A stretch of 47,893 nt of DNA from Nitrospinaceae bacterium (lineage in GTDB: Bacteria > Nitrospinota > Nitrospinia > Nitrospinales > VA-1). The first letter of the stretch is position 1. Each line of letters opens with the position of its first letter. The position numbers and the translations under genes were made by a program. Positions 1 through 47,893 of the stretch are shown here, piece by piece. The stretch is taken from NCBI GenBank assembly GCA_023271875.1, contig JALPWY010000009.1, forward strand, positions 1 through 47,893, in the 5' to 3' direction. The notes below the pieces were generated by a model that ran no database searches, was not told where the DNA came from, and saw nothing but the letters and a program-made list of their open reading frames with translations.

Positions 1-2
1 CA

Positions 3-644
3 CTTTTCACAAGTTTGCTCGCTGTACTTATGATGGCAAGCTTTGAAAATCCTGGTAGCACTAGTTATGGATTAACTCCCTCTGATGCTTCTTGGATTAC
101 TTGGGAGAAACAGGCGTTCGACCATTCCCTTAAGAAGTTTCAAGCGCGTGAGTTTCTCTATAAGAAAAATCTAAAAAAGCGAATCGCTCAACAGATCGCG
201 CAGTATAAAACAGGACTCAAAACAAGCTACATTGACGGTTTACCTGAGTTGATATTTCATGAGAGTAAAAAATACAGTTATGATCCGTTACTGTTGACAG
301 CTGTCATTATAACTGAGAGCTCTTTCAATAACTGGGCTAGATCAAACCGAGGCGCTCTCGGGCTAATGCAAATCAGACCAGCAACCGGAAGAGCATTGGC
401 AGCTGAAGTCCGTATTCAATGGCAAGGAACACCCTCTCTCTATGATCCCGAAACAAATATCACTCTAGGCGCATACTATTTGAATAAGTTGTTTCTCCGC
501 TTTGGTGATCTTGGGTTAGCTTTGGAAGCCTATAACCACGGTCCATCCCGATTAAAAGGTTATCTTAAAAAGGGTCATCGACCCAAACGTTACTCCCGGC
601 AAGTCTTTAAAAAATATAGCTCTTTATTGTCTTCGCAGATCTAA
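3..644 (+). CDS. Lytic transglycosylase, SLT domain (5' partial)
   Basis: Membrane- or periplasm-directed peptidoglycan lytic transglycosylase, which cleaves the MurNAc-GlcNAc bond to form 1,6-anhydro-MurNAc. The frame is open to the window edge and the first residues (LFTSLLAVLMMAS) look like the hydrophobic core of a signal peptide, so the true start probably lies upstream. A TTG at 15 is the first possible start inside the window. The SLT core is clear: ITESSFN with the likely catalytic Glu, then GALGLMQIRPATG, the block DPETNITLGAYYLNKL, and ALEAYNHGPSRLKGYL near the C-terminus. The basic tail resembles MltC/Slt-type domains. The first roughly 75 residues are charged and unassigned. No terminator is visible before the next gene. 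The family call is secure; the subfamily is not. Confidence 0.88.
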   Translation, partial: LFTSLLAVLMMASFENPGSTSYGLTPSDASWITWEKQAFDHSLKKFQAREFLYKKNLKKRIAQQIAQYKTGLKTSYIDGLPELIFHESKKYSYDPLLLTAVIITESSFNNWARSNRGALGLMQIRPATGRALAAEVRIQWQGTPSLYDPETNITLGAYYLNKLFLRFGDLGLALEAYNHGPSRLKGYLKKGHRPKRYSRQVFKKYSSLLSSQI

Positions 645-706
645 CCCAAATTTTTTTTGCTCCTTGAACCCTTTCTTATCGGGGCTCTTTGTTTTATACT
701 TGAGCC

Positions 707-1108
707 ATGAAAATTAAGGGATTATCTGATTTGAGTTGTTGCCAACGGGTGTCGCAGAGATTTTTTCTCTATTTTGTAGTATTTTTGGGATTCTTCCTTA
801 TATTGGGGTTAGGTTGCTCCAAATTAGAACTAACTAGAGCCTTTGATGGAGAGTTTAATGAAGTTAAAAATAATAAGTTAATTAACGCCTATTGCACCAG
901 TTGTCACAACCATAAAGAATTTGATGCTAAGCAGCATGTCCTCAAAGTTCGCCAACAATATAAGAGGAAATTATTCAGGAGCAGATCAGAGTGTAGGACC
1001 TGCCACTATCTTGAGAAGATATGGTCCAAGGATCATACCTTTCGAAAAACTCGCAGACCCAAGCAAGCAAACCGGGGTGATTTTAGGAAATTTGAAAAAA
1101 ATTACTAG
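707..1108 (+). CDS. Small lipoprotein with two CxxCH heme-binding motifs
   Basis: Predicted 133-aa c-type cytochrome anchored by lipid. A hydrophobic segment at residues 19-36 ends in a lipobox-like LGLGC (Cys37). The mature part carries CTSCH (63-67) and CRTCH (96-100), so two hemes could be attached by the Ccm machinery encoded further along. The C-terminal third is very basic (Lys/Arg rich), which is unusual for a periplasmic electron carrier. I recognise no named family. There is no clear Shine-Dalgarno before ATG 707, but a TATACT hexamer at 695-700 would put transcription start at or next to the ATG, so leaderless expression is possible. The heme motifs are seen; electron transfer is inferred. 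Confidence 0.7.
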   Translation: MKIKGLSDLSCCQRVSQRFFLYFVVFLGFFLILGLGCSKLELTRAFDGEFNEVKNNKLINAYCTSCHNHKEFDAKQHVLKVRQQYKRKLFRSRSECRTCHYLEKIWSKDHTFRKTRRPKQANRGDFRKFEKNY

Positions 1109-1452
1109 AAACACTTCGGAAAAATCTGAAAAACTTATTTCCTTCCAGACTTAAAAAAGTATCCAACTTAAAAGAATATCCAAGGAAGGGTATGATGTTA
1201 TTTTTTTTGAGGAGTCTTACCGCAGCTAAAGGAAAATTTAGCAATAAGCGTAAACGGGGTGTCTGATTAGTGGTAGGGTTATCTGTGGCAAGAAAAAGTG
1301 TCAGCGGGGGTTTTTCTAATCATAATAATCCCTGAGACATTATGGGTGTCTTTAAACTGATGATTGGTTTTTTACAGGAAGATTTGCTTAAGTTTTAGAG
1401 TTTGATCTCTATAATGCATTGATTTATTTAATTTTATTTATTTTTTGGGAAT
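1109..1452. other. Intergenic interval, no gene recognised
   Basis: About 340 bases between the two-heme lipoprotein and the HU terminator. It holds no convincing gene or RNA family. A 24-codon reading frame at 1192-1266 has a purine-rich AGGAAGG before its ATG, and a short AGACA/TGTCT inverted repeat lies near 1340-1356, but neither is enough for a call. Confidence 0.4.
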
Positions 1453-1484
1453 AAAAAAAACCGCCTCTGAATGTAGAGGCGGTT
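1453..1484 (-). terminator. Rho-independent terminator of the HU gene
   Basis: Read on the minus strand, a 10-bp perfect GC-rich stem (AACCGCCTCT with its complement AGAGGCGGTT, 1459-1484, 6-nt loop) is followed directly by a run of eight T (1460-1453 on the plus strand reads as A). It starts 24 nt after the HU stop codon. This is a textbook intrinsic terminator. Confidence 0.93.
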
Positions 1485-1507
1485 TATTAGAATTCAGCTT
1501 TAGGTAT

Positions 1508-1786
1508 TTAGAGAGAACTTTTCAAAGTAGGTGCCGGCTTGAATCCAACTGTTTTGCTAGCCTTAATTTTTATTTCTTCACCTGTTTGTGGATTTCGTCC
1601 TTTTCTTGCTTTTCTGTTTCTAACAGTGAATGTGCCAAAGGCCGGATAAGAAAATCGCTTATCTTTTTTTATTGATTTCCCAATAGAGTCAAAAGTTGCA
1701 TCTATTACATCAGACACAAGTCTTTTTGATAGGTCATCACCTTTACAACTCTTAACAACTGCTGTTACTAAATCGTCCTTAGTCAT
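1508..1786 (-). CDS. hup: HU/IHF-family nucleoid DNA-binding protein
   Basis: 92-residue bacterial histone-like protein that binds and bends DNA in the nucleoid as a dimer. The family signature is plain: MTKDDLVTAVV helix 1, the FGTFTVRNRKARKGRNPQTGEE beta-arm region with the Arg-Asn-Pro tip that intercalates DNA, and the ending SKTVGFKPAP. Length matches HU (about 90 aa). A very strong Shine-Dalgarno (AGGAGGAGGGG, about 1791-1801 read on the minus strand) precedes the ATG. The gene is a single-gene unit: sigma70-like promoter at 1909-1938 and intrinsic terminator at 1453-1484. RFSYPAFGTF replaces the more usual VGFGTF run, a mild divergence. HU versus IHF subunit cannot be settled from sequence alone; HU is preferred. 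Confidence 0.95.
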   Translation of the reverse strand: MTKDDLVTAVVKSCKGDDLSKRLVSDVIDATFDSIGKSIKKDKRFSYPAFGTFTVRNRKARKGRNPQTGEEIKIKASKTVGFKPAPTLKSSL

Positions 1787-1908
1787 TTATCCCCTCCTCC
1801 TTTGAAATTATAACTCAAACACTGTGAATCTATAATATTAGAGTTCCACGTTTTGCCAGCACTCACCGTAAAAGGAATTCTTTCATTACCCGTACCTAAC
1901 AGGTGAAA

Positions 1909-1938
1909 AATATATACTAGAGAGATGTATGATGTCAA
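1909..1938 (-). promoter_or_regulatory. Sigma70-type promoter of the HU gene
   Basis: On the minus strand a perfect TTGACA (1933-1938) is followed by TATATA (1911-1916) at 16 bp, or TATATT (1909-1914) at 18 bp. It lies about 120 bp upstream of the HU start codon and points at it, so the mRNA would have a leader of about 115 nt. Confidence 0.7.
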
Positions 1939-2181
1939 AGTAAAAAGGGTTTTTTGATGCTAATTTACTGCTTGTCACGATGGGTTATTATTTTTTTTTT
2001 TATTATGATATTGTTTTAGAAGGTGTGGTGCCTGTAAGCACTCTTATGGTGAGTTAAAAAAATATTAATTTTTTTAGAATATTTTTTGTGTGAACGAAAT
2101 TTGAGACTGATATCGTCGTTGTTTTTTTGTTTTTGAAAGTTTAAAATTGTCGTAAGTAAATATTTTTAGAAAGGACGTTTT
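1939..2181. other. AT-rich leader between the HU promoter and def
   Basis: With the HU leader, this makes a gene-free gap of 395 bases between divergent HU and def. Homopolymer T runs dominate. TTGAAA (2133-2138) and TAAATA (2157-2162), spaced 18 bp, are a weak candidate promoter for def but sit very close to its Shine-Dalgarno. No other structure was recognised. Confidence 0.35.
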
Positions 2182-2745
2182 ATGGCTTTGCTTCAAGTGG
2201 CTAAATTGGGAGATCCGATTTTACGGCAGAAAGCTGAGTTAGTGGATTTGGAGTTTTTAAATTCGCAAGATAATAAAATGCAGGCATTGATTGACGATAT
2301 GATCGAAACGATGCGAGAAGAAGATGGAGTCGGTTTGGCAGCGCCTCAGGTATTTCAGTCTTTACGCTTGGTGGTTATTGAGTGTTCACTCAACGAACGA
2401 TATTCTGAAGCCCCGAATATTCCTCTAACAATATTGATTAACCCCTCGATAAAATATTATGGAGAAGATACTGTCTCGGGTTGGGAAGGGTGCTTGAGTT
2501 TAAAGGACTTACGGGGATTGGTTCCCCGATCCAGCAAGATAATCGTGGAATATTTTGACCGGAAGGGTGATCCTGTCACGGTTAACGCAGAAGGTTTTCT
2601 TGCGGTAGTTCTTCAGCACGAAATCGATCATTTGGATGGAAAAGTATTTTTGGATCGTATGACAGATCTCAGTCAGCTGGCCTATGTAGAGGAATTTGAA
2701 AAGTATATTGCTGACAAAAAAACTCTCGAGGCGGAGTCACCTTAG
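2182..2745 (+). CDS. def: Peptide deformylase
   Basis: Metalloenzyme that removes the formyl group from the N-terminal methionine of new proteins on the ribosome. All three catalytic motifs are present: GVGLAAPQ (49-56), EGCLS (102-106, Cys104 metal ligand) and HEIDH (146-150, two His ligands and the catalytic Glu147). The 187-aa length fits type I bacterial enzymes, with a short extra C-terminal helix. A Shine-Dalgarno-like GAAAGGACG is placed correctly before ATG 2182. The usual partner fmt is not beside it. An unknown 119-aa gene follows 11 bp downstream and is probably co-transcribed. Confidence 0.96.
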   Translation: MALLQVAKLGDPILRQKAELVDLEFLNSQDNKMQALIDDMIETMREEDGVGLAAPQVFQSLRLVVIECSLNERYSEAPNIPLTILINPSIKYYGEDTVSGWEGCLSLKDLRGLVPRSSKIIVEYFDRKGDPVTVNAEGFLAVVLQHEIDHLDGKVFLDRMTDLSQLAYVEEFEKYIADKKTLEAESP

Positions 2746-2756
2746 GTTGTCATTTT

Positions 2757-3116
2757 ATGGGGTTTCCTGTGTCTGAATCTACAACAACACTAGAGGAAGA
2801 AGTTTTAGAGCTTTATCGTTCGCCAATTATAGGGGCTAGTTATAACAATACCTTTGGTGAGGAAAACATTCAAAGCCTGGTTGAAAAATGTCGGGACCTT
2901 GATGAAAAAAAAATGCGGATAATGCAAGGTTTGGTAGTTTCTTACTCGAAGTCTCCGGATTTAGCAACCAGTTTTGTTTCGGTTGGTGTTCTCCATGCTT
3001 TGGGGATGTCTCGAGAGGTGGAAGAAGCCTATCTCTGGGCAAAAGGATTGGATGAAAGCGAAACATTCATTCATCATTTTGATATTGGTAAATCATTGGC
3101 AGAATACTTCACTTAA
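2757..3116 (+). CDS. Hypothetical protein following def
   Basis: 119-residue soluble protein that I do not recognise. It has no signal peptide, membrane segment or cysteine cluster, and looks mostly helical and acidic, with the C-terminal stretch (LHALGMSREVEEAYLWAKGL) resembling a degenerate helical repeat. It begins 11 bp after the def stop on the same strand and ends 18 bp before the convergent MFS gene, so it is probably expressed with def. The ATG at 2757 has no strong Shine-Dalgarno, and a GTG at 2769 is a possible alternative start. Function unknown. Confidence 0.6.
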   Translation: MGFPVSESTTTLEEEVLELYRSPIIGASYNNTFGEENIQSLVEKCRDLDEKKMRIMQGLVVSYSKSPDLATSFVSVGVLHALGMSREVEEAYLWAKGLDESETFIHHFDIGKSLAEYFT

Positions 3117-3134
3117 AACTGCAATATTTAACAG

Positions 3135-4412
3135 TTAGCTTTTCTTTAACTTTGTTCCTGAAGCTAGAAATATAATCCATAGTATTCCAGGTATCATATA
3201 TAATCCGCTCATCCATAAAATAACAGATTGAATAGTCATTTGTAGCCCATCAATAGCTACTCCAACCACTCCATTGCTGATACCCATAATTAATGTCAAT
3301 AGAGCCATTTCAATTCCAAAGATTCTTCCTAAAAACTGTCTATCGGCTTCTAAGTGAATAAGAGCTGTGCTGAACACCCACACTATTGACCCGAACATCC
3401 CTGATAGTCCGATACATAGTGAAGTTAACCATAGATTTTTCGAGACAGAAAATGCTAATAGGGCAAGACTTCCAAGAAAAAATGCAGCGAGAATGGATCC
3501 TTCTAGTATTTTGGGAGATTCTCCTAACCATTTTCTTATTAGGATCGGCCCTATTGCAGATCCAATCCCTCTAGAGGAAAACATGATACCCACTGCCACA
3601 GAGACTGCAGCAGGGTCTGACCATAACCGATTAGCAAATAAAGGAATCAATGTCATTATACCGCCTTTTATTGCCATACCAGACTTTAATAACGCAAGAG
3701 CTAGAACAATGGGGTGAGAGATAAGATAGCGCCCACCCCCCAAGAGTCCCTTGATTCCACTTGAATTATTTTTCTTAATTGGCTCTTCAGACTTTGTATT
3801 TGGATAAGAGATTTTAATTATGAACCATGCGGACAGAAGATACGTTAACGCATCAAGGATGAAAGCTGCTTTAACTCCAAATAAACTTACTACAAATCCA
3901 CCCAATGCCGCTCCCAGAGTTAGCATGATTGACCAGGTAGCTCCAGATATCGCATTGGCAGTGACTAGATGATTTTTCTTTACAATGGATGGGAGAATTG
4001 CACTTCTTGCGGGTTCAAAAAATCCAGTTAGGGCTACCTCAAATAAAGTCAATGCATAAACTAGCCATAGGTCTTCTCTACTTTCTACTATAAGAAAACA
4101 TAAGACAGTAAAACAACGAAGAATGTCACTTGCGATCAGTATGGTTCTTCGATCCATACGGTCGATCACAACCCCCGCAAAAGGGCTTATAATAACCATG
4201 GGCAAAAGTTTTGCCATCATAGCAGCGGCCATTGCCATTCCGGAGCCAGTTAATTGAAGGATTAGAGCATACAGCGCAATACTGTTGACCCAGTTACCCA
4301 ATTCTGAAATAACTTGTCCATACCAGAGATTTCTAAAGGAAGGGTTTTGTTTTAGAAAGGGGAAATATCCAATTGAGCTTTCGTTTGATCTGTCAGGTTT
4401 TAGAATATTCAC
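3135..4412 (-). CDS. MFS transporter, DHA3/EntS-like exporter family
   Basis: 425-aa inner-membrane transporter with about 12 hydrophobic segments. The N-terminal half matches the MFS drug/siderophore exporter subgroup: NLWYGQVISELGNWVNSIALYAL, then the loop 2-3 motif GVVIDRMDRRTILI, then FFEPARSAILPSIV. These proteins are proton-driven exporters, but the substrate cannot be read from the sequence. The longest frame begins with GTG at 4412 without an obvious Shine-Dalgarno, so the exact start is uncertain. It is convergent with the def pair and divergent from the small-membrane-protein cluster, and is probably a single-gene unit. Confidence 0.88.
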   Translation of the reverse strand: MNILKPDRSNESSIGYFPFLKQNPSFRNLWYGQVISELGNWVNSIALYALILQLTGSGMAMAAAMMAKLLPMVIISPFAGVVIDRMDRRTILIASDILRCFTVLCFLIVESREDLWLVYALTLFEVALTGFFEPARSAILPSIVKKNHLVTANAISGATWSIMLTLGAALGGFVVSLFGVKAAFILDALTYLLSAWFIIKISYPNTKSEEPIKKNNSSGIKGLLGGGRYLISHPIVLALALLKSGMAIKGGIMTLIPLFANRLWSDPAAVSVAVGIMFSSRGIGSAIGPILIRKWLGESPKILEGSILAAFFLGSLALLAFSVSKNLWLTSLCIGLSGMFGSIVWVFSTALIHLEADRQFLGRIFGIEMALLTLIMGISNGVVGVAIDGLQMTIQSVILWMSGLYMIPGILWIIFLASGTKLKKS

Positions 4413-4769
4413 AGCTTATAGTAATCATTCACGATAGAAAATTTGCATATATTGTTACATGTTTGATGGATAACTTGAGAGGCCACTATATGCTAATTGA
4501 TCATTAATGATTTCAATTTTATAAAACTATTGGGTTTGATGAGTTAAGCCATTGTCTCAGGAGATTTGTTTTTTTAAACTTTTTAATGCTTTTATTTTTA
4601 GAAAGAGCCTCCTTTATTGACTAATATATAATTGTGTGCTTTTGGTATTGATTTAAGTGTTATCCACTTTCTTGGTGAATCTCAAAACGCTATGTATAAT
4701 TAGATTTTACGAAAGACTTTTTTGGCCTTATAAAGAATTCTCAAGTTTTGTTTGATTGGAGGAAGGATA
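4413..4769. other. AT-rich divergent intergenic region
   Basis: 357 bases between the divergent MFS gene and the 161-aa membrane protein. It must carry promoters for both directions, but no hexamer pair stands out. AT-rich words such as TTGACT followed by TATATAAT near 4618-4632 are too close together for a sigma70 promoter. The last bases (4758-4766, GGAGGAAGG) are the Shine-Dalgarno of the next gene. No RNA gene was recognised. Confidence 0.4.
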
Positions 4770-5255
4770 ATGGAGGGCGAGCAAGAACAAATAGAAGAAC
4801 TGCGAGATAGCCAAAAAGAAGTTCTTAGTAGGCGGATTTCATTTTGGTTGTCTTTTATATTGGCCATAGGAATAAGCTTTTGGTATTACACTTTGAACCC
4901 ACCAGCTTCTACAGAAATGCGAAAAATGAGGTTATTTTTTAAGAAAAATATAATAGATGTTGCGAAGTTTATACGTCTTCCAGATGATGAGTTGCAAGGG
5001 TTCGCGGCGCTGAAAAGCCACCCATTTTATCAAACATACCTCAAGTCATCAGAGGTCGAGAAAGAAAAAATCAGGGCCTTAATACATATATCACGTGATT
5101 ATAGTCCAAATCAGTATTGGTTTAACATTGTCTTCTTGTGGGCGATCGCATTTGCTACGCTCTGGTTTTTAGGTTTGATATTGGAAGCTATTATTATCTT
5201 AGTGCGACGAGAAGATACCGCAAGAAGAGAGCGGATAAAAAAACAATCTAGATAA
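4770..5255 (+). CDS. Hypothetical membrane protein, two transmembrane segments
   Basis: 161-aa protein of unknown function. ATG 4770 is chosen because GGAGGAAGG lies 4-12 nt upstream; an upstream in-frame TTG at 4752 would place the Shine-Dalgarno inside the gene. The layout is a charged cytoplasmic N-terminus, TM1 at about residues 22-40, a soluble loop of about 75 residues rich in Lys and Glu, TM2 at about 113-140, and a short basic tail ending KKQSR. It precedes the hydroxylase gene by 56 bp on the same strand and may be co-transcribed. No cofactor motif was seen. Confidence 0.65.
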   Translation: MEGEQEQIEELRDSQKEVLSRRISFWLSFILAIGISFWYYTLNPPASTEMRKMRLFFKKNIIDVAKFIRLPDDELQGFAALKSHPFYQTYLKSSEVEKEKIRALIHISRDYSPNQYWFNIVFLWAIAFATLWFLGLILEAIIILVRREDTARRERIKKQSR

Positions 5256-5311
5256 CCATTCTTAATATTAGGACTACTTATTTTTTTTGCTCTAATACAG
5301 GGGCAGTAGAA

Positions 5312-6115
5312 ATGGACGGTAATACCCTTCGGTTATTAATTTTTGTATCAGTTTTTATACTGATGCTGATCCTCGAGTCATTAATTCCAAGGCATCCTAC
5401 GGTAGATTCAAAACCGCGCCGTTTTGGAATACACTTGGGACTATCGGGGTTAAATACAATACTGCTTAAACTGGTTTTTGGCGCCGCCGCGGTCGGCGCT
5501 GCAAAAACTGTTGAAATTAAGGGTTGGGGTTTGCTTAATATTTTAGGCTGGAATAATGTGTTGGAATTTTTTTTGGTAGTGGTTTTTCTGGATTTTGCGA
5601 TTTATTTACAACATGTAATAGTTCACAAGGTTCCTTTGTTCTGGAGGTTTCACGTTGTTCATCATTCAGATCTCGACCTCGACGTATCGTCTGGTTTACG
5701 CTTTCATCCAGTAGAAATTCTCGCGTCAATGCTCTATAAAATTGGGATCATTTTCCTGCTAGGGCCTGCTCCTCTCGCTGTTCTAGTATTTGAGGCAGTT
5801 TTAAATGGGATGGCTCTTTTTTCACACTCTAATATAGCATTACCCGTTAAAGCGGATCACTTTTTTAGAAAATTAATTGTAACACCAGATATGCACCGAA
5901 TTCATCATTCGGTAGAAGTCAGCGAGACAAATTCAAATTATGGATTTAACCTATCTATTTGGGATCGGATTTTCGGTACCTATAAAGAGGAGGCGTTAAA
6001 ATCACAGCCTGAAATTGTCATAGGTATTGATACATTCCGAAGTCCAAATGAATTAACGTTCTATAACCTTCTAATAATGCCAAAAAAGTATGGGAAGCTA
6101 ACTTATGTCACCTAG
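5312..6115 (+). CDS. Fatty acid hydroxylase / sterol desaturase superfamily protein
   Basis: Integral membrane di-iron oxygenase candidate, 267 aa. Hydrophobic segments at about 7-22, 42-64 and 84-100 precede the histidine clusters typical of the family: HVIVH (101-105), HVVHH (114-118) and HRIHH (195-199), with further conserved His at 132 and 172. These residues bind the two irons. Family members hydroxylate or desaturate lipids, sterols or carotenoids; the closer type here is the bacterial 'FHPVE...HSN...PDMHRIHHS' subgroup, whose substrates are mostly unknown. The 3' end overlaps the next small membrane gene by 11 bp, suggesting translational coupling. The family is secure; the substrate is open. 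Confidence 0.9.
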   Translation: MDGNTLRLLIFVSVFILMLILESLIPRHPTVDSKPRRFGIHLGLSGLNTILLKLVFGAAAVGAAKTVEIKGWGLLNILGWNNVLEFFLVVVFLDFAIYLQHVIVHKVPLFWRFHVVHHSDLDLDVSSGLRFHPVEILASMLYKIGIIFLLGPAPLAVLVFEAVLNGMALFSHSNIALPVKADHFFRKLIVTPDMHRIHHSVEVSETNSNYGFNLSIWDRIFGTYKEEALKSQPEIVIGIDTFRSPNELTFYNLLIMPKKYGKLTYVT

Positions 6116-6353
6116 GTATTACTTGATTTCTGGGATTATTGTAGTTGTTTTAACAATGATCATCAGCTGGTGGGAGCAGAAAAAATCAGCAAAAGAAATT
6201 TTTTTTGTTTTCTGTCGAGTACTGGTCTTGATTCTCATACTTCTTTTTATGTTAGTTGGTTTGTCGGAACTTTTCGTATACTTAGGTATTGCTCAAGACG
6301 GGTTTATCATTCAAAGGGAAGAGTTTATCATTCAAAGGGAAAAAAATAGATGA
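6105..6353 (+). CDS. Small membrane protein with C-terminal tandem repeat
   Basis: 82-aa protein with two hydrophobic segments (about residues 6-21 and 33-60), overlapping the end of the hydroxylase gene by 11 bp. Its C-terminus repeats FIIQREE because the DNA carries a 21-bp in-frame tandem duplication (6302-6343). No known family recognised. The overlap and shared strand suggest it is made together with the hydroxylase. The coding call rests on the overlap, the membrane character and the clean in-frame repeat, so confidence is moderate. Confidence 0.55.
   Translation: MSPRYYLISGIIVVVLTMIISWWEQKKSAKEIFFVFCRVLVLILILLFMLVGLSELFVYLGIAQDGFIIQREEFIIQREKNR
6302..6343 (+). repeat. 21-bp tandem duplication inside the 82-aa gene
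   Basis: Two copies of a 21-bp unit beginning GTTTATCATTCAAAGGGAA, at 6302-6322 and 6323-6343, differing only in the last two bases. The unit length is a multiple of three, so the frame is kept and the protein repeats FIIQREE. It looks like a recent slippage or duplication event. Confidence 0.9.
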
Positions 6354-6421
6354 AGGTTGTTTTGGAATTATCACCCGTTATGGTCTTGATACTATTTTTA
6401 TCCTTTTTATGGGAATGTTGA
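6350..6421 (+). CDS. Possible 23-aa membrane micropeptide
   Basis: A 23-codon frame whose ATG overlaps the stop of the 82-aa gene in the ATGA arrangement, with GGGAAAAAAATAG just upstream. The peptide (MKVVLELSPVMVLILFLSFL, then WEC) is almost entirely a single hydrophobic helix. It could be a genuine coupled small membrane protein or the stump of a longer gene broken by the adjacent duplication. Evidence is limited to the overlap and composition. Confidence 0.25.
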   Translation: MKVVLELSPVMVLILFLSFLWEC

Positions 6422-6571
6422 TTCACTCATCCTTTATGTGCGAGGACAAGAAACTCCAGCGGGATAGTAAAAAAGCTTGGGTTTTGAGCATGACTGCTGG
6501 GGTTGGGGATAGTAGGCTGGATGTTTCTTTATGGCTATTATGTAAACTCTTTATGAGTATATTTTTAATAA

Positions 6572-6925
6572 TCAACCGGCCAAAAGTTGGACTAAATGAC
6601 TACATTCGTTTATAGCAGTAATGGTTTCTTCTTGTTCTAGGTTATCAAGATTCTCGCTGGTTAACATCTCTTCGAGCAGTTGAATCGCGTCATTCAAAGC
6701 ACCGGCGGTTACATCAAGTTCCGTTTCACTTAACGAGTAGATAGAAGAATTTTTACGTAACTTGTTGTACACTTTCAAGTACTTGTCTTTATAATCCAAT
6801 AGTTCTACTCGTTTTTTTTGTTTAATATCTCCCTTAAGCTCTTTGTCTATGTCTGAAACAGAATCGTTTAAAGCAATTTTAATAGTATCAACATCACTTT
6901 CCGTGATTGTGGCTAAGGATTTCAT
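6572..6925 (-). CDS. Hypothetical coiled-coil-like protein
   Basis: 117-aa acidic, helix-rich protein without signal peptide or membrane segment. Leu/Lys/Glu spacing in the middle (residues about 28-60) suggests a short coiled coil, and the C-terminal half is also helical (LDVTAGALNDAIQLLEEML). I do not recognise a family. It is convergent with the small membrane genes, and upstream lies the AT-rich region next to the CAU tRNA. The frame is well formed and starts with ATG. Function unknown. Confidence 0.5.
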   Translation of the reverse strand: MKSLATITESDVDTIKIALNDSVSDIDKELKGDIKQKKRVELLDYKDKYLKVYNKLRKNSSIYSLSETELDVTAGALNDAIQLLEEMLTSENLDNLEQEETITAINECSHLVQLLAG

Positions 6926-7105
6926 TCGTAATTTACCTATTGGCTAAGATTTTGTTTGCAAATGGAAACGCATGCTATCAGAAAAACGACTTCACGACAC
7001 AGTATAAAGCATCTACAAAGAGAAAGAAAATAGTTTTAATTTTATCTTAACAGCTTTGTGTTTGTTTTTGTTCGTTGATTTACAAGACGAAGGTTATTTG
7101 TCTAA

Positions 7106-7148
7106 CTTGTATAGAAAAATGATTCAGAAAATCATTTTTTTATACAAG
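7106..7148. terminator. Long AT-rich inverted repeat, probable terminator beyond the tRNA
   Basis: Two 19-nt arms (7106-7124 and 7130-7148) are complementary except at one position and enclose a 5-nt loop. The inner part carries runs of five to seven A/T, so either strand could form a hairpin with a U-rich descending arm. It lies 40 nt beyond the 3' end of the tRNA on the minus strand and is the best candidate terminator for the yqeY-dnaG-rpoD-tRNA operon, possibly bidirectional. Confidence 0.6.
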
Positions 7149-7188
7149 GGCCCCCACGGAGTTCGAACTTGCAAGCCTATTATATTTT

Positions 7189-7265
7189 TGGTGGGCCCAG
7201 GAGGACTTGAACCTCCGACCGCCCGGTTATGAGCCGGGAGCTCTAGCCAACTGAGCTATAGGCCC
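7189..7265 (-). tRNA. tRNA with CAU anticodon, probably tRNA-Ile2 (lysidine type), else tRNA-Met
   Basis: 77-nt tRNA on the minus strand with encoded CCA. It has a seven-pair acceptor stem starting GGGCCTA, D arm AGCTCAGTTGGCTAGAGCT, anticodon stem CCCGG/CCGGG around CTCATAA, and T arm GGAGG-TTCAAGT-CCTCC. The first acceptor pair is G-C and the anticodon stem lacks three consecutive G-C pairs of the initiator type, so it is not the initiator. A GGG-starting acceptor and the GGCTCATAACCG anticodon arm resemble Ile2 genes more than elongator Met, but this is a judgement by eye. The gene begins only 7 nt after the rpoD stop codon and must be processed from the same transcript unless a promoter lies inside rpoD. 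Confidence 0.95.
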
Positions 7266-7272
7266 AAGACGA

Positions 7273-9036
7273 TCAACTTTCAACAAAGCTACGTAGTTTT
7301 TTGCTCCGACTGGGATGTCTTAGTTTACGGAGTGCTTTGGCCTCTATTTGACGGATTCTTTCGCGAGTAACAGAAAAATCTTGACCAACCTCTTCCAAGG
7401 TGTGTTCAGAATCAAGCCCGATTCCGAACCGTTTACGAAGTACTTTTTCCTCCCTCGAAGCTAACGTTGAAAGTACTTTTAATGTTTGGTCTTTAAGGTT
7501 CTTTTTGACTACCGAATCAATGGGTGAAAGAACTTTTTTGTCTTCAATAAAATCACCAAGGTGACTGTTTTCTTCCTCGCCGATAGGTGTTTCTAGTGAG
7601 ATAGGTTCTTTGGCAATTTTTAAAACCTTGCGAACTTTATCTATAGGTAGCATCATTTTTTTTGCGATTTCTTCAGGAGTAGGTTCACGTCCGAGTTCTT
7701 GAACTAGGTGTCGAGAAACCCGGATGAGTTTATTAATGGTTTCGATCATGTGAACTGGGATTCGTATGGTCCTCGCCTGATCCGCAATAGCCCGGGTTAT
7801 GGCTTGTCTTATCCACCAAGTAGCATAGGTGCTAAACTTATATCCTCGTTGGTACTCAAATTTATCTACAGCTTTCATAAGACCTATGTTTCCTTCTTGA
7901 ATAAGGTCAAGAAACTGCAATCCGCGGTTGGTATATTTTTTAGCTATACTGACTACCAATCGAAGGTTGGCTTCTGCTAACTCTCGCTTTGCATTTTTTT
8001 CTTTAATTCGACCACGTGCTATTGAACGGACTGTTGCGAGAAGGATTTCTTTTTGTGTTTCTATTATGAGCTCAATTTTCTTTGTTTTTCTACGTCCAGG
8101 CTGGACTAGCTGTAATTGGTTTTCGTATTTTTTCTTTGTGAAAGTTTCCCCACGTGGTAGTTTTACACTTTTTTTTGTTTTCCAACCGCCAGCGTGTTTC
8201 TTAATACCAGATAATGTCATTCCCCACTCTCGTTCGAAATCGCGCTCCAGTTTTCCTGCTAGTCGTATTTCAGCCGCAGTCGCGTAGATTTTTTCAATTA
8301 TACCGTCCATTATATCAGGGCTTAATTTCATGCTACGTATGGATTCTTCTAGAATACGGTTTTGACTCACTACTTCTTGTTCGTATTTTCCCTTAGCTTT
8401 ATCTGTTAGCTTCGTGGTGCTTTTCCTTCGAAGCGTTTTTAATTTTCTGCTATTGGCCTTAAAAAATTTGATTCTATTGAGAAAATTCTTAGTTTCTTTA
8501 GCCTCTATTTCTATTTTTTTCTCTTCTGGTTCGCCTATCAGAACTACGTCAAAGAGACTGATTTCGCCTTGCTTTGTTTGTTCGCCTAGCTGAATTATTT
8601 CTTTGAGTGCGATAGAACAATTGGCTACAGATGCAATAACTTCATGTTGTCCGGCCTCAATTTTTTTTGCTATGGTTACTTCTCCTTCACGTGTGAGCAA
8701 GGAAATAGTCCCCATCTCTCTCAGATACATCCGTACTGGGTCGTCAATAGAGACGCTTTCACTTTTATTGGCGGTGGCGCTGTCAGAGAGTGTGGGTTCT
8801 TTCTCCTCAGAAATGTTGTTTTCAGAGACGAGCTTTTTCCCTGCCGATTCAGAATCTACAACATGAATTTCGTTTGCTCCAAACACATTCATCAATCCAT
8901 CAATTTGTTCCGGAGCGATAAAATTAGAAGGCAAAGCATTGTTTACCTCCTCATAAGTTATGTAACCTTTTTCTTTACCTTGTAAAACCAATCGACCGAT
9001 TTCATTTGATTGACTGAATTCTCCCAAGTTTGACAT
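7273..9036 (-). CDS. rpoD: RNA polymerase primary sigma factor RpoD (sigma70)
   Basis: 587-aa housekeeping sigma factor that directs RNA polymerase to -35/-10 promoters. Region 1.1 spans about residues 10-60, and region 1.2 starts at [11 protein letters not shown] (99-109). A charged non-conserved region follows, then region 2 (about 352-425, with [19 protein letters not shown] for -10 recognition and melting), region 3, and region 4 at the C-terminus ([20 protein letters not shown], the -35 helix-turn-helix). Region 1.1 plus the non-conserved insert marks a group 1 factor rather than an alternative sigma. GGAGAGG lies before the ATG. It follows dnaG by 59 bp in the macromolecular synthesis operon, and a tRNA gene follows 7 nt after its stop. 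Confidence 0.98.
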
Positions 9037-9095
9037 TGATTAAACCTCTCCAATAATAGATGTAAAAAACTTTAATGTGATTTGCTTAAAACTAT

Positions 9096-10889
9096 TCAGG
9101 CTTGAGACTTAATTCGAAGTTGATTCTTGCGTAACTCCTCCAACTTATTTTGGATTTTTTGAGAACGTTTGGATTCTCCAGCTACCAGTGCTTCGTTTCG
9201 TTGTTTTTTAAGTTCTTCAACTTGTTGGGCATGTGTTTTTTCGTTTATCGCGTTTACGCAGTCACGTACGGTTTGTTTTGGGTTGTCGAACGGTATTGTG
9301 GTCACGCCGATTTCACTCAATAGATTTTTTATGTTTGGTTCATCTATTTGGTTCATTGCTAAGTCAATTCTTAACTCGCAACCTTTGGCTAGTAATCGAT
9401 AGCATAACTCAACTATTAGACGGAGGTTAGGATCTATAAAAGCCTCAATTTTTACCTTTTCTTTTATTTCTAGGGCCAACTCCTTATCGGAAAACATCAA
9501 GTGAACTAAATAGAGTTCCGCATTTTGCTTGTTCGGGTACCCACCTTTTTGGAGCGGCTCGTTGACAATTGTTCTGTCTTGTTTAATGGCATTTTTTAAT
9601 TCAGTTAAAAGGGCCTGATCTTCTATCTTTGCTCGTTCTGTCAGAATACTTATCCATTCGGTTCGCTCGATTGTATTTTTAACTTTAATTAGAATAGGTA
9701 GCACTTGGTTCACCACCGCTACTTTTCCCATTGGGGTTGTCAGATCTCCACCTGCAATGACATCATCAATATAAGTTTCAACAAAGGGCCTAGCATTTTT
9801 CAATTTCTCAAGAAACTTTTCTGGTCCAAATTGATAGATAAAAGAATCAGGGTCGTGCCCAGAAGGAAGCGAGAGCACATCGACACTCATGCCCTGCTTC
9901 AGGAGAACTTCAAATCCCTTTTTTGTTGCTGCTTGACCAGCAGAATCGCTATCAAAAACTAATGTGGCTTGTTTTGTATGATTCTTGAGCAAAGTTGCTT
10001 GTTCTAGGGTTAAAGCGGTTCCACAAGTAGCGACCGTGTTTCTGATGCCATTCTGATGGGCACGCATCTGATCGAAGTAACCCTCCACTATAAGTACTTT
10101 ATTTTGTTTCCTGATGGCTTCTTTTGCTCGGTTGAATCCAAACAAGTGTTTTCCCTTGATGTATAAGGGAGTTTCAGGAGAATTAAGGTATTTCGGCGCA
10201 CTTTCACCAATAATTCGTCCAGCAAAAGCTATTAGGGTACCATGAATATCCTGAAGAGGGAACATTATTCGCCCTCGAAACCGGTCATAAAAATTATTTT
10301 TGTCTGCTCCCTCTTTACGTTTAATGAGACCTGCACGTGATAGATCATTTTTGGAGAAACTCTCCTGATTTTGTAGTTGGTGCAGAGTATCCGTCCATCC
10401 AGGAGCAGTCCAGCCAATGCCGTAGTCAGCGAGTAGTTTTTCATCGTTAAAACCCCTAGAATTTAGATATTCCCTCGCTTGTTCACCACCCTTACTCATG
10501 AGTGAGCGAATGAAATAGTTCTGTGCTTTTTGGTTAATATTTAGGAGTACATCTCGTTCATTCGATTTGGCATTAATTCGACCCGGTTTAAAAGTAGGTA
10601 ACGGAACTCCGGATTTTGAGGCAAGTGTCTTGATTACATCTAGAAATGATAGATCTTCCATTTCCATAATAAATTTAAAAATATTTCCTCCTGCGCCGCA
10701 ACCAAAGCAGTGGTAAATTTGTTTTTCAGGGCTTACTACAAATGACGGCGTTTTTTCAGAGTGAAACGGGCAAAGTCCCTTGTAGTTTTGCCCAGTCTTT
10801 TTTAGAAGAACATTTGCCGAAATGGTATCCAAAATATCATTTCGAGAGCGTATTTCTTCTATTAAGTGATCAGGGATGTGATGGTTCAA
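9096..10889 (-). CDS. dnaG: DNA primase DnaG
   Basis: 597-aa primase that makes RNA primers at the replication fork together with the replicative helicase. The N-terminal CHC2 zinc finger has Cys40, His43, Cys61 and Cys64 (GLCPFHSEKTPSF ... HCFGCGAGGN). The Toprim catalytic core follows (VLIVEGYFD with the acidic Glu, then VFDSDSAGQAA). The C-terminal part beyond about 430 is the helicase-binding region, ending in a basic tail. The reading frame starts at a TTG (10889) with no Shine-Dalgarno, and no ATG option lies nearby, so translation may depend on coupling to upstream yqeY. Position between yqeY and rpoD is the classic macromolecular synthesis order. Confidence 0.97.
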   Translation of the reverse strand: MNHHIPDHLIEEIRSRNDILDTISANVLLKKTGQNYKGLCPFHSEKTPSFVVSPEKQIYHCFGCGAGGNIFKFIMEMEDLSFLDVIKTLASKSGVPLPTFKPGRINAKSNERDVLLNINQKAQNYFIRSLMSKGGEQAREYLNSRGFNDEKLLADYGIGWTAPGWTDTLHQLQNQESFSKNDLSRAGLIKRKEGADKNNFYDRFRGRIMFPLQDIHGTLIAFAGRIIGESAPKYLNSPETPLYIKGKHLFGFNRAKEAIRKQNKVLIVEGYFDQMRAHQNGIRNTVATCGTALTLEQATLLKNHTKQATLVFDSDSAGQAATKKGFEVLLKQGMSVDVLSLPSGHDPDSFIYQFGPEKFLEKLKNARPFVETYIDDVIAGGDLTTPMGKVAVVNQVLPILIKVKNTIERTEWISILTERAKIEDQALLTELKNAIKQDRTIVNEPLQKGGYPNKQNAELYLVHLMFSDKELALEIKEKVKIEAFIDPNLRLIVELCYRLLAKGCELRIDLAMNQIDEPNIKNLLSEIGVTTIPFDNPKQTVRDCVNAINEKTHAQQVEELKKQRNEALVAGESKRSQKIQNKLEELRKNQLRIKSQA

Positions 10890-10992
10890 GGAGATTTTTA
10901 TTAATATTAGTTAGGTTTACAGAGTATATTTCCTATAGCTATAACCCAAAAGAACATTAGGTATTAAACTGTTTGTTAGTAGGTATAGCAGA

Positions 10993-11439
10993 TCATTGTT
11001 TCAGGCATTCGGCAACCAAGTTTCTTATTTGACTATTGTCCGCACGTCCTTTGAACTCAGGAATAACGATTTTCATTATTCTGCCAAGGTCCTTGATGTC
11101 AACGATTCCAAGCTCTAGAATAACTTTTTGAATCCGATCTTTCAACTCCTGTTCAGAGACCTGTTCAGGTAAATACTCCTGAAGAATTATCATCTCTTGA
11201 TTTTCCTTCTCGCTGAGATCACTGCGCCCCCCCTCATTAAACATGGTCGCAGCTTCTTTCCTTTTCTTGATTTGAGTGGAAACTAGAGATATTATTTCGT
11301 CGTTATCAAGCTTTCGGCGAAGGTCAATTTCCCTGTTTTTGATCTCAGAAATCAGGCCACGGAGGGTGTTCAGCTTGAGAGAGTTTCTCGCTCTAAGTGC
11401 CTCCTTCATATCTAATAGGAGGTTTTCTTTTAGATCCAT
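10993..11439 (-). CDS. yqeY: GatB/YqeY domain protein
   Basis: 148-aa YqeY-family protein; the domain also forms the tail of GatB, the amidotransferase subunit that makes Gln-tRNA or Asn-tRNA, and the free-standing version is thought to bind tRNA. The family pattern is clear (MKEALRARNSLKLNTLRGLISEIKN ... LQEYLPEQVSEQEL). Start ATG 11439 is chosen over a longer frame to 11484 because the operon promoter's -10 element lies at 11469-11474, so the longer form could not be transcribed from it. First gene of yqeY-dnaG-rpoD-tRNA. Confidence 0.93.
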   Translation of the reverse strand: MDLKENLLLDMKEALRARNSLKLNTLRGLISEIKNREIDLRRKLDNDEIISLVSTQIKKRKEAATMFNEGGRSDLSEKENQEMIILQEYLPEQVSEQELKDRIQKVILELGIVDIKDLGRIMKIVIPEFKGRADNSQIRNLVAECLKQ

Positions 11440-11468
11440 AATGAAAATAACCCACCAGTCAAAATAAG

Positions 11469-11497
11469 AATATAGGGACTGCACCGTGTTTTGTCAA
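11469..11497 (-). promoter_or_regulatory. Near-consensus sigma70 promoter of the yqeY-dnaG-rpoD operon
   Basis: Minus strand: TTGACA (11492-11497), a 17-bp spacer, and TATATT (11469-11474). The expected start is near 11462, giving a leader of about 23 nt to yqeY. It is one of the best promoters in the window. No other clear promoter is visible before dnaG or rpoD. Confidence 0.8.
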
Positions 11498-11619
11498 TGG
11501 GGGAGGTAGGAGTTGAAAAATAGTTGTGAAGTCATTGTTTATAAATGAATTATTTTAATGATTGAAAGTTTCATGGCATTTTATAATGATAAAAAGAGAT
11601 AAAAAAGTGGAGTCCTGTC

Positions 11620-12801
11620 TTAATAAATTAAGCATGCCTCGCGTTGTAAAGAAAAAACCTTTATATCCTCTTCCCAGACGGATTCTAGGTTGTTAATGGA
11701 CAAGGTGTTAGACTCTATCGCTTCCCGTAAAGTTGGGTTCCCATAAAGAAGGTCAATAGCCAACCGATCGTTAACGAACTCATAAGCTTCTTTTCTCCAT
11801 AAAAAATCATCTGGATATAATTTCTTAATGGAAGAAAGTAAAACTATACTTGTTACAAGTGGTTTGATTTTATTTCTTTCGGTCACATGAAGTTGAACAC
11901 CTCTGCATACTGCACCACACCATTTTTGAAATTGAGGTTTGAAATATTGGGGTCGAAAAAACAACCCCGGAAGATTTTCTTTATTGAGTGTTTTAGCTAA
12001 AGTTTCTGCATCAATATATGGTGCTCCAACTTGCTCAAAGGGAATAGTAGTTCCTCGTCCTTCTGATAGAAGAGTGCCTTCAATCAGACACATCCCTGGA
12101 TACACTGTAGCCGTCGATAAGGTGGGCATATTGGGTGACGGTGAAACCCAAGGAAGACCGGTTTGGTCATACCACATGGACCGTTCCCAACCTTCCATCG
12201 GAATTACCTTCAAGTCGCATTTGATGCCAAAACACTCATTGAACAATATTGCCAGTTCACCAATTGTCATTCCATGGCGGTTGGGAATTGGATATTGACC
12301 GACAAAAGACTGAAACTCTTTTTCAACAAGATTACCTTCAATTGTCACCCCATTAATCGGATTGGGGCGATCGCAGACAATCATCCTTGTATTTGATTCG
12401 ACACATGTTTTCATACAATTTGCCAAAGTATAAATAAAAGTGTAATAACGTGAACCTACATCCTGGATATCAAAAACTAAATTGTCGATTCCATTTAAAA
12501 GAGATGGGGAAGGAGTGAGCGAAGAAGCGTCAGCTCCATAAAGGCTTCGCACTAAGAGACCTGATAACGGTTCGGTCTCATCTGCGACGAGTGCCATGTC
12601 CTGATCTACCCCATAGACACCATGTTCAGGCGCTAATATTGTTTTAAGTTTGAATGATTTGTTGTTATAAAACTGGCCGATTGAGGATTGTCCATCACTG
12701 GTCAGGCTAGTCTGATTTACTACAAGGCCTAATGTATTTCCGCAGAGATACTCATTAGGGTTGGCTAGTAGTTTTTCAAGACCGAGAATGACTTGTTTCA
12801 T
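11620..12801 (-). CDS. namZ: NamZ-type exo-beta-N-acetylmuramidase (DUF1343 family)
   Basis: 393-aa member of the DUF1343 family, now linked to exo-lytic release of MurNAc from the non-reducing end of peptidoglycan fragments (glycoside hydrolase family GH171). Characteristic stretches are LGLVVNQTS (25-33), LAPEHGVYG, VFDIQDVGSRYYTFIYTL, VCDRPNPI, PNRHGMTIGELA, WVSPSPNMPT and EGRGTTIPFEQVGAP. No signal peptide or lipobox is seen, so the protein appears cytoplasmic, whereas cell-wall fragments are usually met outside or after import. GGGG about 9 nt upstream of ATG 12801 is the likely Shine-Dalgarno. No recycling genes (murQ, nagZ) adjoin it. The family is secure; location and substrate form are inferred. 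Confidence 0.88.
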   Translation of the reverse strand: MKQVILGLEKLLANPNEYLCGNTLGLVVNQTSLTSDGQSSIGQFYNNKSFKLKTILAPEHGVYGVDQDMALVADETEPLSGLLVRSLYGADASSLTPSPSLLNGIDNLVFDIQDVGSRYYTFIYTLANCMKTCVESNTRMIVCDRPNPINGVTIEGNLVEKEFQSFVGQYPIPNRHGMTIGELAILFNECFGIKCDLKVIPMEGWERSMWYDQTGLPWVSPSPNMPTLSTATVYPGMCLIEGTLLSEGRGTTIPFEQVGAPYIDAETLAKTLNKENLPGLFFRPQYFKPQFQKWCGAVCRGVQLHVTERNKIKPLVTSIVLLSSIKKLYPDDFLWRKEAYEFVNDRLAIDLLYGNPTLREAIESNTLSINNLESVWEEDIKVFSLQREACLIY

Positions 12802-12984
12802 TTAGTTGAACCCCATTTATTTGAATTCATTGCTCAATTGTTGTCTGCGTTACTACTGGATGTAAACTGAAAGAGAAAAGGCCCTACTGTCCTCAAAGGA
12901 TTTTTTTTAGAGGGGAGAAATCATTAAGGCCTCAACTCTGCATTGACGGGTCCCTTGTGAGAAAGGGGGTTGCTCGTAATGGAA

Positions 12985-13800
12985 TTATCCGGTTAATGTT
13001 GTGATTTCTATAGTTTTGGTTTGTTCGATAGGAGCACTCGTTTTACTGGCAGGTCCCATGAGTTTTTTCCAATTTTCCTTTTCCCAGGAGCGGGCTTCAT
13101 CGTAGAAACGATATTCTCGTTCTTTTTCCTTAAATTGTAAATGATGAGCTATCCACATGCCCCTTTCTCTTTTCATTGGCACCCATTGGTGGCACATTTC
13201 ATGATGTACGGTCAACTCCAGAACTGACAGAGGAACAAAACTCTGATTCAAGCGGGGATGAATTCGAATGAGTCTTTTCTCTGGGTCGTAGGAACCAAAC
13301 CTGAAAGAGGTGAGATTATTTTTGTTCACCTTTTTTCCCCATTCGATATTTGCTTTGATTTTGGATCCAAAATACTCAGTGTTGAGTTTGTCGAATATCT
13401 CTTTCAAGTTTACCTTGTAATCGTTAATAAGGTCTAGCGTTGATGGCTGTTTGTTTTTAGTTTTTCCCTTACTTGAAAGAGATAAAATTGCTTCCCTCGA
13501 ACTTGCCGGTAAGTTTTTTTCAGACAGAAGCTTCGTGAGTAATGTTTTTTCTAAGGCAGAGATAATGTTCTTTGGAGAAGTATCAAAACAATCAAAGTAA
13601 ATTGCATTAAACACTTCTACATTGACCACAGTTTCTTGAAGGTCGATTTTTATTTGCCCCATGAAATCAAACCCATCCTTACGACATCTAAAAATCCTTG
13701 AATATACCTGCATGTTTTTTCTAATTCCCCGAGAGGGGCCAAATATGATACTGCCTGATCTTAGAGAGTTTTCGGAAGTAATGGCGGGAGGTTTTCTCAT
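12985..13800 (-). CDS. SprT-like zinc metalloprotein
   Basis: 271-aa protein with a SprT-like metallopeptidase domain in its C-terminal half. It has LNTEYFGSKIKANIEW, then the active-site motif HHEMCHQW (two zinc His and the catalytic Glu), and a following His (AHHLQF) as probable third ligand. SprT/SPRTN proteins in other organisms cut DNA-protein crosslinks, but bacterial relatives are mostly uncharacterised. The N-terminal 120 residues are unassigned. ATG 13800 is chosen because GAGGGG sits 9 nt upstream; an ATG at 13827 lacks this, and internal ATGs at 13713 and 13662 are possible. Transcribed divergently from the esterase gene. Confidence 0.75.
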   Translation of the reverse strand: MRKPPAITSENSLRSGSIIFGPSRGIRKNMQVYSRIFRCRKDGFDFMGQIKIDLQETVVNVEVFNAIYFDCFDTSPKNIISALEKTLLTKLLSEKNLPASSREAILSLSSKGKTKNKQPSTLDLINDYKVNLKEIFDKLNTEYFGSKIKANIEWGKKVNKNNLTSFRFGSYDPEKRLIRIHPRLNQSFVPLSVLELTVHHEMCHQWVPMKRERGMWIAHHLQFKEKEREYRFYDEARSWEKENWKKLMGPASKTSAPIEQTKTIEITTLTG

Positions 13801-14003
13801 GCAAGGTGACCCCTCTATAGAGAGCAATATCTTGATTTATACCTTCCAGAAAATATTACTTTAACCAAGGTGCGGTGTCTATAAGTAAAGTGCTTATGAT
13901 TTGGAGTTTAGAGTAACTTGTAATGCAGTTTGCATTTGCCTTCTGTATCTCTTTACAACTATTTGGATTTATTTTAAGCTGAAGCTATGAAAATCATGTT
14001 CCG

Positions 14004-15344
14004 GTGGGCTTATTGAAGAATATATTGATTGCATTCACTTTGTTAACTGTTCTCGCTTGCACAACTGCGACGAAACCAACAACTGTTAGGACATCCTATA
14101 GTAGTGCGGCAGATATAGACCTGTTTCTATCTACCAGTGATGAGAATATAGAAAACCAAGTTCTCGATCGTTTAAAGTCGCATGGTGTCGATTCTGTTCA
14201 AATAAAACAATTTTTACGGGCAACACTTCTAGTGTCCAACGACAACCCCGTCGGAATGCAATCAAACCTAAAACTTAAAATGAATAAGAAAACATATTCT
14301 TACGCTCTCTACGTTCCTGAACCGACTAAACCTAATATGCCAATGATTGTAATTATGCACGGTATGGGGGGGAGTGGCGCTAATACAATACAGAAATGGA
14401 TTGAACGACTGGAGAACAAGTTTGTCATTCTTTGCCCCACCTATCCAATAGGGGCATGGTGGTCAAAAAATTCAGAAAATTTTGTCTTGCAGTTAATTCG
14501 TGAAATACGCGCTAAATATCCCATTGATTCCAATCGGATTTTTCTTTCCGGGCTTTCCAATGGGGCTATTGGTGCTTACCTGATGGGAATGTTCTACCCC
14601 GACCAATTTGCTGGTGTCGTTCCGATCGCTGGAGGTATCACCAAGCGACTTATGTCTTTCTTAGTGAACCTGAATAATACTCCTATGTATATTATTCAGG
14701 GGGAATTTGACCCCATATTCCCAATAGAGCTTACTCGCCGAACCTACAAAATTTTATCTGATTTTAAATCTCCTGTTATTTTTCGCGAACATAAAGAACG
14801 CGGGGCAGCGCATGGAGGTCATTTTTTACCAGAGTCTGAGGTCTCTGCCTTGGTTGAGTGGCTTAGCAAACAAAAAAGAAATCCCTCCCCCAAAGTGGTA
14901 CGTATAACCCGAGAAGAAAACCATATGAAGCGTGTTTTCTGGGCAAGAGTCAGTAAAGGTTTAAAACTGGCCGCATTGCAAATTCCCGGTCCCGAAATGG
15001 AACCACTTAATATTCATGATGGTAAAATTGCTACTTTATTTGCCATCGATAAGGGGAATAATCGCTTTATGGTAAGGGGTAAAAATGTCTTGGAATTTGA
15101 ATTGTATCTTTCATCTGATTATATCGATTTTAACAAGCCAGTGGTTGTAACTTTTCAAGACATACAGGATAAAGGAGACAAACTTGCTCCAGGTGAAAAG
15201 TTTGTGGCGTATAACAAAAAAGTAGAAAAAAACATGAGAGTTCTTTTGCGGAGTTTTAAGGGGTTCCATGATGAAAATTTTTTTTATGATGCAAAAATTA
15301 CTATTTCCACACAAAACTTGGTCAGGTTTGCAGCATCACGATGA
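14004..15344 (+). CDS. Lipoprotein with alpha/beta-hydrolase (esterase/PHB depolymerase-like) domain
   Basis: 446-aa probable lipoprotein: hydrophobic segment followed by LLTVLAC (Cys19). The hydrolase core has an oxyanion-type HGMGGSG (about 118), nucleophile motif GLSNG (Ser185), acid QGEFDPIFP and base near AHGGHF, matching the dienelactone hydrolase/feruloyl esterase/PHB depolymerase-like group. A C-terminal domain of about 140 residues begins at VVRITREENHMKRVFW and looks beta-rich, possibly for binding polymer or carbohydrate. Start is GTG 14004 or TTG 14013; no ATG is in frame. The end overlaps mutS2 by 4 bp (ATGA). Substrate unknown. Confidence 0.8.
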   Translation: MGLLKNILIAFTLLTVLACTTATKPTTVRTSYSSAADIDLFLSTSDENIENQVLDRLKSHGVDSVQIKQFLRATLLVSNDNPVGMQSNLKLKMNKKTYSYALYVPEPTKPNMPMIVIMHGMGGSGANTIQKWIERLENKFVILCPTYPIGAWWSKNSENFVLQLIREIRAKYPIDSNRIFLSGLSNGAIGAYLMGMFYPDQFAGVVPIAGGITKRLMSFLVNLNNTPMYIIQGEFDPIFPIELTRRTYKILSDFKSPVIFREHKERGAAHGGHFLPESEVSALVEWLSKQKRNPSPKVVRITREENHMKRVFWARVSKGLKLAALQIPGPEMEPLNIHDGKIATLFAIDKGNNRFMVRGKNVLEFELYLSSDYIDFNKPVVVTFQDIQDKGDKLAPGEKFVAYNKKVEKNMRVLLRSFKGFHDENFFYDAKITISTQNLVRFAASR

Positions 15345-17734
15345 CTCGGGCAATAAATTCTTTACCAGAAAATAGAAGCCATCTCCTAGAAAAATCGAGA
15401 GAACTTCTTGGCTGGCCTTTGATTCAAGAAACTCTTGCAGGATATGCATGTTCTCCCGTGACATCTGAACTTTGCCGCTCACTTGTTCCACACTCAGATA
15501 TTGACTCCGCAAATATTGCACTCAATACCACGGCGGAAATGGTTGAGTTTTTGGCAAGAGAGAACTCTTTTCCAATTAATTCTTTTGAAAACTTTCTCCC
15601 TATATTTGAAGAGGCTAAAGAAAGAGAGTTTCTAGACTCAAAACAGTGTCTTTCTGTTTTAAAGCTATTACGTGTTGTTCGGCATGTACGAAATTCTATA
15701 GAAAAACAAGACTGTTTTCCCTTACTAAAATTAGTTAGCAACCCACTCGATCCAGTGCCCTCTTTATATAAAGAATTAGACCGATGCATTGACGATGAAG
15801 GAGCGATAAAAGAAAATGCTTCACCCGAGCTCAAGCAAGCTACCCGTGATGTGTTTTCTGCAAAACAAAAATTAGAATCAAAAGTCGGTAAGTATTTTTC
15901 TGGTGAAACATACAAAGATGTTATTCAAGACAGTTATCACACAGAAAGGGAAGGTCGGCTTGTCATTCCTGTTAAATCAGACAAGCGATCGCAAATAGAA
16001 GGAATTGTCCACGATAGTTCTGGAAGTGGGCAAACGTTGTATGTCGAACCATCCTCTATAGTTCCATTAAACAATCAGCTGAAAATAAATAGAATAGCTG
16101 TTGATCGGGAAAAGAAAAAAGTTTTGCAGCTATTGACTAGGCAGATAATTGACTCAGGAGAGATCATTTCCACTAGTATGAAGATTCTCGTAGAGCTTGA
16201 CTTTATTCATACCAGGGCTAGGCTGGCTAAGGTAATGCAAGCGAGGTTGTGCCCTATTAGACAGGGATGTGAGTTACAGCTAAACAAAGCCTTAAACCCA
16301 GAACTAATACTAAATGGAAAAGACGTAATCCCAAATGATATAGCCTGGGATCAATCGACACATGTGATTATCATATCTGGTCCAAATACTGGAGGGAAAA
16401 CTGTAACTCTTAAAACAGTTGGTTTGATGACCCTTATGGTTCGTGCAGGACTTTTTTTACCAGTTGATAAAGAATCACATATTCCATTTTATCCGGAAGT
16501 ATATGCTGATATTGGAGATGAACAGAGTATAGAGCTCAGTCTGTCAACCTTCTCAGCGCATATTAAAAAGATTATCCATATTATGAATCATGCTGCTCCA
16601 GGTTCACTCATTTTGCTCGATGAGCTGGGAATAGCTACGGATCCACAAGAAGGGGCTTCTTTGGCAGAAGCCATGCTGGCAGAGCTAAATAATAAAGGAG
16701 TAACAACTCTTGTTTCGACACACTACATGGCATTAAAGCTTCTTGCGCAAACACACAGTGGATTTCTTAATGCATGCACTGAGTTTGATTCTAAATCACA
16801 GACACCAACCTACCGCCTCATTTTTGGGGTACCTGGTCATAGCGCTGCAATCGACATTGCCGAACAGCTTGGTCTTAATGCGAGAATCACTGAACGCGCA
16901 AGAAAGATTTACCAGTCTCAGGATACGCGGGCTGATGAGGTGCTAAAAGATTTGACTCAACAGCGAATAGAGTTGCTAAAAGAAAAAGAAGTTTTGCAAT
17001 CTAGGAACCTCAAGCTGGAGGTTTTAACGAGGCAACAAAGTGAACTTACTGAGAGCCTTCAAGAAAAAGAGAAAAAATTTAAACTTGAAAAATCAAAACG
17101 AATACAAGCTTCTGTTCGGGAAGCGAAAAACCAGGTTCGTCAAATGATGCAGGAAGTTAAGGGAAGCGCGGACATCTCAAAACTTCGTAAGGCAGAACGT
17201 GAACTTGGAATGATGGGGAGAATACCGTTATCCGCACATCGAGACGATCTTTCTGAATGGAAAATTGCTCCTGAAAAACTAAAGGAAGGCGATTTGGTAT
17301 TGATTGAAAGTTATGGGGCGACAGGAGTTCTATTGGAAAATCCCACAGGAAAAAAGAAAGTCCGAGTGGGTTTGGGTAAAATAGAAACTGTTATAGCAAC
17401 TGATAGATTAAAAGGAAGTTTAAAGAAAAAACGTGCTGCGGATAAGATCTCGGAGCAAATCAGTGTGAACATTCACACGGAGTTGACGTCAAAGGTAAAA
17501 ACAACTTGCGACCTTCGGGGAATGAATTCTGAGGAGGCGCTCCTCGCTATGGAAAATTTTCTGAATCAGGCGGTTGCTAATGAAATTAGACAGGCGACCA
17601 TAATTCACGGTCATGGAATGGGAACAATCAAAAAACTCGTTAGGGACTACCTTTCTTCAACTGGGATCTGTACCAAGTTTTCCCCTGCTTCAAGAGAAAA
17701 CGGAGGGGATGGCGCAACAATAGTTGAATTCTAG
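15341..17734 (+). CDS. mutS2: Endonuclease/ribosome rescue ATPase MutS2
   Basis: 797-aa MutS-family ATPase without the mismatch-recognition domain. Order: core/clamp domain with coiled-coil, Walker A SGPNTGGKT (about 346-354), Walker B LILLDELGIATDPQEG, a long coiled-coil region (about 530-620), a KOW-like linker, and a C-terminal Smr domain (DLRGMNSEEALLAMENFL, HGHGMGTIKKLVRDYL). MutS2 has been linked to suppression of recombination and to splitting collided ribosomes. It overlaps the upstream lipoprotein esterase by 4 bp, an odd partner that suggests translational coupling. Convergent with the M16 peptidase downstream. Confidence 0.96.
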   Translation: MTRAINSLPENRSHLLEKSRELLGWPLIQETLAGYACSPVTSELCRSLVPHSDIDSANIALNTTAEMVEFLARENSFPINSFENFLPIFEEAKEREFLDSKQCLSVLKLLRVVRHVRNSIEKQDCFPLLKLVSNPLDPVPSLYKELDRCIDDEGAIKENASPELKQATRDVFSAKQKLESKVGKYFSGETYKDVIQDSYHTEREGRLVIPVKSDKRSQIEGIVHDSSGSGQTLYVEPSSIVPLNNQLKINRIAVDREKKKVLQLLTRQIIDSGEIISTSMKILVELDFIHTRARLAKVMQARLCPIRQGCELQLNKALNPELILNGKDVIPNDIAWDQSTHVIIISGPNTGGKTVTLKTVGLMTLMVRAGLFLPVDKESHIPFYPEVYADIGDEQSIELSLSTFSAHIKKIIHIMNHAAPGSLILLDELGIATDPQEGASLAEAMLAELNNKGVTTLVSTHYMALKLLAQTHSGFLNACTEFDSKSQTPTYRLIFGVPGHSAAIDIAEQLGLNARITERARKIYQSQDTRADEVLKDLTQQRIELLKEKEVLQSRNLKLEVLTRQQSELTESLQEKEKKFKLEKSKRIQASVREAKNQVRQMMQEVKGSADISKLRKAERELGMMGRIPLSAHRDDLSEWKIAPEKLKEGDLVLIESYGATGVLLENPTGKKKVRVGLGKIETVIATDRLKGSLKKKRAADKISEQISVNIHTELTSKVKTTCDLRGMNSEEALLAMENFLNQAVANEIRQATIIHGHGMGTIKKLVRDYLSSTGICTKFSPASRENGGDGATIVEF

Positions 17735-17757
17735 GAAAAACAAATAAAAAAAATTTG

Positions 17758-20685
17758 TCAATCAAATACCTTGACCAAATGGTCAAAACGTTTTTTTGAT
17801 TTCTTGATTTTTTCTTCATTGCCCAAAACACAAACATTGCCAGACTCTTTTATTTCTCTGAATAGTCCCGCAAAAGATTTAATGTCCTCTAAACGAGTTG
17901 ACAGTAATTCATCTCGCCGTTTCTGTTTTAACTCGTATGTTTTGCCAGTTAAGTATTCAACCATTGAAGCAGACCCCTTTCGGTCTGCTGTCATTGGTGG
18001 ATCTAGGCGTCCTACACAACCAATCAAAATCTTAGTTAACTCTTTATCTGTAATATCCAAATTTTCAAGGTAATCCCCAATTTGATCATATGTATCAAGT
18101 GTCTCAGTTAAGTTTGGATCTCGGTACGAGACCAACCCATAATCACCGCTATAGGAATCAAAAGAACTTTGTGAACCATAGGCTCCTCCCTGAACACGGA
18201 CTCGGTCCCATAAAAAACAAGTACGAAGAACAGCATTCAAAACATCGAATCTTCCACTATATTCCATACCTAATTCAAATAAATTGGTTCCTTTCCCAAC
18301 AAATTGCACAGAGCTTGCTGTTAAAAAGGCTTCGTTCACTGATCCGGTTTCAAACTTTAAGATTGCAGGAGTCTGTTTTTTTGCAGGTAATTTTTGAGTT
18401 AGGCTCAAAACTCTTTTTTCAATTTTTTTATAGTCACTTCCAGGAGCAGTAATGTTTGCAAAAATATTTTCTTTCGTAAATAATCTTTGCGTAACATCCT
18501 TGAATTCTTCAGCCACTTCGTCGGGGTTTTTTTCTGCGCGGTCTAGTAATGTCATCAAGAATCTATAATAAGAAATTCCGTCGGTAAGTTCGTTGTATTG
18601 GCCTAAGGAAGACTGATAGGAATTAAGTCGAGAGAGCACATAATGATTTCCTGAAGATAAAATAGAGTCTTCCATTGAGGCTTTAGAACTTTTTATAATC
18701 TCTACCAACCGTTTAGGGTTATTAAAGTCATATTCCAAAATCACCTCATCCCAAATATCAAAAAGGTGATCCAGGTTTTCCATAAGAGCTTTTCCGCTAA
18801 AGAAAATACGTGATAATAAGCTTTTATGATCATTGATTTTAGTTGAAGTAAAATGCCAGGAACGAAGCCCTCCCGTATGGATACCAAGTAGTTGTGATAT
18901 TTCCATGTAACTATGTTTGCGTGTCCCCATACCTAAAACCAAATTACCAACAAGTGAAAGGTAGGAAACTTTATCAAGAGGGATACTGAGCGCATCGAAA
19001 CCAATTTGAACATAAGCTATATTGTTTGTGAATAAATCATGAAATAAAATCTTAGGTTCGGATTCTTTTCTTAATTCCATCGGGAAACGTTCGCTCTCAA
19101 CTTCAATATCATGGATATCCAAGCTTGGTAGTTTTTCTAAGGCTTCTGGAGAGTCTGATTTGATCTGCATTGCCTGAAGCTCTTGAGTTTTTTGGACGAG
19201 GTTTTCAATGTCATTTTGTGACATGGAGTCCTTCAAAGCCCTCATATTTTTTCTAACCTTAGCATCTTTTTTCTTCTCAAGATCTGGCTTAGGTTTAGCA
19301 AGCATTACACTCTGATGATTATTATTTAAAAGGTACTTAACTATTAAATTTTCAAAATATCTTTCTTTTGACTTACGCTTAATTTTTCCCATCAGTTTGT
19401 CATATTTTAAATGCATAAAAGGGTCTGAATCATATAACCAGGAAGCTAAGGTCTGAATGTTGTAGACGATACCCTTTGGAAAACCACCAAAATTTGATTC
19501 GCGCAGTTTGAAGTCAATCGAATTTACAGCCGATTTGACCATGTTTTCCTCAATTCCATTATCAACAAGGTTTTTTAGGGTTGAGAAAATAAGTTCAATG
19601 ATTTGATCTTCGTTGTCGGTTTCTGTGCCTTTAAGTCCAACGGCGAAGGTTGTTTCGAAACGATTGTCATCAAATCCACCGCCAATCACCTCGCTTCCAA
19701 ACTCAGAGTCGAGCAGTGCTTTACGTAGCGGAGATGCAGAAGTCCCAAGCAATAAATAACTTAAAATATTAAAAGCAAGGCAATGCTCATGGTTGGTTGA
19801 CTTATCTAATTTGAATCCCACGATAACAAACGTTTTCTTATCTAGAGATTCATCTTTTGATACAGGATAGAAAATTTCTTTTCGCTTAGGTTTGCTAAAT
19901 CGTCTTTGTGCGCTAACAGCAGATTCAATTTCAATCGACTCAAAATCTTTAAGGTATTCATTGTCTAGAAAATTTAAATATTCCAATGTGTTTCCATCAC
20001 CATAAAAGAAAATTCGGCTGTTCGATGGGTGATAATGCTTATTGTGAAAATTTTTAAACTCTTCATAAGTTAAATCTGTAATAGCTTCAGGGTCACCGCC
20101 CGATTCAAAACCATAAGTCGTGCTTGGAAAAAGTGAATGAGCTAAGTGTCGATCTAAAATGCTTTCGGGGCTTGAGAAAACACCCTTCATTTCATTAAAG
20201 ACGACACCTTTATAAGTGATATTCTTATCAGGACGTTCCAACTCGTGGTGCCATCCCTCCTGCATAAATGTTTCTTCTGTGATGTTTGGATAAAATACAG
20301 CATCTAGGTAAACATCCATCAAATTGAAAAAATCTTTCTTATTACGACTTGCTACTGGGTACATAGTTTTATCAGGAAAAGTCATCGCATTGAGAAAGGT
20401 CTGTAAACTACCTTTCAATAACTCCAGAAACGGTTCTTTAATAGGATACTTACGTGATCCACATAAGACACTGTGTTCAAGAATATGGGCAACTCCTCGA
20501 TCGTTAGATGGAGGTGTCTTAAATGTTGCGCTAAAAACTTTGTTATCGTCATCATTCTCCATTACAAGAACTTCTGCACCAGTTTTTAAATGAGTAAACA
20601 GCAATGCTAACGAATTTAATTCAGAAATCGATTCTTGCTGATTCAACCGGAATCCCGAATAATTTTCCCCTAATTTAAAACCCAT
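17758..20685 (-). CDS. M16C zinc metallopeptidase, presequence protease (PreP)-like
   Basis: 975-aa peptidase of the pitrilysin/insulinase clan with the inverted zinc motif HILEH (His67, Glu70, His71) and downstream FNEMKGVFSS with the likely third ligand Glu. Residues around SYRDPNLTETLDTYDQIGDYL near the end are typical of the second M16C half. Family relatives in mitochondria and chloroplasts degrade targeting peptides; bacterial members clear peptides in the cytoplasm. There is no signal peptide, so a cytoplasmic role is inferred. GAAAGGAAA lies before ATG 20685. It is transcribed in the same direction as, and 129 bp downstream of, the exonuclease III gene. Confidence 0.92.
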   Translation of the reverse strand: MGFKLGENYSGFRLNQQESISELNSLALLFTHLKTGAEVLVMENDDDNKVFSATFKTPPSNDRGVAHILEHSVLCGSRKYPIKEPFLELLKGSLQTFLNAMTFPDKTMYPVASRNKKDFFNLMDVYLDAVFYPNITEETFMQEGWHHELERPDKNITYKGVVFNEMKGVFSSPESILDRHLAHSLFPSTTYGFESGGDPEAITDLTYEEFKNFHNKHYHPSNSRIFFYGDGNTLEYLNFLDNEYLKDFESIEIESAVSAQRRFSKPKRKEIFYPVSKDESLDKKTFVIVGFKLDKSTNHEHCLAFNILSYLLLGTSASPLRKALLDSEFGSEVIGGGFDDNRFETTFAVGLKGTETDNEDQIIELIFSTLKNLVDNGIEENMVKSAVNSIDFKLRESNFGGFPKGIVYNIQTLASWLYDSDPFMHLKYDKLMGKIKRKSKERYFENLIVKYLLNNNHQSVMLAKPKPDLEKKKDAKVRKNMRALKDSMSQNDIENLVQKTQELQAMQIKSDSPEALEKLPSLDIHDIEVESERFPMELRKESEPKILFHDLFTNNIAYVQIGFDALSIPLDKVSYLSLVGNLVLGMGTRKHSYMEISQLLGIHTGGLRSWHFTSTKINDHKSLLSRIFFSGKALMENLDHLFDIWDEVILEYDFNNPKRLVEIIKSSKASMEDSILSSGNHYVLSRLNSYQSSLGQYNELTDGISYYRFLMTLLDRAEKNPDEVAEEFKDVTQRLFTKENIFANITAPGSDYKKIEKRVLSLTQKLPAKKQTPAILKFETGSVNEAFLTASSVQFVGKGTNLFELGMEYSGRFDVLNAVLRTCFLWDRVRVQGGAYGSQSSFDSYSGDYGLVSYRDPNLTETLDTYDQIGDYLENLDITDKELTKILIGCVGRLDPPMTADRKGSASMVEYLTGKTYELKQKRRDELLSTRLEDIKSFAGLFREIKESGNVCVLGNEEKIKKSKKRFDHLVKVFD

Positions 20686-20814
20686 TATTTTCCTTTCGTT
20701 TTTCTTCTAATGAAAACATCCGTAAACACTTTAAAAAAATACCTACTTAATTGGATATCAATTTAAATATGATAGACTCATCTAATCTAATTAATCAAAT
20801 GGAATCCTGGTAAT

Positions 20815-21582
20815 CTATAAAGTCTGTATATCCAAGCCAATTGGACAGTGGTCTGAGCCCATTACCTTGGGGTATATACATGAATCTTTTACCTTTTTCA
20901 TTAAATCTTCGGTAACGAAAAAATAATCGATACGCCATCCAATATTTTTTTTACGGACATCAGCTCTATAGCTCCACCAAGTGTAATGATCTGATTCCTG
21001 ACAGAATTCACGAAAAGTATCAATGTATCCATGTCCGATAAATTTGTCGACCCAAGCCCTTTCTTCCGGAAGAAACCCTGAATTTTTTTCATTTGGCTTT
21101 GGGTTTTTTAAGTCGATAGCCTTATGAGCTGTATTAACATCTCCGGTGATGACCAGTTTTTTACCCTCTTTACGTAAAGATTCACAATGGTCGAGGAAGG
21201 CATCATAAAAATCCATTTTGTACTTTAGACGTTCCGGACCACTGGTACCATTGGGAAAGTAAATATTCAACAGATCAAAATATTTGTATTCAATTCGGAT
21301 GATTCTTCCCTCCACATCAAACCTATCAATTCCCATCCCCAGGTGAACTCCTAGGGGCTTTTTTTTGGTTAAAATAGCTACGCCACTATATCCTTTACGT
21401 TGAGCTGGATTCCAAACAGCATGATAGCCGGGGGGGGTTGCAACATCTTCCGTCAGGTCATTTGGTGTAGCCTTGATTTCCTGTAGGCACATTACATCCG
21501 GGGCTTCAGCATGAAACCAGTCCATAAAGCCCTTTCGAACGGCAGCGCGTATGCCATTTACATTCCAACTCAAGATTTTCAT
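20815..21582 (-). CDS. xthA: Exodeoxyribonuclease III (AP endonuclease)
   Basis: 255-aa EEP-superfamily nuclease that cuts at abasic sites in base excision repair. Key motifs: MKILSWNVNGIRAA (start), CLQEIKA (metal-binding Glu), NIYFPNG, VITGDVNTAHKAIDL, RIDYFFV and the ending GSDHCPIGLDI with the catalytic Asp-His pair. Start ATG 21582 is set by homology and by AGGGTGG just upstream; a longer frame to 21639 adds 19 residues that do not fit the family. Confidence 0.95.
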   Translation of the reverse strand: MKILSWNVNGIRAAVRKGFMDWFHAEAPDVMCLQEIKATPNDLTEDVATPPGYHAVWNPAQRKGYSGVAILTKKKPLGVHLGMGIDRFDVEGRIIRIEYKYFDLLNIYFPNGTSGPERLKYKMDFYDAFLDHCESLRKEGKKLVITGDVNTAHKAIDLKNPKPNEKNSGFLPEERAWVDKFIGHGYIDTFREFCQESDHYTWWSYRADVRKKNIGWRIDYFFVTEDLMKKVKDSCIYPKVMGSDHCPIGLDIQTL

Positions 21583-21830
21583 ATCCACCCTCGCACTTAA
21601 AAGACAACTGCTGTTTAATAATATTGAAAAAAAGCGCATAAAACCTGTTTGCGACCAGATATACTCTCATAAAAACCTAGTTGAACCAATGGATAAAGTC
21701 TAATCATATGCATTGGGTTTTCCGGAGATCTTAATTTGGTGATGTCTTTGAAAATTCATGATAAAAATGTTTATCCAATGGTAAAACCACACATTATTTT
21801 TCTTATAGTGCAGATCGAAGTTGAGTGAAT

Positions 21831-22805
21831 ATGCCTACTCCAGAACTATTAGTCAAAAACTTAAAAGTATCTTTTGCGGCTTTAAAAAAAGAGTTGATAG
21901 CTGTTCGTGGGATCAGTTATCAACTCAACCAAGGGGAGATACTAGCATTGGTTGGAGAGTCGGGTTGTGGTAAAACCGTTAGCGCTCTTTCCATATTAAG
22001 GCTTATTCAAGAACCGCCTGGGAAAATTGTGAGTGGAGAAATTTTTTTTGCTGGTAAAGACCTTTTAAAACTCAAGAAAAAAGAATTACAGGATCTGAGG
22101 GGAAAAGATATCGCGATGATCTTTCAGGATCCAATGACCTCATTGAATCCTGTTCTCACTATAGGGGAACAGATCATTGAAACACTCTTACGCCACACTT
22201 CCCTCTCCCGAAAAAAAGCTAGGGAAAAATCTTTTAGACTTTTAGAGCAGGTGGAAATTCCTTCCCCGAAGCAAAAATTGGATCAATACCCACATCAATT
22301 GAGTGGTGGGATGAGACAAAGGGTCATGATTGCTATGGCACTTTCATGTTCTCCGCGTATTCTTATAGCCGACGAACCAACAACAGCACTCGATGTTTTA
22401 ATACAGGCACAAATACTTAGTCTTCTGAAAAAAATAAAAAATGATACTCAGATGTCCATTTTGCTCATTACGCATGACTTGGGAGTTGTGGCTGAAGTAG
22501 CAGAGCGTGCCATGGTGATGTATGCAGGTGAAATAGTCGAGTCGGGGTCGGTTAATGACCTTTTTCGTTCTCCACTACATCCCTATACGATGGGTCTTAT
22601 GGAATCTATCCCTACATTGGAAACCACTCAACAGAAACTTTCAAAACTGAAAGAAATATCAGGGACGGTACCTTCTTTGTCGCAAGTTCCTTTTGGGTGC
22701 CCATTTCATCCTCGTTGTTCCGAAGCGGAAACACGTTGTAAAACAGATAAACCAAAACTTAAGAAAATATCTCAGACACATTCAGTGAGTTGCTGGTTAC
22801 ACTAA
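21831..22805 (+). CDS. oppD: Oligopeptide/dipeptide ABC transporter ATPase, OppD/DppD type
   Basis: 324-aa ATP-binding subunit of a peptide importer. Walker A GESGCGKT, Q-loop MIFQDPMTSLNP, signature LSGGMRQRVMIAMAL, Walker B ILIADEPTTALD, switch His in LLITHDLG, and the C-terminal oligopeptide-transporter tail with PFGCPFHPRCSEAETRC, whose cysteines in related proteins can bind an Fe-S cluster. Start ATG 21831 has only a weak Shine-Dalgarno. Its stop overlaps the next gene by one base (TAATG). No permease or binding-protein genes adjoin, so these must be encoded elsewhere; the exact substrate is unknown. Confidence 0.92.
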   Translation: MPTPELLVKNLKVSFAALKKELIAVRGISYQLNQGEILALVGESGCGKTVSALSILRLIQEPPGKIVSGEIFFAGKDLLKLKKKELQDLRGKDIAMIFQDPMTSLNPVLTIGEQIIETLLRHTSLSRKKAREKSFRLLEQVEIPSPKQKLDQYPHQLSGGMRQRVMIAMALSCSPRILIADEPTTALDVLIQAQILSLLKKIKNDTQMSILLITHDLGVVAEVAERAMVMYAGEIVESGSVNDLFRSPLHPYTMGLMESIPTLETTQQKLSKLKEISGTVPSLSQVPFGCPFHPRCSEAETRCKTDKPKLKKISQTHSVSCWLH

Positions 22806-23788
22806 TGAAGACACAAATAGAATCACCTCATCCAGTTTTACTTGAGGTAAAAAATCTAAAAAAACACTTTCAGGTCAAGGTGCCTAATCATGAAACACAA
22901 ACGGTGCACGCTTTGAATGGAATCTCCTTTTTGCTTCATGAAGGTGAAACATTAGGCTTGGTCGGAGAATCTGGTTGCGGAAAATCAACAGCTGCGCGTG
23001 CGATACTGAGATTAGTAGAACCTACCTCTGGAGAGGTCTTTTACCGAAATCATAACCTGATTACTTTGAAACAAAATAAACTGCGTTCCCTCCGAAAAGA
23101 AATGCAAATCATCTTCCAAGATCCCCTTGCATCTCTAAACCCAAGAAAATTAATTAAGAAAATTCTGGAAGAACCTTTTGATATACATGGTTTTTCAAAA
23201 TCAAAAGAGAAAGAAGATCGGGCCTCATCGCTATTAAAAAGAGTTGGGCTCACACCTGATCAGGGAGAAAAATATCCTCACGAATTCAGCGGTGGTCAAT
23301 TGCAGCGAATAGGAATAGCACGCGCCATAGCACTAAACCCGAGTTTGATTATTGCCGATGAACCGGTCTCCGCTCTGGATGTTTCGATTCGTGCACAAAT
23401 AATAAACCTACTGGTTGATCTTAAAGAATCAATGAGGATATCTTATCTATTTATTTCCCATGATATGACCATTGTCAGACACTTCTGTGACCGGGTGGCG
23501 GTTATGTATCTTGGTAAAATAGTTGAGATTGCCGACAGCGCATCACTCTTTAGTAATCCACGTCACCCTTATACTGAAGCGTTATTAGCTGCAGTCCCTT
23601 CGATTGATCTAGATTCAAAAAAACAAAATTTAAAAATAAAAGGTGACCTGCCAAACGCTATTGATATACCTAAGGGGTGCGTTTTTTATTCGCGATGTCC
23701 CATTCGAGAGAAAAAGTGCGAGCAATCTGCTCCACAACTTACGGGAGAATATTCTTTGCACCAAGTTGCCTGTTTTTTACGTGAGTGA
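22805..23788 (+). CDS. oppF: Oligopeptide/dipeptide ABC transporter ATPase, OppF/DppF type
   Basis: 327-aa partner ATPase of OppD. Walker [10 protein letters not shown]-loop [14 protein letters not shown], signature [15 protein letters not shown], Walker [13 protein letters not shown], switch His in LFISHDMT, and the tail [17 protein letters not shown]. Start ATG 22805 overlaps the oppD stop by one base; an upstream TTG at 22790 would add five residues. The pair OppD-OppF forms the heterodimeric motor. Convergent with the NTF2-like gene at the end of the Ccm operon. Confidence 0.92.
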
Positions 23789-23927
23789 AATTAATTTGGT
23801 GGGGTGGGCCGCTCGTATTAGCTACGAATGCTTAATATGCCTTTCCGATTAAAAATTAAGCCGTACTCCAACATCGCCGCATAAGTCCCACAGATTTAAG
23901 ATTGAGTAATGGTTTTTTGTCTGCCCT

Positions 23928-24341
23928 TCAATTCTCAGATATTTTTTCTATAGCGGGAAGTCCACTCACGGGGGAGGCGTGATGAAGAATCATCTTCCAC
24001 TCATCATTGACCTTTTTAAATAGGTTGGTCGAGTGGACTTTTGATAATTGTACACCACTAGAGAGTATAGAAAATAGGTTTTCCTGACAGGTTACCCAGG
24101 CAAGTTTTTCTGAGTTAGTGACCTCAATATGTGAAAGTTTAATTTCTAGATCGTGTCCTGATGAAAAAATTTTCTGCCAACTGACCATAATCTTGTCAAA
24201 TCCAGTCAGGACGTCCCACCCTGGGTGGATACACTGCGAAATTGGATCGTTTAACCAAACTCCGATCATGAGCTCTATATCATTTTTATTAAAGGCATCA
24301 TAAAACCTTTGATTGGTTTTCAGCACTTCTTTTTCACTCAT
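23928..24341 (-). CDS. NTF2/SnoaL-like protein
   Basis: 137-aa protein of the NTF2-like superfamily (SnoaL/DUF4440 kind): N-terminal helix NQRFYDAFNKNDIELMIGVWL, the ISQCIHPGWDVLTGFDKIMVSW segment and a C-terminal FKKVNDEWKMILHHASPV strand. Such proteins are cone-shaped binding folds with varied or unknown function. It lies 28 bp after ccmG on the same strand and may be co-transcribed with the Ccm operon, but nothing in the sequence links it to heme. No catalytic role is assigned. Confidence 0.8.
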   Translation of the reverse strand: MSEKEVLKTNQRFYDAFNKNDIELMIGVWLNDPISQCIHPGWDVLTGFDKIMVSWQKIFSSGHDLEIKLSHIEVTNSEKLAWVTCQENLFSILSSGVQLSKVHSTNLFKKVNDEWKMILHHASPVSGLPAIEKISEN

Positions 24342-24369
24342 AAAAAATCACCTCAAAGCTAGTAATATT

Positions 24370-24975
24370 CTATTGGGATGCTTCCAACAGGTATTCAATT
24401 GCATCAAAGGTTTCCTTAGATTCCCAGTTTTTTGCACCATCTACCCGCGCTACAACTCTACCTTCATGATTTATCACATAAGTGAATGGGATCGTCATTG
24501 AGGGGTAAAGCCGCTCGACCTCTCCTTTCTTGTCTAATAAAATAGGAAAGGTAAGTCCATACTCGTCAACGAAAGATTTAATTTTAGGTCCCGCATTTTT
24601 ATCGAGGGTCACCGCCAGAACCGTCACTCCTTCGGAGCGGTAACGACGATAAAGCTTCTCAAAAGAAGGCATTTCTACTCGACAAGGGGCACACCACGTC
24701 GCCCAAAAATTAAGAATAACTACTTGCCCGCGATAGTTCTCAAGACTTTCATAATTACCCTTTAAGTTTCGCAAGGTAAAGCCAGGCCCTAGGTATCCTA
24801 CTTCCGATTTTTCCTGGTTGAAGTTTTTACTAACTTTAACATCGGAAATAGAAATAGGGGTTTCTGCAAAGTGCTCGAAGAAAAAAAGAATGGCTCCAAT
24901 AAAAGCAATAATGAAAAGAAGGACATGCTTCTTAGTTGGAATATAAATGATCTTTTTTGAGTCGTTCAACTTCAT
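24370..24975 (-). CDS. ccmG: CcmG-like thiol:disulfide protein (thioredoxin fold, TlpA/ResA family)
   Basis: 201-aa membrane-anchored thioredoxin-like protein. One N-terminal transmembrane segment (about 17-34) puts the domain in the periplasm; the active site is NFWATWCAPC (Cys95, Cys98). In cytochrome c maturation such proteins reduce the CxxCH thiols of the apocytochrome. Its start overlaps the end of ccmC by 44 bp, so the two are probably translationally coupled. TlpA/ResA naming is equally possible; CcmG is preferred from position. Confidence 0.88.
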   Translation of the reverse strand: MKLNDSKKIIYIPTKKHVLLFIIAFIGAILFFFEHFAETPISISDVKVSKNFNQEKSEVGYLGPGFTLRNLKGNYESLENYRGQVVILNFWATWCAPCRVEMPSFEKLYRRYRSEGVTVLAVTLDKNAGPKIKSFVDEYGLTFPILLDKKGEVERLYPSMTIPFTYVINHEGRVVARVDGAKNWESKETFDAIEYLLEASQ

Positions 24976-25633
24976 CTCTCATCATCTCAACTTTTATTCT
25001 CTGACCCATCAACACAAAATAAAGTAGTGTAAAAGCCCCGAGAGATAACAAAAGCGTGCTTACCATAGAAGGATCCATTCCTGTACCCAAACCTTCTGGT
25101 GATATCATTTTAGGTGGGGGATGGAATGTGCGCCACCATAAAACAGAAAAATGAATGAATGGAATATCAAGGAATCCAACAATACCTAGAACTGCAGCGA
25201 AACGAGCACGCATAGACCCCATATCAGTTTGATGACGAAGCATTAAATACGACACATAAATAAGCCACAAAATTAGAGTGGATGTCAGTCGAGCGTCCCA
25301 CACCCACCATGCACCCCAAATTGGTCGTGCCCAAATTGGTCCCGTGATCAAAACTAGCGAACAAAAAATAACACCGATTTCAGCGGAAGCCAGGGCATAT
25401 ATGTCCCACTCTCTTTCCTTTTTCCACAGAAAAAGAATACTGGAGAGAAAAACAACAAAAAAAGCAAAAAAGGCCAGCCATGCCGCAGGAATATGAAAAT
25501 ACATAATACGTTGTACTGCCCCCTCCGTCTGTTCTGTTGGCACATAAACAAAAATAGCTACCATGGCTATTAGGAAGGTAATAACTGTAAGCCAGGTTAG
25601 AATTGAACTGCTGTCTTGTTTCTCGTCACTCAT
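24932..25633 (-). CDS. ccmC: Heme exporter/handling protein CcmC
   Basis: 233-aa inner-membrane protein with six predicted transmembrane helices. It has the tryptophan-rich WWD-type motif WGAWWVWDARLT (from Trp106) between conserved histidines in MYFHIPAAW (His47) and IHFSVLWW (His161), which together hold heme for loading onto CcmE. The ATG overlaps the end of ccmD by 8 bp. The charged C-terminal tail (MRDEVERLKKDHLY) extends into the ccmG start. Confidence 0.95.
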   Translation of the reverse strand: MSDEKQDSSSILTWLTVITFLIAMVAIFVYVPTEQTEGAVQRIMYFHIPAAWLAFFAFFVVFLSSILFLWKKEREWDIYALASAEIGVIFCSLVLITGPIWARPIWGAWWVWDARLTSTLILWLIYVSYLMLRHQTDMGSMRARFAAVLGIVGFLDIPFIHFSVLWWRTFHPPPKMISPEGLGTGMDPSMVSTLLLSLGAFTLLYFVLMGQRIKVEMMRDEVERLKKDHLYSN

Positions 25634-25778
25634 CCTGCGATCCTTTTTTGACAGCTTCCTTTATAAGGTCCAAGTCGTTTTGTAGAGACTGCTGAAATCT
25701 TTTGATTCGGAACAAGTAATAAAAAATTCCGCCCCACACAAAGACATTAGCCGCAAATAAATACTCCAGATTATCCAT
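25626..25778 (-). CDS. ccmD: CcmD-like small membrane protein
   Basis: A 50-aa gene read by eye between ccmB and ccmC: ATG at 25778, TGA at 25626-25628. The start is MDNLEYLFAANVFVWGGIFY, one transmembrane helix, followed by a charged cytoplasmic tail (RIKRFQQSLQNDL onward). CcmD stabilises the CcmABC complex and helps release heme-loaded CcmE. Placement is exact for the family: 5 bp after ccmB and overlapping ccmC by 8 bp. Confidence 0.85.
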   Translation of the reverse strand: MDNLEYLFAANVFVWGGIFYYLFRIKRFQQSLQNDLDLIKEAVKKGSQDE

Positions 25779-25783
25779 TCAAG

Positions 25784-26464
25784 TTATTCCTCCAGAACAA
25801 AATCTATCACCATTATGGAAATAGCAATGTATATGATATCGAAACACAAGGTCAAACTCACCCAGTTCATCATACTCGATAATGGTTCGCCTGCTAGCAC
25901 CTGACCTGTCATTTTCACCGATCCGATAATAATTGGAATTATTAGCGGGTACAATAGTATCGGTAGCATAATATCACGCGTCTTAAGGTTTGCCGATAAG
26001 GAAGAAAGAAGAGTTCCTACTGCGCAAAACCCTAGCGTTCCCACAAAAATCACATATAACAATGGTAAAAGATGTGGAAGCAGGTCAATATTAAAAAAAA
26101 CCATGAAAAGTGGTAGGGTAAATACCTCCATAATTAACAAAAACACGAAGTTGCTGACCAGTTTTCCAAAATAAAGTGCCGTCCTGTCCATGGGCGCTAG
26201 AAGCAACCCCTGCAGGCAGCCGTTTTCCTTCTCCAGCATGAACGATCGGTTAAGGCCAATAGTTCCTGCAAACAAAAATGCTACCCATAGCACACCAGGT
26301 CCAACTTCACTTGCCTGAATGAGACTAAGGTTGATTGAAAAAATAAAAATAATGACCACAAGGAGTGCGAAAATAAACATTGAGCTAAACAATTCGCGTG
26401 TCTTTATTTCTGTAATAAAGTCCTTCCAGATAATGGTCATCACCTGACTGAAGTACCGATTCAT
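25784..26464 (-). CDS. ccmB: Heme exporter permease CcmB
   Basis: 226-aa integral membrane protein with six hydrophobic helices. Family stretches are WKDFITEIKTRELFSSMFIFALLV at the N-terminus, LNRSFMLEKENGCLQGLLLAPMDR in the loop after helix 2, and the ILLYPLIIPIIIGSV region. It forms the membrane part of the CcmAB ABC transporter whose ATP hydrolysis drives release of holo-CcmE. It follows ccmA after 28 bp and is followed by ccmD after 5 bp. Confidence 0.95.
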   Translation of the reverse strand: MNRYFSQVMTIIWKDFITEIKTRELFSSMFIFALLVVIIFIFSINLSLIQASEVGPGVLWVAFLFAGTIGLNRSFMLEKENGCLQGLLLAPMDRTALYFGKLVSNFVFLLIMEVFTLPLFMVFFNIDLLPHLLPLLYVIFVGTLGFCAVGTLLSSLSANLKTRDIMLPILLYPLIIPIIIGSVKMTGQVLAGEPLSSMMNWVSLTLCFDIIYIAISIMVIDFVLEE

Positions 26465-26492
26465 AGAAATAACAAAGCTCCCAACTTATAGC

Positions 26493-27227
26493 TCATTGTT
26501 CCAAGGATTTTGTGTAAAGGTTTTTAAAGTTACTTTGATCGATACAATCAACCGACTCGAAAAGAGAAAATTTTCCTCTGCTTTGTATTGCCACCCGGTC
26601 GCACATTTCAAGGCCACAAGAAATATCATGCGTTGTCATAAGAATGGTTCGTTTTCCCGTGTGTAAACCACGCAAACGATCCTTAAGGTCGCTGGTTGCT
26701 TGTAAATCCAACCCGGTAAAAGGTTCATCTAGAAATAAAACCGAAGGATCGTGTAAGGTGGCTCTGGCTATAGCCACTCTCTGCTGCATTCCTCTGGAAA
26801 AAGTCCGTATCGGATCATACCTACGCAATTGTAATCCGGCAGTACTAATAGATTCGTTGGCTCTTTCTTCTGGGTCATCTAGACCATAGAGTTTAGCGTA
26901 AAATAAAAGATTTTCTAGCGCCGTTAAATCAGGATACAAACAGGTCGCGTGAGAGATAACGCCGATTCTACTTCTTAACATTGCATTGCCTTCAAGAGCA
27001 TCGAAACCATCTATCTTTGCTGACCCGGAAGCAGGGCGCATAAGACCGGTAAGAATTTTAATCAATGTTGTCTTGCCAGCTCCGTTAGGCCCAAAGATAG
27101 TAAGAAATTCCCCTTTGTTTAAATTAAAACTGACTCCACTCAAAGCCTGTAGACAACCAAAATCTTTTCGGAGTTCTTGAACCTGAATAATGGAATGGGA
27201 TGAATCGGGCTTGATTTGTTCGTTCAT
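26493..27227 (-). CDS. ccmA: Heme exporter ATP-binding protein CcmA
   Basis: 244-aa ABC ATPase: Walker A GPNGAGKT, signature FSRGMQQRVAIARA (Arg in place of the usual second Gly-side residue, as often seen in CcmA), Walker B VLFLDEPFTGLD and switch His in LMTTHDIS. It partners with CcmB. ATG 27227 is preferred because GGTGG lies upstream; ATG 27242 is a possible longer start. A gap of about 110 bp separates it from ccmI, so an internal promoter or processing site may lie there, though no convincing hexamer pair was seen. Confidence 0.93.
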   Translation of the reverse strand: MNEQIKPDSSHSIIQVQELRKDFGCLQALSGVSFNLNKGEFLTIFGPNGAGKTTLIKILTGLMRPASGSAKIDGFDALEGNAMLRSRIGVISHATCLYPDLTALENLLFYAKLYGLDDPEERANESISTAGLQLRRYDPIRTFSRGMQQRVAIARATLHDPSVLFLDEPFTGLDLQATSDLKDRLRGLHTGKRTILMTTHDISCGLEMCDRVAIQSRGKFSLFESVDCIDQSNFKNLYTKSLEQ

Positions 27228-27337
27228 GCGGGATACCACCATCGAAGATCAAATATCATGCTCATGCTAGAGTATGGACGAGGCAGTCATATAATATTAC
27301 TATTTTTTAACAGCTGTTCACTGAAAAAGATATTGCA

Positions 27338-27685
27338 CTAAGCTAGAAGAAAATTTTTCGAAGCTGACCTACCATGTTTTTTTATATTTTTCTTTAACTC
27401 ATCAATTCGTTCAAGAATGGCAATTGCTTCCCCTTCAATTTTACTCCTTAAAGCATCAGAATCTTCAATAGATATCTTGTCGGCTTGAAGGTCAACCTCC
27501 AATTCTTTGAGCGATAACAAAAGTTCTTCTTTGCGAACCAGTAGATGTTTAAACTCTTCTTCCACAGGGTCAATTTTAGAAAAAGGCCTAGTGTTTGGTA
27601 GTTTTCCAAATAACGGAATACCAATAGCAATTATAATTCCTGTGATCAAAAGTAGTTCGATAAAGTGGGGGAAAGTTATATTCAT
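27338..27685 (-). CDS. ccmI: CcmI-like membrane protein (short form)
   Basis: 115-aa protein with one N-terminal transmembrane segment (about 8-26) followed by a helical region, EEEFKHLLVRKEELLLSLKELEVD then DSDALRSKIEGEAIAILERI. This matches the membrane-helix plus coiled-coil head of CcmI. The TPR domain that binds the apocytochrome C-terminus in full CcmI is missing. Its start overlaps the ccmH stop by 4 bp. The assignment rests on pattern and position; a divergent unrelated protein is possible. Confidence 0.65.
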   Translation of the reverse strand: MNITFPHFIELLLITGIIIAIGIPLFGKLPNTRPFSKIDPVEEEFKHLLVRKEELLLSLKELEVDLQADKISIEDSDALRSKIEGEAIAILERIDELKKNIKKHGRSASKNFLLA

Positions 27686-28203
27686 GTTTCCAGTCGATCT
27701 AACTCATCCTTCAAACGACGAGAGTATTTACTAGAACTCGCTTCACTGGGTTTTTCAGAACCTGGTTCAGATGCGATACCGCCCTTAATATTTTGAAGTT
27801 CGATATCGGGTTTATTTTTTCCTACCCATCCATTTATAAGCTTACGTATTCCGATCCCTCCAATCATGATTGCTCCAAATGGGATTACCCAGGCAGTAAG
27901 ATTAAATCCATTTTTAGTAGGAGCAGAAAGTACCGTCTCACCATATTTTTCAATCTGTTGTTGAACAATTTGATCAACCGTTAAACCCGACTCAAGCATT
28001 TTTGTAAATTTTTTTCGGTTTTTATCAGCCGTCGAACAAGTACAATTTATAAGGACTTTTCCACACTTATCATCGCATTTACACATCAGTTGATTTTCTA
28101 AGTCTGACAATACCGCGCCTGCACTGGCTATGCTTGAATTAATGATCGTAACAAACAGTACAATAAAAAAAACAAAAATGATTTTTTTTAAATAAATTAT
28201 CAT
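27682..28203 (-). CDS. ccmH: CcmH-like protein with atypical five-cysteine cluster
   Basis: 173-aa protein: N-terminal signal/membrane segment (about 5-28), periplasmic domain, and a second membrane helix at about 118-140. Typical CcmH has a LRCxxCQ thiol pair; here residues 39-56 read LMCKCDDKCGKVLINCTC, with Cys41, 43, 47, 54 and 56. The fold signature after it (MLESGLTVDQIVQQQIEKYGETVLSAP) still matches the CcmH three-helix domain, which reduces apocytochrome disulfides and docks it to CcmF. Start ATG 28203 is chosen because it follows the ccmF stop by 2 nt; the longer frame to 28338 runs back inside ccmF. Confidence 0.85.
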   Translation of the reverse strand: MIIYLKKIIFVFFIVLFVTIINSSIASAGAVLSDLENQLMCKCDDKCGKVLINCTCSTADKNRKKFTKMLESGLTVDQIVQQQIEKYGETVLSAPTKNGFNLTAWVIPFGAIMIGGIGIRKLINGWVGKNKPDIELQNIKGGIASEPGSEKPSEASSSKYSRRLKDELDRLET

Positions 28204-28205
28204 AG

Positions 28206-30215
28206 TCACTCTTGGGCTGGCGAAAAGACTATTTTTTGCAGTTTCAATCTCTCCAATCTTCGACGTTGCTCCAATCTGTCGGGCCATGCACAGACCATAG
28301 TTCCGAGAGCGATGATCCATCCTCCCGTCCACAACCATTTAACCATAGGGTTATGATAAACCTTTATTGTGGCCGACTCATCTTCAGAAAAATCTGCGAG
28401 GATCACATATAGATCACTTGCTAAGGTCGATCTTACATCTACCTCGGACACAGGCTGGTTTTGCCCCTTATAAAATTCTTTTTCCGGTCTCGCTGTCCAG
28501 ATTTTCTTCCCATCTTTTTCAACGGCCAGTTGTGCAATAATACGAGTTTTTACTGAGGTAGCCTGAATCGCCGCAAGCTTTTCGTAACGCAACATATAAT
28601 CTCTTATTTCTATAGTTTCACCTATCTTGAGCCGTTTTTCCGTATGTATTCCGTATGAAGATGATGCGGCGATCCCTGCATAAATCATCACTACGCCGAT
28701 ATGGACCGTGTAACCGCCATAACGTCTCTTGTTATTCCAGATTAGGGAACCCAAAGCACCCAAATATGTTTCGCTTGAAGCATACCGAGCCATAGTTCCT
28801 TTATAAAACTCAATGAGCATAGATGACAACACAAAAATACAAAGAATGAACGCGATGTATGTATAAATTTCTGAGCGGTTTGATAATGGAACCACGGGGA
28901 ATAAAATAGCCCCTCCAATTAACGCAAACATCAGTGGTTTTAAAAAGTTCTTTTTTAGGTTGGACCAAGTAGCCTTTCGCCAAGCAATGATGGGACCAAT
29001 TCCGATTAGTGCCAGTAGAGCTAAACCAATAGGAACATTGACCTGGTTGTAAAAAGGGGGACCTACGGTAATCTTTACTCCGCGTATTGCCTCAGAAATA
29101 ATCGGGAAAATGGTTCCCCAAAATGTGGCAAACGCGATGCCTAATAGTAATAAATTATTAAAGAGAAAACCCGCTTCTCTTGAAAGAAATGAATCCAATT
29201 CGTTTTTACTTTTGAGTAATGGTAAACGTGAAATAATCAACGCTGTACAAACAGCAATAATAAAAAAAAGAAGACCCAGAAAATAATATCCTAATGTTGC
29301 TTCATCGAAGGTATGTACTGATTGAATGAGCCCACTTCGGGTGATAAATGTTCCGAAAATGGTCATAACAAAAGTGAGGAGAATTAGAGACATATTCCAT
29401 ACTTTCATCATATCTTTTTTTTCTTGGATCATGACTGAATGCAAATAAGCGGTCGCTACAATAAGTGGCATAAATGCGGCGTTTTCCACTGGGTCCCACG
29501 CCCAGTATCCTCCCCAACCTAATTCTACATAAGCCCAACTCGCTCCAAATAAATTTCCCATACATAGAAAAAACCATGACACTACGGTCCACTTTCGAGT
29601 CAATCGAATCCAGGCATCATCTAAATTTTTTGAAATAAGTGCAGCCATCGCAAAGGCAAAAGGTACTGTAAACCCAACATAACCTAAGTATAATGTGGGC
29701 GGATGGATAACCATCCAGTAATTTTGCAGAAGTGGATTTAACCCACGCCCATCTTCTGGGGGAAGAGGAATGCGCTCAAAAGGATTGGTAGAAAAATTAA
29801 GTAGAAAAAGAAAGAAACATGTGATCGCAAGCATAACCGCCATTGCATAAGGCACGACAATCAAGTTCTTCGAGCGATTTTGAATGTGAACCACCATCAT
29901 GTAGCTAGTTAAGATAAGGGCCCAAAACAGAAGTGATCCTTTTTGTCCTCCCCAAAAGGAACTGAACTTATAAAAATAATCAAGTTCGATATTGGAATAT
30001 GCATATACGTATTGCAGGCTAAAATCATTTGTGAAAAAAGCTTTCCAAAGGGCAATAGAAGAAATCATAATGCATGCCCATGTTATAAGCGGGACTTTAT
30101 CTGCGCTCAAATAAAGATCTATGCGGTTTCCGCGTGCAGCCATAACATAGGCTACCGTCCCATAAAGAGACGTAGCCAGCGCAATCATTAAAGTAAACTC
30201 ACCTATATCGTTCAT
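28206..30215 (-). CDS. ccmF: Heme lyase CcmF
   Basis: 669-aa multi-spanning protein, the core of the cytochrome c heme lyase. The WWD motif WGGYWAWDPVENAAFMP lies at 234-250, preceded by the conserved HPPTLYLGY (His171) and followed by further helices, with the large periplasmic domain between about 520 and 630 (YGIHTEKRLKIGETIEI). The length is typical. It follows ccmE after 93 bp, in which a GC-rich hairpin lies, and is followed by ccmH after 2 bp. Confidence 0.96.
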   Translation of the reverse strand: MNDIGEFTLMIALATSLYGTVAYVMAARGNRIDLYLSADKVPLITWACIMISSIALWKAFFTNDFSLQYVYAYSNIELDYFYKFSSFWGGQKGSLLFWALILTSYMMVVHIQNRSKNLIVVPYAMAVMLAITCFFLFLLNFSTNPFERIPLPPEDGRGLNPLLQNYWMVIHPPTLYLGYVGFTVPFAFAMAALISKNLDDAWIRLTRKWTVVSWFFLCMGNLFGASWAYVELGWGGYWAWDPVENAAFMPLIVATAYLHSVMIQEKKDMMKVWNMSLILLTFVMTIFGTFITRSGLIQSVHTFDEATLGYYFLGLLFFIIAVCTALIISRLPLLKSKNELDSFLSREAGFLFNNLLLLGIAFATFWGTIFPIISEAIRGVKITVGPPFYNQVNVPIGLALLALIGIGPIIAWRKATWSNLKKNFLKPLMFALIGGAILFPVVPLSNRSEIYTYIAFILCIFVLSSMLIEFYKGTMARYASSETYLGALGSLIWNNKRRYGGYTVHIGVVMIYAGIAASSSYGIHTEKRLKIGETIEIRDYMLRYEKLAAIQATSVKTRIIAQLAVEKDGKKIWTARPEKEFYKGQNQPVSEVDVRSTLASDLYVILADFSEDESATIKVYHNPMVKWLWTGGWIIALGTMVCAWPDRLEQRRRLERLKLQKIVFSPAQE

Positions 30216-30255
30216 AAAATACCTTAGCTTTCCTGTGATATCTCACTAGACCTAC

Positions 30256-30279
30256 TGTCGCGATTTCAGGGTCGCGACA
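30256..30279. other. GC-rich stem-loop between ccmE and ccmF
   Basis: Perfect 8-bp inverted repeat, TGTCGCGA and TCGCGACA, with an 8-nt loop, in the 93-bp gap of the operon. There is no T run on either side, so it is not a standard terminator; it may be an RNA processing/stability element or a protein-binding palindrome. GC content is high against the AT-rich surroundings. Confidence 0.55.
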
Positions 30280-30308
30280 AGACCTTTATGTCAATAGAAT
30301 AGCGAGGA

Positions 30309-30800
30309 CTAGATCGTTGTTTTAGGCAAGAAATCAACTTTCCTGGGGTCTGGTTTTAGCTTGGGCTTATAGTCAGGGAGAGTTCCTGGGTGCATTCCCC
30401 CAGCCTCTTTTTCGGCCTCATACTTCGAAGGACAGCTGGTCAAAAGTGTGTTCGCGTGGAAAACACCCTGTTCATCCAAGGCTCCTTCTACAACCACCTC
30501 TCCACCGTCTTGAAACATATCAGGGGTGACGCCCTGATAAACAACATTCAAGTTACGATTTTTTTCTTCAATAGCGAATTGCACGTTAAGGTAATCACCG
30601 GGATCTCTTTCAATAGAGCCCGCAACCACATTACCCTTTACCTTGAGTCCAGTACCATGAAAAGAAACCTTTTGGTCCATTAGTTCGCTAACAGTAAAAA
30701 AATAAGTAGATGTGCTGTTAATTCCCGTTGCAATTAGATAGCCGATGGTCCCTACAATTAGTGATGATCCAAGGGCAAATTTAATCTTCTTACGATCCAT
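30309..30800 (-). CDS. ccmE: Heme chaperone CcmE, Cys-type (CxxxY)
   Basis: 163-aa periplasmic heme chaperone anchored by one N-terminal helix (about 9-27). The OB-fold core is seen in VSFHGTGLKVKGNVVAGS, VVYQGVTPDMF and VVVEGAL. Classical CcmE binds heme covalently through His in HxxxY; here the site reads LLTSCPSKY, with Cys123 and Tyr127, the variant described in some sulfate reducers and archaea. It is followed by a Pro/Lys-rich tail of about 30 residues. First gene of the Ccm operon, 60 bp downstream of a TTGACA/TATCAT promoter. Confidence 0.94.
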   Translation of the reverse strand: MDRKKIKFALGSSLIVGTIGYLIATGINSTSTYFFTVSELMDQKVSFHGTGLKVKGNVVAGSIERDPGDYLNVQFAIEEKNRNLNVVYQGVTPDMFQDGGEVVVEGALDEQGVFHANTLLTSCPSKYEAEKEAGGMHPGTLPDYKPKLKPDPRKVDFLPKTTI

Positions 30801-30859
30801 AGTTTCATTAAATTTAATATAAAGTAATTTTTATAACTGTATTTTTTGGAGCTATTTTA

Positions 30860-30889
30860 ATGATATCACTCAAAATTTGACCTTGTCAA
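30860..30889 (-). promoter_or_regulatory. Sigma70-type promoter of the Ccm operon
   Basis: Minus strand: TTGACA (30884-30889), an 18-bp spacer and TATCAT (30860-30865), about 60 bp upstream of ccmE. The -35 hexamer is perfect; the spacer is one base long. Divergent from the mraZ promoter region. Confidence 0.6.
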
Positions 30890-31296
30890 AGTAAATCATT
30901 TCAAATAAATACGATAACGATCCTAAAAACAATCTAGAGAAACCTAAAAAAAGAAAAGGCCATCACCCGCTTTTTTTTAATTTTGATATCCACGTAATGG
31001 TATCAAATGCCTCTGCCTAAATAAAACTTTCATTATTATATAGATCATTATATAGATCATTATATAGATCATTAAATTTTGTAGGTCAATAATGAAACTT
31101 GTATAACACAAACAAGGGATTACGGTAGCCAGTTGTGTTTGCCACACCTAATTTAATTTAACTGTTCTTTTAGGAGTCTAGCTTTACCTATTTCAAGTCA
31201 AACCTTTTTCAAACACTACCTAAAGTGTCAGGCGTAAAAACATTTTGATATCAGCAAAATAGCACTTAAATGTTTGTGTTTTTATGCTTTTCTCTA
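30890..31296. other. Divergent intergenic region between the Ccm operon and mraZ
   Basis: Part of a 594-base gene-free gap. It holds T-rich runs, a three-copy 12-bp tandem repeat (31035-31074) and an isolated AAAGTGT word near 31219. No coding frame or RNA family was recognised. Confidence 0.5.
31035..31074. repeat. 12-bp tandem repeat, three and a third copies
   Basis: Three identical copies of ATTATATAGATC at 31035-31046, 31047-31058 and 31059-31070, then ATTA. Each junction forms GATCATTATATAGATC, which is partly palindromic, so the array could also be a binding site. It lies about 260 bp upstream of the mraZ promoter. Confidence 0.92.
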
Positions 31297-31324
31297 TTGA
31301 CAGGGTGTTCCAATATGCTAGGAT
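31297..31324 (+). promoter_or_regulatory. Sigma70-type promoter of the dcw cluster
   Basis: TTGACA (31297-31302), 16-bp spacer, TAGGAT (31319-31324). The expected start near 31331 gives a leader of about 64 nt to mraZ. The -10 element is overlapped by the MraZ-box array. No second promoter of this quality is seen within the following genes. Confidence 0.65.
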
Positions 31325-31359
31325 TGTGTCAGAAAGTGTCGTAAAGTGTTTGTTAATGT
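31323..31359 (+). promoter_or_regulatory. MraZ-box array (10-bp period)
   Basis: Two exact AAAGTGT words at 31333-31339 and 31343-31349, each followed by three bases, flanked in phase by ATTGTGT (31323-31329) and TTAATGT (31353-31359). Tandem direct repeats at one-turn spacing upstream of mraZ are the known operator type of MraZ. The word AAAGTG(T/G)-N3 is the form reported for Mycoplasma MraZ rather than the TGGGN of E. coli. Position over the -10 and start site points to repression of the cluster by its first product. Confidence 0.65.
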
Positions 31360-31394
31360 TGTTATAGGGCTAATTTGTTGCAATCAATTCGCAT

Positions 31395-31781
31395 ATGAAC
31401 GGATTTTTAGGAACTTATAGCGTCAGTCTTGATGATAAAGGCCGTCTAAATGTGCCAGCAAAATTCAAGGGCCTCCTTGAGAGGGACAGTCCACAATTGG
31501 TTATGTGTGTGATGGATGGGTTTCTCATTGTATTTCCTCAACGCGAATGGGCTGCAAATGAAGAAAAGCTATACCATCTCAATGCATTTGATAAGAGTGA
31601 TCGAAATAGACTTCGGGAGTTCTATGCTCGAGCGACAGAGTGTGAAATGAAATCTGGAAAAATTTTAATTCCTGCCGCTCAACGTGAAGCCGCTGGTTTG
31701 AAAAAAGAAGTGACGCTTGTGGGTATGTCTAAGACTTTTGAGCTTTGGGCTCCGGATCGACTAGAGAAGACATCTAAGTGA
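31395..31781 (+). CDS. mraZ: Transcriptional regulator MraZ
   Basis: 128-aa protein of two AbrB-like swapped-hairpin domains. The first signature is SVSLDDKGRLNVPAKFK (9-25), the second ATECEMKSGKILIPAAQREAAGL. MraZ forms a ring-shaped oligomer that binds direct repeats upstream of its own gene, matching the array at 31323-31359. There is no Shine-Dalgarno before ATG 31395. First gene of the dcw cluster. Confidence 0.96.
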   Translation: MNGFLGTYSVSLDDKGRLNVPAKFKGLLERDSPQLVMCVMDGFLIVFPQREWAANEEKLYHLNAFDKSDRNRLREFYARATECEMKSGKILIPAAQREAAGLKKEVTLVGMSKTFELWAPDRLEKTSK

Positions 31782-31854
31782 GCTAACAGTTCTCAGTTCG
31801 CAGGGTTGATCTAGTGTATGTAACGCGATTGCAAAGAAGACCCTCTTTTTTAAA

Positions 31855-32790
31855 ATGCCTAAGCAACACGAATCAGTATTAGAGAGGGAGGTCATCCAAA
31901 ACCTTAACCTTTTAGGAGGTAGCTTGATCGTCGACGGCACCTTAGGAGATGGTGGGCACGCAGAGTTGTTGTTGAAAAACACAACGAGTGTTCGCGTGTT
32001 AGGGATCGACCGGGATATGCGGGCAATTGAGCGGGCTGAGAAAAGGCTGGCTCCCTTCCGAGACCGAATTACTTTAGTCCACGGAAACTTCGGTGATATT
32101 AAAACTATCTTAAAAAAAGCCAATGTAATGAATGTGGACGGGTTGCTTCTTGATCTAGGTGTTTCTTCCCTTCAGTTGGACTCGCCAGACCGAGGGTTTA
32201 GTTTTATGCGTAATGGGCCTTTGGATATGAGGATGGATTCTTCTCAAAAAATAACAGCCGCTGATCTTTTAATTGAACTACCTGATGAGAAACTAGTGTC
32301 AGTAATCAAGGAATATGGAGAAGAAAGGTTTTCAAAAAAGATCGTGAGAGCCATCCGACAAGCGCAAAAAAAAAGCGCTATTAAGACAACTCTCCAGCTG
32401 TCAAATATTATCTCAAGCGTGATACATGCGTCGCGGCAAACCAAAATTCATCCTGCTACGCGTACATTTCAGGCATTGCGTATTGCAGTTAATGGTGAGC
32501 TAGAGCACATAAAAAAAGCGCTGAGAGATTCTGTCGATATTTTGCAGGAGTCGGCTCGTGTCATAGTGATTTCTTTCCATTCTCTAGAGGATCGAATTGT
32601 GAAGAATTTTTTTAAAACCGAGGAGAAGGGATGTGTTTGCCCTCCCAAAATTCCTGTTTGCTCGTGCGGGCACAAGCAGCGATTAAAAATTATTACACGC
32701 AAACCAATTATTCCAGCGGTTGAAGAAGTGCGACGTAATTCTCGTGCGTCAAGCGCTAAATTAAGGGTGGCGGAAAGAGTCTATGTTTAA
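31855..32790 (+). CDS. rsmH: 16S rRNA m4C1402 methyltransferase RsmH
   Basis: 311-aa SAM-dependent enzyme (older name MraW) that methylates N4 of C1402 in the decoding centre. Seen: HESVLEREVIQNL, the SAM loop VDGTLGDGGHAELLL (28-42), LGIDRD, LLLDLGVSSLQLDSPDRGFSFM and ISFHSLEDRIVKNFF. A CPPKIPVCSCGH cysteine cluster lies near the C-terminus, as is common in the family. The ATG has a T-rich, Shine-Dalgarno-free upstream. The end overlaps ftsL by 8 bp. Confidence 0.96.
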   Translation: MPKQHESVLEREVIQNLNLLGGSLIVDGTLGDGGHAELLLKNTTSVRVLGIDRDMRAIERAEKRLAPFRDRITLVHGNFGDIKTILKKANVMNVDGLLLDLGVSSLQLDSPDRGFSFMRNGPLDMRMDSSQKITAADLLIELPDEKLVSVIKEYGEERFSKKIVRAIRQAQKKSAIKTTLQLSNIISSVIHASRQTKIHPATRTFQALRIAVNGELEHIKKALRDSVDILQESARVIVISFHSLEDRIVKNFFKTEEKGCVCPPKIPVCSCGHKQRLKIITRKPIIPAVEEVRRNSRASSAKLRVAERVYV

Positions 32791-33103
32791 GTGGTTGCCA
32801 AAATCCAAAAAAAATCAATTTCATGTAACCACGCGAGAATATCGTGTGGTTTTGGTAGCTGTTGTAGGATTGATGATAGTGGCTATGGCTTTTGTCTGGA
32901 GCAATGTTCGCTTGGTTGGTCTGGCCTATGAATATCAAGCTCTCGAAAAAATCCAACGAAGCTTGCTTCGCGAAAATAATCTCCTCCATGTGGAGTGGGA
33001 AAGCTTGCGTTCGTTAGATCGTGTTCAACTATTGGCAAAAAATAAAATCGGACTTAGGGAGCCCGAAAGCAGGCAAATTGTAACAGTCTTTTTAAAGAAT
33101 TAA
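32783..33103 (+). CDS. ftsL: Cell division protein FtsL
   Basis: 106-aa bitopic protein: basic N-terminus, one membrane helix (about 23-42), then a periplasmic coiled coil (YQALEKIQRSLLRENNLLHVEWESL) and the ending LLAKNKIGLREPESRQIV. This is the FtsL/DivIC pattern. It joins FtsB and FtsQ to activate the septal FtsW-FtsI synthase. GGAAAGAG precedes the start. It overlaps rsmH by 8 bp and lies 3 bp before ftsI. Confidence 0.88.
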   Translation: MFKWLPKSKKNQFHVTTREYRVVLVAVVGLMIVAMAFVWSNVRLVGLAYEYQALEKIQRSLLRENNLLHVEWESLRSLDRVQLLAKNKIGLREPESRQIVTVFLKN

Positions 33104-33106
33104 GAC

Positions 33107-34858
33107 ATGGGGCGTAATAAAGAAAAAATACCGAGTGTGAGTGTGAGCCGAGGGTCTCTTAAGGCGAGATTGATTTTAGTTTCGGTTCTTTTTGCGTTAT
33201 TCGGTTCAGGGCTTATAGGGAGGTTGTTTTTTCTTCAGGTTGTAAAGCATGAAGACTTGATTTCTCGATCAATGCAACAGCATCAGATGACGGTGAATGT
33301 GAATTACGGGCGTGGTTTTATATACGACCGAAATATGAATGAGTTGGCTGCTAACATTAAAGTTGAGTCTGTGTACGTTACACCACAAGAAATTAAAGAT
33401 AAAAAAAAGACGACTCTGCTATTAGCGAAAGCCTTAAAGATGGATGAAAAGTTAATTTTTAAGAAAATAAGTTCAAGGCGTAGTTTTGTATGGATTAAGC
33501 GTAGGGTTTCTCCTGCAAAAATCGCTCGGTTAAGAAGAGACTCTCCTTCAGGGGTTAATTTTATATCAGAGGACAAACGATTTTTTCCAAAGCGAGAGTT
33601 GGCTTCTGGTGTTATAGGTTTTACTGGAATAGACAACCAGGGCTTAGCTGGCATCGAACACCAATACGATGCAACGTTAAAAGGAAATGTTGTTAAAACG
33701 GTGATGAAAAAAGACGCTCGAGGAAAACTCGTGCAATTTAGTGGGAAGGTTAATGGAGAGGTTACAGAAAACCAAGGTATGATTTTGGCTATTGACGAGG
33801 TGATTCAGTTTTTCGCTGAGCATCATTTGAATAAACAGGTGAAAAAATATCAGGCTAAGTCAGGGGTGGCTATTGTTATGAACCCAAATACAGGTGAGGT
33901 ATATGCGGTTGCCAATATGCCCCAGTATAACCCGAACAATTATTCTGCTTACAATCCTAAAAGGTGGATTAATGGTGCCGTGTCCAACGCGTATGAACCG
34001 GGGTCAATTTTTAAGCCAATTTTAGCTGCCGCTGTCATTGATGCAGGAGTAGCAAGGCCTCATGACATTTTCTTCTGCGAAAATGGAGAATTTGATATTG
34101 GTGGTAAGAAGATTGGGGAAGCCGCTAATCATAAATTTGGATGGTTAACATTGCGGGACGTGATCTCTAAGTCTAGCAATATTGGTTCTATCAAGGTTGC
34201 CCAGCAACTTGGGAAAAGATCTTTTTACAGTTACATTAAAAAATTTGGCTTCGGGCAAAAAACTGGGGTGGCTTTGCCTGGTGAGGCTGCGGGTAGGTTT
34301 AAGGAATTAGCGGCTTGGGATGAAAGGTCTCTAGCTTCTATTTCGTTTGGACACGAAATTAGTGCGACGCCACTTCAAATGATAAGTGCTGTCAGCGCAA
34401 TCGCCAATGGCGGGACTCTTATGGTTCCGCGTGTCACACACGCAATTATAAAAAACGGAAGTGTTACTAAGCGCTTTAAACCAAAGGCTGTTAGGAGAGT
34501 TGTCTCGATTCAAACTAGCAGACAAGTGGTAGAGATTATGAAACATTCTGTTGAAACAGGAACGGGGGGAGAGGCTGCGATTAAAGGCTATGAAGTCGCG
34601 GGGAAAACTGGAACAGCGCAAAAATATGACCGCGAAACGGGAGGTTACTCAACCACAGCTTATGTTTCATCTTTTGTTGGTTTTGTTCCTGCGCACTCTG
34701 CGAAAATAGCTATTTTGGTCATGATTAATGAGCCTAAGGGGGTCCATTGGGGTGGTTCGGTTGCCGCGCCGGTTTTCAAAAATATTGGAAGGGAGACTTT
34801 GCGTTATCTAAACGTACCATCAAATGATCAGCGTGTTTATATTTTGGACCGAGCGTGA
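33107..34858 (+). CDS. ftsI: Septal peptidoglycan transpeptidase FtsI (PBP3)
   Basis: 583-aa class B penicillin-binding protein. One N-terminal helix (about 18-37), pedestal domain starting NYGRGFIYDRN, and the transpeptidase domain with SIFK (Ser300, Lys303), SSN in ISKSSNIGS, and KTGT (500-503). Cross-links septal peptidoglycan with FtsW. No PASTA domains. The stop overlaps a GTG/ATG run that opens the longest murE frame. Confidence 0.96.
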   Translation: MGRNKEKIPSVSVSRGSLKARLILVSVLFALFGSGLIGRLFFLQVVKHEDLISRSMQQHQMTVNVNYGRGFIYDRNMNELAANIKVESVYVTPQEIKDKKKTTLLLAKALKMDEKLIFKKISSRRSFVWIKRRVSPAKIARLRRDSPSGVNFISEDKRFFPKRELASGVIGFTGIDNQGLAGIEHQYDATLKGNVVKTVMKKDARGKLVQFSGKVNGEVTENQGMILAIDEVIQFFAEHHLNKQVKKYQAKSGVAIVMNPNTGEVYAVANMPQYNPNNYSAYNPKRWINGAVSNAYEPGSIFKPILAAAVIDAGVARPHDIFFCENGEFDIGGKKIGEAANHKFGWLTLRDVISKSSNIGSIKVAQQLGKRSFYSYIKKFGFGQKTGVALPGEAAGRFKELAAWDERSLASISFGHEISATPLQMISAVSAIANGGTLMVPRVTHAIIKNGSVTKRFKPKAVRRVVSIQTSRQVVEIMKHSVETGTGGEAAIKGYEVAGKTGTAQKYDRETGGYSTTAYVSSFVGFVPAHSAKIAILVMINEPKGVHWGGSVAAPVFKNIGRETLRYLNVPSNDQRVYILDRA

Positions 34859-34872
34859 TGAGGTGTTTGAGA

Positions 34873-36447
34873 ATGGAGAGCGAGTCTAGTTTCTTTAAAC
34901 CAATTCAAATGGATTTAAGTTTTGCGAAAAATAATATTTATAAAATGAGTAAATTATCAGGTCGAAAACTATCAGCTTTGATTCAAGGATTCCCTGTGAG
35001 AGGTGTCGAGGGAGCGTTGAGTCAGGAAATTTCTTCGATCGCTTTTGACTCTCGTGAGGTTGAAGATGGAGGGCTTTTTGTAGCCATTCGCGGATTTAAG
35101 CAGGATGGTTTTAAGTTTGTCAATGATGCTATCGCTCGCGGAGCGTCAGCGTTTATTACAGAAACACCTATTGAAGAATTATCGAGTTTAAATCTTGATC
35201 GAGGTAAGGTGACAGCGATTTATGTAAAAGATTGTAGAAGTGCTTTAGCTTGGGTTGGGGCAGAATTTTATGGTCGACCATCCGATCGAATGGACGTCTA
35301 TGGTGTCACGGGCACAAATGGAAAAACAACGATCACGTATATTTTAGACTCGATCTATAAGGTTAAAGGGCAGCAGTCAGGAGTAATAGGAACAATTCGC
35401 CACCGCTATGGAGATACGAATCTTGCGGCGTCAACAACCACTCCTGAGTCTTTAGATATCAATCGAATGCTCCATGAAATGACTAGGCGAAAAATTCGTC
35501 AGTGCTTTCTTGAGATTTCGTCTCACTCGCTGGTCCTTAAAAGAGTTTTTGGAATGCATTTCTCCGTTGGTATATTTACTAATTTGAGTCGCGATCACCT
35601 GGACTTTCATAGAACGATAGATAGATATAAGGAAGCAAAGAAAGGGTTGTTTCGTGATAATCAGGTAGAAAAATCCGTGATTAATATTGACGATTCGGTT
35701 GGTCGTGAAATTGCTAACGAATTTTCAAAAAACTTATTGAGTATTGGTATTGAAAAAAAAGCTGATGTGATGGCAGAAGATTGTAGTTTATCCGATGCCG
35801 GCAGTTGCTTTACTCTAAAGACCCCATCTGGTTCCTGTGAAATACAAACTCACTTGTTAGGGATTCACAATATATACAATTTGATATTGGCGGCGGCGGG
35901 AGCACTCCATCAAGGTCTTTCGTTGGACCAGATTGCTAAGGGATTATGTTCCGTTAACCGTATCCCCGGCCGCTTTGAAAAGGTTCCTTGTCGTCAGAAT
36001 TTTTCCATTATTGTTGATTATGCGCATACGGATGACGCGCTTCGTAATGTTCTGCAAGCTGCGAAATCATTTACACCTGGTCGTGTCATCACTGTATTTG
36101 GATGCGGTGGCGACCGTGATCGAGGAAAGCGGAAAACAATGGGTCGTGTAGCAATAGAAGAAAGTGAATTTACTATTGTCACTTCAGATAATCCTCGAAC
36201 AGAAGATCCACAACTTATTGTAGATGACATTCTTGAAGGTATTCCTTCCTCGACGTGTCAGGGTAAAGATTACGAGGTTGTCGTTGATAGAAAAGAGGCG
36301 ATCCAGTTTGCCGTCCGGAAGGCCCAGCCTGGAGATCTAATAATGATAGCAGGTAAAGGGCATGAGGATTACCAAGTTTTAAAAACAGGTGTAATCCACT
36401 TTGACGATCGAGAGGTTGCCCAAGAGGCAGCGAGGGGAGTGTTGTAA
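34873..36447 (+). CDS. murE: UDP-MurNAc-tripeptide synthetase MurE (meso-DAP-adding)
   Basis: Cytoplasmic ligase that adds the third stem residue to UDP-MurNAc-L-Ala-D-Glu. ATP loop GVTGTNGKTTITYIL, central domain FTNLSRDHLDFH with the carbamylated-lysine region, and DNPR (Asp439-Arg442), the motif that selects meso-diaminopimelate, so the wall is of Gram-negative DAP type. ATG 34873 has GAGGTG 7 nt upstream; family length suggests the true start may be the later MSKLSGRK at 34945, and a longer frame begins at 34855. The N-terminal 24 residues are therefore uncertain. Confidence 0.95.
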   Translation: MESESSFFKPIQMDLSFAKNNIYKMSKLSGRKLSALIQGFPVRGVEGALSQEISSIAFDSREVEDGGLFVAIRGFKQDGFKFVNDAIARGASAFITETPIEELSSLNLDRGKVTAIYVKDCRSALAWVGAEFYGRPSDRMDVYGVTGTNGKTTITYILDSIYKVKGQQSGVIGTIRHRYGDTNLAASTTTPESLDINRMLHEMTRRKIRQCFLEISSHSLVLKRVFGMHFSVGIFTNLSRDHLDFHRTIDRYKEAKKGLFRDNQVEKSVINIDDSVGREIANEFSKNLLSIGIEKKADVMAEDCSLSDAGSCFTLKTPSGSCEIQTHLLGIHNIYNLILAAAGALHQGLSLDQIAKGLCSVNRIPGRFEKVPCRQNFSIIVDYAHTDDALRNVLQAAKSFTPGRVITVFGCGGDRDRGKRKTMGRVAIEESEFTIVTSDNPRTEDPQLIVDDILEGIPSSTCQGKDYEVVVDRKEAIQFAVRKAQPGDLIMIAGKGHEDYQVLKTGVIHFDDREVAQEAARGVL

Positions 36448-36448
36448 A

Positions 36449-37837
36449 GTGATTGAAATGAAGGTTGAAGAGTGTTTGAAGGCTATTGGTGGGAAGATTG
36501 TTTCTGGAGTTGCAACAAAAGCTTTCCGAGGTGTGTCTATAGATTCGCGAACCTTAAAAAAAGACGAGCTGTTTGTTTGTATCCGTGGAGATAGGTTGGA
36601 TGGTCATGATTTTATTAAAGAAGCTCAAAATAAAAAAGCGGCTGCGATTATCCTTTCTAATAGAAGCAACGAGGTTTCTAGAAGAGGGGAGGCACCTATA
36701 GTTGTTCGCGTCGATGACACGTTAGAGGCTTTGCAAGAATTAGCTCGTTTTCATAGAGGAGAAATGCCTGTGCGGGTTGTTGGTATAACCGGAACAAATG
36801 GAAAGTCTACAACAAAAGAAATGACAGCCGCGATAACAGAAAAAAGATTTAAAACAATCAAGACAAAAGGAAATCTGAATAATCACATTGGGTTGCCCCT
36901 TAATCTTTTTCATATTTCAAAAGAGGATGAGGTTGCCATTTTAGAAATGGGAATGAGTGCGGCAGGAGAGATTAAGCGTCTTGCGGACATAGCGCAACCG
37001 CAAATTGGTGTGCTTACTAATATTTCTGAGAGTCACTTGGTTCACCTGAAAACATTAAAAAAAGTTCAAGCTGCAAAGGGAGAGCTTTACGACTCGTTAA
37101 GTGAAGATGGGACTGCAATAGTTAATGCTGATGACCCGCTAGTGTTGGAGTTGGCAAGATCTGTTCGAGCCAAAGTGGTTACTTATGGCGTTCATAATGA
37201 AGCTGACGTTAAGGCCGAGAATATCAGTTCGTTGGGTCAGGAAGGATTTAGTTTGAATGTTCGTTTTTTTGAAGAAAATATTCCTATCTGTCTTCCATTT
37301 TTAGGCGAATGTAACATTTATAACGCTCTAGCTGCGATCGCTACGGGTTGTTCATTGGGAATAGCCTCAAGCGATATTCAGGATGGGTTAAGAGACGCTA
37401 AATTGTTATCTCATAGATATGAGGTTGTTAAGCATGAAGGAGCAACGATTATAAACGATTCTTACAATGCAAACCCAAGGTCAATGCAAGAAGCCCTGAA
37501 AACTTTGGCTAGCTATCGATGTGAAGGGCGTCGTTTTTTTGTCGCGGGAGATATGCTTGAGTTAGGGGACCTGGCGGAAGGTGCTCATATGAGGCTTGGG
37601 GTGGACGTCGCGCGATATTCTATTGACTACCTCGTTGTTGTTGGTGATCTCTCTGCCCATGTTGTTAAAAGTGCTGTGGCCTCCGGTTTTAATAAAAAAC
37701 AGACCGCTACTGCTTCGGATCATAAATGCGCAGTGTCATTTTTAAAAAAACACGTCCGCCCCGGAGACTGTCTGCTGGTCAAGGGTTCGCGCGGGGTAAG
37801 AATGGAGGAGGTTGTTGACGGTTTTATTGCTTGCTAA
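36449..37837 (+). CDS. murF: UDP-MurNAc-pentapeptide synthetase MurF
   Basis: Mur ligase that adds D-Ala-D-Ala to UDP-MurNAc-tripeptide. Residue stretches: GVSIDSRTLKKDELFVCIRG, ATP loop GITGTNGKSTTKEM, NLNNHIGLPL, EMGMSAAGEI and NDSYNANPRSM. GTG 36449 is chosen because AGGGGAG lies 9 nt upstream and it starts one base after the murE stop; ATG 36458 is the alternative. Confidence 0.95.
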   Translation: MIEMKVEECLKAIGGKIVSGVATKAFRGVSIDSRTLKKDELFVCIRGDRLDGHDFIKEAQNKKAAAIILSNRSNEVSRRGEAPIVVRVDDTLEALQELARFHRGEMPVRVVGITGTNGKSTTKEMTAAITEKRFKTIKTKGNLNNHIGLPLNLFHISKEDEVAILEMGMSAAGEIKRLADIAQPQIGVLTNISESHLVHLKTLKKVQAAKGELYDSLSEDGTAIVNADDPLVLELARSVRAKVVTYGVHNEADVKAENISSLGQEGFSLNVRFFEENIPICLPFLGECNIYNALAAIATGCSLGIASSDIQDGLRDAKLLSHRYEVVKHEGATIINDSYNANPRSMQEALKTLASYRCEGRRFFVAGDMLELGDLAEGAHMRLGVDVARYSIDYLVVVGDLSAHVVKSAVASGFNKKQTATASDHKCAVSFLKKHVRPGDCLLVKGSRGVRMEEVVDGFIAC

Positions 37838-37869
37838 ATCAAGCACCCATTGAAAGGATTAATTAAATT

Positions 37870-38955
37870 ATGTTGTACCATATTTTTTATCCACTGAGTT
37901 CTGATTATTCATTTCTGAATGTGTTCCGGTACATCACTTTTCGGTCGGCCTATTCTGGTGTCACGGCCTTGATATTCAGTATGCTAATGGGTGGGGTAAT
38001 GATCCGCATGCTTAGAATATTTCAGGTGGGGGAAAAAATCCGAGATGATGGTCCCCAAAGTCACGTTGTCAAGTCTGGAACCCCAACGATGGGCGGGCTT
38101 CTTATTTTGTCGACATTGATTATGTCTACTCTTCTTTGGGCTGACCTAACGAACTCTTATATATGGTTAGCCCTTTTGGCGACTTTAGGATTTGGTCTTG
38201 TGGGATTTATAGACGATGTTATGAAACTAAAAAAGAATAAGGGAATGACAGCGAGAGTAAAGTTAGCGCTGCAAATTTTATTGAGTTTGGCTGTAGGTAT
38301 TTATCTGATTTATTTTGACCCCAGTAGAAGCGAATATGCTACTCATTTATATATTCCTTTTTTTAAGGAGTTTACGCCTGACCTGGGCGCTTGGTATCTC
38401 TTATTGATCGTTGTTACGATTGTGGGTACATCAAATGCAGTGAATCTAACTGATGGCCTCGACGGACTAGCAATCGGTCCTATTATTATAGCTACGATTA
38501 CCTACACTCTAATCCTTTATCTTTGTGGACACTTTAAGTTTGCTGAATACCTTCGCATTCAACATATCAAAGATGCGGGTGAAATAGCTGTGTTTAGTTC
38601 GGCTGTAATAGGTGCCAGCCTAGGATTTCTCTGGTTTAATTCCTATCCGGCTCAAATATTCATGGGAGACGTGGGATCTTTATCTTTAGGTGGACTTCTG
38701 GGGACAATTGCAGTTATAGCCAAACACGAGCTTTTGCTTCTTTTGGTGGGGGGTATTTTTGTAATAGAAGCTCTGTCTGTCATTATCCAGGTGGCCTATT
38801 TTAAATATACCGGTGGAAAACGATTTTTTAAAATGGCACCGCTACATCATCATTTCGAGCATTCAGGTTGGGCAGAACCCAAAGTGATTGTTCGTTTCTG
38901 GATAGTTGCGGTGGTCCTAGCAATGGTCAGCTTAAGTACGTTGAAATTAAGATAA
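37870..38955 (+). CDS. mraY: Phospho-MurNAc-pentapeptide transferase MraY
   Basis: 361-aa membrane enzyme with about ten helices that joins phospho-MurNAc-pentapeptide to undecaprenyl phosphate, making lipid I. Motifs: DDGPQSH (43-49 region) and GTPTMGG, FIDDVMKLKKNKGM with the catalytic Asp pair, NAVNLTDGLDGLA and APLHHHFE. AAAGGA precedes the start. It lies 32 bp after murF and 2 bp before murD. Confidence 0.97.
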   Translation: MLYHIFYPLSSDYSFLNVFRYITFRSAYSGVTALIFSMLMGGVMIRMLRIFQVGEKIRDDGPQSHVVKSGTPTMGGLLILSTLIMSTLLWADLTNSYIWLALLATLGFGLVGFIDDVMKLKKNKGMTARVKLALQILLSLAVGIYLIYFDPSRSEYATHLYIPFFKEFTPDLGAWYLLLIVVTIVGTSNAVNLTDGLDGLAIGPIIIATITYTLILYLCGHFKFAEYLRIQHIKDAGEIAVFSSAVIGASLGFLWFNSYPAQIFMGDVGSLSLGGLLGTIAVIAKHELLLLLVGGIFVIEALSVIIQVAYFKYTGGKRFFKMAPLHHHFEHSGWAEPKVIVRFWIVAVVLAMVSLSTLKLR

Positions 38956-38957
38956 TA

Positions 38958-40292
38958 ATGTTGCTAAAAAATAAAAATATAACAGTGGTCGGCGCTGGAT
39001 GTACTGGAGTTGCAACATCAAACTTTCTAGTTTCCAAGGGGGCCTCCGTTGTTCTTGTTGACATTAAGTCTCGAGTTGAATTAGAAAAAAATCTTCTTTC
39101 ATTATCCCCGAGGGTTCGGACGCTATTTGGGTGTTCTGAGATTCCAGAATCTTCTGATTTGATAGTTCTTAGCCCGGGAGTAAATATTAACGCGTCGTTT
39201 TTAGAGGAATCTCGCAGGCGAGAGATCCAAATTATTAGCGAAATTGAACTAGCTTTTCGTTTTACTAAAACACCTATCATTGCTGTAACCGGCACAAACG
39301 GAAAGTCAACTGTAACAACCCTCATTGGGGATATCTTAAAACAGGCTGGAAAAAAAATCGCAGTTGGTGGGAATTTGGGTACTCCTTTCGTTGCATTACT
39401 TGAGCAAGATCCGGTTGATTATTTTGTCTTGGAAATTTCTACCTTTCAGTTAGAGGGCATTAAAACTTTTCGACCAAACATAGCGGTTATTCTAAATATT
39501 ACTCCGGATCATTTAGACCGACATAAAACCCTTGAGGAATATGCAGACCTTAAGGGGAGTGTTTCTGCTTTTCAAAATGATGGGGATATTCTGGTTCTGA
39601 ATAAAGACGATGAAAATGTAATGAAGCAGGGAAAACGCAGTAAGGCAAAAAAAGTTTTTTTCAGCCTTCGCGGCAAGGTTGATGATGGAGCTTACTTAGA
39701 AGATGGTTCCATGTTTACTTGTTCTGGTGGAAAAGAGAAGCGCATTTTATCAGTTGACGATCTAAAAACAGCGATGCAATTCCAAGCTGAAAACTTATTA
39801 AGTTCAATGGCGGTGGTTACTCTTGTTAATGCTGCTAAATCTGACATTACTAGCGTCGCCATGAAGTTTGAGGGTCTTGATCATCGGGTTGAATGGGTAA
39901 GGACAGTCCGTGGAATAGATTTCGTTAATGATTCAAAAGGAACCAATGTGGGGGCTTTGCAAAAATCTTTAAAGGTTTTTTCTCGCCCCATCATTTTGAT
40001 TGCGGGTGGTAAGGATAAAGGGGGAGATTTTCGAGTTTTAAAAAATCTATTTAAGGAAAAAGTCAAGCACTTGGTTCTTATTGGGGAAACAAAAAATAAA
40101 CTCCGGGAAGTTTTGAATGGTTCCTTTAGTTATGAAGACGCTGAGAGTATGGAAGATGCTGTCGAGCGGTCCATGGAGAAAGCGGCGGCAGGAGATATTG
40201 TGCTGCTTTCGCCAGGATGCTCTAGTTTCGATATGTTTAAAGATTTTATCGAACGAGGAAATCAGTTTAAGGAAATTGTAGGTCGTCTTTGA
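38958..40292 (+). CDS. murD: UDP-MurNAc-L-Ala D-Glu ligase MurD
   Basis: 444-aa Mur ligase adding D-glutamate. N-terminal Rossmann-like VVGAGCTGVATSNFL, ATP loop VTGTNGKSTVTTL, central NITPDHLDRH and C-terminal VNDSKGTNVGALQKSL and LLSPGCSSFDMFKDFIERG. ATG 38958 is chosen because it follows the mraY stop by 2 bp; the open frame to 38868 lies inside mraY. Confidence 0.96.
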   Translation: MLLKNKNITVVGAGCTGVATSNFLVSKGASVVLVDIKSRVELEKNLLSLSPRVRTLFGCSEIPESSDLIVLSPGVNINASFLEESRRREIQIISEIELAFRFTKTPIIAVTGTNGKSTVTTLIGDILKQAGKKIAVGGNLGTPFVALLEQDPVDYFVLEISTFQLEGIKTFRPNIAVILNITPDHLDRHKTLEEYADLKGSVSAFQNDGDILVLNKDDENVMKQGKRSKAKKVFFSLRGKVDDGAYLEDGSMFTCSGGKEKRILSVDDLKTAMQFQAENLLSSMAVVTLVNAAKSDITSVAMKFEGLDHRVEWVRTVRGIDFVNDSKGTNVGALQKSLKVFSRPIILIAGGKDKGGDFRVLKNLFKEKVKHLVLIGETKNKLREVLNGSFSYEDAESMEDAVERSMEKAAAGDIVLLSPGCSSFDMFKDFIERGNQFKEIVGRL

Positions 40293-40397
40293 GTAGGGAT
40301 TTTTAGTTATTTTTAAGTTCGGTAATAAAAGTCTGAATTAGATTTTCTCGGTTTTTGTTTTCTTGCTAAGGCCGATGATTTTGGTTAAGGGTTGGGA
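40293..40397 (+). other. Gap between murD and ftsW
   Basis: 105 bp, the longest gap in the dcw cluster. T-rich; no terminator hairpin and no good promoter pair was recognised. AAGGGTTGGGA at its end serves ftsW as Shine-Dalgarno. Confidence 0.4.
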
Positions 40398-41531
40398 ATG
40401 TATTTTGTGGAGAAAAAGTTGAACCGCTTAAAGTCAAAACCATTCCATTGTGACTCAATACTTCTTGCTACGACCATAATGCTGGTCTTAATTGGGCTTG
40501 TGATGGTGTTTAGTTCTAGCGGGGTATACGCGATGGAAAAATATAACGATGCTTACTATTTTCTAAAACGTCAGGTGGTGTGGGTTGCTCTGGGGGCTAT
40601 GGTAATGCTATCTGCTCGCAAAATGAACTACCGTGAATTAGAAAAATACACCTACTACATCATGGGCGTGGCATTTTTGATGTTAGTAGCAGTGATGATA
40701 CCTGGTTTTGGAAAAGAAGTTGGGGGAGCAAGGCGTTGGTTGGCTATAGGTGGGTTCACTTTTCAGCCATCAGAACTTGCTAAGTTTGCCCTGATACTAT
40801 TCATAGCTAAATCTCTAGTGAAACGGTCCGACCAATTAAAAAACTTTGCCTATGGATACTTACCTAAATTAATCGTTCTCGGTTTTTTCTTCGTGCCCAT
40901 TCTATTTCAACCAGATTTTGGGACCGCAATTACGATATGTGCGGTCACGTTTACAATGCTCATGATAGCGGGATTACGCTCAAAATTTCTAATCTATTCG
41001 ATCTTAGCTGTAGTTCCTCTCTTTGTCATTGCAATTATGAATGCCGAGTATCGCATGCGTAGGATAGTTGCATTTCTTAACCCATGGGAACACGAATCGA
41101 ATGCAGGTTTTCAGGTTGTTCAATCATTTTATGCATTTGGACGTGGGGGGATATTTGGCACTGGAATTGGTAATAGTAGCCAAAAGTTATTTTATCTTCC
41201 AGAAGCGCATACAGATTTTATTTTTTCAGTAATTGGCGAAGAGCTTGGTTTTGTCGGGACCTTGATTCTTATTTTTCTATTTTCAATGTTGATTTGGAGA
41301 GGATTTGTCATTGCTTATCATGCTAAGGATTCTTTTGGAGTTTATGTGGCGATTGGTTTGACTCTTTTAATTGGAATTCAAGCATTCATGAATATGGGAG
41401 TAACTGTAGGTTTGCTTCCAACAAAGGGATTGACGCTTCCTTTTGTCAGCATGGGAGGGTCATCCCTGGTGGTTCTAATGCTTTCAATAGGGGTGTTATT
41501 GAATATCTCAGAAAAACCAATCCAAAATTGA
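40398..41531 (+). CDS. ftsW: Septal peptidoglycan polymerase FtsW
   Basis: 377-aa SEDS-family glycosyltransferase with ten hydrophobic helices that polymerises lipid II at the septum with FtsI. Signature stretches: VMVFSSSGVYA, GGARRWLAIGGFTFQPSELAKFAL, FQPDFGTAI, EAHTDFIFSVIGEELGFVG and GLLPTKGLTLPFVSMGGSSL. ATG 40398 follows a Shine-Dalgarno-like run; an upstream TTG at 40392 adds two residues. Confidence 0.96.
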   Translation: MYFVEKKLNRLKSKPFHCDSILLATTIMLVLIGLVMVFSSSGVYAMEKYNDAYYFLKRQVVWVALGAMVMLSARKMNYRELEKYTYYIMGVAFLMLVAVMIPGFGKEVGGARRWLAIGGFTFQPSELAKFALILFIAKSLVKRSDQLKNFAYGYLPKLIVLGFFFVPILFQPDFGTAITICAVTFTMLMIAGLRSKFLIYSILAVVPLFVIAIMNAEYRMRRIVAFLNPWEHESNAGFQVVQSFYAFGRGGIFGTGIGNSSQKLFYLPEAHTDFIFSVIGEELGFVGTLILIFLFSMLIWRGFVIAYHAKDSFGVYVAIGLTLLIGIQAFMNMGVTVGLLPTKGLTLPFVSMGGSSLVVLMLSIGVLLNISEKPIQN

Positions 41532-41541
41532 CCTGCGGATT

Positions 41542-42690
41542 ATGAAACGAAAAATTGTGATTGCAGGAGGAGGAACTGGAGGGCATTTGTTCCCCGGTAT
41601 AGCACTCGCAAAGGAACTTAAGAGGAATGATATGACGATTGAAATTACATTCATAGGAACTAAACAGGGGATTGAATCGAAGGTTCTTCCTGGGGAAGGG
41701 TTTATGTTGAAAACCATTATATCCTCAGGTTTGTTGGGAAAAAGAGGACTCAATAGGTGGGTTTCTTGGTCCAAACTTCCGATGGGAGCCGCGCAATCAA
41801 TGTTTTTTCTAATTCGTAATCGTCCTAATCTTGTTGTAGGTGTTGGTGGTTACGTCTCTGCTCCGTTGGTTTTTTCAGCCTGGCTTTTACGTATTCCTAT
41901 TCTAATTCATGAGCAAAACGCATTTCCTGGTATGGCTAATAAATGGCTAGGAAAAATTGCCGATAAGGTGGCGGTATCTTATAAAGAATCCAAACAATTT
42001 TTTTTAAATAAAAAGGTGGAAGTGACAGGCAATATGATTCACGAAAAACTTTGCCAAGCGAGAGAAGGGTTTCCTTCTCCTTTAAAACAACCATTCGGGG
42101 TACTGATTCTAGGTGGCAGTCAGGGATCACACTCGATCAACATGGCGATGGTTGAAGCGCTAGACCTTTTATCTGATCGTAAAGAACGACTCCATATTAC
42201 TCACCAGACAGGTGATGCGGATTATGAAATTGTTAAAAAACAATATGCTGCGAAAGGGTTCTCTGCCAATGTTATGTCATTTATCACTGATATGCCTGAG
42301 AGATATCGGTCGGCTTCTATTGTTATATGTCGATCGGGTGCCACAACTCTTGCTGAAATTACAGCCGCTGGAAGAGTGTCTCTTCTTATTCCTTTCCCTT
42401 ACGCAGCTAATAATCATCAAGAGCATAACGCTAGAATTATTGAGGCTGCCGGTGCTGGGGAGGTGATTTTGGACAAAGAAATTTCTGGCGAGCAGATCGC
42501 AAAATCGATTAAAAAAGCGATGGATGAACCAGAGAACCTTCAAAGAATGGAGAACAATAGTTATGGTCTTGGTAGTCGGGATGCAACCGAAAAAGTGCGG
42601 AAGATTTGTTTGGAATTAATGGGCGACGCGAGAAAAGTTTCGGAAGACAATAATGAATCGAAAGAAAAACATGTTTTGTCATGCTTCTAG
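41542..42690 (+). CDS. murG: Lipid II synthase MurG
   Basis: 382-aa peripheral GT-B glycosyltransferase that adds GlcNAc to lipid I on the inner face of the membrane. GGGTGGHLFPGIALAKEL (lipid-side G loop), HEQNAFPGMANKWL, LGGSQGSHSIN, CRSGATTLAEI and FPYAANNHQEHNA (UDP-GlcNAc site). The C-terminus overlaps murC by 10 bp; the last 20 residues are charged and vary from the family. Confidence 0.96.
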   Translation: MKRKIVIAGGGTGGHLFPGIALAKELKRNDMTIEITFIGTKQGIESKVLPGEGFMLKTIISSGLLGKRGLNRWVSWSKLPMGAAQSMFFLIRNRPNLVVGVGGYVSAPLVFSAWLLRIPILIHEQNAFPGMANKWLGKIADKVAVSYKESKQFFLNKKVEVTGNMIHEKLCQAREGFPSPLKQPFGVLILGGSQGSHSINMAMVEALDLLSDRKERLHITHQTGDADYEIVKKQYAAKGFSANVMSFITDMPERYRSASIVICRSGATTLAEITAAGRVSLLIPFPYAANNHQEHNARIIEAAGAGEVILDKEISGEQIAKSIKKAMDEPENLQRMENNSYGLGSRDATEKVRKICLELMGDARKVSEDNNESKEKHVLSCF

Positions 42691-44066
42691 GGAAAACCAA
42701 AAGAATCCATTTTATCGGGATCGGAGGCTCAGGTATGAGTGGAATAGCTGAAGTTCTGATCAATCAGGGTTATGAGGTAAGTGGCTCTGATATGGCTAAA
42801 ACGTCTGTGACGAATCACTTGGAACAGCTTGGCGCTAAGATATCTTTTAATCATGCATCTGAAAATATTGAGGGTTCACAAGTTGTTGTGGTATCTAGCG
42901 CCATAGACCCGAGTAACCCAGAAGTAACCACAGCAAAAGAGAGCATGATACCGGTAATCCCTCGTGCAGAAATGCTTGCTGAACTTATGCGCATGAAGTA
43001 TGGAATTGCTATCGCTGGAACTCATGGAAAAACAACCACAACCTCTCTTGTGTCTACGGTTCTCGCAGGAGGAAAACTTGATCCAACGGTGATTATAGGA
43101 GGACGATTAAAAAATACTGGAAGTCATGCCAAGCTTGGACAAAGCAAATTTTTGGTGGCAGAAGCTGATGAAAGCGATGGGTCGTTTATGCAGCTTTCAC
43201 CCTCTATTGCCGTAGTGACAACGATTGATGAGGAGCACATGGAGTTTTATCAAACGTTGGAAAACATGAAAGAAACTTTTCTTAAATTTATTAACAAAAT
43301 TCCATTTTATGGTTCTGCTGTTTTATGTTTGGATGACCCTAACATACAATCGCTGATTCCAAGGGTGGAAAAAAGATACATCACATATGGGCTTAGTTCC
43401 CAGGCCGATTATACGGCGCGTAACATTTCAATCGAAGGATTAAAAACATATTTTAATGTGTTTCACCATGGAAAAGATTTAGGGCGTATACGTTCGGGAG
43501 CGTTGGGTCAACATAATATTCTTAATACGCTTGCGGCGGTAGCAGTTGGGATGGAGTTGGATCTTGATTTTGAAATAATAGCAAATTCCCTTCTTCAATT
43601 TGAAGGTGTGCAAAGGCGATTCGAAATCGTGAAGCAGTCAGATGAACTGACCCTAATAGATGATTACGGGCATCACCCAGTTGAAATAAAAGCGTCCCTG
43701 AAGACGGTAAAAGAAATCTGGCCTGCCAGCAGGCTAATCGTGATATTTCAGCCTCATAGGTATTCGCGCACCAAATCTCTAATGAAAGATTTCTGGTCTG
43801 CCTTTAATGACGCGGATCACTTGTTTGTAATGGATATATTCTCAGCTGGAGAAAGTCCTTTAGATAAAGTACACGCAAGTACCATCGTTGAGGGAGCGCG
43901 CGAATGCGGGCACAAAAATGCTAAATATTTTAAAAGTCAAAATGATCTAAATAAAGAATTACACAGTCTTGCCAAACATGGTGATGTGCTAATGACGTTG
44001 GGGGCGGGAGATGTGTGGAGGTTGGGTCGAGATTTTCTAGTTGCTAGATTTTCACAAAAAAACTAA
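42681..44066 (+). CDS. murC: UDP-MurNAc L-Ala ligase MurC
   Basis: 461-aa Mur ligase, the first amino-acid-adding step. N-terminal nucleotide fold HFIGIGGSGMSGIAEVL, ATP loop IAGTHGKTTTTSLV, EADESDGSF, TTIDEEHMEFY, DDYGHHPVEIKASL and FQPHRYSRTKSL. The overlap of 10 bp with murG suggests translational coupling. Confidence 0.97.
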   Translation: MLLGKTKRIHFIGIGGSGMSGIAEVLINQGYEVSGSDMAKTSVTNHLEQLGAKISFNHASENIEGSQVVVVSSAIDPSNPEVTTAKESMIPVIPRAEMLAELMRMKYGIAIAGTHGKTTTTSLVSTVLAGGKLDPTVIIGGRLKNTGSHAKLGQSKFLVAEADESDGSFMQLSPSIAVVTTIDEEHMEFYQTLENMKETFLKFINKIPFYGSAVLCLDDPNIQSLIPRVEKRYITYGLSSQADYTARNISIEGLKTYFNVFHHGKDLGRIRSGALGQHNILNTLAAVAVGMELDLDFEIIANSLLQFEGVQRRFEIVKQSDELTLIDDYGHHPVEIKASLKTVKEIWPASRLIVIFQPHRYSRTKSLMKDFWSAFNDADHLFVMDIFSAGESPLDKVHASTIVEGARECGHKNAKYFKSQNDLNKELHSLAKHGDVLMTLGAGDVWRLGRDFLVARFSQKN

Positions 44067-44094
44067 TTATTAATTAAGGGAGGAGTTTGTTCTT

Positions 44095-45144
44095 ATGCTG
44101 AGCGGACCTTGGAAGCAAAAATTGATACGCTACGCAAACACTGGAACTGATTATAAACTTCCCATGAGGAATAGTATGGATTCACCCAGAACTATTCTGG
44201 GGAGAAAAATCACACAGAGAAAAAATATGAATCTTTCTTTTTCTTTTCAAAACAAGATCAAAGGTGAAGTTCTGTATGACGAAATGATGTCAAAGTACAC
44301 TTCAATGCGAATTGGGGGGCCTGCAGATGTTTTCGTTTTGCCTGCTAACTTGAGAGACCTGCAAATAATTTTAAAGCACCGTGGAAGTTGCCCCATATGG
44401 ACAATTGGGGAGGGGACTAATCTTCTTGTTCGAGATCGAGGTATACGGGGAATTGTGATCGCATTAAAAAATTGTTTTAAATCAATAAGACGACCGGTAT
44501 TTTACAAAACCTCAGATGGTCAAGAAAGAGCCGTCGTTCAAGTAGATGGCGGAGTGAAATTATCCTACTTGGCTAAATTTGTAGCACGTTATGGTCTCAC
44601 AGGTTTTGAAAAATTTGTTGGGATTCCAGGATCTGTTGGTGGTTCTGTCGCAATGAATGCTGGGGCGGAGGGTGCTGAAATTAGTCAGGTTCTCCGCAGT
44701 ATAAAAGTTATGACTCTTGATGGGGAAATAAGAACATATAGCAAAAGCGAGATGGTGTTTGCTTATCGGAAAACTACGTTCCCATCAAAAGACGGAATAG
44801 TAATTGAAGCCGAGATAGATCTAGAAAAGGGGAAAATTTCTGACATTCACCGGGAAATGGATAAATATTTGTCACGGCGAGGCTTAACGCAGCCACTGAC
44901 TATGCCAAACTCTGGTTCGATTTTTAAAAACCCAGATGGTGAAAAAGCTGGGCGTCTAATTGAATCCGCTGGGTTAAAAGGTTGTCGAATCGGAGGGGCT
45001 AGCGTGTCGATTAAGCATGCCAATTTTATAGTAAATAAAGGAGGTGCGTTAGCAGAAGATGTGATTAGACTGATCAAACATATTCAAGTTGTGGTTGAAG
45101 AAAAAACCGGTGTCAAATTAGAGCAGGAAATTATAGTTATTTGA
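44095..45144 (+). CDS. murB: UDP-MurNAc dehydrogenase MurB, with N-terminal extension
   Basis: 349-aa FAD/NADPH enoylpyruvate reductase making UDP-MurNAc. FAD-binding YTSMRIGGPADVFVLP, GEGTNLLVRDRG, VGIPGSVGGSVAMNAGAEG, and the proton-donor serine in NSGSIFKNPDG. The Tyr loop insert of type I enzymes appears absent, giving a type II enzyme. GGGAGGAG 9 nt before ATG 44095 argues for this start, which leaves about 45 residues of basic, unassigned sequence before the domain; ATGs at 44164 and 44227 are shorter options. Confidence 0.95.
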   Translation: MLSGPWKQKLIRYANTGTDYKLPMRNSMDSPRTILGRKITQRKNMNLSFSFQNKIKGEVLYDEMMSKYTSMRIGGPADVFVLPANLRDLQIILKHRGSCPIWTIGEGTNLLVRDRGIRGIVIALKNCFKSIRRPVFYKTSDGQERAVVQVDGGVKLSYLAKFVARYGLTGFEKFVGIPGSVGGSVAMNAGAEGAEISQVLRSIKVMTLDGEIRTYSKSEMVFAYRKTTFPSKDGIVIEAEIDLEKGKISDIHREMDKYLSRRGLTQPLTMPNSGSIFKNPDGEKAGRLIESAGLKGCRIGGASVSIKHANFIVNKGGALAEDVIRLIKHIQVVVEEKTGVKLEQEIIVI

Positions 45145-45163
45145 TTATATTGACAACCATTCG

Positions 45164-46084
45164 ATGAAATTAGAAAAAAAAAAAATTGGGGTTTTGATGG
45201 GAGGTTTGTCTCCTGAGCGAGAGGTTTCTCTTGCTTCAGGTAATGCGGTATTAGAGGCGTTAGAAAGAAAAGGTTTGAATGGGATAGGAATTGATGTGAG
45301 TAACAATATTGCCTTTTCGCTAGAGAAAAATAAAATTGATATCGCTTGTATAGCTCTTCATGGGATTTATGGAGAGGACGGTTCTATTCAAGGTTTACTC
45401 GAATACGCAAAAATACCTTATACCGGTTCGGGTGTTTTAGCTAGTGCGTTAGCTTATGACAAGGTGAAGTCTAAAGAAATTTTCAAATTTAATAAAATTT
45501 CCACGGCTGACTATCAGGTTTTATGTCGGAGAGAAAGGGGAAAACAGGAGCGTATATTGGATTTTCCAGTTGTTGTAAAGCCTTCGAATCAGGGATCAAG
45601 CATCGGAATCAGTATTGTGAGAGAAGAAAAAGAGTGGGAGGCAGCTTTAGAGTTAGCTTTCAGTTATGCAAAAGAAATTCTGGTTGAGAAATATATTGAA
45701 GGTAAGTTGCTAGCTATTGGAATGAATGGAGAAGAACCCATGCCCATCGTACATATTCGGCCTAAGTCCGGATTTTACGATTACGAATCTAAATATACTA
45801 GTGGGAGAACAGAATATGACTGCCCTGCTGAACTTAGAATAGAAGAAACGCAACGTTGTAAAGACATAGCCGTTGAAGTCTATCGTGCTTTGCGAGGAAA
45901 TGGAATGCCTCGGGTTGATGTGATACTGGACACTGAGGGAGTGCCGTATGTGCTTGAAATGAATACTATCCCTGGTTTGACGCCGACAAGTCTTTTGCCG
46001 ATGGCGGCAAAAGAATCTGGATTGGAATTTGATGATTTGGTACTTGAGATTTTAAAATCGGTCCATCTTGATTATGAAGGGTGA
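45164..46084 (+). CDS. ddl: D-alanine-D-alanine ligase Ddl
   Basis: 306-aa ATP-grasp enzyme making the D-Ala-D-Ala used by MurF. GGLSPEREVSLASG, ALHGIYGEDGSIQGLLEY, YTGSGVLASALAYDK, FPVVVKPSNQGSSIGIS and RVDVILD...VLEMNTIPGLTPTSLLP with the metal ligands. The Tyr-containing loop of the D-Ala type is YDYESKY. It lies 19 bp after murB and 9 bp before ftsQ. No clear Shine-Dalgarno. Confidence 0.96.
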   Translation: MKLEKKKIGVLMGGLSPEREVSLASGNAVLEALERKGLNGIGIDVSNNIAFSLEKNKIDIACIALHGIYGEDGSIQGLLEYAKIPYTGSGVLASALAYDKVKSKEIFKFNKISTADYQVLCRRERGKQERILDFPVVVKPSNQGSSIGISIVREEKEWEAALELAFSYAKEILVEKYIEGKLLAIGMNGEEPMPIVHIRPKSGFYDYESKYTSGRTEYDCPAELRIEETQRCKDIAVEVYRALRGNGMPRVDVILDTEGVPYVLEMNTIPGLTPTSLLPMAAKESGLEFDDLVLEILKSVHLDYEG

Positions 46085-46093
46085 AATACTAAT

Positions 46094-46891
46094 ATGGGTT
46101 TAGCTTTACGGGAAGAAAGTAGTTTTGATTTAGGTTCTGTCTTTCTAACCCTGATTACTGGGTTGGCAAAGATGATTCTGGTGGTTGCATGTTCCTATGG
46201 AATTTTCTCAAGCTATAGATTTATAACTCAGTCACCTCGCTTTAATATTAATGAAATAAACCTGGTTGGTCATCAACGATTGTCAAACGAAGAGTTAAGT
46301 CCATGGATTGGAAGCATAATTGGAAAGAATATTTTTCAGTTGGAACTTGATGGGATTTCTAAAAGGCTGGTTGAGCATCCGTGGATACAATCGGCTTCAG
46401 CGAGAAGAGTTTTCCCTCAAGGTATTTATGTTGAAATTAAGGAAAGGACCCCTTTTGCTAAACTTCAAATGGAACAGATTTACGCAATAGATAATTATGG
46501 AATTTTACTTGGGACAGATTTAAGAGGTGCAAACAAACTACCCACTATAACGGGTATTAAAACGAAAAATCCTAAAATAGGAATTAATGTGGCTGACGAA
46601 GAAATTATTCGTAGTTTGAAAATGATGTACAGTCTCAACCAGTTATCCATATTCGAAAAAAATCCAATCGATAATGTGCATATTAGCAGCAGGTATAGAA
46701 TTACTTTTTCTACACATACCCAAGATGTCAAGGTTCACATGCGTCCAGAAATAGCACAGGAAAGTTTTAAAAATCTAGTACTAGCATTAGGTGCTATAGA
46801 AAAAAATGAGAAGGATTTCAGCTACATTGATCTGTCTTTTGAAAATAGAGTTGTTGTAAAACACCGTGGTGAAGTTAAGAGAGAGTTCTGA
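46094..46891 (+). CDS. ftsQ: Cell division protein FtsQ
   Basis: 265-aa bitopic protein: short cytoplasmic N-terminus, one helix (about 17-39), a POTRA domain (FNINEINLVGHQRLSNEELSPWI ... ERTPFAKL) and the FtsQ beta domain with YAIDNYGILLGTD. It links FtsL/FtsB to the early divisome. 39 bp separate it from ftsA. Confidence 0.92.
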   Translation: MGLALREESSFDLGSVFLTLITGLAKMILVVACSYGIFSSYRFITQSPRFNINEINLVGHQRLSNEELSPWIGSIIGKNIFQLELDGISKRLVEHPWIQSASARRVFPQGIYVEIKERTPFAKLQMEQIYAIDNYGILLGTDLRGANKLPTITGIKTKNPKIGINVADEEIIRSLKMMYSLNQLSIFEKNPIDNVHISSRYRITFSTHTQDVKVHMRPEIAQESFKNLVLALGAIEKNEKDFSYIDLSFENRVVVKHRGEVKREF

Positions 46892-46930
46892 AAAAATAAA
46901 AAGACATAAACCTGGGAAGGGAGAGGACGT

Positions 46931-47893
46931 ATGTCCAAGAAAAATGAATACATAGTAGGTCTTGATATTGGAACAACTAAAATCTGCTGCATCATTGGTG
47001 AAATTAGCCACGAGAACCAGGTGGATATCATCGGATTAGGGCAATATCCTTCACGTGGCCTACGTAAAGGTGTCGTTGTAAATATAGATGGAACAGTGGA
47101 ATCTATCAAAAACGCTGTTGAGGAAGCAGAGTTAATGGCAGGGTGTGAAATAGACTCTGTTTTTGTTGGAATTGCCGGTGGTCATATCAACAGTTTGAAT
47201 AGTCACGGTATCATTGCTGCTAAGAGTAAAGAAATTACTCAAAAGGATGTTGAGCGAGTAATAGATGCAGCAAAAGCGATTGCAATTCCTCTTGATAGGG
47301 AAGTTATTCATGTCCTACCACAAGAATACATTGTAGACAGTCAGGATGGAATCAAAACTCCTCTAGGTATGGCAGGAATACGTTTAGAAGCGAAGGTGCA
47401 TATAGTCACAGCTGCGGTAACCTCTGCACAAAATATCGTTAGGTGTGTTAACAAAGCGGGACTAGGCGTTCGAGACATCGTTTTGGAACAGTTGGCCTCA
47501 AGTGAGTCGGTATTATCTTCAGACGAAAAAGAACTTGGTGTCGCTATGATTGATATAGGAGGTGGTACATCTGACCTAGCGATTTTTTATCAAGAATCAA
47601 TCAAGCATACGTCAGTTCTAACAATAGCAGGTGCGCAAATGACAAACGATATTGCTATTGGACTACGTACCCCAAATCAAGAAGCAGAAAAAATAAAACA
47701 TGTGCATGGGTGCGCCCTTTCCACCCTGGTGGCAGAAGACGAAACGATAGAAGTTCCAAGTGTGGGAGGGAGGGAAACTCGTACTGTGTCGCGACAAATT
47801 TTGAGTGAAATTTTAGAAGCCCGCGCAAGAGAAATGTTTGAAATGTTGAACCATGAGATAAACGTTTCTGGGTTTCGTGACATTGTTTCTTCA
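46931..47893 (+). CDS. ftsA: Cell division protein FtsA (3' truncated by window end)
   Basis: First 321 codons of the actin-like protein that tethers FtsZ filaments to the membrane. Phosphate 1 VGLDIGTTKICCIIGE (9-24), the 1C domain after about residue 80 (DSVFVGIAGGHINSLNSHG), and phosphate 2 MIDIGGGTSDLAIF. The frame stays open to the last base, so the C-terminal membrane helix and probably ftsZ lie beyond. GGGAAGGGAGAGGAC precedes ATG 46931. Confidence 0.97.
   Translation, partial: MSKKNEYIVGLDIGTTKICCIIGEISHENQVDIIGLGQYPSRGLRKGVVVNIDGTVESIKNAVEEAELMAGCEIDSVFVGIAGGHINSLNSHGIIAAKSKEITQKDVERVIDAAKAIAIPLDREVIHVLPQEYIVDSQDGIKTPLGMAGIRLEAKVHIVTAAVTSAQNIVRCVNKAGLGVRDIVLEQLASSESVLSSDEKELGVAMIDIGGGTSDLAIFYQESIKHTSVLTIAGAQMTNDIAIGLRTPNQEAEKIKHVHGCALSTLVAEDETIEVPSVGGRETRTVSRQILSEILEARAREMFEMLNHEINVSGFRDIVSS

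Follow-up and report, generated by a model that had tools for sequence, protein, structure and literature searches.

The repeat array at the dcw promoter of the Nitrospinaceae genome analysed here is very probably a conserved MraZ operator which, judged by its sequence, is ordinary in kind and follows a general bacterial arrangement. We consider it highly probable that MraZ acts through this array on the dcw promoter, in negative autoregulation of the dcw cluster. Three features appear to be new: the continuation of the repeat series into the spacer between the -35 and -10 hexamers, a single distal box further upstream, and an MraZ protein that has apparently lost its second DxxxR motif. The host belongs to the Nitrospinaceae (phylum Nitrospinota) and is a relative of marine nitrite-oxidising bacteria. 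The window, by which we mean the whole stretch of 47,893 nt analysed, comes from an assembly of 1,868,996 bases (1.87 Mb) that is 61% complete.

The mraZ gene (31395-31781, forward strand) starts with the ATG at 31395 and encodes 128 aa with a PF02381 match (E 1.7e-21). It is followed by the rest of the dcw cluster on the same strand (31855-47893), in the order mraW, ftsL, ftsI, murE, murF, mraY, murD, ftsW, murG, murC, murB, ddl, ftsQ and ftsA, the last of which runs off the window end. All of these genes are co-directional. The ftsL call is weak (20.9 bits against a cut-off of 22.9), and where several mur or fts genes fall into one Pfam family their presumed names follow gene order and the usual arrangement of the cluster. 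Taken with unrefined starts, the listed ORFs are separated by -88 to 99 bp across the cluster, which is presumably transcribed as one unit. On its other side mraZ has ccmE as divergent neighbour, and ccmF follows further out in the orientation of ccmE. The gap between ccmE and mraZ also contains a perfect 12-bp tandem repeat, ATTATATAGATC, in 3.3 copies (31035-31074).

Upstream of mraZ, a -35 hexamer TTGACA (31297-31302) and a -10 hexamer TAGGAT (31319-31324) form a sigma-70-like match on the forward strand with a 16-bp spacer, and a TG at 31316-31317 provides an extended -10 (TGC-TAGGAT). This pair is the tied best of 33 sigma-70-like matches in 31000-47893, a number that is no excess over the 36.0 expected by chance, and it is the sole TG-extended pair among the three top-scoring ones. 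If the predicted promoter is in use, transcription would start near 31331. Four boxes at exact 10-bp steps (31323-31359, forward strand) lie over the -10 and the predicted start: ATTGTGT (31323-31329), which overlaps the -10, two exact copies of AAAGTGT (31333-31339 and 31343-31349) and the degenerate TTAATGT (31353-31359). Their TG dinucleotides are at offsets 31, 41, 51 and 61 from TTGACA. A preliminary description of this DNA had reported the two exact words 10 bp apart, degenerate copies in phase on either side, and an overlap with the -10 and start region of the promoter, all of which the coordinates confirm. The window thus holds at least three direct repeats with a GTG core at 10-bp steps, placed over and just after the predicted promoter of mraZ, the first dcw gene, as in MraZ operators. 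The phased series also extends upstream over the spacer, where AGGGTGT (31302-31308, TG at offset 10) overlaps the final base of the -35 and AATATGC (31312-31318, TG at offset 20) shares its TG with the extended -10; an 11-bp step then leads to the four boxes. Both spacer boxes are on the forward strand.

The word AAAGTGT alone is not rare, as it occurs 12 times in the window against 9.0 expected. The exact pair AAAGTGT-N3-AAAGTGT (AAAGTGTNNNAAAGTGT) occurs once in the 1,868,996 bases of the assembly, at mraZ. When up to two mismatches were allowed, the pair pattern gave 27 matches in the window's genome and its reversed control gave 23, and degenerate pairs alone therefore carry no meaning. 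Within the 200 bp preceding the window's mraZ, the highest-scoring 3-box array matches at 19 of 21 positions, a score that none of 300 dinucleotide shuffles attained. Across 77 genomes, the 3-box pattern, with one mismatch allowed, gave 48 matches in 41 genomes, compared to 11 for the reversed control. Coordinates place 44 of these 48 at mraZ, one at a contig end (G033:C36) and three elsewhere (G063:C112, G017:C41 and G025:C41); the window's own genome has the pattern at mraZ only. For AAAGTGK-N3-AAAGTGK the 77 genomes contained 30 matches, no more than the 38 of its reversed control, so that two boxes with G or T at base 7 are unsafe as a genome-wide signature, and three boxes are a better one. 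The pair search at the one-mismatch level gave no support for a wider MraZ regulon in the window's genome. The search returned a single second site (G000:C29:19638), which overlaps a coding frame of the opposite strand at its 3′ end. A three-box AAAGTGG site in another genome (G010:C210) is located among the listed frames.

In order to assess conservation we collected 66 mraZ upstream regions, drawing on PF02381 matches in 51 of 60 genomes (the window's included) and in 15 of another 17 from the phylum. An array passed at the 99% level if no more than 3 of 300 dinucleotide shuffles attained its best 3-box score. Such an array is found upstream of the orthologous mraZ in 60 of the 66 genomes. 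The six genomes failing this test are G008, G011, G013, G019, G023 and G055, two of which fail wholly, with 279 and 252 of 300 shuffles reaching their score. The preliminary description had suggested a search for the words in related genomes and regarded their absence from close relatives as evidence against it. As the words at 10-bp steps are present in all seven scorable members of the genus (g1) and through the phylum, this objection does not arise, although the close kinship of the seven genus members lessens their weight as evidence. An alignment anchored on TTGACA showed this hexamer upstream of mraZ in 64 of 66 genomes. In 54 promoters of families f1-f4, anchored in the same way, TG is found at offsets 10, 20, 31, 41, 51 and 61 in 43, 54, 42, 42, 42 and 36 cases, respectively, and a minority have the downstream boxes one base off (offsets 30, 40, 50 and 60). 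TG conservation at offset 20 cannot be told apart from conservation of the extended -10. Since the TG positions run from offset 10 onward, the array that was noticed first is the downstream part of a series starting at the -35. Identity per column in five genera is 0.88-0.93 over promoter and array, compared to 0.54-0.71 further upstream. In family f9 (L114, L115 and L119), GGTGGTATATTTACACC was seen by eye near the -10; it has the look of an inverted repeat (GGTG...CACC) and is perhaps the site of a second regulator.

The window's MraZ matches PF02381 with 76.4 bits (cut-off 23) in two stretches, i.e. with both repeats, and reaches 91.7 bits with TIGR00242, below the cut-off of 98.35. Its closest named relatives are encoded on Nitrospinaceae/Nitrospina MAG contigs, the best being 98% identical. 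The first DxxxR motif is intact (DDKGR), and all 66 Nitrospinota genomes retain its D and R. The second motif, which reads KS-GK (residues 86-89, encoded at 31650-31661), is degenerate and lacks one residue, in keeping with the TIGR00242 score just under the cut-off. This motif is likewise absent, as KS-GK or like forms, in 58 of 65 scorable Nitrospinota genomes, 57 of which are one residue shorter. It is present in six genomes of f9, in one of f7, and in E. coli, Mycoplasma genitalium and M. pneumoniae, and is intact in the remaining outside comparison proteins except that of Microbacterium, whose frame is garbled past the middle. The loss of a motif that is part of the family signature counts against reading the array as an MraZ operator. 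An AlphaFold2 model of the monomer has a pLDDT of 91, and its 16 PDB matches with E ≤ 0.001 are all MraZ (query TM-score 0.74-0.86). Among the best are the M. genitalium entries 9sz7 and 9r4j, whose titles mention “MraZ in complex with 4 box promoter” and “its promoter”, respectively. Based on fold, Pfam match and gene context, we assign the protein to the MraZ family despite the loss of the second motif. MraZ relatives were also found in 14 records of a phage collection (MT835696, MT835527, OR846610, OR847157 and others), which are probably pieces of bacterial chromosomes.

The form of the box differs between Nitrospinota families, with GTGGG repeats in f9, AAAGTGGTCG in f7 and mainly GTGT in f1-f6 and f8. 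After 15 of 198 boxes were dropped for want of a TG core, f1-f6 and f8 had T at base 7 in 158 of their 165 boxes, while all 18 boxes of f7 and f9 had G. A coupling between loss of the second DxxxR and T at base 7 holds inside Nitrospinota, but we do not claim it as strict, since Burkholderia, Neisseria and Monoglobus have T in some boxes and an intact second motif. The same combination is reported for mycoplasmas. On the number of independent changes, two trees of 45 tips including one distant outgroup differ. In the MraW tree, f5, f6, f7, f8 and f9 share one clade in which f7 and f9 are separate; MraW and MraZ together joined f7 and f9, and this second tree includes the protein under test.

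Outside the phylum we examined 17 mraZ upstream regions, namely E. coli and 16 records picked from 31. In 13 of the 17, no more than 3 of 300 single-base shuffles attained the score of the 3-box array; in Listeria and Proteus 6 of 300 shuffles reached the array score, and the alphaproteobacteria Tistrella and Shinella were without a 3-box array. The region upstream of mraZ in E. coli K-12 reads TCAGTGG-gaa-ATTGTGG-ggc-AAAGTGG-gaa-TAAGGGG, in the same frame of 7+3, and Burkholderia stagnalis (L179) has AAAGTGG, ACAGTGT, AAAGTGT and TTTGTGT. Fisunov 2016 and Eraso 2014 are said to be the original papers on the MraZ operator words. The preliminary description had called the word Mycoplasma-type, in contrast to a TGGGN form of E. 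coli, and had pointed to its presence in a Gram-negative-type cluster. Its AAAGTGT at a 10-bp step does match the Mollicutes words AAAGTG[T/G] and (AAAGTGKN3)3 given in PMC8475190 and PMC5282649, but the word is not exclusive to Mollicutes, since Burkholderia, Neisseria and Monoglobus also have AAAGTGT ahead of their mraZ. Nor is it foreign to E. coli-type clusters. The contrast to E. coli fails on the AAAGTGG in the same 10-bp frame, GTGT and GTGGG do not divide Mycoplasma from E. coli as both occur inside Nitrospinota, and B. stagnalis has AAAGTGT in a Gram-negative. A Mycoplasma-like or transferred operator was rejected: the whole phylum has the array and the word occurs elsewhere. For B. 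cenocepacia, PMC7761207 describes four repeats of 7 nt, separated by 3 nt, that follow the -10 and extend over the dcw start site. It states that MraZ binds and regulates this promoter region, and calls the GTG repeat through which they were found common to B. subtilis, E. coli and mycoplasmas.

Thus, the window shares with the Mycoplasma operator the word, the 10-bp step, the place at the mraZ promoter and the MraZ fold. It differs in its full dcw cluster of a walled cell, in boxes that reach into the -35/-10 spacer, in the distal box and in the missing second DxxxR, which M. genitalium and M. pneumoniae keep. As in E. coli K-12, direct 10-bp repeats around a GTG core lie in the interval from promoter to mraZ, and AAAGTGG is among the E. 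coli boxes; base 7, however, is G (GTGG) in E. coli and T in the window, and the E. coli array abuts the gene whereas that of the window ends 35 bp before the ATG. The Burkholderia operator likewise covers the start site with four 7-nt repeats spaced by 3 nt and includes AAAGTGT in a Gram-negative, but its boxes mix GTGG and GTGT and its MraZ has the second DxxxR intact. Operators of family f9 (L114-L119) are upstream of the same gene in the same phylum and have 10-bp repeats, but combine GTGGG boxes with an intact second motif (DNQGR), as in E. coli. The “Mycoplasma word” is then one setting of a general MraZ box. As GTGT and GTGGG occur in one phylum, beside MraZ with or without the second DxxxR, Nitrospinota constitute a natural test set for assigning each half of the box to the half of MraZ that reads it. 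A literature search, whose coverage left out most subscription papers and all bioRxiv preprints, returned nothing on a Nitrospinota MraZ operator among the matches listed.

The position of the boxes over the predicted -10 and start region fits autorepression of the cluster, as the preliminary description had proposed. MraZ, the product of the first gene and presumably the protein binding the boxes, would occupy successive 7-bp boxes with a GTG core, which follow each other at one helical turn on the same side of the DNA between about -10 and about +28, and would there compete with RNA polymerase for the promoter. With mraZ at the head of the run that continues from mraW to ftsA, this would result in negative autoregulation of MraZ together with the downstream division and wall genes. 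We infer that binding represses rather than activates. The sign does not follow from the box position, because MraZ is described as an activator in mycoplasmas (as stated in PMC7761207), and boxes are also found in the -35/-10 spacer, where activators can act. An MraZ that activates, or switches between activation and repression, from the same operator nevertheless seems improbable to us: the majority of the boxes cover the -10 or follow it, a location classically associated with repression, the annotated role of E. coli MraZ is that of a repressor, and loss of mraZ in M. genitalium raised the transcripts of mraW, MG_223 and ftsZ by log2 3.0, 2.1 and 2.3 according to PMC8475190. The TG periodicity might also be a property of the promoter itself (extended -10 and initial transcribed region) that involves no regulator, and the TG at offset 20, being the extended -10, would be conserved anyway. 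We give this explanation hardly any credence, since the 10-bp periodicity of 7-bp words runs 35 bp past the -10 and the same words, which within the phylum are almost confined to mraZ, recur at this gene in other phyla.

Besides the array assigned above to MraZ, a single box AAAGTGT followed by CA (AAAGTGTCA) lies further upstream at 31222-31228 on the forward strand. It stands out by its conservation, and its role as an MraZ site is putative. The distance to the first array box is 101 bp in the window and ∼98-100 bp across genus g1. AAGTGTCA, found in 7 of 7 scorable genus members, ranks first in conservation among the 216 windows of 8 columns that precede the promoter. Counterparts in the same orientation upstream of mraZ are seen in L019, L009, L025, L026 and others. 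In genus g6 they lie 164-165 bp before the array in all six genomes with enough sequence, three as AAAGTGTC and three with GGTGTC, although other upstream blocks are more conserved there. Three of three g10 genomes have a counterpart at 168 bp, which is the top window of 210 in these three sequences, and one of five g7 genomes has it at 166 bp. No distal box was found in 15 genomes of g8, two of which have short upstream sequence. In 65 genomes (G072 left out), AAGTGTC occurs 35-250 bp upstream of the array 15 times in forward orientation (14 genomes) and never reversed, compared to a mean of 0.5 and a maximum of 3 in single-base shuffles of the same stretch; the 15 occurrences are not independent events, because relatives share ancestry. 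For this distal word only, another reading is that it is no MraZ box but the -35 hexamer (NTGACACTTT, minus strand) of a divergent ccmE promoter. Its reverse complement contains TGACA, and a divergent ccmE-like gene is present in the window and, by ORF likeness, in L009, L019, L051 and L026, the loci read that far. This reading is unlikely in our view, as no -10 is found at 15-19 bp (mean best match 3.0/6 compared to 2.94 at random positions) and the conservation takes in the AA of AAGTGTC, beyond the hexamer.

If the distal word is an MraZ box, we may tentatively suggest, with considerable doubt, that most Nitrospinota combine a one-motif MraZ with a two-part operator. The second DxxxR would have been lost with a change from GTGGG to GTGTC, and the conserved single box 100 bp (g1) or ∼165 bp (g6, g10 and one g7) upstream could let one MraZ ring hold both sites, looping or wrapping the DNA between ccmE and mraZ. 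The distal box raises the question of whether MraZ can work by looping. Strongly conserved blocks are also present ∼78-95 bp before the array in g6 (CCTGTTTTAATAAAA) and g8 (AAAAAGTTAGCC), and perhaps represent the divergent ccmE promoter.
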